DNA of 64,000 nucleotides, taken from NCBI GenBank assembly GCA_964036275.1, contig OZ038433.1, positions 13,354,446 through 13,418,445 on the forward strand. Reading direction: 5' to 3'. Position 1 is the stretch's first letter; every line of letters begins with the position of its first letter. This DNA comes from Litoditis marina. Taxonomy: Eukaryota; Nematoda; Chromadorea; Rhabditida; Rhabditidae. The notes beneath the pieces were generated by a model. It ran no database searches. It was not told the DNA's origin and saw only the letters and a program-made list of their open reading frames with translations. The translations under genes and the position numbers were made by a program. This document shows, in pieces, positions 1-64,000 of the stretch.

Positions 1-312
1 TTGACGAGTTCCTGTTTCTCTGGGGTCATTTGAGCAAGTCTTCTCTCATGCAGTTCACCGGACATCGTTACTCCGCTGAAAACGACAACTTTGTAAGAAA
101 AATCCTCTTGGATTATTAAAACTGCTTACTAGTTAATCAGTATTTTCAGAATTATAGTCGTCGCTTACAGAAAGGCGAGGTGTACTGTATATTTCACTTT
201 GCGCTGTGTAAGAACACATATACTCGATTCGTTCGTGCTGCTCGTATAAGCCCAGTTGGTGTAGTGGTTAGTGTTAGCGCCTCCCAATCTTTTTAGCCTG
301 GTTCGAGTCTCA

Positions 313-348
<36 letters not shown>

Positions 349-3300
349 CATTATTATTATTATTATTATCATTATTTATTATTACTATTATTATTACCAT
401 TATCATACCATTATTACCATTATTATCACCATTATTACCATTATAATCACTATTATTGTTAGTTTATATAATATAAATTATGATCGTCACTCACCGGTAT
501 CCACAAACGACGTCCCCTTTCTTCAGATCCGTCTTCGCGCAAACCCCAAGCCCGACTTCGGCGGTGACTTCAACGATTTGCAACCATGGGAAGTCCTGCA
601 AGAGAATATGGGATTGTCTAAGAACATCATAGAATGCAATATTTGCTCAAATAAGAGAGAAACTGTTTACCTCAACCGGTTTGTGTTGCGACCGCCGGAT
701 GAAGTCATGCAAATCTTCGGTGGATTTCAGCGATTTCCGCGGTTGGCTGTCAGAAGTGGTTGCGTTGAACTCTCTAATAATCTTAGAGATGTCCTTTAAC
801 ACGTTTCTGTCCTCATCTTCACTGCGTTCTCGTGAAGTTTCTAAAAAACTTGGTACTTAGGTAAAGGTAAAGGTAATACACTGGTTAAATATATATTTTC
901 ATTCTTAATTATGTCTGTTCAATCACCGATTGTGAAACCGACACGGTGTATTCAACGTTTTTTTACTCAGCGTGGAATCCACGATAAAATTGAAGTAAGT
1001 GTTAATGTAGCAGTAAACTCAAATGTGGATTGTTTACTTTAAAATTTACTCTAATTGTTTACTAATTCCGTCTGTTTCTACGATTTCATTTCCATAACTT
1101 AAAACAGTACTAGGGTGAGTAGAACATCTTATCTACTCACCGTGGAATACCACGGTAAGCTAAAATATGGAAAAAAACGAGCACTTAACGTAACTTTCGC
1201 TCTTTTCCAGCCTCTTCAGTTTGGGGTCAAATTAGGTAGCTATTTTGTGGTTTGTGGTATGCTGTCTTGTTACACATACCTGCAGCCTCGGCAATTCTTT
1301 CCACAGGTTTGCATTCTTGTCTTGGAACTGGATCGGTAGAAGGTGAAGGCTCTGTAAAGCAGAACAATCGTGCGTAATTCAGCTCCACATACGGAATGCT
1401 TTGATTTTTCAGCTGATAATTTTTCACAGCTGTCAACCATTAGTGTTTAACCATCAATAATTTTGTCTAAAAATGAGCGTTTTTCATCAGTGAATACCGC
1501 GAAAATCGAAAAAAATTGTGTTAGAACGGTTATAAATATACTAAATGTCGAAGTTTCTGTAGCTATGAGGATTTTTTCAATACCTGCAACTTCAACGACC
1601 ATTGCCAAGGGTTTCTTCTCTTGTGTTTGAAAGAGAACCGGTTCTGTTGGGATCGGGGCAGCTGAAAAAAATACAACAAATGAAATTCCAGGTCAAAACA
1701 AGATTCTAAGTTTTGATATTTTACATCCCATCTTGATATTATACACCTTTGATTTGTGTTAGGTTCGATTGACTGTTTTACACACTCACGTGGTGTTGGA
1801 TTGGTGTAATCGAAATCGAAAGAGACATCCCCGTACTCAGTAGAAGCGAACACGTCCGGACTCCCATTTTCAAACGGAGAGGGCCATTTTTTGTCTGAAA
1901 TGTATTGTTCACAGTTGTTATGTGCATATTCCAGTGTCTACCTAATTTTCTAATTGAAACAAAGTCAAGTAGACAGAAAACTATGGATTCAATAGTTTTT
2001 CTAAACTTTTTGGAAAACGAGAAATTTACGATTAACCTACATTACTACTTTTGTTGTTGCAATAAATCAAAACCAGAAACTTACAAAATGAAAAAAAGTT
2101 ATTCGATATCACACACTTTTAACTCTTTCCGATTTTTCCGTGGGACTCCACGGTGATTTGAATAAATTGATCTATTAACCGTATACGTGTTTTTCGTTGT
2201 TTCAATACATCACACGTATAAATATACACATGAAACAGAGCGAAGTTACTCTATATCCTATTTAACTGCTGATTTTTCACCCATTTTGGTTTTCCGTGGG
2301 ACTCCACGGCAATTTGAAAAAATTGATCTACCAACCGTACAAGTGTTTTTTGTTGTTTCAATACATCACAAGTATAAATATACACATTGAAAGAGAGCAA
2401 AGTTATTTTACATTCTATTTTACTGCTAATTTTTCACCCATTTTTGGTTTTCCGTGGGACTCCACGGAAATTTGAAGAAAAAAGACGTATCAAATGTACC
2501 ATTTTTTTGTGGCTGTAAAACATCACAAACGTGAAAAGAAGTTTCTGGCTTACTTTTTCTCCAGTCAATCTCGTTCGAATTCTCGTTCTGTCTATCTCTG
2601 TCATTCTCAGCATTAGACAACTGTACTGGCTGTTGCATGGCTTCCTCCAAATTAGCTCTTTCGGAAGCAGTCCCTAAAACTAGGCAGAATAAGTGTTGTA
2701 AAGTTGGAAACAGAGTCATTGAGTGATTGGATAGATATTCTAAAAAGGAACGAACACGATTGAGTGTGAATGAATAGCAAAAGCTAGCTTAAATTTTTGC
2801 AATTGCTATTGCGATGTGTTTATAGTTTGATCACGTTGTTTATGGTCGAGATTTGTAGATTATGATGTGCACTGAGATTGAACTACAACAATGGTTCAAT
2901 CACACCCTAGATTGTGAAGATATACAGTGAGCGGGATTGAACAAACATCAAATTCTCATCTCTCGTTGGTTTCTAGCTGATTTTTGCTAAAAAAATTTTT
3001 TTTGCTTATTGAGATCACAACTCATGTAATGATAACGCGTGACTCACGTTCTGGTACCTGCAGCTTCGGATACATTCTAGAGACTGAGGGAATTTCGTCT
3101 TCTGTAACAACAACTTTATAGAAATCCAACTCAAACTTAATAGTTTGAAACAAATCAGCTAAACTGTCTCTTTTCGTTGGGAATTGATCTTCTACTCTCC
3201 GTGCACGATGGAAAATAGCAGTTGTCCACAGCTGTATGAGACTATTTAAACAAACAAATGCGTTCAGATTGGTGTGAAAATGACCTGCTTGTTTCATTCA

Positions 3301-6300
3301 ACCATTATCATAAGGGCGTTCAAAAATAGTCAAACTCACAAGTGTGAAGCCATTTTGAAAATATTGTTCAACAAACCGTGAAAATCATAGACATCGTCAG
3401 AAACGGCAGCGGCTCTGGATGTGGTGGCAAGCTGATGATCTGGACCTAAAACTGTTCAATATAGATGTGAAAATATCGTGGAAAAATCATTTGTCGAGCT
3501 GTTTTTTTCCACAAAAACAACAGAACGAAAGATTCTTGGGGAACTCGAAAATATAAAAAGTTGAGAATGTAAAACATTTTCTTACCAAGACGACGGCTTT
3601 GCTTTCTGGGCGACCTGTGCACGAGAGTATTCGTCAAGGGTCCGACTTGACCAGTCATCATGTCGTCTGGAAATAGCAATAATCTGATTCATTATTTTTT
3701 TCTACTTTTTCAATCAATACCTATGAACTCGATAAACGGTGTGAACATGTCCTCATAAATCGATACACCAAAGTATGGGACTGACCAGAGTCTGAATCCT
3801 TCTCCGAAGATAGTTGTTTATTCCGTCTTCTGTCCACCTTTTTCGTCTTCACGGTTGAATGTAGTGCTAAAATAATTTGCGTGAAACAAATCTAAGTTTT
3901 TGTTCTCTTAAATTTTATGCACTTATATGTATTACTCGCTGTTTTATTAGTTTTAGACACCAATTCATCTGGCAGTCAGAGTCAAGTAATAAAGAATAGC
4001 ACACTGTTTATTGATTTAATTCATTTCTATGATCTATCGCGATGACCTAATGCGTTATTATAGTAGGAAGATCGTTTTGGAAATTTTCCGTGGAGTCCCA
4101 CGAAATGACCAAAATGAGTGGGAATTTGGCAGTCAAAGTCAAGTAATGAAGAATAGCACACTGTTTATTGATTTAATTCATTTCTATGATCTATCGCGAT
4201 GACCTAATGCGTTATTATAGTAGGAAGATCGTTTTGGAAATTTTCCGTGGAGTCCCACGAAATGACCAAAATGAGTGGGAATTTGGCAGTCAAAGTCAAG
4301 TTATGAAGAATAGCACACTGTTTATTGATTTAATCCATTTCTATGATCTATCGCGATGACCTAATGCGTTATTATAGTAGGAAGATCGTTTTGGAAATTT
4401 TCCGTGGAGTCCCACGAAATGACCAAAATGAGTGGGAATTTGGCAGTCAAAGTCAAGTAATGAAGAATAGCACACTGTTTATTGATTTAATTCATTTCTA
4501 TGATCTATCGCGATGGCCTAATGCGTTGTTATTGTAGGAAGATAGTTTTTACAAGTTTCCGTGGAGTCCCACGAAGTGACCAAAATAAGTGGTAATTCGG
4601 CAGTCAAAGTCAAGTGATGAAGAATAGCACACGGTTTATTGATTTAATCCATTTCTATGATCTATCGCGATGACCTATTGCGTTATTACAGTAGGAAGAT
4701 CGTTTTTACAAGTTTCCGTGGAGTCCCACGGAGTGACCAAAATAAGTGGGAATTCGGCAGTCAAAGTCAAGTGATGAAGAATAGCACACGGTTTATTGAT
4801 TTAATCCAGTTCTATGATCTATCGCGATGACCTATTGCGTTATTACAGTAGGAAGATCGTTTTTACAAGTTTCCGTGGAGTCCCACGGAGTGACCAAAAT
4901 GAGTGGGAATTCGGCAGTCAAAGTCAAGTGATGAAGAATAGCACACGGTTTATTGATTTAATCCATTTCTATGATCTATCGCGATGACCTATTGCGTTAT
5001 TACAGTAGGAAGATCGTTTTTACAAGTTTCCGTGGAGTCCCACGGAGTGACCAAAATAAGTGGGAATTCGGCAGTCAAAGTCAAGTGATGAAGAATAGCA
5101 CACTGTTTATCTAGTCAGTTCATTTCTACGATCTATGGCAATAATATAATGCGTTTTTACAGTAGGAAGATCGTTTTTATAAGTTTACGTGGAATCCCAC
5201 GAAGTGACCAAAATGAATTGGGTTCGGCAGTTAAAATGAGAGAATGAATAGCATTGCACTGTTTACTTCATTCAATCATTTCAATGATGTATCGCATTGA
5301 TATTTGATTTTTGATTGATGAAAAGTAACAGTATCGTAGATAGATCACTTTTTGTAGTTTTCGTGGAAACCCACGAAGCTCTCACACCATGCCAAACTCG
5401 ATTGCAACAATGCTCACGTGTTTTCACGTTCAGGTGTTTTACAGGTCGTCTAAGTACCTGTTTGCTCACTGTTCTGTAACTTGCTAGGACGACGCTGTGG
5501 CAGGTTGAATGTACTTGTGATCGGCTGGTCAACGCGCTTGTTCAGGTCTGAAATATTTGACAATTTACCTTATCACCAATCTTTTCTAAATACTTTGTGA
5601 CTGTAATGATACGAATTAGGCTGACGCTCTTAACTACATTCTCTCGAAATTCAAAAGTAGTGTTTTTGTATCATGACATTTAGGTTTCTGTACAGACCTT
5701 TTGTTTTGAACCTGTGCTGGTCTTCCTCTTCTTCTTCTTCTTCGTCTGAAACTGCGAAGTCAAGCATTTTTTGTTTCTCCTCGTCTTCTTCATTTTCTTC
5801 TGCACATATTTTTCGGATCAGCTTCTTGTCAGTCAAACTGTAAAAAAATTTCCATAGTTACATAACATATGCGTAATATCAGAAAACTTAGTGACATACT
5901 ATAACTTCCATATTATAACTTATTCTACCCACTCTTTGATCTTGAGCTTCTTTATGTCGGTAACTTTCTTGACTTCGCTCCGGAACTCCTCAACGTGTTC
6001 CAGAGTCCGCAAATGCAAGAATCCTCGGAAGGCACGTCTCCGATCGTCATCAGTGTAAGTTCGATCCTGCAATTTGTCACTACGGTAGTGAAGCCAGCTC
6101 GAAATAGAGTTTTCGAATGTATTATTCAAACATTGTACCAAAAAAATATTTTCATCCAAATAGCCAATGTTTGGTGAATGGAACAATTTTGAGACAATTT
6201 TGAGGAACAATTTACGTACAGGTTGAAATTAACATTTAGTCATACCTGAATAACTACACTGTGACCAGCGAGCAGGGCTGCATCTGCGTTCGGTCCACCT

Positions 6301-9300
6301 CTCAAGTTCTTCTCGCACCATTCATCAAACTGCATTTGAGCAGTCGTGTGTCGCACCTTAATGAGACAGAAGCTGATATTACTATAAAAAAATGCAAAAC
6401 ATGCTTGAGTATCTGTTGATCATGGAAAACTGCAAACATTTTTTGGGCAACGTTTCTGCATTTCTCAGGCAACTTTGACAGTGCTGGAATTTGCCCTTTT
6501 GTTTCCACAATTTGACTGGAAACTCGGATTAGGTTCAGATTGAATCTGAGTAAACTACAAAATACTTAGGCTGTGAATTGAACTACTCACTCCATTGCAC
6601 GTGATAATCTGATCCTTCAATCCACTGAGACGGAGGAACGATTGCATGTAGTATGCCGGATTATCTAGGGACTCGCCATGGTAGGTCAAGAAAAACTGTC
6701 GATCGTGCGCCAACCGGTCTTTCTTCTTCAGAAGAATCATACGCCTGAATTGATTTCGGTATTTTATATAAGTTCTCCAATTCATCATTAGATGGAAAAT
6801 AGATTACAGGGAATCAAATTATCGTAGTAGTTTGTTTCAATACGCGCCGTGAATAGCGGACAAAACAATCAGCGAAATCAAACTACAAATAAACCTGTAT
6901 AGACTCAGAAAGCACACCCTATGAGGTGGAAATTCTGATTTCTACATATTTTGAATTCAATATCACTAACGCCTTCTTCAGGTTGTGGTACACGTCTAGA
7001 AAACGCTTGATCCTTTCGTCTGCCACGAACAGACCACCCAGTAGAGAACTTCTAGTCTTCATGCTCTTGAGATTCTTGGGACACGCGTAATAGGACACCT
7101 AAAAATGTGAAGAGGCTAGTTTGAACTAATGAACAAACGCACCAGCAATCAATAAAATATAAAGTAATAAGACACCTAAAAATGTGAAAAAGCTAGTTTG
7201 AACTAACGAACAAACGCAAAAGTATGAACTGTGAAGTATAGTAAGAATCTCATTCTCACGTAGTAGTTCTTGCCCGCTTCCTTGAACACTCGGAATCCCG
7301 TATCTTTGTAAATTTGGCCGGTTTCGTCCTTCTGTCCTCGAATCGCTCCACAGAGAATTTTCTTTCCTATTTCATTCCTGTTCGTATTGTATACCACTAA
7401 GCACAACATGCATGCTCTGAAACAAAACGATGAAAACATGAAAAAAAATCCAAACAGTCTACGCAGATATTTTCAATGTTTCAATGTTTCTGCGATCACC
7501 CGAAACCCGAAAAAAATCTACATCACGAGCTCAGTTTTTCAATATTTAGCTGTGAAAATGAGTATGAGTTATATGAACATCTGAGTTACGACTTGAGTGT
7601 ATTGCTGAAACTGAAACAGTCATATGGAAGTACACGTCATCATTGTTTTTGCTTTTGAAGAGCTTTTTAAATGAAATATCTGACACGCAAAATAGTATTT
7701 TTCATGACTAGAACTAAACCCTGAATGAGTTGGTCATTGCCTATTTTCTAGTTTGAGAATTGTCAGCTCGTCTTTCAATCAAACGTGAATCGGTGTTGTT
7801 CACTTCTGCTGTGAAGTTGCAACAACTGTGAGTGAGTAAAAACTTGCGAACCTACCCAAGTACGTAGTTGAACTCGGCTAATGTGCATTGTGCTGACCGC
7901 GAATTGATATTCTCAATTTTCTCCACAATAGATTCATGAGCAAGATAAGCACATGCAACCGGATAAGGCGTATACTTCTGAAAAAAACCGATAGACGTTG
8001 TGTTTCTCTTGATGTGTAGGTAATTACGTTTCGAGTTTTATTTTGAGTTTGCTTCACTGCGATGAGTTTAAAACATCATTAATTACACGCTTTTGGGTAC
8101 TTGAGCGTAATTAGACACAATTCTCGTGGTTGAGGACAGACAGACGAGAGAGGTTCAATATACCTTCTCTTTAACAGTGACAGCTCCGCGTTTCGAGTGT
8201 GTACGAGCCTCTCTTGATTTACTCCGCTGCATAAGGTGAATCAGGCCGTCTTCGTATGTAACAATAGTAGCCAAGCGCAGTCCGTAGATGGAAACTGTAA
8301 GAATTTGTTGGACAATTATTACAGTATTCACGAAACAATGTGTAAAACTCGAATTTCAAGTGTACAATGTGCTAAAGTCACCATTGAAGTTACTGAAAAA
8401 ATCGATGAGTTACCCTCTTTTTTCATTTTGTTTTTGTTTTCAGTATTCACCAAACAAAGTGTACTTTGTGCAGAGCTCAAAGCTCACGTTTTCGGAAAAA
8501 AAAGATTAACACTTCTATTATTCAATAGTTGAATATACCACCCAGTTTTATTCTGGGAAGTATAAATTTCGTGTATCGTGGAATACTACGGAAAACTACT
8601 TGAAAACTTCACAAGGAGGTTGGAGTTTAGATTGACAGAAAATGTTGTGAGTATATTAAGGCTAACTACATTGTTGTCAATTAATTTAGTATCAGAACAA
8701 TTTCATTTGGAAATGAAAATTTTCCCCCATCGTGGAATCCCACGGAGAACGAATAGTCTTCTTTCATAATCTGGAGAGGTGAGATTTTTTAACTACCGTG
8801 GGATCCCACGAAGAAACTATTGCAACTGATTTTGGGAATGTTAGACTTCATATTAATAGTGAGAATGATGAGTTCGTAATGATAAACCTGTTTTATCGAT
8901 TTTCTTCAGTATCATAGCAATTCCTATCTAGAAAAGTAAAATTTCGTGAGCCGTGGGAGTCCACGGAAAACTGTTAAAGTACATAGCAACTACACTGGGG
9001 TACACGTAAAACAGGTGTTATCAAGATTACAGACACCATTACGTAAACTTGACTGAAGTTACTCGTCTTATCATATCTGGAACCTAGACAACGTAAGTTC
9101 TCACCTGGATTAACCACTTGCTTGATGTATTTCAATAAACAAATCATTGATTTTATGAATGTTAGTTGAACACCTTCTTTCACGCCCAACACAACCATTT
9201 TATTCATGACAAGAGTGAAAGTGGACTTCGAGAAGATGATATCGTCAACGGACACTTTTTCTCCGTAACTGAAATAATTATTCATGTTTTATTAAAATAT

Positions 9301-11836
9301 GAGGGTCGTATGGAGTATTCGTGTGGAAAAGAATCCGTTGTGGCGAATTACACAACAAAATTGCTTATTGAGAGTTGAAAATTTTCGATTAGTTTTTCTA
9401 GAATACTAAGTTAACGTGACTTCTCAATTTTCTTCTAGTATATACCAATTTTCTGATCTTATCGGAGCGCTTTAAGTGGTCGTCCGTTAGTTTCTCTGCT
9501 GTGTTGAAAGTCCTGATTATATCGGTTACAAGCCACCTCGAAGTTTTATACCAGGTAAAAGATTATTTCTCTGACGCAAAAAATCAGCCATCTGACAGTT
9601 TAAAGATTGCATTTCAGCTCGTGAAAACAATTAAGTTGTATAATTTTTAATATCGGACAGTTCTCACCGTTGTCTTGATCTCATTGTGTAGAGCAGAAAG
9701 CGTAAAACGCTAGCCAAGTAGGGATGTCTAAATTCTTGCTCTTCGTCGCCTTCTTGGGGGATAACCACACTCTTGTCTTCCTTGAGACTTTCCAGATAGT
9801 TAGAAAAACCGACCAGTAGCGGGTGTTGCTCCAAAACTAGTTTTCTCCAGAAACGCAAATGGTTGTACAAGCCTTTCTCCAGATCTGAACCACATTTTAG
9901 TTATATAAACTAATCGAGACCTAATATAGTCATAAATATAGCTTTGAAAACAAATTTTGAGGAGTGTGTTCCTGAAAATTAATGGTAAGCAAACTTAACA
10001 GTCGGTGTTCTGACTTAACGGTTAACCTAAACCGTGCTATCGCGCGCAGCGCGGAGCGCTGTGCGAAATTTGTCTTTGGTTCGGCTAATGCGCGCTTTCA
10101 TTTTTTTAGTTCACCCTCAAAAAGGCCCAAGCGTGCAAATCAAAACTTTCAATTATTTGTTGATATATGTACCTGTTCGAGGACGATAAACTTCTGTGTA
10201 ATATACCTGCCGCCAGTCATCGGCAAGAAAGTCAAATGTGTGACAGTGCTCAGGTGGTACAAGAAAAACAGTGTGCACGGCACCCTTCACTGAAAACAGA
10301 CACAGCTAAACTTTATATGTCAAAGTATGATCAAACTATGCGTTAGTGTTTTCACTACATGTCCTAAAACACAACTATTCGGTCAATTCACGTTGTGCAG
10401 TAATTAACCCAATTTTTGAGTACGAAATATAAGGTAATTAAATAGTTTATGGTACCATGCTATATAAATGGGGTTTGAAGGGTAACTGAGACGGTAATTA
10501 AATGATTGACGTTGTGACTTTGTGATGAAAAAACTAACGCAGAAAGTGTTTGTCTTCCGGCTCTTCATAGGTTTCCTCTCTCTCGAGAACATTAGAGGCA
10601 ACCGCGATGTCAGGTCGGTTCAGGTCGAGAATTGCGTTTTCCTGAAATTAAGAGGTTCTCCATGAAGCGAGTTTCCCGGAACTGTTTACACAACATATAA
10701 GAAACGTAACATGAATTTAGATGGAAAAGTTCACATTAATATTAAGCAACACAAATAATTTGCTTACAACTGAAATCAGTTACTTTAATCGGGCAATACG
10801 TGAAAGTTGTCATATTTTAACTGTTAAGAGCTCAAGGTAACAACTGCTCTCACCCCTCTCGGTCTCGGAATGGTCAGATCTGGTGGAATCTGATGGCTCT
10901 GTGACTTTTTGATCATCTGAAAATTACAACTCTCATTTGTATCAATTGCACATGGAAACTGAAGTCTACTGTTCAGTTCAACTTGAATTCACAAACGATT
11001 CATCATAAGGTTTTTAGCTGTTTGAGATTTTGTGTAGCTCTTCCTTCATACATAAAACATTTGACCTTAACCAACAATCCTATCGCGGGTTGATGGAGAA
11101 CTAATAGATATTTTGTCTTTTGATCTAGTCCCTATGATAGTTCTGAAACGCTCTTATTTTCAGAAAAAGAAATACCGAAATTTCATGCATCTCTGACTTG
11201 TATGATAACATATCTGTATACTAATATGCATTGTACTCTATGAGTTTTCCGATATCATAAAAAAAGTCGCGAGCTAACCTGCACCAGTTCTCGCACGTTC
11301 ATCAACAGTTCTTGATTGACTTTTGTGGCATTAGCCAGATGCACACCAGCACTAGAAGTCACATCATGTACTACTGGGTTTTGTACAACAGTCTGAAATG
11401 GTAAATATAATTCATTTGAGTAATTTTTGGGTAATGGTAAGTGTTTAATTGTAACAGATGAAAACGTGGCAAAAACTTGAACATTGTCAGCTCGTAACTG
11501 TTATGAGCCCTGAACAAAAAAATATATATTCTCCTCCCTCTCGATCTCGGAATGGCTAGATCTAATGGAATCTGATGGCTCTGTGACTTTTTGATGTGGG
11601 GGTCAATGATAAGTGTTCTAATCATGAAACTATCTCTGTGTACTCAAATACGTAACTCCGGAGAAGATAAAACTGTGTACCTTGTGCGTTAGTGGAACTC
11701 CCATTTCACGGAGTTTCTTCATAAAATATTCTATTATTTCGAACTCATACTGTGTGCGAGCTTGTGGAATATCTCGGCAATCCAACTTTGCACCGCGCAT
11801 GTTAACTGATATTTTCTCAGCCGCATGACGCACAAC
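1..11836 (-). CDS. Tyrosine recombinase-like / SET domain fusion protein, copy 1 (3' end outside window)
   Basis: This is the same gene in unit 1, with exon positions 15274 lower: for example 11836-11681 (starts VVRHAAEK), 11392-11279, 10916-10854, 10641-10539, 10289-10173, 9884-9668, 9268-9105, 8294-8164, 7977-7856, 7416-7260, 7098-6971, 6744-6591, 6515-6401, 6356-6246, 6097-5933, 5837-5698, 5547-5458, 3866-3786, 3666-3586, 3445-3340, 3241-3048, 2673-2554, 1894-1790, 1661-1584, 1351-1280, 840-671, 595-495 and 75-1 (cut by the window edge). The translated exons are identical to copy 2. No separate first exon is visible: upstream of 11836 lies an intron that crosses the duplication junction into the last exon of copy 2 (14177-13936), which ends in the matching phase 0. 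Copy 1 is therefore either 5'-truncated and silent, driven by an unseen start, or spliced onto copy 2. Confidence 0.65.
151..410 (+). mobile_element. tRNA-derived SINE-like element with TTA tail
   Basis: The body starts ATAGTCGTCGC...GGTACTGTATAT and ends in a tRNA-like part with an A box (GTAGTGGTTAG) and B box (GGTTCGAGTC), directly followed by a (TTA)n run to about 410. Other copies: 15428-15687 (unit 2), 34887-35056, 37008-37168 and 38955-39112 on plus, 31885-32026 and 34072-34230 on minus. Internal Pol III boxes plus a simple 3' tail are SINE features. It lies in an intron of the fusion gene. Confidence 0.7.
2130..2470. repeat. Short tandem copies around CCGTGGGACTCCACGG
   Basis: Three near copies of about 155 bp, each with TTTCCGTGGGACTCCACGG (2141, 2300, 2453) followed by a block with GTTTCAATACATCACA and ATAAATATACAC. 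They lie in an intron of copy 1 and share only the palindrome with the 157-bp arrays. The same block recurs at 17415-17745 in unit 2. Confidence 0.85.
3970..5385. repeat. 157-bp minisatellite with palindrome core (unit 1)
   Basis: The core GTGGAGTCCCACG recurs at 4090, 4247, 4404, 4561, 4718, 4875, 5032 and 5189, exactly 157 bp apart, with a diverged copy at 5363. Each unit also holds a TCGCGATGACCTA block and AAGTCAAGTGATGAAGAATAG. The array fills the 1.6-kb intron between exons 5547-5458 and 3866-3786 of the fusion gene. Central copies are nearly identical and edge copies are diverged, as expected for unequal exchange. Confidence 0.95.
5933..7416 (-). other. Tyrosine recombinase-like catalytic region (copy 1)
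   Basis: Same exons as in copy 2: box I-like at 7416-7260, pre-box II at 6744-6591, Arg-His and GHS at 6356-6246, candidate nucleophile Tyr at 6097-5933. The sequence is identical to copy 2, so the same doubtful splice border occurs between 6246 and 6097. Confidence 0.55.
8570..8970. repeat. Cluster of isolated palindromes in intron
   Basis: Four variants of the palindrome occur at about 8574 (CGTGGAATACTACGG), 8732 (CGTGGAATCCCACGG), 8798 (CCGTGGGATCCCACG) and 8951 (CCGTGGGAGTCCACGG), with no shared flank beyond them. Same at 23845-24245. Further single copies: 944, 1140, 12178 and 12713, with unit 2 equivalents. Confidence 0.8.
10030..10100. repeat. GC-rich palindromic repeat (GCGCGCAGCGC type)
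   Basis: CGCGCGCAGCGCGGAGCGCTGTGCG followed by a TTTGGTTCGGCTAATGCGC-like flank. Relatives at 25304-25374 (unit 2), 50286-50315 and 59062-59115, the last with the same TTTGG...GCCATTGCGCACC flank. A dispersed Caenorhabditis-type repeat, not a gene. Confidence 0.7.
11536..11600 (-). pseudogene. Dead copy of an exon inside an intron
   Basis: The minus strand reads IKKSQSHQIPLDLAIPRSRG, almost the same as the real exon at 10916-10854 (IKKSQSHQIPPDLTIPRPRG). It lies in the intron between exons 11836-11681 and 11392-11279 and has neither a proper acceptor upstream nor a GT at the matching donor position. It looks like a local exon duplication that was not adopted. Present also at 26810-26874. Confidence 0.6.
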
Positions 11837-12539
11837 CTGGAAAAGTTGAGAATATTCAATTTTGAAGTGTTTGATCTTCTGAACCGTTCTCACAAAAAAG
11901 AATCATCTTTCAGTGTCGTTTCAAATATTTTCTACTGCAACTAGAAGTTGTATTGGAAATTTCATGAACTGTTTTCTTATTCAATGCAAAGCTAAATTCT
12001 GAACTCTACAAAAAAGCGAAACTACACACTATGCTCGAATACTAGTTGTAATAGTGAATCCAAATCGTATATATATACAGAACTTGGAGGTCTGTCTACG
12101 ATTTTATTGCCAGCTGACAGTTTTTTGAGCCTAATGTAGAAGTCCGGGCCGGATTATAAAGGACTATACGCCTTACGTGGTATCCCACGGAAATATGTTG
12201 AAACGCATCAAAACGAAGTGAGAGTTTCCACAAGCAGACAGAGCGTATGTGTTTTATTGTACAAACTATCATTGAAATTTAAATAAGTAATGTATCATTG
12301 TTAGGATTCCAAAATTGCAAAAGAGGATTGCGAGGTGGTGGGAGTTTATAAAAAAACACCTGGGAGTTTTAGGTTGTGAAGGGCAGTTATGATTTACATT
12401 AGCATAACCTCTACTCCTACAACACCTACAAAACTGTATTTTTCATTCAAAGCGTACTGTAGAAGTCTGAGCCAGATTGAAAAGCACTATGCGCCTGAAG
12501 TGGTATAAGACGGAAAAGTGATAAAATTTCACTATGAGA

Positions 12540-12605
12540 GAAGGGAAGGAGAGAGAGAGAGATAGAGATAAAGAGAGGGAAGAGGAGTGAGAGAGAGAAA
12601 AAAAA
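12540..12605. repeat. GA-rich low-complexity tract
   Basis: Purine-rich run (GAGAGAGAGATAGAGATAAAG...) in the first long intron of copy 1; duplicated at 27814-27879. Open frames through it are artefacts. Confidence 0.9.
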
Positions 12606-13438
12606 AGTTTACAAGCAGAAATAAGCATGTGCGTATTGATGTACACTTCGTCAATCGAATTAAACTCAGTTCTATAACATTCCAAAACCCGTGAAGTGTA
12701 GTTTGCATTCACCGTGGGATTACACGTAAAATTTCAAAACTGGGTTGCGAACGGGCTAGAGTTAACGAAAAAGCGTAAGTATTCAATTGTGAAGGGCAGT
12801 TATGATTTACATTAGCATGATGAAATAACAACGTGTGTTTTTTTTATCCAACATTAGCATGTGATTATTACAGAGTGTTTTTTTTATTCAACTCTTATAG
12901 TGCATCCAAGTTAAAACAAAAATATTCATGATACTAACTCGTTTATTTTTATTTAGTACAAGAGACTTTCTATGTCTTTTTCGATTGAACTGACCCTATT
13001 CTGCTCCGATGTGAGACGATGAATATATAGATGATCTGCAATGCGTCCTTTATCGCTGCTCTGTCCACATACAATGCAATGGTAGCCACTCTCCGATTTC
13101 AATTTACTACCGAAGAAATCTGCAATAAATATGGAAGTAATAATAACACTACGCGGTATGTACTTGCTGAAATCAAACCAGTTCTCTTAGGATGTTTAGT
13201 ACTTTTGTTAGTTATGCACGTAGTTATCGTAGAGGCTCGAGAGGTCATGGTTTGGTCCAGCCGGTTAGAGTGCGGTATAGGTATTTCTACAGAATGAAAC
13301 ACACGTTCTGGTCAGAAGTTAATCCGAAGTTAACTAACACACCGACATTACATTTTACAACAAACCTCACAGAATGGCTTAGTTAATTCGGAAACGTTCT
13401 CCATACAGACGCTACGTATACGATACGTATTGATAAAG

Positions 13439-13935
13439 TGGTTGCTGGCTTGCTAGCTCCACTTCGAGGGTCGACCCAGCATCGCACTATTGCTGGGAAC
13501 GGCCCCTCCCTTCGGGGATAAAAAAGTAGATCAAAAAAGAGTTGGGTACCAGTTATAGATCAAATTTTGAAAAAGTTACGAAATGAACACAAAAGTAGTT
13601 GTTCGTAACTATTTTTCGTTCGTAACTAAGTAAACTTCTGTTGTGATCAAATCAAACGACTTATATTGAGTTTTCATAGAAGTTCACACAATAATATCCA
13701 GATTGTCTTATACATACTTGATTTTGCAAAATGGGAGATTTTTATTTCAGCTCATGTTCGATAGATGAATATATTTCATTTCGACATATTGTTTTCAACA
13801 ACCGTTTTCCAAAGGGTGTAAACATAATTCAGTTGTGATCGAATTTTAAAAGCAGACTGACGATATTGGAACTTCGTCGTTCTCTATTAGATAAAACATG
13901 ATAAACGCTCAAGTGACACGTAAAACGTAACTTAC
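13439..13935. other. Junction-proximal intron sequence, no gene seen
   Basis: Left end of unit 2, after the last recognisable exon of copy 2. It starts with a GC-richer 80-bp patch (13439-13525, with GGCCCCTCCCTTCGGGGAT) and then AT-rich DNA. Nothing coding. The donor at 13935 (ATG|GTAAGT) opens an intron leftwards through this stretch; without splicing the frame stops 9 codons later. Confidence 0.6.
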
Positions 13936-14382
13936 CATTACATCTTGCGTGAAGAGACGACGTGAAACCTCAATTGCGTCATGCCATGTACGCGAGAAAG
14001 ATTCTTCTACCACCAAAATATCATGCGGTGTGGAAAGCAAAATCTTCCGGAGTACGAGCGGAGCACTGCGAGAATTTGGATACGCAACCAGTGGAGCACT
14101 TAGTGGCGTTTGTGACATGGTGCGGAAATCAGTCTCCTCCGCTTCGGCAACGAAAACCACATCTCGACTCATTTTCACTGAAAAACACTTTAACTAACTC
14201 TTTTTTCTATCTCTCTCTCTCTCTCATGTTGAGTCTATTCTCCACTAATGTTTCTAACCTTTCCTCTATTTGATTTTTCTATTCTCCTCTCTCTCTTTAG
14301 TTTCCATATTTTTTAAGTAATACATTCTGTAGAATACGTTCCATATGTCTTCTCCTCTCATCTCTCTCTCTCTCTCTCCCTC

Positions 14383-14431
<49 letters not shown>

Positions 14432-15589
14432 TCCTCTTTCTCTCTCTCTATTTTTCTCTCTCTCTCTCTCTCTCACTCTCTTCTTTTCCTCATGTTTCAT
14501 TTCTCGTCTCTCCCTCTTCTAATAAAAAATCTTCAACTCACCATTTGGTCTGCATTCCTCACAGGGACAGGTTCGATACCAAGGCACTTCTTTATATTTT
14601 GCTCCGTAGTTGAACAAGATCAACCGGCCAGCCTACAAATATTTTACAGTTGTTTGAATAAACCGGATTAGAATGTTCCCTATAAAAATTCATACGTATG
14701 ATTACATAAAATACATAGGAATGAATATATCTGAAAGTATTTTTTTCCCGCCAATGGCATGTTTTTTGAACTCTAGGGAGCCTTATGTAGTTTGATCAGT
14801 AACAGGGAACAACGTTTATATTAAATTAATACCTCAATATCTTTTAGTGCCTTGAAGTACACCATAAGGTGAACAACTCCGGACCGCTCGCTGGCGATGA
14901 AATGCGGTGTGACGTTTGCATGCTCGAGACTGTGGTTTATTAACCGCCCGAGTACCACCGACCCTTCATAGGTAGCCTGGTGACTTTCTATGATCATGTG
15001 CCTCCTTTTGCCTCGAATATCGACTGTAAAATCAAAGATTGAACTCTCTGAGACTCCACTAACAGTTTTTATATTCAAAATACAGTAGTAACACTTTTCA
15101 CCGAACGATGCAATTTCAAGAGCTCTTCGAAATAAGATTCATTTGAGAGCTATCCGTAACCAGATTCTCAGAATATTTTGAAATCTCTAGAATTGGTTAA
15201 TACAAACCTTCTCGCGACCTTAAAAACGTCTCAATTGAAAGCGTATAAACTTACATGAGTGTTCGAAGACGTATTTCTTGACGAGTTCCTGTTTCTCTGG
15301 GGTCATTTGAGCAAGTCTTCTCTCATGCAGTTCACCGGACATCGTTACTCCGCTGAAAACGACAACTTTGTAAGAAAAATCCTCTTGGATTATTAAAACT
15401 GCTTACTAGTTAATCAGTATTTTCAGAATTATAGTCGTCGCTTACAGAAAGGCGAGGTGTACTGTATATTTCACTTTGCGCTGTGTAAGAACACATATAC
15501 TCGATTCGTTCGTGCTGCTCGTATAAGCCCAGTTGGTGTAGTGGTTAGTGTTAGCGCCTCCCAATCTTTTTAGCCTGGTTCGAGTCTCA

Positions 15590-15622
<33 letters not shown>

Positions 15623-18600
15623 CATTATTATTATTATTATTATCATTATTTATTATTACTATTATTATTACCATTATCATACCATTATTACCATTATTAT
15701 CACCATTATTACCATTATAATCACTATTATTGTTAGTTTATATAATATAAATTATGATCGTCACTCACCGGTATCCACAAACGACGTCCCCTTTCTTCAG
15801 ATCCGTCTTCGCGCAAACCCCAAGCCCGACTTCGGCGGTGACTTCAACGATTTGCAACCATGGGAAGTCCTGCAAGAGAATATGGGATTGTCTAAGAACA
15901 TCATAGAATGCAATATTTGCTCAAATAAGAGAGAAACTGTTTACCTCAACCGGTTTGTGTTGCGACCGCCGGATGAAGTCATGCAAATCTTCGGTGGATT
16001 TCAGCGATTTCCGCGGTTGGCTGTCAGAAGTGGTTGCGTTGAACTCTCTAATAATCTTAGAGATGTCCTTTAACACGTTTCTGTCCTCATCTTCACTGCG
16101 TTCTCGTGAAGTTTCTAAAAAACTTGGTACTTAGGTAAAGGTAAAGGTAATACACTGGTTAAATATATATTTTCATTCTTAATTATGTCTGTTCAATCAC
16201 CGATTGTGAAACCGACACGGTGTATTCAACGTTTTTTTACTCAGCGTGGAATCCACGATAAAATTGAAGTAAGTGTTAATGTAGCAGTAAACTCAAATGT
16301 GGATTGTTTACTTTAAAATTTACTCTAATTGTTTACTAATTCCGTCTGTTTCTACGATTTCATTTCCATAACTTAAAACAGTACTAGGGTGAGTAGAACA
16401 TCTTATCTACTCACCGTGGAATACCACGGTAAGCTAAAATATGGAAAAAAACGAGCACTTAACGTAACTTTCGCTCTTTTCCAGCCTCTTCAGTTTGGGG
16501 TCAAATTAGGTAGCTATTTTGTGGTTTGTGGTATGCTGTCTTGTTACACATACCTGCAGCCTCGGCAATTCTTTCCACAGGTTTGCATTCTTGTCTTGGA
16601 ACTGGATCGGTAGAAGGTGAAGGCTCTGTAAAGCAGAACAATCGTGCGTAATTCAGCTCCACATACGGAATGCTTTGATTTTTCAGCTGATAATTTTTCA
16701 CAGCTGTCAACCATTAGTGTTTAACCATCAATAATTTTGTCTAAAAATGAGCGTTTTTCATCAGTGAATACCGCGAAAATCGAAAAAAATTGTGTTAGAA
16801 CGGTTATAAATATACTAAATGTCGAAGTTTCTGTAGCTATGAGGATTTTTTCAATACCTGCAACTTCAACGACCATTGCCAAGGGTTTCTTCTCTTGTGT
16901 TTGAAAGAGAACCGGTTCTGTTGGGATCGGGGCAGCTGAAAAAAATACAACAAATGAAATTCCAGGTCAAAACAAGATTCTAAGTTTTGATATTTTACAT
17001 CCCATCTTGATATTATACACCTTTGATTTGTGTTAGGTTCGATTGACTGTTTTACACACTCACGTGGTGTTGGATTGGTGTAATCGAAATCGAAAGAGAC
17101 ATCCCCGTACTCAGTAGAAGCGAACACGTCCGGACTCCCATTTTCAAACGGAGAGGGCCATTTTTTGTCTGAAATGTATTGTTCACAGTTGTTATGTGCA
17201 TATTCCAGTGTCTACCTAATTTTCTAATTGAAACAAAGTCAAGTAGACAGAAAACTATGGATTCAATAGTTTTTCTAAACTTTTTGGAAAACGAGAAATT
17301 TACGATTAACCTACATTACTACTTTTGTTGTTGCAATAAATCAAAACCAGAAACTTACAAAATGAAAAAAAGTTATTCGATATCACACACTTTTAACTCT
17401 TTCCGATTTTTCCGTGGGACTCCACGGTGATTTGAATAAATTGATCTATTAACCGTATACGTGTTTTTCGTTGTTTCAATACATCACACGTATAAATATA
17501 CACATGAAACAGAGCGAAGTTACTCTATATCCTATTTAACTGCTGATTTTTCACCCATTTTGGTTTTCCGTGGGACTCCACGGCAATTTGAAAAAATTGA
17601 TCTACCAACCGTACAAGTGTTTTTTGTTGTTTCAATACATCACAAGTATAAATATACACATTGAAAGAGAGCAAAGTTATTTTACATTCTATTTTACTGC
17701 TAATTTTTCACCCATTTTTGGTTTTCCGTGGGACTCCACGGAAATTTGAAGAAAAAAGACGTATCAAATGTACCATTTTTTTGTGGCTGTAAAACATCAC
17801 AAACGTGAAAAGAAGTTTCTGGCTTACTTTTTCTCCAGTCAATCTCGTTCGAATTCTCGTTCTGTCTATCTCTGTCATTCTCAGCATTAGACAACTGTAC
17901 TGGCTGTTGCATGGCTTCCTCCAAATTAGCTCTTTCGGAAGCAGTCCCTAAAACTAGGCAGAATAAGTGTTGTAAAGTTGGAAACAGAGTCATTGAGTGA
18001 TTGGATAGATATTCTAAAAAGGAACGAACACGATTGAGTGTGAATGAATAGCAAAAGCTAGCTTAAATTTTTGCAATTGCTATTGCGATGTGTTTATAGT
18101 TTGATCACGTTGTTTATGGTCGAGATTTGTAGATTATGATGTGCACTGAGATTGAACTACAACAATGGTTCAATCACACCCTAGATTGTGAAGATATACA
18201 GTGAGCGGGATTGAACAAACATCAAATTCTCATCTCTCGTTGGTTTCTAGCTGATTTTTGCTAAAAAAATTTTTTTTGCTTATTGAGATCACAACTCATG
18301 TAATGATAACGCGTGACTCACGTTCTGGTACCTGCAGCTTCGGATACATTCTAGAGACTGAGGGAATTTCGTCTTCTGTAACAACAACTTTATAGAAATC
18401 CAACTCAAACTTAATAGTTTGAAACAAATCAGCTAAACTGTCTCTTTTCGTTGGGAATTGATCTTCTACTCTCCGTGCACGATGGAAAATAGCAGTTGTC
18501 CACAGCTGTATGAGACTATTTAAACAAACAAATGCGTTCAGATTGGTGTGAAAATGACCTGCTTGTTTCATTCAACCATTATCATAAGGGCGTTCAAAAA

Positions 18601-21600
18601 TAGTCAAACTCACAAGTGTGAAGCCATTTTGAAAATATTGTTCAACAAACCGTGAAAATCATAGACATCGTCAGAAACGGCAGCGGCTCTGGATGTGGTG
18701 GCAAGCTGATGATCTGGACCTAAAACTGTTCAATATAGATGTGAAAATATCGTGGAAAAATCATTTGTCGAGCTGTTTTTTTCCACAAAAACAACAGAAC
18801 GAAAGATTCTTGGGGAACTCGAAAATATAAAAAGTTGAGAATGTAAAACATTTTCTTACCAAGACGACGGCTTTGCTTTCTGGGCGACCTGTGCACGAGA
18901 GTATTCGTCAAGGGTCCGACTTGACCAGTCATCATGTCGTCTGGAAATAGCAATAATCTGATTCATTATTTTTTTCTACTTTTTCAATCAATACCTATGA
19001 ACTCGATAAACGGTGTGAACATGTCCTCATAAATCGATACACCAAAGTATGGGACTGACCAGAGTCTGAATCCTTCTCCGAAGATAGTTGTTTATTCCGT
19101 CTTCTGTCCACCTTTTTCGTCTTCACGGTTGAATGTAGTGCTAAAATAATTTGCGTGAAACAAATCTAAGTTTTTGTTCTCTTAAATTTTATGCACTTAT
19201 ATGTATTACTCGCTGTTTTATTAGTTTTAGACACCAATTCATCTGGCAGTCAGAGTCAAGTAATAAAGAATAGCACACTGTTTATTGATTTAATTCATTT
19301 CTATGATCTATCGCGATGACCTAATGCGTTATTATAGTAGGAAGATCGTTTTGGAAATTTTCCGTGGAGTCCCACGAAATGACCAAAATGAGTGGGAATT
19401 TGGCAGTCAAAGTCAAGTAATGAAGAATAGCACACTGTTTATTGATTTAATTCATTTCTATGATCTATCGCGATGACCTAATGCGTTATTATAGTAGGAA
19501 GATCGTTTTGGAAATTTTCCGTGGAGTCCCACGAAATGACCAAAATGAGTGGGAATTTGGCAGTCAAAGTCAAGTTATGAAGAATAGCACACTGTTTATT
19601 GATTTAATCCATTTCTATGATCTATCGCGATGACCTAATGCGTTATTATAGTAGGAAGATCGTTTTGGAAATTTTCCGTGGAGTCCCACGAAATGACCAA
19701 AATGAGTGGGAATTTGGCAGTCAAAGTCAAGTAATGAAGAATAGCACACTGTTTATTGATTTAATTCATTTCTATGATCTATCGCGATGGCCTAATGCGT
19801 TGTTATTGTAGGAAGATAGTTTTTACAAGTTTCCGTGGAGTCCCACGAAGTGACCAAATTAAGTGGTAATTCGGCAGTCAAAGTCAAGTGATGAAGAATA
19901 GCACACGGTTTATTGATTTAATCCATTTCTATGATCTATCGCGATGACCTATTGCGTTATTACAGTAGGAAGATCGTTTTTACAAGTTTCCGTGGAGTCC
20001 CACGGAGTGACCAAAATAAGTGGGAATTCGGCAGTCAAAGTCAAGTGATGAAGAATAGCACACGGTTTATTGATTTAATCCAGTTCTATGATCTATCGCG
20101 ATGACCTATTGCGTTATTACAGTAGGAAGATCGTTTTTACAAGTTTCCGTGGAGTCCCACGGAGTGACCAAAATGAGTGGGAATTCGGCAGTCAAAGTCA
20201 AGTGATGAAGAATAGCACACGGTTTATTGATTTAATCCATTTCTATGATCTATCGCGATGACCTATTGCGTTATTACAGTAGGAAGATCGTTTTTACAAG
20301 TTTCCGTGGAGTCCCACGGAGTGACCAAAATAAGTGGGAATTCGGCAGTCAAAGTCAAGTGATGAAGAATAGCACACTGTTTATCTAGTCAGTTCATTTC
20401 TACGATCTATGGCAATAATATAATGCGTTTTTACAGTAGGAAGATCGTTTTTATAAGTTTACGTGGAATCCCACGAAGTGACCAAAATGAATTGGGTTCG
20501 GCAGTTAAAATGAGAGAATGAATAGCATTGCACTGTTTACTTCATTCAATCATTTCAATGATGTATCGCATTGATATTTGATTTTTGATTGATGAAAAGT
20601 AACAGTATCGTAGATAGATCACTTTTTGTAGTTTTCGTGGAAACCCACGAAGCTCTCACACCATGCCAAACTCGATTGCAACAATGCTCACGTGTTTTCA
20701 CGTTCAGGTGTTTTACAGGTCGTCTAAGTACCTGTTTGCTCACTGTTCTGTAACTTGCTAGGACGACGCTGTGGCAGGTTGAATGTACTTGTGATCGGCT
20801 GGTCAACGCGCTTGTTCAGGTCTGAAATATTTGACAATTTACCTTATCACCAATCTTTTCTAAATACTTTGTGACTGTAATGATACGAATTAGGCTGACG
20901 CTCTTAACTACATTCTCTCGAAATTCAAAAGTAGTGTTTTTGTATCATGACATTTAGGTTTCTGTACAGACCTTTTGTTTTGAACCTGTGCTGGTCTTCC
21001 TCTTCTTCTTCTTCTTCGTCTGAAACTGCGAAGTCAAGCATTTTTTGTTTCTCCTCGTCTTCTTCATTTTCTTCTGCACATATTTTTCGGATCAGCTTCT
21101 TGTCAGTCAAACTGTAAAAAAATTTCCATAGTTACATAACATATGCGTAATATCAGAAAACTTAGTGACATACTATAACTTCCATATTATAACTTATTCT
21201 ACCCACTCTTTGATCTTGAGCTTCTTTATGTCGGTAACTTTCTTGACTTCGCTCCGGAACTCCTCAACGTGTTCCAGAGTCCGCAAATGCAAGAATCCTC
21301 GGAAGGCACGTCTCCGATCGTCATCAGTGTAAGTTCGATCCTGCAATTTGTCACTACGGTAGTGAAGCCAGCTCGAAATAGAGTTTTCGAATGTATTATT
21401 CAAACATTGTACCAAAAAAATATTTTCATCCAAATAGCCAATGTTTGGTGAATGGAACAATTTTGAGACAATTTTGAGGAACAATTTACGTACAGGTTGA
21501 AATTAACATTTAGTCATACCTGAATAACTACACTGTGACCAGCGAGCAGGGCTGCATCTGCGTTCGGTCCACCTCTCAAGTTCTTCTCGCACCATTCATC

Positions 21601-24600
21601 AAACTGCATTTGAGCAGTCGTGTGTCGCACCTTAATGAGACAGAAGCTGATATTACTATAAAAAAATGCAAAACATGCTTGAGTATCTGTTGATCATGGA
21701 AAACTGCAAACATTTTTTGGGCAACGTTTCTGCATTTCTCAGGCAACTTTGACAGTGCTGGAATTTGCCCTTTTGTTTCCACAATTTGACTGGAAACTCG
21801 GATTAGGTTCAGATTGAATCTGAGTAAACTACAAAATACTTAGGCTGTGAATTGAACTACTCACTCCATTGCACGTGATAATCTGATCCTTCAATCCACT
21901 GAGACGGAGGAACGATTGCATGTAGTATGCCGGATTATCTAGGGACTCGCCATGGTAGGTCAAGAAAAACTGTCGATCGTGCGCCAACCGGTCTTTCTTC
22001 TTCAGAAGAATCATACGCCTGAATTGATTTCGGTATTTTATATAAGTTCTCCAATTCATCATTAGATGGAAAATAGATTACAGGGAATCAAATTATCGTA
22101 GTAGTTTGTTTCAATACGCGCCGTGAATAGCGGACAAAACAATCAGCGAAATCAAACTACAAATAAACCTGTATAGACTCAGAAAGCACACCCTATGAGG
22201 TGGAAATTCTGATTTCTACATATTTTGAATTCAATATCACTAACGCCTTCTTCAGGTTGTGGTACACGTCTAGAAAACGCTTGATCCTTTCGTCTGCCAC
22301 GAACAGACCACCCAGTAGAGAACTTCTAGTCTTCATGCTCTTGAGATTCTTGGGACACGCGTAATAGGACACCTAAAAATGTGAAGAGGCTAGTTTGAAC
22401 TAATGAACAAACGCACCAGCAATCAATAAAATATAAAGTAATAAGACACCTAAAAATGTGAAAAAGCTAGTTTGAACTAACGAACAAACGCAAAAGTATG
22501 AACTGTGAAGTATAGTAAGAATCTCATTCTCACGTAGTAGTTCTTGCCCGCTTCCTTGAACACTCGGAATCCCGTATCTTTGTAAATTTGGCCGGTTTCG
22601 TCCTTCTGTCCTCGAATCGCTCCACAGAGAATTTTCTTTCCTATTTCATTCCTGTTCGTATTGTATACCACTAAGCACAACATGCATGCTCTGAAACAAA
22701 ACGATGAAAACATGAAAAAAAATCCAAACAGTCTACGCAGATATTTTCAATGTTTCAATGTTTCTGCGATCACCCGAAACCCGAAAAAAATCTACATCAC
22801 GAGCTCAGTTTTTCAATATTTAGCTGTGAAAATGAGTATGAGTTATATGAACATCTGAGTTACGACTTGAGTGTATTGCTGAAACTGAAACAGTCATATG
22901 GAAGTACACGTCATCATTGTTTTTGCTTTTGAAGAGCTTTTTAAATGAAATATCTGACACGCAAAATAGTATTTTTCATGACTAGAACTAAACCCTGAAT
23001 GAGTTGGTCATTGCCTATTTTCTAGTTTGAGAATTGTCAGCTCGTCTTTCAATCAAACGTGAATCGGTGTTGTTCACTTCTGCTGTGAAGTTGCAACAAC
23101 TGTGAGTGAGTAAAAACTTGCGAACCTACCCAAGTACGTAGTTGAACTCGGCTAATGTGCATTGTGCTGACCGCGAATTGATATTCTCAATTTTCTCCAC
23201 AATAGATTCATGAGCAAGATAAGCACATGCAACCGGATAAGGCGTATACTTCTGAAAAAAACCGATAGACGTTGTGTTTCTCTTGATGTGTAGGTAATTA
23301 CGTTTCGAGTTTTATTTTGAGTTTGCTTCACTGCGATGAGTTTAAAACATCATTAATTACACGCTTTTGGGTACTTGAGCGTAATTAGACACAATTCTCG
23401 TGGTTGAGGACAGACAGACGAGAGAGGTTCAATATACCTTCTCTTTAACAGTGACAGCTCCGCGTTTCGAGTGTGTACGAGCCTCTCTTGATTTACTCCG
23501 CTGCATAAGGTGAATCAGGCCGTCTTCGTATGTAACAATAGTAGCCAAGCGCAGTCCGTAGATGGAAACTGTAAGAATTTGTTGGACAATTATTACAGTA
23601 TTCACGAAACAATGTGTAAAACTCGAATTTCAAGTGTACAATGTGCTAAAGTCACCATTGAAGTTACTGAAAAAATCGATGAGTTACCCTCTTTTTTCAT
23701 TTTGTTTTTGTTTTCAGTATTCACCAAACAAAGTGTACTTTGTGCAGAGCTCAAAGCTCACGTTTTCGGAAAAAAAAGATTAACACTTCTATTATTCAAT
23801 AGTTGAATATACCACCCAGTTTTATTCTGGGAAGTATAAATTTCGTGTATCGTGGAATACTACGGAAAACTACTTGAAAACTTCACAAGGAGGTTGGAGT
23901 TTAGATTGACAGAAAATGTTGTGAGTATATTAAGGCTAACTACATTGTTGTCAATTAATTTAGTATCAGAACAATTTCATTTGGAAATGAAAATTTTCCC
24001 CCATCGTGGAATCCCACGGAGAACGAATAGTCTTCTTTCATAATCTGGAGAGGTGAGATTTTTTAACTACCGTGGGATCCCACGAAGAAACTATTGCAAC
24101 TGATTTTGGGAATGTTAGACTTCATATTAATAGTGAGAATGATGAGTTCGTAATGATAAACCTGTTTTATCGATTTTCTTCAGTATCATAGCAATTCCTA
24201 TCTAGAAAAGTAAAATTTCGTGAGCCGTGGGAGTCCACGGAAAACTGTTAAAGTACATAGCAACTACACTGGGGTACACGTAAAACAGGTGTTATCAAGA
24301 TTACAGACACCATTACGTAAACTTGACTGAAGTTACTCGTCTTATCATATCTGGAACCTAGACAACGTAAGTTCTCACCTGGATTAACCACTTGCTTGAT
24401 GTATTTCAATAAACAAATCATTGATTTTATGAATGTTAGTTGAACACCTTCTTTCACGCCCAACACAACCATTTTATTCATGACAAGAGTGAAAGTGGAC
24501 TTCGAGAAGATGATATCGTCAACGGACACTTTTTCTCCGTAACTGAAATAATTATTCATGTTTTATTAAAATATGAGGGTCGTATGGAGTATTCGTGTGG

Positions 24601-27600
24601 AAAAGAATCCGTTGTGGCGAATTACACAACAAAATTGCTTATTGAGAGTTGAAAATTTTCGATTAGTTTTTCTAGAATACTAAGTTAACGTGACTTCTCA
24701 ATTTTCTTCTAGTATATACCAATTTTCTGATCTTATCGGAGCGCTTTAAGTGGTCGTCCGTTAGTTTCTCTGCTGTGTTGAAAGTCCTGATTATATCGGT
24801 TACAAGCCACCTCGAAGTTTTATACCAGGTAAAAGATTATTTCTCTGACGCAAAAAATCAGCCATCTGACAGTTTAAAGATTGCATTTCAGCTCGTGAAA
24901 ACAATTAAGTTGTATAATTTTTAATATCGGACAGTTCTCACCGTTGTCTTGATCTCATTGTGTAGAGCAGAAAGCGTAAAACGCTAGCCAAGTAGGGATG
25001 TCTAAATTCTTGCTCTTCGTCGCCTTCTTGGGGGATAACCACACTCTTGTCTTCCTTGAGACTTTCCAGATAGTTAGAAAAACCGACCAGTAGCGGGTGT
25101 TGCTCCAAAACTAGTTTTCTCCAGAAACGCAAATGGTTGTACAAGCCTTTCTCCAGATCTGAACCACATTTTAGTTATATAAACTAATCGAGACCTAATA
25201 TAGTCATAAATATAGCTTTGAAAACAAATTTTGAGGAGTGTGTTCCTGAAAATTAATGGTAAGCAAACTTAACAGTCGGTGTTCTGACTTAACGGTTAAC
25301 CTAAACCGTGCTATCGCGCGCAGCGCGGAGCGCTGTGCGAAATTTGTCTTTGGTTCGGCTAATGCGCGCTTTCATTTTTTTAGTTCACCCTCAAAAAGGC
25401 CCAAGCGTGCAAATCAAAACTTTCAATTATTTGTTGATATATGTACCTGTTCGAGGACGATAAACTTCTGTGTAATATACCTGCCGCCAGTCATCGGCAA
25501 GAAAGTCAAATGTGTGACAGTGCTCAGGTGGTACAAGAAAAACAGTGTGCACGGCACCCTTCACTGAAAACAGACACAGCTAAACTTTATATGTCAAAGT
25601 ATGATCAAACTATGCGTTAGTGTTTTCACTACATGTCCTAAAACACAACTATTCGGTCAATTCACGTTGTGCAGTAATTAACCCAATTTTTGAGTACGAA
25701 ATATAAGGTAATTAAATAGTTTATGGTACCATGCTATATAAATGGGGTTTGAAGGGTAACTGAGACGGTAATTAAATGATTGACGTTGTGACTTTGTGAT
25801 GAAAAAACTAACGCAGAAAGTGTTTGTCTTCCGGCTCTTCATAGGTTTCCTCTCTCTCGAGAACATTAGAGGCAACCGCGATGTCAGGTCGGTTCAGGTC
25901 GAGAATTGCGTTTTCCTGAAATTAAGAGGTTCTCCATGAAGCGAGTTTCCCGGAACTGTTTACACAACATATAAGAAACGTAACATGAATTTAGATGGAA
26001 AAGTTCACATTAATATTAAGCAACACAAATAATTTGCTTACAACTGAAATCAGTTACTTTAATCGGGCAATACGTGAAAGTTGTCATATTTTAACTGTTA
26101 AGAGCTCAAGGTAACAACTGCTCTCACCCCTCTCGGTCTCGGAATGGTCAGATCTGGTGGAATCTGATGGCTCTGTGACTTTTTGATCATCTGAAAATTA
26201 CAACTCTCATTTGTATCAATTGCACATGGAAACTGAAGTCTACTGTTCAGTTCAACTTGAATTCACAAACGATTCATCATAAGGTTTTTAGCTGTTTGAG
26301 ATTTTGTGTAGCTCTTCCTTCATACATAAAACATTTGACCTTAACCAACAATCCTATCGCGGGTTGATGGAGAACTAATAGATATTTTGTCTTTTGATCT
26401 AGTCCCTATGATAGTTCTGAAACGCTCTTATTTTCAGAAAAAGAAATACCGAAATTTCATGCATCTCTGACTTGTATGATAACATATCTGTATACTAATA
26501 TGCATTGTACTCTATGAGTTTTCCGATATCATAAAAAAAGTCGCGAGCTAACCTGCACCAGTTCTCGCACGTTCATCAACAGTTCTTGATTGACTTTTGT
26601 GGCATTAGCCAGATGCACACCAGCACTAGAAGTCACATCATGTACTACTGGGTTTTGTACAACAGTCTGAAATGGTAAATATAATTCATTTGAGTAATTT
26701 TTGGGTAATGGTAAGTGTTTAATTGTAACAGATGAAAACGTGGCAAAAACTTGAACATTGTCAGCTCGTAACTGTTATGAGCCCTGAACAAAAAAATATA
26801 TATTCTCCTCCCTCTCGATCTCGGAATGGCTAGATCTAATGGAATCTGATGGCTCTGTGACTTTTTGATGTGGGGGTCAATGATAAGTGTTCTAATCATG
26901 AAACTATCTCTGTGTACTCAAATACGTAACTCCGGAGAAGATAAAACTGTGTACCTTGTGCGTTAGTGGAACTCCCATTTCACGGAGTTTCTTCATAAAA
27001 TATTCTATTATTTCGAACTCATACTGTGTGCGAGCTTGTGGAATATCTCGGCAATCCAACTTTGCACCGCGCATGTTAACTGATATTTTCTCAGCCGCAT
27101 GACGCACAACCTGGAAAAGTTGAGAATATTCAATTTTGAAGTGTTTGATCTTCTGAACCGTTCTCACAAAAAAGAATCATCTTTCAGTGTCGTTTCAAAT
27201 ATTTTCTACTGCAACTAGAAGTTGTATTGGAAATTTCATGAACTGTTTTCTTATTCAATGCAAAGCTAAATTCTGAACTCTACAAAAAAGCGAAACTACA
27301 CACTATGCTCGAATACTAGTTGTAATAGTGAATCCAAATCGTATATATATACAGAACTTGGAGGTCTGTCTACGATTTTATTGCCAGCTGACAGTTTTTT
27401 GAGCCTAATGTAGAAGTCCGGGCCGGATTATAAAGGACTATACGCCTTACGTGGTATCCCACGGAAATATGTTGAAACGCATCAAAACGAAGTGAGAGTT
27501 TCCACAAGCAGACAGAGCGTATGTGTTTTATTGTACAAACTATCATTGAAATTTAAATAAGTAATGTATCATTGTTAGGATTCCAAAATTGCAAAAGAGG

Positions 27601-28875
27601 ATTGCGAGGTGGTGGGAGTTTATAAAAAAACACCTGGGAGTTTTAGGTTGTGAAGGGCAGTTATGATTTACATTAGCATAACCTCTACTCCTACAACACC
27701 TACAAAACTGTATTTTTCATTCAAAGCGTACTGTAGAAGTCTGAGCCAGATTGAAAAGCACTATGCGCCTGAAGTGGTATAAGACGGAAAAGTGATAAAA
27801 TTTCACTATGAGAGAAGGGAAGGAGAGAGAGAGAGATAGAGATAAAGAGAGGGAAGAGGAGTGAGAGAGAGAAAAAAAAAGTTTACAAGCAGAAATAAGC
27901 ATGTGCGTATTGATGTACACTTCGTCAATCGAATTAAACTCAGTTCTATAACATTCCAAAACCCGTGAAGTGTAGTTTGCATTCACCGTGGGATTACACG
28001 TAAAATTTCAAAACTGGGTTGCGAACGGGCTAGAGTTAACGAAAAAGCGTAAGTATTCAATTGTGAAGGGCAGTTATGATTTACATTAGCATGATGAAAT
28101 AACAACGTGTGTTTTTTTTATCCAACATTAGCATGTGATTATTACAGAGTGTTTTTTTTATTCAACTCTTATAGTGCATCCAAGTTAAAACAAAAATATT
28201 CATGATACTAACTCGTTTATTTTTATTTAGTACAAGAGACTTTCTATGTCTTTTTCGATTGAACTGACCCTATTCTGCTCCGATGTGAGACGATGAATAT
28301 ATAGATGATCTGCAATGCGTCCTTTATCGCTGCTCTGTCCACATACAATGCAATGGTAGCCACTCTCCGATTTCAATTTACTACCGAAGAAATCTGCAAT
28401 AAATATGGAAGTAATAATAACACTACGCGGTATGTACTTGCTGAAATCAAACCAGTTCTCTTAGGATGTTTAGTACTTTTGTTAGTTATGCACGTAGTTA
28501 TCGTAGAGGCTCGAGAGGTCATGGTTTGGTCCAGCCGGTTAGAGTGCGGTATAGGTATTTCTACAGAATGAAACACACGTTCTGGTCAGAAGTTAATCCG
28601 AAGTTAACTAACACACCGACATTACATTTTACAACAAACCTCACAGAATGGCTTAGTTAATTCGGAAACGTTCTCCATACAGACGCTACGTATACGATAC
28701 GTATTGATAAAGATGTGTAGAAAAAGTATGTTGATTTAAATCTACCTTGGGTGATTTCCACAGAACCACAGAGCATTCGTGCTCTATGCATGTCCAATAA
28801 AACTCTATTGTCGTTCTCAGCTTCGATCACACGCTTAGCCACACGCTCTTTATTCGAGCCAGGCTTTGACTCCAT
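13936..28875 (-). CDS. Tyrosine recombinase-like / SET domain fusion protein, copy 2
   Basis: I rebuilt about 32 minus-strand exons by splice phase: 27110-26955, 26666-26553, 26190-26128, 25915-25813, 25563-25447, 25158-24942, 24810-24720, 24542-24379, 23568-23438, 23251-23130, 22690-22534, 22372-22245, 22018-21865, 21789-21675, 21630-21520, 21371-21207, 21111-20972, 20821-20732, 19140-19060, 18940-18860, 18719-18614, 18515-18322, 17947-17828, 17168-17064, 16935-16858, 16625-16554, 16114-15945, 15869-15769, 15352-15255, 15023-14833, 14632-14542, 14177-13936. They give roughly 1350 residues: an unrecognised N-terminal part (about 600 aa), a recombinase-like core, an acidic run (EEEEEEE), a Ser/Pro-rich linker and a C-terminal SET domain. 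Phases agree throughout, except around 24720-24810 and between 21520 and 21371, where no clean AG/GT pair keeps frame. An exon at 28875-28748 beginning MESKPGS may be the start, but its phase-1 donor does not fit the next exon (phase 0), so one small exon is missing or it belongs elsewhere. Nuclear action on chromatin is inferred from SET alone. Confidence 0.7.
14350..14475. repeat. CT microsatellite in intron
   Basis: TCTC dinucleotide run, slightly interrupted, in the intron between the post-SET exon (14632-14542) and the last exon (14177-13936) of copy 2. Confidence 0.95.
14542..15869 (-). other. SET domain and short post-SET (copy 2)
   Basis: Four exons in consistent phase (15869-15769, 15352-15255, 15023-14833, 14632-14542). 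They read EVGLGVCAKTDLKKGD (start of SET, where families have GlGvfA...i.kGd.v), then VVLGRLINHSLEHAN (the RliNHS motif of the SAM pocket and pseudoknot), LMVYFKALKDIEAGR and LILFNYGAKY (the e.l.fnYG motif with the catalytic-pocket Tyr), then TCPCEECR, a compact Cys cluster like a post-SET zinc site. SET enzymes transfer methyl groups from SAM to lysine, usually on histones. The GRLINHS form resembles the SET8/SET-1 group, but I cannot assign a substrate. Confidence 0.85.
15428..15687 (+). mobile_element. tRNA-derived SINE-like element (unit 2 copy)
   Basis: Duplicate of the element at 151-410. Its TTA tail is one repeat shorter, which is the only length difference I found between the two large units. 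Confidence 0.7.
19244..20659. repeat. 157-bp minisatellite with palindrome core (unit 2)
   Basis: Copy of the array at 3970-5385, in the same intron of the second gene copy. It contains the one substitution I noticed between the two large units (T at 19859, A at 4585). Copy number is unchanged between the two arrays. Confidence 0.95.
21207..22690 (-). other. Tyrosine recombinase-like catalytic region (copy 2)
   Basis: Order on the minus strand: exon 22690-22534 has YNTNRNEIGKK, resembling box I (tGlRrsEl) with the first catalytic Arg. Exon 22018-21865 has RQFFLTYHGESL followed by LRLSGLKDQI, resembling the lfl...G..ls...f...aGi stretch that precedes box II. Exon 21630-21520 has VRHTTAQ (box II Arg-His) and then LLAGHSVV (the LGHs motif). 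Exon 21371-21207 has SWLHYRSD, placing a Tyr where the nucleophile would be. This order and spacing is that of Crypton and phage-integrase enzymes. The match is by eye only. Exon 21789-21675 inserts about 38 residues before box II, and the 21520-to-21371 junction has no good acceptor in the right phase. Confidence 0.55.
28748..28875 (-). CDS. Possible first exon of copy 2 gene, just outside the duplicated unit
   Basis: An ATG at 28875 opens 42 codons beginning MESKPGSNKERVAKRVIEAE and running to a good donor (CCAAG|GTAGAT) at 28748/28747. An AG sits just upstream (CACAG, 14 bases before the ATG), compatible with trans-splicing or with an internal exon. The donor leaves phase 1, while the next exon I can recognise (27110-26955) starts in phase 0, so at least one small exon is missing in between, or this is a different gene. 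Charged, helix-like composition; no known motif. Confidence 0.4.
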
Positions 28876-28879
28876 GATT

Positions 28880-30264
28880 CTAAATACTGTGAGTTGGAAA
28901 CAAATAGAGATAGGAAATATTACAACATTTCTGCAGGTGTTTTCGTTAAAGGAGGCACATATCTGTGCATCTGGAAAGAGCGGAGCAGTAAGCTACGAAA
29001 CGCACTACTTCTAGTGTGACAATGTAATGAATGAGGTAGTTGACTGTCCATGAACTTATCTAATTAAATATTATCTAAAGGTCAACCCCCCCCCCCTGTT
29101 GCGCATTACTCCTTCTCTTGAAGGGACCGTTCCTCTTTAATTTGAACGTTTAAGCTAATTAGTCAACATTGTTCACATTAAAAAACTAAAACCATTCATA
29201 TAAGTGTCAACTTCCTGTCTTGCTCCGTTTTCTCAAAAATGCGGCGCGAACACGCGCACGTACATACACCGCCGAGTTCACCTACGAACAAAATTTTCAA
29301 AATGTCCATAGAATTACAAAACCATATTCAAAACATGGCCAAAATTACCAATATGAAATATGTGAAAAAAAGATTTGTAAATATCATGAAAACTACGAAG
29401 CAGTGATAGATTAAGGATTGCAGCATTACAGTAACCCAAATCCTGTGGGCTTCTGTTTTGCTCCGTAATAATGTGGTTTTCTGAACTCTCTGTACGTAAT
29501 GTATGAACTTTCATCTCAAAACAGAATAAATGACTCTTCTCATTTTTCAAAAATTTCCTACATTGCACATTATAGAGGTACGGTCCCTTTGACGTGTTGG
29601 TGTCCATGTTGATTAATTGTGTGGTCATTCAACTATTCCACCAAAAACTATAGGAGGTCACCCATAACTATTTATTCTTGGAACGAAAAAACAAAAAACA
29701 GTGATTTCGATTGAACAAGCAATACTGTCGTTCACATGCTCTTTAACCGATACAGGTAGAATCTATCAAATCTACCCAGTTATGTTAACTATGTTTAAAA
29801 TGGCTGAAAAGCCGCACTGAACTATCGAAGCAGCGGTTGACCGAGAAAAACATGAAGTATAATGAAAACACTTTTTTGTGCTTGTTGGATACTCGAACAT
29901 GGTGAGAAACTTCCGAAACTTATTTGCATGCCTTCCCAATATCGTTCTATTCTTTCTGTTTAGTATCACAAATGTGAGCTATCTCTACAGTGCGGTGAAC
30001 CTTTTCGTTCTGTCAATTAACTTTAGCCACAAAGAGTTGCGAGCAGACACTGCTCGACTGTACAATCATTAATTAACGATCTTAACGAGCCGCTATCATG
30101 ATACACTGTGGAAAGAGCGTTGTATTGAATAGCTCTATCTGAAAATCATTCCCATAGTCGCCTTCTTGCTAGCTTGTTCCATTGAGTTACTATCTTCAAA
30201 AACTCAAGTAGTAATGCTGTATGTTCTTTTGCTCTGTACTTTTGCTACATCATATAGAATCACC
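28880..30264. other. Intergenic region, no gene supported
   Basis: AT-rich DNA with a short C run at 29088-29097. Small open frames on both strands (for example around 29314-29628 and 29878-30072) lack paired splice sites and protein-like composition. I see no convincing gene. Confidence 0.5.
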
Positions 30265-30760
30265 CGTTCCGATTTGTCGACTTTGACTGCCGCACTCCCA
30301 TTCATTTTGGTCACTTCGTGGGACTCCACGGAAACTTCCAAAAGCGATCTTCCTACTATAATAACGCATTAGGTCATCGCGATAGATCATAGAAATGAAC
30401 TAAATTAATAAACCGTGTGCTATTCTTTATTACTTGACTCTGACTGCCGAATTCCCACTCATTTTGGTCATTCCGTGGGACTCCACGGAAACTTCCAAAA
30501 ACGATCTTCCTAGTATAATAACGCATTAGGTCATCGCGATAGATCATAGAAAAGAATTAAATTAATAAACCGTGTGCTATTCTTCATTACTTGACTCTGA
30601 CTGCCGAATTACCACTCATTTTGGTCATTTCGTGGGACTCCACGGAAACTTGTAAAAGCGATCTTCCTACTATAATAACGCATTAGGTCATCGCGATAGA
30701 TCATAGAAATGGATTAAATCAATAAACCGTGTGCTATTCTTCATTACTTGACTTCACACA
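30265..30760. repeat. 157-bp minisatellite, three copies in inverse orientation
   Basis: The core GTGGGACTCCACGG occurs at about 30320, 30477 and 30634, again 157 bp apart, with the TAGGTCATCGCGATAGATCA block. This is the reverse complement of the arrays at 3970 and 19244 and lies outside the duplicated unit, between the SET gene and the coiled-coil gene. Confidence 0.93.
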
Positions 30761-30865
30761 CAAACAAAATCCACACACACAAACATATTTTTCCTGAATT
30801 CACTCTGTTTGAAGAATAAGAGTCGGCCTGTTCAGAATAAGGAGATCACTCAGTCGGTCGTCGGT

Positions 30866-32829
30866 ATGGCGGGCGAGGAACGGACAGATGGCGGGCAACC
30901 AGCGGGCGAGACCGGGGGGAGCCAAGAAGAAAATGTTAGTGTGACAAGGGAACAAATCGTCTTTGTAGTTTTATCTCAAAATGCGGTTCTTGGACGTTGG
31001 ACAATTATTGGACCGATTGGACGAAAAACCAGAGAAATTTTTTTTACTTGTGTCCCATAGAAAAAATTTCACTTGTTTCACCCACATGTGTCCCTTTTTT
31101 TGGAACTTGGTTAGTTCGGAGGTTCCACCAAACATGCTCATTGTTAACCGTTTTGGTGATGTAGACAGCTTGCGGTTGCGTTCGAAAGGAATTGTTTTTA
31201 CTAGCAACCGAATTCTTTTTTGCTCTGGGTCATTGGGCACGAAAAAATCGTTTCGAATGCACGTAATCTGACAGTTTTCTCAGGATTAGCATTCAGTCGG
31301 TTACTGAATGCTGTTAGTTTTCTCTGCTGAAATATTGGAACTGTATCAAAACATAATTCATATCCTTTTAGACTATACTTTATTTCAGAGCGCTTGGCGT
31401 GCAAAAAATCGATCGATTATTGACGAGGCTCGATTGGAATTCGACAAGGAGCTCGAAAACCTGCACAAGGTTCGTTCACTGTTCCTCAAATTTATTTCAG
31501 AGAGAGTTATAGTTTGTCTAGGAAAATGCAGTCGCGAAAAGTCTAGAACTGTATCGAATCTTGCGTTAGTCATTGTGACCCTTAACAGAATTGTTCTGTA
31601 CTGTATGAACTATACGCATGATACAAGAAGTGTAAATCAGAAGGTTTTTACATGAAGGTCTCGTAAAGCCGATGGTTTTGTGAGAAAAACCAAGGTCGAA
31701 ACGATTTTTGAGTTCATCTTTTACTGAGCACATTAATCGAAGTACAACAGCCAAAACGTCCTAGTGACACAAATATATTTCGTTGAAATGAATAATCTAA
31801 AGGAAATAACACACTCTCGTAACAGTTTGAGCTTAGCTCACATGAGCGATCCCTATATATTTGGTGTAAAATTTATAAATTCATGTCTCAAAAGATTCGA
31901 AGCAGGGCACTAACCGTTGTGCTATTAGAGCACATACCAGCAAGCTGTGGAATCCAAGACATGTGTGCCAGCGGAAAGTGAGATATACAGTAGCCTCCCG
32001 CTTTTCCGTTGGCAACGACTATATAGTTACCTTGAAGTGTCCCAGTTTGTTCACATAATAACTTTGTTTCAGTATCTGAACCAGCTGACCGATTCGAGAG
32101 AAGAAAGTTTTCTTTCGAATCTGGAGACCGCGGGAAAACTGGCTGGTCTAGCGCGGCTGGTAGGAGAGAAAATGGTGGAAAACTACAAGGAGGCAACTCA
32201 ACAAATCAGAGTCAGTTTGAAAAATAATATAATATAATAATACAATACATGGATGCAATGTAACATGGAACTTTTTACATTGGTAGATACTATGGTTACA
32301 GAAACAAAGGGCGTTTCTAGAAGTGAACTACGATAACAATATTGATAAAAATGAGAGTTGTACCAACAGTGAAAGAGTAGAAGGTTCAATATATTCAGCT
32401 TTACATATTGGGAGTAGTTTACATTTGCCCCCCACCCTGGTCGAAAATAGGTTGAAAAGGGCCCGTACTACAATCGCCTCCCACCTTTGGGGGGCGATTA
32501 TACAACATGCTTATTTACTGCAGGCTTGGGTTGAGTGGGGGGTGATTGTTCATCAGTTCCGGGTATGTACTATCACCCCCCCCCCCATTTTGTATTGTGG
32601 GGGGGGGGGGTGATTGTTCATTGCCAAAGATGTACAATGTCCCCCCACACATTTACCAATTACCCCCCCACCTTCACACGATTTTTCTAGGATTTCAATT
32701 AGGTGGGGCTAATAGTACCACGAGGGGGGTGATTGTTGGGTGGGGGGCGATTGTACATTTTTCCCTTCGTATTTTCAGGATGGGCTGAGCGAGAACATTC
32801 CGAGCTCCTCTGGAAACGAACTGAAGTGA
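30866..32829 (+). CDS. Small predicted coiled-coil protein, four exons
   Basis: Exons 30866-30934, 31389-31469, 32073-32210 and 32779-32829 all join in phase 0 with good sites (TTTCAG acceptors) and end in TGA, giving 112 residues. The N-terminus is Gly/Glu-rich (MAGEERTDGGQPAGE). Residues about 24-96 are charged and helical (DEARLEFDKELENLHK, then LTDSREESFLSN and LVGEKMVENYKEA) with heptad-like hydrophobics. The tail is Ser/Asn-rich. No signal peptide or membrane segment. Such short coiled coils occur as subunits of small complexes, but I do not recognise the family. The last intron contains the G/C homopolymer cluster at 32410-32760, and a SINE overlaps the second intron. Confidence is high that it is a gene, low for any role. 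Confidence 0.75.
31885..32026 (-). mobile_element. SINE-like element in intron of the coiled-coil gene
   Basis: Reverse-oriented copy of the family at 151-410: AGCAGGGCACTAACC...GCGGAAAGTGAGATATACAGTAGC...CGACTATA. The tRNA-like half lies on the left. Confidence 0.65.
32410..32760. repeat. G/C homopolymer cluster
   Basis: Runs of 6-13 C or G (CCCCCCCCCCCCC at about 32575, GGGGGGGGGGG at about 32600) alternate with TGATTGTTCAT and TACAATCGCC blocks. Similar runs occur at 41088-41142 (with TGATAGTACTATGAGG) and 49337-49347. Inside the last intron of the coiled-coil gene. Confidence 0.85.
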
Positions 32830-33647
32830 ACCGCTTATGGGTACAAGTGTTACACAGTACAGTTTTTGATTAACGATTGAATTACGACGGAATCAAGCTA
32901 CAAACATCAGTTTAGAGCTAAATGTAAATTATTGACTTCACGGTGTAATTCAGTTTTGGTCACACAAATCACATTCCTCCGTTATTGAACTTTTTCTACC
33001 AGAAAAATGGTTTTGTTACTCTGTTTAGTACGTATGCAGTATGAATGTAGTTTGTTGTTTGACCCCTATTGATCATTAAATTTTTAAATTCCACAATAAT
33101 ATTCCCTATACTTCTTTTCTCACTACTCAGATTAAATTCGTTTTTTTTCCTACAATTTCGACTTGTTCATATTGTTTACTACTAAGATTAAACATTCTCT
33201 GAGTCATTCATGTTTATTTCTTATCTAGAAGAACTCATAGAGTTTCAACGTGTTTTATATTTGTTGTAGTCGAGATAAATTTTCTTGCCAACTTTCTACT
33301 ATTTCCTCAGCACAGTTCTGAAAAAGTTCCATTTTTACACTTATTGAGACTTTTTCGATAGGAAGAACGCAACATTCAAAACTTCTCGTCTATGTATTGA
33401 ACACAGTATCTTAACGACCGAAAGGGTATTCCGTCAAACCTTGTTGAAATCGTCAAAATGTTCACTTCAAAGCCACGGTAAATCGCAGCGGGCCAGACCG
33501 GCATTTTACAGTATTGATGTTTCAGTATTGGTGAACTCTGTAGTTTGTAGTTTTGTCCTTTAAAGAATACAACCTCATCGGGCAAAGTTCATTCTCTGCG
33601 GGTCGACAACTGTTCACATGAATTGATCAGATCGGAGATGAGCTCTT
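32830..33647. other. Intergenic region between convergent genes
   Basis: The 3' sides of the coiled-coil gene (plus) and the phosphatase gene (minus) face each other here. AT-rich, with no open frame of coding quality; it presumably holds both 3' UTRs. Confidence 0.6.
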
Positions 33648-36600
33648 CTAACATCCCAATTTCGCTGCTTTCACTTCGTCGCGGAATTTGGTCAGCTTAT
33701 CCACAAACTTATCGGGACAGCGAGCCTGTAGTGAGAAAATCAATAAATCATTAAAGAAAGACGATTGTGTGGTCCAATCGCAACGCTTCAGTCCTTTAAA
33801 CTGCAATGCCCTTTTCAATTGCCGTTTAAAGGACCGTTGACACGAAGTTAGTCGACATAATCGTCCTGCTTCAACTCATTGGTCAGTCAAGAAAGTCGGT
33901 GAGGAGCAAAATTTTTATAGTTACGAACAAGCCCATAACTTTTATGATCATTTTGTTTTCCTTCTCATATAACGTTTTCAAGAGTTGCTATTCAGCTCTA
34001 ATTTCTAAGTATGTAAATGAGAAGAAGGTTGAAGAAGTATAGTGGGTGCCAAAGTTGAAGATTTCTGTCTCTTGCCGGAATCGATCCTGCCAGCAAAAGA
34101 TTCGTAGCAGGGCGCTAAGCACTGCGCTATCAAGGTACATAACCGTCAAACTTTGGAAGCGCAGACAAATGTGCGTACACAGCGGAAAGTGAGAATTATA
34201 GTATCCTTCCGCTATTCCGATGACGACGACAATGGAAACTCACATGGATATAGTCGAGGCAGCAGTCAACTAGAAAGACGAACTGGCCCTCCTTCTGGAT
34301 ACACGATGCACGCTGTTTACGCAGTGTCGTAATCAATTCGGCGAACTGGAAAAACGAAAGTAGGTAAAACGAGAGGAGACTGAGAATAGGTTCGAGAATA
34401 AGTCACGAGACAACACGTAGCTATCTTCAGAGAGGTATGGTCGCCCAGGCGAATTTGAAAATTGCAGCATCCATGACGTCATCAATCAATATCAATCGAT
34501 ATCGATTTTTCCTCATCGACGCTGCAATTTTTAAATCCGCCAGGGCGACCATACATCTCTCCCCGGCACCATTATCCCATATTGCGTTTCTCGCTCTGCC
34601 TTACTATTTCGCGTCACTCGTATCCCGACTAGAAGTATTAGCAGAGAAATAGTGTAAGTTCGAGGAGACACAGGATGAGATGAAGGTGCCGAGATTTTCT
34701 ACATACGTACTGATATCTGGAACTGGTTAAGTGGATTCAAACGTACATTGACATCGGATCCGTTCTTGAACAGTCTCTGGATGATGACGTCGATGAGAAT
34801 GATGGTTCCGGTCCTACCGACACCGGCGGAGCAGTGGATAACCACCGGACCAGATGCCAGGCGGTCCGCCTGAAGTGAGAAAATGAGACATTGTCGTCGC
34901 TAACGGAGAGGCGGGAGGGTACTGTATGTCTCAATTTCCGCTGTGCACGTACCCATTCCCCCGATTCCAAAGATGGTCAGCCATCGGCTCTCGTAACGCA
35001 GTGTTTACCTTATAGTTCTAAATACTTTGCTAGTAGGTTCGATCCCGGCGAGAGACATTACTGTATAGGTGTAGCCCGCCCTATATGGAACCCTCTAAAT
35101 GATGAAACGGCGAAATCTATAAACTTTCAACAATTCTTCGGAATACTAGAAACTCGAACCCCAAATTCAAATTCTGGAACAAAGCCAAAAACAACAACAT
35201 CAACGTTAGAAAATAACACATTTCTCCTATGGAAAAACAAAAAACACAACAAACCTTGGCCACCAGACGGAGGAACCGGAGAACCATTCTTCCGGACATT
35301 GGGAGGCCGTTGTTGGGCCAGTTCTGGACATGGATCATCTTGACTGAAACATTCAATTCGTGGAAGAGGAAAGAGAGGAATGGCCTATAGGAAAGAGATA
35401 GATAGAGAGCAAGAGTACGAGAGAGAGAGAGAGGAAAAGAGAGAAAGAAAGAGAGGGAGGGAGAGAGAAAGAGAGAGAGAAACTAACCAATGAGACTGTC
35501 CGAGCATCCCTCGGGCAGTACTTCCAGGGTGTAGACGGCGAACTTGTCCTCATCCTCCACCTTTTTGATGTTGACGAACATTTTCCCGTAGTTCTTGTAG
35601 GCGCCAGTGGTTCCCTCGGGCCAGTACTGGGCACACTTGGCCTTCCCGTCCTCCACCAACTACAATTACACAAAACAATGATCAAAATTACATAGACTAG
35701 AAGTTACTAGAAGTTAATTGGATAGTCACGTAAAGTAAGCATTCTAATGAGGAATCATGCACTTTGTCATTACACGTTCCTGAGTTCCGCTGTTTCCATC
35801 CTGTCTCACGTGTCTGTGAAATTGACTGACAAATATCCCCATCACCAATTTCACATTTCAATGGTATTTACAATATCATAATCACGAATACAGCTAAAAT
35901 TGAACTTGAAAATATGAACAGAGGCGATATTAATCAACCACGTTGTTCATTGATTGCAACGATTCACAACTTGGAAAATGTACACTCTCCATAGAAGTTC
36001 ATCCACGGTACACCATTTCGACCTTTTGACGTCTGCTGTATTCAGTGCAGTTGAAACGTGAAGTTGTGCATCAGAGTAAGATTAATGACATCCTTAAAAT
36101 GTGAGTGGTTCCAGGATGTGTTACACATGATACATAACGTGTTCGGTTATGTAGTCATGTGATCAAAACAAGAAACTACCTTTGTCAGATTGAGAATAGT
36201 TGGACATTGTTCCTGGAACACCATGCGCCAGAAATCTTCGATCGTTTTCTCCATGGGCGCCTGAAAGTGAATTCTGTATGTAGCCGGGTTTTTCGGTAAC
36301 TTTTTTCAGGTTACCTTAGTAGGTAACCGGTAAGTAACCTAAATTTGAAAATCGGTTACCTGTTTCCCTATCGCAATATGGGGTAATGTAGTTAGTTTGT
36401 ACGGTAACCTGATTTCAGTTTCAGGTTACCTACCAGTTACCTGATTTTAGCTTTAGGTTACCTACCGGTTACCTGTCAGGTAACCCGAAAAAAGAGATAC
36501 CAAAACAGGTTTGGCTACCTAAAATCCCGGTTAGATTAGAATTGGCGTAGAATTTCTTGTCATAACTCGGTGAAAAAGCAAAACAATTAGCTGTCTATAG

Positions 36601-39600
36601 AAGAGCATGCGGTCTGCAGGTCTGTTACGCATCAACTCTTTTGCCGTGAACAAAAGGTGAAAAAAAGAAAAAGATTAAAAGAAAGAAGAGGAAAGAAGAG
36701 AAAAAGAAGTGAAACAGCGTATACCTGGGTGGCGATGAACTTTCGATCATGATTCTCAAACTGAACCCAGTTGGCGTGGATGTAGTTCCCGGAGGTGCCC
36801 GCGGGAGGGGTGTCGAGGGTCAGTTTCACTCGCGTCTCTTCTAGACACACCACGTCCTACAATTAATACTATAGTACAAATAATACAATACTATTAATAC
36901 AAATACTACATTGATGACACACCACGTCCTACAAATAGTACTATAATACAAATAGTACAACAACATACAATACAAATAATACAATGATGACACACGACGT
37001 CCTACAACTATAGTCGTCGGCCACAGAATGGCGGGAGGGTACTGTATATCTCAATTTTTGCTGTGTACAGACAGATGTATTCGATTCCAAAGCTTGTTGG
37101 CACATTCTCCCGTAGCGCGTTGGTTAGCGCCGAGCTACGAAATTTTCGCTAGCAGGTTCAATTCCTTTAAAGCCTATTCCGGTTACTTTGTTCAATGAAA
37201 ATTGAGGAAACGAGAGCGCAGAACGTCAGCAATTCATCATTTAAAAAATGAAACAATTCAAAGAAAGTTTGACAGAACCAGGCAGAAAAATTCTGAGAGT
37301 TTCATGAACCATCCTATATTATATTCATCCAAAAAAAACCATACTGTGAGTCAATTGCACAGTCACGTAAAACTGGTAAACACAGCAGAACTCAGACAGA
37401 ACTACTTTAACTTAAATGAGTTTCAGATTTGAATGGCTTATTCTAGTTGCCCATAATTGTTGTGAACTGACCAAGTATCGATTCAAATCGGGATTGCTCT
37501 CAAAGGACGAACTGGCTCCCGGTGGACATAGGTTGACCAATGAATCCTTGAACAAATTACGTAGTCCAGCCACTCCTGAAACAAACATAGAATTCACTGA
37601 AATGTAAGTTGTAGTTTGACCCGAGCGCACCAGAGTGCGTATTCTAGAAGAACCCGGCTCTTTCATCCCATCCTGCGTCTCTTCAAACATACGCTATTTC
37701 TCTGCGAGACGAGAAACAGTGAGGCAGAGCGAGAGACGCAGAATGGGATGAAGGTGGCGGAATCTTCTTGCATACCTACTCAGGTGTAGCCAGGAACCTC
37801 CGAGTACGTATGCTAGAAGATCCCGGCCTCTTCATCCCATCCTGCGTCTCCTCGAACCTATGCTATTTCTCTGCTCTCACATCCCGCCGGGATGTTAGAG
37901 ACAAGAAATAGTGAGGCAGAGCGAGAGACGCAGGATGGGATGAAGGTGGCGGAATCTTCTAGCATACGTATTATGTACTCAGCTTGTTATCATACTGCAA
38001 GTACATAAAACAAAACTGCAAGTCCAGTGCCCGTATAATCTTCCAAGAGTAGGGTTGTTAATCAATTCCAAAAATCAAGTCAATTCCAATTCCAATTCTT
38101 TTTCGTTTCTCAAAAACCACTCAATTCCAATCCCAATTCTTTTTCAATTCTCGAAAACCACTCAATTCCAATTCCACTTCTTTTGCAATTCGCAAAACCA
38201 CTCAATTCCAATTCCAATTCTTTTAGATTTTCAAAAACTGCTCAATTCCAATTCCAATTCCGATCAATTCCTCGAAATCTCAGATTCTCAATTCCAATTC
38301 CATTGGAATTGATTGGAATTGATTGGAATTGACTGTGTTTCCAACTTCATGTCAGTTTTTTTCTTCAAAGAACGAAGATAAACAATGTTCACTTTGGTTC
38401 CATTGAACGAAATACATAAGGAACAATGGTAATTTGATAATGAACAAGGAAAAACAGCATGGAATTGTAAATCGATTCTGAATTAATTCTGAGCGAAAAT
38501 CAAGTCAATTCCAATTCCAATTCCAGTTGATCTGACATACGAAAGAATTGGAATTGCAATTCCAGAACTTTTCGACATACAAAAGAATTGGAATTGCAAT
38601 TCCAACCATTTTCGACATACAAAAGAATTGGAATTGGAATTCCAATTCTTTTCGACAGACAAAAAGAATTGGAATTGCAATTCTTTTGGGTGATTATCTC
38701 AATTCTATCAATTCCAATTCCAATTCCAATTCTAACAACCCTATCCAAGAGTGATTTCATAGTCCGATCAACTCAACATGCCGAGCAAAGTCAAATGCGC
38801 AGATACAAATAATTGGAAAACACGTTGAAAACCGTATTCACATATTTGCCTTTTGACAAAACGTTTTTGTCGAAGAAATTGAAAAAATCATCTAACCTTG
38901 GAAGTAGAAATTGGATTAAATCCACATCACAACAAATCTAACAGAACAAAACACACTATAGTCGTCGCCAGCGGCAGGGCGAGAGGGTACTGTATATCTC
39001 ACTTAGCGCTGTGTACGCAGTACGCACACATGTCTTCGATTTCAAAGCTTTCCAGTCAGGTTTAGCGCCCTGCCACAAAACTTTTGATCGCAGGCTCTGT
39101 TTCGTCATGAGACGGAAATTTTTGAATTTGGCACTCGATATATACACACTATATATAAACTACGGAAAAACGAACACACTACAGAACATCAAATGTGTGA
39201 CTTCTCACCGAGTTTTGTGGTCTCCTCAACAAACTTCGCAAGTCCTGCCTCGATTTCGGGGGCCAGTTTGGCCTTTGATTCGGTACTAGCGGCAACCTCT
39301 TTCTTGGCGGCTACTCGTTTACGCGTCTCCTTCTATAAACATATGTTTATGTTTACATATAAGTACATATATAAACATACATACAAACATATACATGGGT
39401 TGACGGAACAGCAGTCTTCATACTAGAAGTAAAATGAAAAGTCACGTGAAGTTAGCATTCTAATGAGGAAACGTGTACTTTGTCATTGCACGTTTCTGAG
39501 TTCTGCTGTGTTTGACATGTTTCACGTGACTGTGCAGTTGACTGACAGTATATAGTCACCATTTTCCCTGAAAAGACAGCAGAGAGCTCGATTGATTGAG

Positions 39601-40472
39601 CGAAGCGGGGCGAGCGGTCTTTGATTATGTGCCAACAGGCGAGAGAGTGTGTAGATCAATGATACGCAGACTGGCTGGCCCCTCGCCAAACCCCGCCCCT
39701 TACAAAATCGATGGTACGGTGTCCACAACGGTTTGACCAAACCTATAGCAAGTGAACGAAGAATAGTTGTAGTCTGGTGTTTAAAGGTTAAAGCGTTAGA
39801 CCGACAATCCACCCATTCGTACTACGAACAGTTCAAGACATACAGCTCGCATTTCCCAACTGGACTCGTCGGCAGCGTGCCAGAAACTTTAGAAGACTGT
39901 TATTTAGAGAAAACATATACTTTACAGAAAGTTTCCCCGAATAACTGAAGGGAAGAACCCTTCACATAAATTTCTATTGTTTTGATGTAATTCAACAAGT
40001 TCCAAAACTGCCTTGAAATGTCATTGGCAAGCTGCCCAAGTTCAGTTGGGAAATGTGCGAACTATAGCATAGGTTTGCTTAGAAAAGAACCGATGACAGA
40101 ATACACCGAACTAGGCGTAAGTGAAGCGAGTGATGTGACCCTCGAGAATTGCCCAACCTATCATGAGACTATTGTATAATACGCATGGTTGATTTTATGT
40201 GATTTACTACGAGCCACAATCTGAATTGAGTTAGAAGAAATACAGAGAAATGAATAGCATGTCAAAACATTCAAACGTGGAAAACGGCCTGAAATCTCCA
40301 CTGACCACTGGGAGAACTTGACTTTCTTCATCATGACCTTCCATTGTGAGGTCGAAATTGAATTCGAAGTTGAATAATTTCTTCTTCTTAGTTTTGGGTG
40401 CTGCGTTTTTCTTGGGTTTTTCCATCTGAAAAAAAGCAATAGAAAAATAGTGAGAGAGATATGAGGAGAGAA

Positions 40473-40513
<41 letters not shown>

Positions 40514-40650
40514 TAGAGAAAAGGACAGTGAGGGAATGAGAGAAGAGAGCTACAGTGAAAGAAGAAGAGGGAGAATTGGGGAGAACTAACCTCTGAGCGA
40601 CGATCGACCGAGTGATGAAGTGAAGAACGGACTGCAATCAACGGCTCCAT
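33648..40650 (-). CDS. Protein tyrosine phosphatase, probable pseudophosphatase
   Basis: Eleven exons (40650-40591, 40425-40306, 39332-39209, 37575-37472, 36856-36725, 36260-36180, 35659-35488, 35343-35255, 34869-34747, 34345-34244, 33725-33648) join without phase conflict into 394 residues. Residues 1-100 are Lys-rich (KTKKKK, then KETRKRV), likely intracellular. From about 100 on it is a classical PTP domain: NRY (133-135), NYIHAN (160-165), CAQYWPEG, the WPD-loop position reading NWPNNGLP (272-279), the signature HCSAGVGRT (Cys307, Arg313), and the Q-loop [11 protein letters not shown] (Gln352, Gln356). PTPs remove phosphate from tyrosine through the signature Cys, with the WPD Asp as general acid. 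Here that Asp is Asn275, so activity should be weak or absent. Caenorhabditis has many such small nematode-specific PTPs. An alternative start is the ATG at 40425, directly after an acceptor-like TTTCAG. Confidence 0.9.
34072..34230 (-). mobile_element. SINE-like element in phosphatase intron
   Basis: Contains GGAATCGATCCTGCCAGC (B box on minus) and AGGGCGCTAAGCACTGCGCTA (A box region), then the GCGGAAAGTGAGAATTATAGTA body end. Same family as 151-410. Confidence 0.65.
34436..34558. mobile_element. Palindromic MITE-like element
   Basis: Terminal inverted repeats of about 45 bp: GTATGGTCGCCCAGGCGAAT at 34437 pairs with CGCCAGGGCGACCATAC ending at 34554, with AAATTGCAGC in both arms and a TCAATCGATATCGAT centre. 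No coding capacity. Lies in an intron of the phosphatase gene. Confidence 0.8.
34887..35056 (+). mobile_element. SINE-like element overlapping phosphatase introns
   Basis: Begins TTGTCGTCGCTAACGGAG and ends at GGTTCGATCCCGGCGAGAG, the B box. The open frame across it (34891-35343, plus) is an artefact. It sits in the intron between exons 35343-35255 and 34869-34747. Confidence 0.65.
35395..35485. repeat. GA-rich low-complexity tract in phosphatase intron
   Basis: GAGAGAGA-type run directly next to the donor of exon 35659-35488. No coding value. Confidence 0.9.
36285..36530. repeat. GGTTACC palindromic repeat cluster
   Basis: About ten copies of GGTTACC/GGTAACC, often as GGTTACCTACCGGTTACCTG, alternate in both orientations. 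Contained in a phosphatase intron; can fold into hairpins. Confidence 0.85.
37008..37168 (+). mobile_element. SINE-like element
   Basis: ACTATAGTCGTCGGCCACAG start, tRNA-like end with GTTGGTTAGCGCC (A box) and AGGTTCAATTCC (B box). Lies in an intron of the phosphatase gene. Confidence 0.7.
37628..37972. mobile_element. Two inverted-repeat MITE-like copies side by side
   Basis: Each copy reads CTAGAAGA(A/T)CCCGGC...CATCCCATCCTGCGTCTC, then a short centre, then the reverse complement ...GAGACGCAGGATGGGATG...CTTCTAGCATACGTA. First copy about 37628-37776, second about 37800-37972 with arms of roughly 65 bp. A decayed third copy is at 34625-34712. All lie in phosphatase introns. Confidence 0.85.
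38050..38745. repeat. AATTCC minisatellite, two blocks in opposite orientation
   Basis: First block (38068-38330) is CAATTCCAATTCCAATTCTTTT with variants. Second block (38505-38740) is mainly GAATTGGAATTGCAATTCC separated by CGACATACAAAA. The long Asn/Ser or Ile/Pro open frames here are products of the repeat. Inside the 1.6-kb intron between phosphatase exons 39332-39209 and 37575-37472. Confidence 0.9.
38955..39112 (+). mobile_element. SINE-like element
   Basis: CTATAGTCGTCGCCAGCGGC start and a GATCGCAGGCTCTGTTTCG end; the tRNA-like B box is degenerate. Same family as 151-410. Confidence 0.6.
39428..39552. mobile_element. MITE-like family B (CACGTGA element)
   Basis: About 125 bp with ends AGTCACGTGAAGTTAGCATTC and GTTTCACGTGACTGTGCAGT, and an internal GTCATTGCACGTTTCTGAG. 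Copies: 35715-35840, 37330-37400 (partial), 42225-42335, 56105-56230 and 62935-63030. No coding capacity. Confidence 0.8.
39560..39760 (+). mobile_element. MITE-like family A copy
   Basis: Shared core GATCAATGATACGCAGACTG, then CCAAACCCCGCCCCTTACAA and ATCGATGGTACGGTGTCCAC. Related copies at 46530-46690 (plus), 47790-48030 (minus) and 61785-61975 (plus, diverged). Ends are not precisely visible. Confidence 0.7.
40440..40530. repeat. GA-rich tract in first intron of the phosphatase gene
   Basis: GAGAGAGAGA run between phosphatase exons 40650-40591 and 40425-40306. Overlapping open frames on minus merely read the two exons through it. Confidence 0.9.
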
Positions 40651-40681
40651 CCCCTTTTTATTAGCCCCTTTTCTCACGAGT

Positions 40682-41530
40682 AAACGGTGCGAGATAACCT
40701 GTTCTCGCCGGGAAGGTGCGCGCCAAACTAAATTTTCCAGTTGGGAAGTTGTACTCTCCGAAAATCTCGACTGGAAAAGATATATCTGAAACCTGGTGAA
40801 CGGAAAACCGGTTTCGAAAACCGGTTTTTGAACGCGTCCAAGCCAAAAATTTTCCCGTTCTGTCTTTTCGAGTTTTTTTAATTTTTCTCCAGACAGTTTA
40901 GATCTTCCAAACTCTAAATGTCGATGAATCGCTGAATTTTAACCCAAAAATTACATCGTATGGCGCGTACTTATCTATTGCCAATCCAAAGAGATTAGCT
41001 CCTGAACAGTTCATGACCAACTGAGTCTTTTTCGCACATCGAAGTTTTGTTGTGAGAACCAACATCGAGAAAAAAATCGTATTGGGAGGGGGGGGGGGGT
41101 GATAGTACTATGAGGGGACTAAGGGTAAAGGGGGGGGGGATCGTAACATTTTTTCCGCAATGACTCGTACAATTCCTTGCGAAAAAATTAATAGATGTTG
41201 GTGATCAATAAATTTTCTTAGGATTGGCGATAGATTACTACGCGCCGAAAATGTAACTTTGGGTTGAAATTGAGAGATCCATCAAAGTTTAGACAAATCA
41301 GGAAGATCGAAGCTCTCTGGAGAAAAATTAAAAAAAAACTTGAAAAGACGAAACGGGCAAATCTTTGGCTTGGACGCGTTCGAAAACCAAGTTGAAACCG
41401 GTTTTCCGTTTACCAGGTTTCAAATATATACTTTCCAGTCGGGATTTCCAGAAAGTACAACTTCGTCGCCGGAAAGTTCAGTTTGGCACGTATCTTCTTC
41501 CCGGCGAGAACAGGTTATCTCGCACCGTTT
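40682..41530. mobile_element. Long inverted-repeat (foldback) element
   Basis: The left arm (about 40682-41010) begins AAACGGTGCGAGATAACCTG. The right arm (about 41200-41530) ends with the reverse complement CAGGTTATCTCGCACCGTTT. Matching blocks run inward: AACCGGTTTTCCGTT, TTGGACGCGTTC, GACAGAACGGG/CGAAACGGGC, TCCAATCCAAAGA-type and GCGCGTA/TACGCGCC. The centre holds a G run (41088-41142). Arms of about 330 bp are diverged by point changes. It lies about 30 bp upstream of the phosphatase start codon, so it probably includes or abuts its promoter. Confidence 0.85.
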
Positions 41531-41720
41531 ACAACGTGAACCTTCGTTTCACATTTCGTGTCACATTATCACTTTATTTATTTCGAAAAAAAGTGCTCAG
41601 TCTTCAGAGAAAAAGGTCACTAGATAGGATGCCGACTGTTCTCAAGAAACACATTAAGTTGTATGCAAAAAGCTCACGGCGCCCACAAATACTGGTAACT
41701 GTTAAATTTGTCAAAAAACT

Positions 41721-41791
41721 GCCTCATGCTGGAATCGAACCAGCGACCTTCTGTTTACTAGACAGACGCTCTACCCCTGGGCCAATGAGGC
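41721..41791 (-). tRNA. tRNA-Thr (AGT)
   Basis: On minus it reads GCCTCATTGGC...AGGTCGCTGGTTCGATTCC...GCATGAGGC. The 5' and 3' ends pair over seven bases, the T arm carries GGTTCGATTCC, and the anticodon stem TCTGT/ACAGA encloses loop CTAGTAA, giving anticodon AGT. No intron. It faces away from the second tRNA-Thr 103 bp to the right. Confidence 0.9.
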
Positions 41792-41894
41792 CACGTAATA
41801 AGCATCTCGAAAAGTCGATATACTAGCGCCCAATATGTGTTAACACCGTGGATATCAATCGAAAACAACCAAAGAACCAACACCCGGCAAGTGT

Positions 41895-41965
41895 GCCTCA
41901 TTGGCTTAGTGGCAGAGCGTCTGTCTTGTAAACAGAAGGTCGCTGGTTCGATTCCAGCATGGGGC
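41895..41965 (+). tRNA. tRNA-Thr (TGT)
   Basis: GCCTCATTGGCTTAGTGGCA...GTCTGTCTTGTAAACAGA...GGTTCGATTCCAGCATGGGGC. Acceptor stem pairs with one G-T. Anticodon loop CTTGTAA gives anticodon TGT. It is nearly the same sequence as the minus-strand tRNA-Thr at 41721-41791 apart from the anticodon and D arm, so the pair likely arose by inverted duplication. Confidence 0.9.
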
Positions 41966-42107
41966 ATTCTTTTTAAACAAATATTCTTGTCAAATTTGCT
42001 TCAAATGTTTCTGCTTTCTCATGCTCAGTCGACCGGTTTAATAGCGAAATTTTTCCGAAGACACTTTGCGATAAGAAAATCGTCCTTCTTCAACTCCTGT
42101 TTTGCAG

Positions 42108-42729
42108 GTTCTGCACGATGTTCGTTTTCTCGTCACTTCTTTTTCAAATTTATTCTCCTCCGAAGATTTCATACGGTTTGCTTCATTGCAGGTACAGTTT
42201 CGAGACACATCTATCGCATATACACTGTTAGTCAGATGCACAGTCACGTGAAACTAGTTTAACACAGCAGAGCTCACAAACGTGCAATGATAAAGTGCAC
42301 AATACCTATTGGAATGCTAACTCTACGTAACTATTCAATTTACTTCCGATATTGTCTCAGTTTTCATTCCAACCTGCTGCAGTATCAATACAAAATTTCA
42401 GTTCGTTTCAGTCCCCTCAATACAAACGGAGAAGTTAAGAACTTTTGCATTCGATTGTGTTTATACTGAAACTATTGAGAACGAAGCTGACATTTGCACT
42501 ACAGGAATAACTAGAATATATGATTTTTTTCTCGAACTACCGCTAAGTACGGACATTTCTCTCTGTCTCATGAGATGCTCTGGGACGGCTCGAAAACACG
42601 AAACACCGGGTATATTGTTGTTTTCCACGTGATTTGTTTCCAGAATATGGCAGTTTCTCATCGGCGTCGTGCTCAAAGATACGTTTTTCCCCAAAGACAA
42701 ACACGTCTATCGTTCCATTGAGAATGGAG
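42108..42729 (+). pseudogene. Two-exon fragment of an acyltransferase-3 gene
   Basis: 42108-42191 (FCTMFVFSSLLFQIYSPPKI...) and 42644-42729 (IWQFLIGVVLKDTFFPKDKH...) closely match the exons at 60732-60815 and 61044-61129 of the acyltransferase gene, including splice sites and intron sequence (CTAAGTACGGACATTTCTCT at 42546 and 60946). The intron here is longer because a family B MITE (42225-42335) has inserted. No other exons of the gene are nearby, so this is a partial duplicate and cannot make an enzyme. The reading frame is still open in both exons, so it is young. Confidence 0.85.
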
Positions 42730-43187
42730 GTGGGAGTAGCTTTTTTGTTGGTTTTAATGACTGCTTCTGGCCTGTTTTGTGGCTAAAAACCGGAAGAATT
42801 CTCCATTTAACCGCGTTTTGCCTGAACATCTTTGTTAACCACTTGGTAATCGCGAATTTCACCCAAAAGATGTTGGAAAAATTATTACCTAAGGGTTTAT
42901 AGAAAAATGGTTAAATGGTCAGAGGCGAACCGTACCACTTTCTATACTCTTTCTCTCTTTGTTTTTTCTAGTTTGTATCACTTCTCTGAGCTTCACCTTA
43001 ATCAACTGTGACCCGGTCAACTGGTAGGGTTGACGGAAATCGCGATTCCTAGTGGGATTTGCCCAAAAACCAAGTCGTTTGTGCAACACTTGCATAATGA
43101 TTTCTGCCTTGTTCCATATCATGCTTTGAAGTATTGTGGAAAACTTGAAGAAAGAGCTAATTCAAACTTTTATCACACAACCTTCAT

Positions 43188-46100
43188 CTAATATAACCCG
43201 AAAGCAACGAGAATTCTGAGGAAGAATCCTTTGATAGTGTTTTTCTGCCCTGCTGATTTGTGTGTCACAGCTTTGTCAGTGGATGGGCTTGGAGTCGGAG
43301 TATCAACATCTGGTGTAGCTGGAGCATCTCTGGTAGGGGTTCCGTTGGTAGAAGTTTCAGCCTGAGGAGCACCTGCTGTTGTGGTGAAGTTCGTCAAAGG
43401 TTTAGCTGCAGTACTTGTTTTAACGACATTTCCGTTTGAGGGAGCCGTTGGTGTACTGATTGTACTGTTCGAAGTTTGAGCAAGCGGAGCAGTGGATGAT
43501 GAAATAGTCTTCACATCTTGTTCATCCGTAGAATGTGCTTTGGTGGTACTTGTCGAAGTTGTGCTGGCGGTTGTAGATGTTGGAACAGGTCTCGTGACGA
43601 CGGCTGCAAACACGAAATTTCAATCAATGAACAATCTCAACGTGATATTTCGATCTTTTCTGAGAATACATTGAAAGTAAACAACCTTTCCATTTTTGGA
43701 CTCAACTTTTTTGGTTTGATTGCGGTTCAAGACGTGGCTCCACAGAACACAACGATTTTAATCTTTCTATCAAAAGTCAAAAGTCAACAATGTTAACAGT
43801 ACTCTTTTCTGAACTGACAGTTTTAAAAAGTGTCTCAACGGAACAATTGGTGAAAAGTACGTTAGAAGCGGTTCTACATGAACGTTTTGATGAACAAATG
43901 ATGTATCTTGAAAACTCACTAGTTTTCCTGGTTGAGGTTGGAACTGAAGGAGCAGCGGTTGCTGTTGTGATCTTCACAGTAGGTTGAGGTGTAGAAGGTG
44001 CTTTGGTGGCAGTTGTGGAGGTTGACCTGGTGGTAGGACGCGGTTTTGTTGTGGTGGTGCTCGTGGTTGTAGAGTTCGAGGTGGTGGTAGGAGGCGGTCT
44101 CGTTGTGGTCGTGCTCGTAGTTGTAGAGGTCGAGCTCGTGGTGGGAGGCGGCTTCGTTGTGGTGGTGCTCGTGGTTGTAGAGGTCAAGGTGGTGGTAGGA
44201 GGTGGTTTTGTTGTGGTCGTGCTCGTGGTTGTAGAGGTGAAGGTGGTAGGAGGCGGTCTTGTTGTGGTCGTGCTCGTAGTTGTAGGGGTCGAGGTGGTGG
44301 TAGGAGGCGGCCTCGTTGTAGTCGTGCTCGTGGTTGTAGAGGTCGAGGTGGTGGAAGGAGGCGGTCTCGTTGTGGTCGTGCTCGTGGTTGTAGAGGTCGA
44401 GGTGGTGGTAGGAGGCGGTCTTGTTGTGGTCGTGCTCGTGGTTGTAGAGGTCGAGATAGTGGTGGGACGAGGTTTCCTAGTGGTTCTAGTCTGTTTTGCG
44501 ACGAGGGCTGAAAAAATTGATAGTGGAAATTCAAAATTACCCGAAAATACAGAAAAAAGTAAAGGATGCAGTTGTAGTTAGTTCTCTATACACGTCATAT
44601 ATCACGAGTTTTGGCAGAAAAATAACGAGACCCAACTACAAACATGATTAGGTACAGCAACATACACCGTACTGGCTCGCTTTGGGAAAAGTAAACCCTA
44701 TAACAACATTCGTAGCGAAAGCAGAGTTTAAATCATCAAATCTCTCGATACTATGTTTCTCCATGTTTCTCCATAGAATGTTTCGGATTTGCGCCACGTA
44801 AAGACAGTGGTCATCGAAAAACAATCGGTCAATAACATGAGCTTAAAGTTCTTTGTCGGTAAAACGTAGTTAATTAATCATTCAAGTTGGAATGCAAAAC
44901 GATTTCTCGAAACTCACAAGCCAGTTTCGAAACACATTTTTTAATGTTCCGGACGTAGTGGTCGTTCCTTCCACGCTCATACTAGAAAACCACTGGATCA
45001 AACAACAAACACAGTTCGATCGGACAACATATACCGTAAAAGTTTTGTTCCTGGCAGAGCCAGCACTACATCACTTTGTTTTCTACTGAACCATCATCTT
45101 AATATGATACTGCAATAAAAATCTGAGTCGATTAAAGGGGGCTGCATTGAATGCCGAATTTGGCTAACGACGTCCGCCCAAAAAACACGAGAGTCAAAGA
45201 AGTGCGGTCAATTATTACTTTTTCACTCCAAACTATCCTCTGAGTCTCTGACAGTAAGCAAAAAATTAAAGAAATTTCAAATTCAGAGCTTCAAATTGGA
45301 CATTCTAGCAAGCAAAGGACTATCGAAGTCTCTAAATCCGATCTGTTATTTGAGAATTCTTTCAACCTGAGTGAGTTGAACGTGCGAAAAATAGGAAACC
45401 CAGGATAAAACAAGAGTAACGTGATGATTCGACATACGTTTCCATATAGGTTAATGAAAGAGTAATTTTCAAACCTTTTCGAGTTTTGCCACGTCTGCAT
45501 TACAAAAGTCACTAGTACAATAACAATTAACTCTCACGGGCCAAGTTGATAGGCCATCCTCATCATACCAATCATAGCATGTGTAAGCCTGTAAAAGTTC
45601 GAAATATGCTCGAGTTGGTCCTCGAAAAACACAAAAAGTACGAACGTATAACAAGTGCAAAAGTGTGTGCTATCTGTTTGAAACTCGGAGGATTTCGTGA
45701 AAAATGATTAACCTTGCTTTGAAAAATTCATCTCAGCTTAGCTCAGCTATTTTCAGCTTTCCAGACCCACCCGAATGGTTCAGCATTGATCAAATAAGTT
45801 TTGAAGAAGGACGAATATGTGGTCCAATCCCAACGGTTCGCTCCTTCAAACTTCAATACATTTCTCAATTGCAGTTTAAAGGAGAGGTATGTTCGGATTG
45901 GTCCACATAGTCGTCCTGATTTGAGGGGGCGGAAAATGCTCAGCGGTCCCTAAAAACCTGAACATTACGTAGTGTACGCTAACTCTACATAAAAAATACG
46001 CTCGTTCGTGATGAAACCGCAACGAAAATGATGAAACTCCTCTTACCTGGCGATACGATTTGCTGCTGCATCTAGAAATACACGCATGCTTCTTGTACGA

Positions 46101-46747
46101 GTACTTTGTCATGCAACTTTCATCTCTGTCGCATTCAGTAATGTCCACCTCGTCATCGTAGCGCGAGTCGTATTCGTAACATTTCATAGCAACCGAACCG
46201 GACACCAGGCAGACTGCAATCCAAAAAAGTTAAATTTCTTCGGAGTGTAAGACATTAGGTCAAATGTTTTACAGGGCTAAGCAGAAGGTAATCCTTCATT
46301 CGCCTTTCCATTAGCAAATTTTGCTGTGTTGTAATCTGATTTCGTTGGTTTTCGATGTAAACTCGTAAGTTACAGCGCTAGTTGATTTGAGATAAAACCA
46401 CAATAGACTTCACTGCTTGAAGGTCAGATATACGCTCTGCCATTACAGAATCACTCATACTGTGGTGCCTAAACTCTGCTTAAGAACCAAGGTGATATAG
46501 TGTTAATGTCTCCAATAAAGACACCGGAATCCTCAATTGATTGATCGGAGCCGGCTGTTAATTGTTCTAGCCGACGAAAGAGTGTTCAGAGCAATGATAC
46601 GCAGACTAGCCGCCCCCGCCAAGCCCCGCCCCTTACAAAATCGATGGTACGGTGTTCACAATGGTTCGAAAATATCTATACGAGTCAGCGAAGAGAATGA
46701 ATTGAAGGAAACTTACTGAAACAGAGAGCACCACGAAGAAGCAACAT
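43188..46747 (-). CDS. Secreted Ly-6-like protein with Thr/Ser-rich stalk, likely GPI-anchored
   Basis: Six exons (46747-46717, 46213-46047, 45588-45475, 44981-44918, 44507-43920, 43603-43188) join in phase to 459 residues. Residues 1-19 are a signal peptide (MLLLRGALCFICLVSGSVA). Residues 22-96 hold nine cysteines (22, 38, 44, 55, 59, 70, 88, 90, 95) ending CYCTSDFCN, the C-terminal signature of Ly-6/uPAR three-finger domains; Cys123 makes ten. Residues 127-440 are a mucin-like stalk, first a repeat of TSTTTSTTTTRPPPTT type, then less regular Thr/Ser/Pro. The tail is GFFLRILVAFGLY, a hydrophobic end fitting GPI attachment. It probably sits at the outer cell surface, heavily O-glycosylated. 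Ligand unknown. The 192-codon plus-strand frame at 44003-44581 is only the antisense of the Thr repeats. Confidence 0.85.
43977..44480 (-). repeat. Coding minisatellite for the Thr/Pro stalk
   Basis: About nine units of roughly 57-60 bp on minus (CTACAACCACGAGCACGACC followed by ACAACAAGACCGCCTCC) encode STTTSTTTTRPPPTT. One unit is 3 bp shorter, keeping the frame. Copy number is likely variable between individuals. Confidence 0.9.
45815..45925. mobile_element. Palindromic MITE-like family C
   Basis: TGTGGTCCAATCCCAACG at the left and GATTGGTCCACATAGTCGTC at the right, with CTCCTTCAAACT pairing AGTTTAAAGGAG inside. A relative is at 33769-33890 (TGTGGTCCAATCGCAACG). In an intron of the Ly-6-like gene. 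Confidence 0.75.
46530..46690 (+). mobile_element. MITE-like family A copy upstream of the Ly-6-like gene
   Basis: Core GCAATGATACGCAGACTAG...CCCCGCCCCTTACAAAATCG as at 39560-39760. It lies in the first intron, just left of the signal-peptide exon. Confidence 0.7.
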
Positions 46748-46812
46748 CTTTCCACTGAAGCGGTGAAGAGAATGAGAATGACTGATTTCACCTTCTTTTA
46801 AACTACGGCAAT

Positions 46813-47650
46813 CATGTTAGGCCATGTTCACACTTGTACTGTTTTGTCAGGGAATGTAATTTGTCCAAGTTCGAACTTGTTAGCTTGCTTTTTGGAACTT
46901 GCCCAACTAGTAGGACTCCCTTCTTGTTCTCAATGTTAGGTCATGTTCACAAGATGGTCACACGACACCCTTGAGCTGATTGTCAGAGAATGCAGTTTGT
47001 CCAAGTTCGAACATGTTCGCTTGCTTCTTGCAACTTGTCCAACTAGTAAGACTCCCTTCTTGCTCTCAATGTTAGGTCATGTTCACAAGATGGTCACACG
47101 ACACCCTTAAACTGATTGTCAGGGAATGCAATTTGTCCAAATTCGAACTTGTTCGCTTGCTTCTTGCAACTTGTCCAACTGGTACGACTCCCTTCTTGTT
47201 CTCAATGTTAGGTCATGTTCACAAGATGGTCACACGACACCCTTAAACTGATTGTCAGAGAATGCAGTTTGTCCAAATTCGAACTTGTTCGCTTGCTTCT
47301 TGCAACTTGTCCAACTGGTACGACTCCCTTCTTGTTCTCAATGTTAGGTCATGTTCACAAGATGGTCACACGACACCCTTAAACTGATTGTCAGAGAATG
47401 CAGTTTGTCCAAATTCGAACTTGTTCGCTTGCTTCTTGCAACTTGTCCAGCTGGTACGACTCCCTTCTTGTTCTCAATGTTAGGTCATGTTGACAAGATG
47501 GTCACACGACACCCTTAAACTGATTGTCAGGGAATGCAATTTGTCCAAATTCGAACTTGTTCGCTTGCTTCTTGCAACTTGTCCAACTGGTACGACTCCC
47601 TTCTTGTTCTCAATGTTAGGCCATGTTCACAAGATGGTCACAGAAGACCC
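46813..47650. repeat. 136-bp tandem repeat, about six copies
   Basis: CAATGTTAGGTCATGTTCAC starts at 46931, 47067, 47203, 47339, 47475 and 47611, exactly 136 bp apart, with a shorter diverged unit from 46813. Internal copies differ at only a few bases. It lies directly upstream (5' side) of the Ly-6-like gene. Confidence 0.95.
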
Positions 47651-47789
47651 CTAAAGTACCCAAACTATAACTACTCAAGTTATCGTTTCCGTATTTTTAT
47701 ATTACTGTAAGATAATAGAATGTAACACAAGGGAAGTTCGTTTTACAAAGTTCACCCTTACAATAGAGTAACTGTTTAGTAAACTGAAA

Positions 47790-48030
47790 ATCCAATCCAG
47801 TTCAGTGATGAAGCAGGACAGTTCAACCCAGACGTGGTATAGGTTCGGAAAACCGTTGTGGACAACGTACCATCGATTTTGTAATGGGCGGGGTTTGGCG
47901 AAGGGCCAGCCAGTATGCGTATCATTGATCTACATACTCTCTCTCCAGTTGGCAAGTAATTAACGACCGCTCGCGCCGTCAATGAATCAAACACTCTGCT
48001 GTCTTTATGGGGAAAATGACGACTACATCA
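47790..48030 (-). mobile_element. MITE-like family A copy, inverse orientation
   Basis: AACCGTTGTGGACAACGTAC, CATCGATTTTGTAATGGGCG and GGCCAGCCAGTATGCGTATC match 39560-39760 on the other strand. Confidence 0.75.
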
Positions 48031-48039
48031 ACCCCTTAC

Positions 48040-50400
48040 AAATCTAATGAGGTACCTCGTGAGCAGTATCTCATGAACTTCGCATGAGACTCTGTTGATT
48101 GCTCTGCTACACAATTAGAACTCCTCAAGTGGCCTATATGATAGTAGTTCATGAGCATATAATGAGAAGCTCATATGAGCCTTTCATGAGGTTGAGCCAA
48201 TTGCTACGCCGCCAGATGAGCTTTGAGAATAATTGTGTAGTTTGAACCCGGTTTAAAATACTCATTTTCCCCGAATCATGTTCTTTGTCTGAATTTTGAG
48301 TTGCCTCATAATGTTTCTTTTGAATTTTCTTAGAAATAGCGATAACGAGCGGCTCTCCTTATAAGGAGCTCGTGAAACACGTGTGCACTTTTTGATTCAC
48401 TTGGCAAATCAATCACACCCAACTATTGTGACCACACGGAATTTGTGGTAAAACTGTAATTATAACTGTGAAAGTGAGTCAACAACTGATGTCTCATCTT
48501 TCACTTCATGGTTCTAACAAAAAACCCATTCTCATCATTTCCTGCTTAGTTTTCAGAATTTCGGAGAAACAAATAGACAATGTTTCACATTTCACATTTC
48601 GAGTATGTTCTGATTATTCTCACATTCTCTCACTGTAAAATATTTCTTTACACTAAATCTTTCCGCAAAACTCCGGAGCAGAAGAGTAGAGTACAGTTTG
48701 TTGCACTCACTGATAACCCTCTAAGTAATATGCTTGACATTTCCAGTCGAAGTTTGCTGAATTGCCGTTTTTGGATTTTTTTCACATTCGGAAGTTCTAC
48801 ACCTTTATAACTACTAACTCTGAAAGTTTGAAACCGAAATAATGAATTGATTAGAAAAAGACTTTTGATAGTTAACGAATTACTGTAGAATTACAATTAC
48901 GATTGTATATGACCCCAAGGGGACCGCAAATTCTAACTTTTTGAACTTTTAAAACGGCTATATCTCGGTTATATGGTGTTGAAAATTGGATATGTGTCTT
49001 GTACGGGTAAATCGAGTGTGAGAAACTTATTGGTGTGACTTAAATTGTACGATTTTCATCGTGCATCAAGGTACGAAACGAGTGCACGAACAATGCACGA
49101 TTTCGTGGTTTTTTTCCATCAAAAAATTCATGGTAGATTCCGAATAGGGCTCTCATGTGGTATGTAAAAAATTAGACAATTCCAACAAAATCGAAGCTCC
49201 CAAATCAAAAATAACGGATTTTTGTCCGTATGGTTAAATTTACGGGCGAAAGAGACTATTTTTGCAAATTTCGCGCACATCAAAATGTAGATCACAAAAT
49301 TCTGCTATGGAAAGGTTGTGTTCAAAAGAGGGGTTAGGGGGGGGGGGGCGTTTTTCGAGAAAAATACGTTTTAAAAGTGAAATTTTTGTCGAAAACGCCT
49401 TAGGTAAATAATCGATAATCAATATTAGTGTTAAATAATGGTATAATAATTTTTTTCTTCCATGTTTATCAATTCTTTTCATTAATTCTTTTCACCATTC
49501 TCCTTTTTGGCAATCTTTCACGTTTCACACTTTCGTTCCGTTATTCCACACTGTGTAATAAATATTTGATTTGATTTGAGGTGTAAGTGAGTGATTTGGA
49601 CGGAATAGCTCTTTGTAGATTAGTAGTACATGATTTTTTGGCCCGTTCGATTTCGCACGACCTTCTTATCTAGCTCTGAAATCTTGAACATCACACGTTC
49701 CGAAAAATTTTAAAATTCGGGATGCGACGATACGAAATGGGGCACTCAAAAAAGTCCCTGGATGATATAGTTGTCATCTTTCCTACTGAGACTCCTACAG
49801 TACACTTTCGAATTTTCCAATCGTTGTTTTCTAATGAAAACTTCAACTTTATCAAAGGATAGTTCGAACACTTTTTCCTATGGATGGTCAGATTCGAATG
49901 CAGAAATTGTAAACAATTTTATAATATCAACGTTGCGAAAACTGGCTGGAAGTTTTGTAATCTTACTGTAGGAGTCTCAGAAGGAATGAAAAAGACTATA
50001 TGTTGTGTCCGTCTGTTCAACAGCCACAACGCGAAAAAAATTCCACGCTCGACATGTAGATTTGAAAGTTGTGTTAACTACAACCGTTCGTCAAGTTTCG
50101 TACGTATTTGTACCATTTGAAAATGTCTGTCGCGTCGCGTGCACGCGTGTTCCAAAAATTGAAATTGTTTTGGCTTCAGCAGGTATGATTACATCAGTTC
50201 ACCAATTTTTGTTCGGTAAAACCTACTTTCCAAAATTTTGTCGCGTCGCGTGTGTGCGCGCGCGCGCGATATTACGAGATTTAAAATCGCGCGCAGCGCG
50301 AAGCGCTGCGCAGATTAGTTTTTGATCACAACATTGCGGACTTTCAAAAGTGGTTTTATGCCATTTTCTCAAAAACTCCTGAACGGATTTTTGAGATTTT
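48040..50400. other. Gene-poor repeat-rich region
   Basis: No gene supported. 48888-48925 shares GAATTACAATTACGATTGTA and the following TATGACCCCAAGG with 56630-56660, suggesting a common element end. A G run sits at 49337-49347. The stretch 49005-49480 resembles a decayed repeat. Open frames of 60-80 codons lack splice context. Confidence 0.5.
50286..50315. repeat. GC-rich palindromic repeat (GCGCGCAGCGC type)
   Basis: TCGCGCGCAGCGCGAAGCGC, with CGCGCGCGCGCG just upstream at 50258. Same family as 10030-10100 and 59062-59115. Confidence 0.7.
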
Positions 50401-52341
50401 GATGGAAAGAGATAGAGGAGGAAAGGCTTTATCATTGAGCTATTCGATATTTAATGTGCGACCAGTGATCTACAGTTATGCTGAATATCGTCTCGCAAAA
50501 ATGTCTTCCGACGGCGGCCGCGTGGCGTGGCGCGGCGGCCGCAAAACCGACGAATTTAACCGATTCGACTGAAATTTGGAATATAGTTAGAAACAGCAGA
50601 GTTATGTGTAAATCTGAAATCTTGGACCAATCGGTTGAAAATGAGCCATTTTATCGCCTTGGAAACATTGCATTCAGCTGCTTTCACAATCACTTCTAGA
50701 TGTGCGGAGTGTGCGAAGTGAGCTGTTGTTTTGTTTTTTGGTAGTTGGAGTAGATTAAAGTATATTGAATAAGCAATTAGGTTAATCTGTTGAGATCCTG
50801 ACTCCATAAAAAGGTTAATCGAACAAAAACAAAAATGTGTCCGTGAATGGATTCGAACCCTCGGCCTACTGAACTGTAGTGCGCTGCTCTGCCGACTGAG
50901 CCAAATCGTCACGAAAGAAGAAAAAATGGACGGCGCCACACGTGCGCTGCCCGAACTCTGAAACAATGTGTCTACCAGATTTGCAGGCAAAACACCATGA
51001 CAAATTGATACATTGTGTTTTGGTATCATTTTTCCTTGCAAATCTACCAGAAAATAGAAGGTCGCAAATCTACCAGCAAATCATTGACGCGGCGATAATT
51101 GAAATCTACCAGAAAACTTGTCGCACTTTTCAGGACCAATTACATTTAAAAACCATGAATACATATTTATACATATGTATACATATTTATGCATACAAAC
51201 AACAAAAATGACATTCATATCGAGATTTTTTGAGAATATTGCGAAAAATGAATAATTAACTAAAAATGACACAAAAATATCAAAAAGAAGCTAATATCAA
51301 CAACAGTTACGAGAACGATCAAGATAAATAATTGATAATGGTAACCGATACACAGAGCAATTTGACTAGGTTGTGACTGTCGCTAAAACAAAAAAAAAAC
51401 ACGTCTGAGACACAAAAAGACGAAAATCAATTAACAAAAAGGTGGAAGGGAATAGGTAGTCGAGATAATTCTTATTAAGTATTGTTCTGCATAGTAGGGA
51501 TTAAACTTAAATCTTAAACACTATGGCAACAAAACATCAAGGTTACCGATTGAAAACCTGAGGTACATACTAAATATATTTCAGAACGGAGTAATCGCAC
51601 AGAAAAGGGATCTTTTTTCATTTTAAACCAAAAGCGAACCTAATCTTCCCGAACCGCGTGATCCGTTCAATGATCGAATTTGAAAACACAAGTTGGACCA
51701 AACCAATTGATGTAAGTAATGCTTAAAATTGGTCGACTAAGCAACTTTGGTTCGATTGCGTGCCGGTTCAAGTAGGAAGCTGGCTCGTTTTCTTACCGAT
51801 CCACTCGGTTACGGTTCGGGAAAAAAGTTCTATCTATAAAGATCCAGAAGAACAAACTGATGAACAAACAAAAAACATAATGTGCGATTGTTCCCCTTTG
51901 GTTACAGAAGAAAATACTAAGCCACGGAACTGTTCATTTGAGAATACAGAGAAATAATTCCAATCAGTTGTGAGTTTGGTATTCTCTCCTGTAAAAGAGA
52001 AAAAAATTACCAACGAGTATTCAGTCCGGAATATTCCACCAGAGGAAAACGAGAATCCTGAAGTCGCACCTCCTCACATAACTCAGTCCTTCTTAGTTTC
52101 GATGTCATCTGTAATATACACAGTTAGAAACCTAAAAAAAGACAGGAAAATGTGAGATGGCGGGGGAGGAAAGGAAGAGAAGTTTACATGTATCCTGTGC
52201 TTACATTTGATTAAACATTTTTCTCATAATTTAATGACATTCCTACTGCCAAATTCAATTCCTCACATAGTCTACATGAGCCTCAACTATATTCACTAGT
52301 CAAACTTACTGGGACGTTGAAAGTAACACTTCATCTCTTCC
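50400..52341. other. Region without a supported gene
   Basis: Holds the GC-rich inverted patch at 50507-50545 (GGCGGCCGC twice), the tRNA-like repeat, and repeats of GCAAATCTACCAG (50970-51125) that recur at 55605-55690. Plus-strand frames at 51760-51957 and 51970-52155 have protein-like stretches (KDPEEQTDEQTKN, PPEENENPEVAPP) but I found no start, splice partner or family. Confidence 0.4.
50836..50915 (-). repeat. tRNA-derived repeat with intact Pol III boxes
   Basis: On minus: TTGGCTCAGTCGGCAGAGC (A box) and GAGGGTTCGAATCCATTC (B box) 30-40 bp apart. The anticodon stem does not pair and position 33 is not T, so this is not a working tRNA. Probably a tRNA-derived element or pseudogene. Confidence 0.55.
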
Positions 52342-53421
52342 TCACTCTTTGTCACTCGGCTTACTTTTACTTAGTATTACTATGTAACTTCTCAAATTGA
52401 TGCTGATGAAACGCAACCCGGTTAAATTTGACCAATCGTCGGAAGGCTCGTATACCTTTCCGCGGAAAGAAAGGCAGAGCACGAAAGTAGTGATCTGATG
52501 AGGAGGGTCTAAAGAGGCGGGAAGCTTGAGAATGGTGAATACGGCCACCGGTTGCACTCGATGGCAACTAACAGTTATCTACAACCTGGTTGTTTTTTTG
52601 GTTGAATGCAGCTTGGTTGCATGTATAATTGGCCCGTGATCCATGTATTAGTGGATTTCATGATCAGTAAATATCATAATCAACTATTGAAACATTTTAG
52701 GTATGAAACTAATACATTTATGTTGAAGGAAAAAAGTCGGCCATCTGTAGGATGTTCCGCCATTGTTGATAAGACCTTCAAAATCAGAGAACGGGCTATT
52801 TTTCGCCCAAAACGAGAAAATCTGTCTAATCATAAAAATCATTAACTTTCACTGTTTTTCAATAAAAACGGATCACTTGACTAGTCAGAGTTTACTGGTG
52901 TATGTGCGCTGCTGGTAATCTGATGTTCAAAAGCAAAACCCCAAGTTGTTCAGTTAATACGACTGCACACGATGACACGATGGAGATCGTTTTTTGCTTA
53001 GATAGTCGGTCAACTTTACTTGTGTATGGTAAAACCTACTACTGTTTTGAATATAAGAAACTGGAGAAGTGATCAAATAATGAACTGTCACGTTTCAATC
53101 TCTAATCTCTAGTCTGTATCAGTCGCATCTGGTAGTATATAAATTATTTTGACAACACCCCCATAGGAACTTGAAAGGATCTGTAAACGATTCTCCCAAG
53201 TCTCACGAGTGACGGAACATTGTCTTTGGCCATGCGTGCCAGCTATTTTTCCGGAGAACGTGAACATTCCGAGGTACCACCCTGTTCACCAGAAAGAGTC
53301 AAATATACAAAACTCACTATCAAACTTGTAGTACCAGCCGGATGCTCCTTTCTCTTGTTTCGCACGACGCGTGTGACGATAGTAGTCAACACCTTCGAAC
53401 AGTCGGATTACGGTGATACAC
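52342..53421 (-). CDS. Unrecognised gene, three 3' exons
   Basis: Exons 53421-53318 (CITVIRLFEGVDYYRHTRRA...), 53281-53207 (WYLGMFTFSGKIAGTHGQRQ...) and 52556-52342 (QPVAVFTILKLPASLDPP... to a stop) join in matching phases, with fair to good splice sites. The combined 130 residues look like a compact globular protein with an aromatic-rich stretch (GWYYKFDRWYLGMFTF). The first exon starts in phase 2, so there is at least one exon upstream that I could not identify. Candidate pieces at 53770-53700 (WQKYKAAERQMATSYV) and 54360-54330 do not fit the phase. I do not recognise a family. The last exon may instead splice at 52457 (AAG|GTATAC). Confidence 0.45.
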
Positions 53422-53499
53422 CTGCAATTCGTAAAACTGACTCAGTACGAATTACGTCTCTTGAATAATCTAAGCGGAAGAAAACGTGAATACAGTTGA

Positions 53500-55860
53500 G
53501 GTAAAATGACATGATATCCAGGAAAAAGTGATTATTTATATAGTTTTAAACAGATTTCACCTCTGAAAATGAGCGTAAGTTCCAGATAAGAACTAAAAAA
53601 TAGCAAGGGTCAGAGCCATTTGAACGGAGTATTTTACCTATGATGTATGATTGCTGAAGTCTGACAATATGAATACCAAACAAACCTCTCTCTTCTTATC
53701 TAGTCGGTTTTCAAAGTGTTGACGTAGGACGTAGCCATCTGACGCTCGGCTGCCTTATACTTCTGCCACTGCAAAACGTAAGAATTCAATGTGAAAAACA
53801 ACTTCGAGAGAGTAATAGGCATAATCCGTCAAACGTGGCCGAATTTGGACGATGGGTGTCATTTGATTCCATAAGCTAGACAAGACACAATTTGAATGAA
53901 CTCGCTTGAATATTGAATCATATGAAAAGAACATGGACAGATACTAAACTATAGACTCTGTATGACCATAGTTGCTGCGCTGGGTAATTCAATGTTTGAA
54001 ATCAAAACCCTAAGCTGCACTGCTACACATTACTATTTCCCCATTTACACCTTACACCTTACACAACTAAAAAAACCGGGTCCTATTTGTAGAATAGTCA
54101 GACCTTACGTAGTAATCACTGGGTCAAATACTTCGATTGTCGGCGGTAGCCCAACCCATCTAGAAAAGCTTGCCTCATCTTCACCAATAACGATTTAAGT
54201 GCGCAGTAGATAACAAGTAGGCAATATGTCATATGTGAGAACAAAACACTCACGTTTACTTGTTTCATTGAAGGCCTGCAACTGTGTCGTGAAGTCCGGA
54301 CGAAAACAAGAAAACCTCACCAGTCTATTCGCGTGCCGTCTAGCCTGGAATTAATAGGCATACGTCACAATGAAATAACGTAGTCTCAGTTGTCAGTACA
54401 CCCCAATGAAGTTGTCCGAATAGTCAGACAAAGTCGAAAAACGGGCTACTATTTCGTTGAAAACGAGTAAATTGGTATACTTTTGAAGCAAAACCTTTTA
54501 TTTTAACGTGTTTCAATCATATAACGGATTACTTTTCGTCTAATAGTCAGACCTTATTGGATGGTTGTCAGAACATGATCAGCACACACCACACATGACA
54601 CATCACAGTAAACGACTAATCCCTAAGGAATATAGATGAGAGCACTACTACACCGTCTTAGGTTTTTTGATTCCTGTTCCTGTATGGGAAGCGCCCTTTT
54701 GAGTAACTGGACAACAATCTATTCATAGGTCAGAATATTCACTGAGAACTATGATAATTTATGAATTCAAAAGACAATAGAACTGGTTGTTTTCAACATT
54801 CAGGCTAGACCATACTACTGTTTGGAACGCGCATGTTAGCGACCAGTTTTGGCTGAACGAGCCTTTTCTATTTTTTATTCAAGCAATCCTTCTGTGAGAA
54901 AATATACTAGAAATTAGTACCAACCTAGTCCTGTTAGGAGGGAATGAAGGCCTTGTGGATACCAGACAGATTATGAATGAGCAGCTTCAGGGCGGAACCT
55001 CCTGACACTCGACAGAATTGGTCTTGCGTAACTGTAAAAGTACGGTATGACTGTAACGGGAAACAATCTGGAAAACGACAGACATGAAAAATCACAGAGA
55101 GACAGAGATGAACCACATCAAGTTATAGAGAAAACCAGCTCATTACAAAATGTCGTTCGTTTGAACCATAACAAAGTGAAGGTTCTGTGCAAACTTTTTA
55201 TAGTTTGACCATTTTTGAGAAAGGCAAACGTTTATAGAAAAAAATATGAAGTAATAGTAAAATCTGGATGCTTATTCAAAAATTTCAACTATGTGCACCA
55301 TATACAATCGGAAAACCTTTTTGATATTTTAATTAACCACTTTAATTTCAAATTTGTGTAAAAACGTAAATAACAAACGCATTTTTTCAACTCCAAATAA
55401 AGGGACAACTCAATCACTATAAAAGATTGCCCGACCCCAATACAACATTGTAGTTCAAATTATGAGAGAAAACTAAATGATATGACACAATAAAACAATA
55501 ATAAACATAACTGACTTAAATTTTTGAAAAGTGCGGCGTCTTCAAAAACAAGGCTTGCGCCAGTGAATTGAGTGCGCCAGGTAACCCAGCGCAGGCGCAT
55601 TCTCGGTGTGGTTGCAAATTTGCTAGACAAATCGGACATGGTGGCAAATTTACCAGATTTTTCAACTTTGGTCGCAAATCTGGTAGACACATAGTTTCAG
55701 AGAAATCAAGGATTGATCACGGTTTCTGAGAGAATGCTTACTAACCAGAGTTCTAACGCAGTTTATGTTCTGCAAATCAACTTAGTATTCATTGTTACGT
55801 TGAAAAAAGTTTAATAATAATTGATTAGATGCTCATTATTTCCTATCTATTGATTCATTA
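53500..55860. other. Ambiguous region, possible scattered minus-strand exons
   Basis: Short protein-like minus frames with a preceding AG occur at 53770-53700, 54720-54650 (LLKRALPIQEQESKNLRR) and 55031-54934 (TQDQFCRVSGGSALKLLIHN, then a stop). They cannot be joined in frame, so I leave them uncalled. 55605-55690 holds an inverted copy of the CTACCAGATTTGC repeat. Confidence 0.3.
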
Positions 55861-55889
55861 TTTCCTTCGGAAATATAGAAAATGAGGAC

Positions 55890-56478
55890 AATTTGTATAA
55901 AAAAACGATGTAAAGTGAGAGACGATTAGCTTTTGAGATTGAACTGCATGGAATATAGAAAAGGAGGACAATAACTCAAGAGGGAAATAAAAAATCTAAT
56001 CTCGCAATTTTCATGATCATCCTGACAGACTGATTCAAAAAATATATGCTAAATCTTTTAGAAAAGTCCGCTTACACTAAAAACGTATCTGAAACAAAAA
56101 TCAGCTATACTGTCAGTCTATCGCACAGTCACGTGAAACATGTTAAACACAGCAGAACTCGGAAACGTGAAACGACAAAGTGCACACTTAGGCTATTAGA
56201 ATGCTAACTTTACATGAATATTCAAGAAACTTATAGTGTACTCTGTTCTGTTATCATTTTTGAATCAATGGTGATAATCATATTAGGACGTTTCATCTAA
56301 TTGTTTGCTGCAAGTTTTTTTTTCACTGAAAAACAAAATGTTTTTGACCCATGAAAATTGCAAGATTACATTTTTCATTTCCCTCTTGAGTTATTGTCCT
56401 CCTTTTCTATATTCCATGCAGTTCAATCTCAAAAGCTAATCGTCTCTCACTTTACATCGTTTTTTTATACAAATGTCA
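55890..56478. mobile_element. Inverted-repeat element with a nested MITE
   Basis: The left arm (55893-56018) contains CGATGTAAAGTGAGAGACGA and GGACAATAACTCAAGAGGGA. The right arm (56348-56475) is its reverse complement (TCCCTCTTGAGTTATTGTCC ... TCGTCTCTCACTTTACATCG). Arms are nearly identical over about 120 bp. A family B MITE (56105-56230) sits in the centre, so the host element is older than that insertion. Confidence 0.85.
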
Positions 56479-57145
56479 TTATTGGTCGTGAGTTCTTTCG
56501 TTTATGATATGAAACACAGAACAGTTTTTTGAAGTATATGAATTTTGAAGCAAGTTAAGGCGTTTTTTGTGACACGAAGCGGGAATTCAAGCCGTCAAGC
56601 GACAATAGCCGTCAAGAAAAAGCTTGAATTACAATTACGATTGTATATGACCCCAAGGGTAAAGAGTATCTTCTATGCTTGTACTCTTCTTTTTCCCATT
56701 CGTAAGATCAATTAGTTAGTTTTGTAGTTTTTGAATTAACATAACTTCGATTTTCGTTTTTCGGGGCCAACGAAGATTGTGGTTTTCAAGTAATTAGCAT
56801 ACAACGCTGTACACTCTTTTCTCCCTGTCAACAGAAAGCACGCAACGAGCTCGGTAACTCCAGGAGAAAACTGTGGTTATGCAAACTGCAACTTCTTCGT
56901 GTCTGGTGGTCGAAAATGAAATCATCTACGGTATAGTTTATTTGTAACCAGGGAACTACTCCTAAAATAGTATTACACGAAATATAGTATGACCAAGTGA
57001 CAGTATCATTAAGTAATGAGATACTAATATAATAATTCAGAAAGATGATGAATTTGTCTTATTAAAAGTACTTCGAGCGTTCCAAGTACTTTAAAGCAAA
57101 TTCGAACACTTTTGAGAAGCAACGGAATGTGTCACTGAATTTCAG

Positions 57146-63733
<6,588 letters not shown>

Positions 63734-64000
63734 GACTACTATTCATGACTACTATTCATGTAATTGGCTTACCTGACCACTGACCATAAAACCTCGTAAA
63801 CATTTGGAGGTCTAGACAGTCTTAGGTAAAAAACGGTATCTTAACTTTTGAAGCTAGATATTTGTTCGATTCTATTCATTTGTTGATTCGACAACCTTAC
63901 TATGGACCAGCTTTATGTATTTTTCGAATATAAATTTGAAAAGAACTTTCTTTCAGAATTATCGTCAGTTATCGAATGGAATATAGCGGAGAGTCAAAAG

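Follow-up and report, generated by a model that had tools for sequence, protein, structure and literature searches.

In SETMAR (Metnase), a SET methyltransferase domain located at the N-terminus is fused to a mariner transposase, a mobile-element-type enzyme that acts on DNA. This primate SET-mariner fusion is described as sequence-specific in the cited passages (PMC6326780, PMC8327481). A second precedent is provided by the Crypton-derived DUF3504 genes of animals (KCTD1b, ZMYM2-4, QRICH1, WOC), in which tyrosine recombinase (YR) domains were taken into host genes; in the cited passages, such animal host genes from YR transposons are described as having lost the active site, namely the catalytic Tyr and the second Arg (PMC3212892). 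No recombinase-SET fusion was found among the literature matches listed, in the parts of the sources available. Herein, a 64,000-nucleotide stretch of Litoditis marina (contig OZ038433.1, positions 13,354,446 to 13,418,445; termed the window) is described, in which a 33-exon gene would encode a likely YR catalytic domain and a SET domain in one frame and would likely act as a host chromatin protein, a reading to which we assign a probability of roughly 55% from the DNA sequence. The predicted protein resembles SETMAR in coupling a SET methyltransferase to such an enzyme, but its partner is YR-like and its SET domain is C-terminal, and no transposase was reported in it by Pfam. In contrast with the DUF3504 genes, the predicted protein keeps both the Tyr and the second Arg; since it has Arg II, His III and Tyr, and since Pfam gave no DUF3504 match in the window protein or in four family members searched singly, a Crypton origin is not supported by the sequence.

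In the exon model, one minus-strand frame of 33 exons from 28875 to 13776 (all coordinates are window positions, and all features named here lie on the minus strand) yields a predicted protein of 1,338 residues, with GT-AG borders in 32/32 introns, agreeing exon phases and no internal stop. From N- to C-terminus, it is composed of a C2H2-like finger, a YR domain, an acidic linker, a SET domain and a tail. Exon 1 (28746..28875), which holds the first ATG of the model, lies outside the duplication edge at 28712, while exons 32-33 (13776..14177) encode the C-terminal tail and the stop. This complete gene is the right-hand member of a 15.27-kb tandem duplication, in which 1-13438 equals 15278-28712 at 99.97% identity and the copies are arranged head-to-tail. 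The left-hand copy (1..13438) runs from exon 2 (12995-13119) onward as in the right-hand one, without exon 1, and carries the YR catalytic exons 12-16 at 5933..7416; its final exons fall to the left of the window and are completed in the flank L010, and no exonic differences between the copies were seen. The interval 5933..15869, presented as one gene in the earlier note, mixes these two copies, comprising in the direction of transcription the SET exons of the right copy and then exons 2-16 of the left copy, and the complete gene is instead 13776-28875. Satellites of 156/157 bp in the introns of the gene and beside the gene copies bear a CCGTGG-N4-CCACGG dyad.

Exon 2 (28269..28393) contains CIVC...HLYIH at residues 58-77, which we take to be a C2H2-like finger motif; Pfam reported no finger in the predicted protein. 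Exons 8-11 (23130..25158) precede the catalytic domain as its putative core-binding part and have subfamily 2 exons 54-62% identical. The box I-like region is situated in exon 12 (22534..22690), with R494 in NTNRNEIGKK, and the NTxRNEIG containing this candidate Arg I is invariant in the three lineages read there, yet outside the profile-aligned range. Exon 13 (22245..22372) supplies a candidate beta-hairpin lysine region (K544/K547), the KSMKTR of which, read in two lineages, is aligned by HHalign with the lysine region of bacterial YRs. In exon 14 (21865..22018), the run-up to box II, paralogue reads and HHalign place N626, an Asn at the XerD His position in the three lineages read there, and the canonical HxxR is not found. 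The Arg-His and GHS motifs, with R629 and H659, were located by paralogue comparison in exon 15 (21520..21630), the most constrained piece compared, which exhibits 92% identity to subfamily 2 and a pN of 0.06 vs a pS of 0.72.

Exon 16 (21207..21340), whose acceptor ttgcag followed by GATCGA opens DRTYTDDD in phase, holds the candidate catalytic Tyr, Y668. The series RHxTAQMQFD...LAGHS...Y, including Arg II (R629), H659 and the Tyr, is kept in all four lineages read, one of which has RH through YT within a single exon, and the H659-Y668 spacing of 9 is that of XerD, so that a GHx His III followed by Tyr is present in each. It is this retention of RH...GHS...Y by diverged paralogues of the same genome, one in a single exon, that places the Tyr at Y668. 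The earlier note had chosen the Tyr of WLHYR (21341..21371), which is intronic and out of phase; an exon start there breaks the frame, the corresponding subfamily 2 intron has no counterpart, the other three lineages agree with DRTYTDDD, and this candidate was rejected. The other motifs then named, TNRNEI, VRHTTA, GHS, the acidic linker, GRLINHS, FNYG and CPCEEC, do stand in phase in one frame. The pattern RH[ST]x[AGS]-x15-45-[LIVMA][GA]H[STRK]-x7-9-Y occurred in 2/200,000 shuffles of the protein vs 32/81 real YRs; it was composed after the motif had been seen, and paralogue conservation is therefore the stronger evidence.

Homology searches bear directly on whether the central region is a YR at all. 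Pfam, PHROGs and PDB returned no recombinase when queried with single sequences; PF00589 did not appear among Pfam hits with E as high as 10 for the window protein or for four members searched singly, and a PDB search with a profile built on the C-terminal portion of the aligned paralogues gave no recombinase either. Neither the whole protein nor its YR half had a match at E<=10 in the protein database. An alignment search gave one 165-residue frame (P0002), which matches 16% of the query at 97% identity and, by its sequence, is an intron read-through of what is likely the same gene in another assembly. The single-sequence HHalign comparison scored 15.2 and was beaten by at least 15 of 300 shuffles, and against an HMM of bacterial/phage YRs the YR part scored 1.7 bits and the entire protein 4.6, a value reached by 5/1,000 shuffles of the YR part; box II was in register in both. 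A four-paralogue profile, however, matched bacterial YRs in register, with an HHalign score of 31.5 against 81 YRs that none of 400 column shuffles reached (top 27.4), placing it by profile similarity with the YR superfamily, while HH-suite's own probability was 48% and box I was left out of the match. Curated profiles can apparently miss a YR of such kind unless paralogues are aligned.

That the region is not a YR, its motif order being coincidental in a fast-evolving nuclear protein, is a reading we hold to be very unlikely: the lack of curated matches, the Asn in place of His II, the exclusion of box I and the 48% probability speak for it, but Arg, GHS and Tyr at H+9 are kept in four lineages and the in-register match lies above 400/400 column shuffles. 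The same genome has other members of the YR superfamily, which we take by motif to be DIRS/PAT-like elements. The genome-wide search with PF00589 produced 69 rows at E<=10, of which 45 were over the cut-off on their own, and the window locus was absent from them. In the 18 such loci read, motifs of the HSFR/HSTR...W type are found and Pfam gives a match, which it does not for the fusion YR. A profile of six DIRS-type YRs gave no clear match (reached by 8/200 shuffles), and an origin from the YR elements of the same genome received no profile support from the six sequences compared.

The linker, acidic and then of low complexity, spans exons 17-26 (16554..21111), and the lengths of exons 18-26 are multiples of three in 9/9 cases. 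It is followed by exon 27 (15945..16114), ahead of SET and 47% identical to subfamily 2, and by exons 28-31 (14542..15869), which encode the SET domain with a post-SET-like end (GLGV, RLINHS, FNYG, CPCEEC). PF00856 matched the window gene with E=5.6e-10 and 40 bits vs a cut-off of 22.4, and the GxG, NHS and FNYG motifs are present. SET was the sole domain found by Pfam within the 1,338 residues, and no reverse transcriptase was reported. The PDB matches were SETD8/EHMT2 (E about 0.002-0.01); KMT5A/SETD8 and EHMT2 share the SET core with its GxG, NHS and Tyr motifs, but their pairwise similarity to the window SET is weak.

Across the family, five SET loci were found, each sharing its strand with a YR locus that lies 4-5 kb upstream, and the YR-then-SET order recurs in three lineages, those of the window, subfamily 2 and C16b. 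A SET match is absent at 3/8 YR loci (C17 and two in C16), and YR loci lacking a detected SET therefore exist. The FNYG/post-SET exon was not found outside the C4 pair in the diverged paralogues read; for subfamily 2, SET exons beyond 27-28 were not found in the 2.4 kb read, and the C16b read of 1.4 kb ends after the NHS exon. Two adjacent genes, YR and SET, kept in tandem and merged by the model, would account for the loci without a SET match; we nevertheless regard this as unlikely, as every model junction is in phase, nine linker exons are divisible by three, and three lineages preserve the order and strand with a spacing of 4-5 kb. The single frame, the conserved order and the in-register profile match thus support a recombinase-SET fusion. 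Its pS of 0.76-0.93 (near saturation) vs pN of 0.19-0.37 across both halves makes the fusion look old, which forms a further contrast with SETMAR.

A mobile element could also encode its own YR and SET, with the SET domain shaping chromatin for integration and recombinase-made circles giving tandem copies. Compatible with such an element are the near-identical copies (two on C4, plus C16 arrays repeating every 15,386 bp or so), their head-to-tail arrangement and the retained Arg II, His III and Tyr. It would, however, have 33 exons and unfixed ends, the C4 repeat comprising exons 2-33 and the C16 units other exon sets; moreover, both borders of the shared segment, near 17767 and 30753, fall within satellites, and near-identical C16 copies lack a SET match. 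We consider it quite unlikely. Of the two possibilities raised in the earlier note, the host gene is favoured over the mobile element because of the introns, purifying selection over the time in which synonymous change came near saturation, and copy borders that fall in satellites instead of at fixed element ends.

Under the host-gene reading, both halves would be made as one protein, in which the recombinase fold, together with the finger, may bind particular DNA. With Arg II, His III and Tyr still in place, the YR part may be capable of a degree of DNA gripping or strand exchange; the SET domain would methylate histone lysines where the YR part binds, most plausibly silencing or marking repeats. 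The finding of the FNYG exon in the C4 pair alone, the box II Asn, the 3/8 YR loci without a SET match and the lack of a Pfam recombinase match count against this explanation. A bolder proposal from the sequence, in which a working YR and histone methyltransferase in a host family would recognise the satellite CCGTGG-N4-CCACGG dyad, mark and recombine it, and so build arrays of its own gene, appears highly improbable to us. A YR-like domain under purifying selection that retains Arg II, His III and Tyr and is united with a SET domain would represent an animal site-specific recombinase, or a DNA-gripping descendant of one, tied to chromatin marking.

The window is 64 kb of a 261.8-Mb genome (contig C4, 13354446-13418445). 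The exon borders of the minus-strand gene were set by reading frame and splice signals, and the complete copy (gene B, 28875 to 13776) was modeled as 33 exons with 4,017 coding bases, giving a predicted protein of 1,338 residues without internal stops. All 32 introns are bounded by GT-AG, the acceptors are of the TTTCAG type, which makes a nematode source likely, ending in CAG or TAG in 31 of 32 and in AAG before exon 15, and the lengths of all nine linker exons (18-26) are divisible by three. The predicted protein is constructed from a C2H2-like finger (residue 58 on), a tyrosine-recombinase (YR) region, an acidic linker, a SET domain (about 1063-1222), and a tail, so the single frame that the earlier note had drawn from the YR region to SET was borne out. 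The gene interval it had assigned, 5933-15869, was abandoned, since it straddles two tandem copies (1-13438 and 15278-28712, 99.97% identical). The left one (gene A), read together with the left flank of the window, contains exons 2 to 33 with no exonic difference from gene B seen, and over about 15.1 kb, with the unmatched edge 13576-13614 left out, the copies differ by 3 substitutions and by the lengths of 2 microsatellites. This pair on contig C4 arose by a very recent duplication or else reflects an artefact of assembly, and its near-identity is uninformative on selection.

The catalytic tyrosine had been placed in WLHYR, a candidate that was rejected because the exon start there breaks the frame. 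The in-phase acceptor is the next one, ttgcag/GATCGA at 21340 (slash, junction), which yields LAGHSVVIQ/DRTYTDDD, and the Tyr of DRTYTDDD lies nine residues past the His of GHS, a spacing shared with E. coli XerD. In the C16b lineage (contig C16, 32.470 Mb), RH through YT forms one uninterrupted frame, and the Tyr position there is therefore independent of splicing.

Genome searches revealed near-identical copies on C4 (two) and C16 as well as diverged copies, making at least eight loci by the Arg-His/GHS exon: two on C4, two near-identical ones on C16, two of subfamily 2 on C16, one on C17, and C16b. The YR exons were read in the three diverged lineages; the near-identical pair on C16 and one of the two subfamily 2 loci are known there from matches only. 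The pattern RHxTAQMQFD...LAGHS...Q...YT is common to the four lineages, in which R629, H630, T632, A633, Q634, M635, Q636, F637, D638, G658, H659, S660, Y668, and T669, among others, are invariant, and at the sequence level these paralogues settle the predicted exon model. For the gapless stretches that were read, Nei-Gojobori proportions in the YR half of the window gene were pS 0.82 and pN 0.19 against subfamily 2 (386 codons), 0.86 and 0.23 against C17 (133 codons), and 0.76 and 0.37 against C16b (109 codons); for the SET half, they were 0.93 and 0.34 against subfamily 2 (89 codons) and 0.86 and 0.36 against C16b (86 codons). Synonymous sites are thus near saturation and nonsynonymous change is lower, exon 15 being the most constrained piece (pN 0.06 versus subfamily 2). 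At C2:2418575-2419578, two further matches to the YR (45% and 51%) are box-I-like, with the later boxes absent among the matches listed.

SET was the sole Pfam match of the whole 1,338-residue protein (E=5.6e-10). No recombinase was found with the YR pieces in Pfam, PHROGs, and PDB, with the four alignment members scanned singly against Pfam, or with the C-terminal part of the paralogue alignment in a PDB profile search, and the window locus is absent from the 69 rows (E<=10) of a genome-wide PF00589 search. A reference profile was built from 81 sequences, comprising XerD, FimB, FimE, and frames from 78 of 80 viral-contig loci. Its HMM gave 1.7 bits for the YR part and 4.6 bits for the whole protein, the latter reached by 5 of 1,000 shuffles, and the single-sequence HHalign score was beaten by at least 15 of 300; box II was in register in both alignments. 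The ordered YR motif, a pattern composed post hoc, occurred in 2 of 200,000 shuffles versus 32 of 81 real YRs. The four-paralogue HHalign comparison with the same profile scored 31.5 (HH-suite probability 48%, rough E 2e-4), a value reached by none of 400 column shuffles (top 27.4), with 16.6 for the reversed alignment, and its C-terminal part alone scored 31.4, reached by none of 300 shuffles (top 30.4). K544, N626, R629, GHS, and Y668 were paired with the Lys region, His, Arg, GHS, and Tyr of XerD. HxxR carries Asn in place of its His in all three lineages where this position was read. Six DIRS-type YRs from the same genome, used as a profile, gave no clear match (score reached by 8 of 200 shuffles). 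The recombinase motifs claimed previously are upheld in part, and the in-register profile match across four lineages and the conserved Arg, GHS, and Tyr suggest, despite the empty curated searches, that the central region is a diverged YR domain with a putative YR fold.

Whether YR and SET are one gene or chance neighbours was weighed from the paralogues. All five family SET loci found (two on C4, two of subfamily 2, and C16b) lie on the same strand as the YR locus and downstream of it, 4.1-5.1 kb past the Tyr exon, but SET was not matched at the three other YR loci (C17 and the two near-identical C16 loci), which qualifies the proposed fusion. The 2.4 kb read in subfamily 2 contains exons 27-28 and, beyond them, a frame that is C-type-lectin-like by motif, so the SET part there may be truncated. 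Three SET exons through GRYINHS were found within 1.4 kb in C16b, and the FNYG/post-SET exon was matched in the C4 pair only. The constant order and strand, together with the partly found paralogue SET, point to an old fusion, parts of which were later lost or lie beyond the stretches read, rather than to chance neighbours.

The segment common to C4 and C16 terminates within 156- and 157-bp satellites, which differ in unit and both carry a dyad (window 2134-2528, 3971-5295, 17408-17802, 19245-20569, and 30279-30753). Likeness to C16:32769k ends at about 17767, and that to nine C16 units ends at 30753, the final base of an array. The C16 units are spaced by about 15,386 bp in four of five neighbouring steps and by 17,910 in one, and the C4 pair by 15,274, with a different exon content. 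Since the segment ends within satellites and exon contents differ, the copies look like a satellite-bounded segmental duplication, not an element with fixed ends, though the recombinase may have been involved. Relatives of these satellites form arrays elsewhere on C1, C3, C4, and C16, only some adjoining family copies. The dyad CGTGG[AG]N0-3[CT]CCACG has 35 sites at window 971-30644 and none beyond, located in introns 9, 18, 23, and 26 of gene B, their counterparts in gene A, and upstream, with none in gene B exons; its strict form CCGTGGRNNYCCACGG occurs 15 times in the window and 1003 times in the genome (reversed control, 0). The subfamily 2 intron after exon 13 holds another 157-bp array without the dyad (3992-5922 of region L131, and L133). 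In other regions, C16 32.69-32.96 Mb carries arrays of 15.4-kb units and a block that recurs at a distance of 196.9 kb, inverted copies included; window 29118-29590 holds a dispersed repeat (about 473 bp), with many copies at 91-96% among the matches listed; and the frames at 57737-62600 are presumably acyltransferase-3 (OAC-type)-like.

The earlier statement that no recombinase-SET fusion had been described agrees with the literature searched, where none was found among the matches listed; the closest described counterparts are SETMAR and the Crypton-derived DUF3504 genes. A survey including 34 nematode genomes records DIRS, PAT, and Ngaro types and one accepted Crypton, in Nematostella (PMC4157794). 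In the present genome, 45 of the PF00589 rows exceed the cut-off on their own, and many rows have open frames 300-430 residues long, their motifs marking them as DIRS/PAT-like YR elements. The window YR retains Arg II, His III, and Tyr among its candidate catalytic residues but lacks His II, and the domain may still cut DNA. The finger and YR fold, as the DNA-binding half, would anchor the protein to particular DNA, where nearby lysines would be methylated by the SET half, most plausibly to silence repeats.
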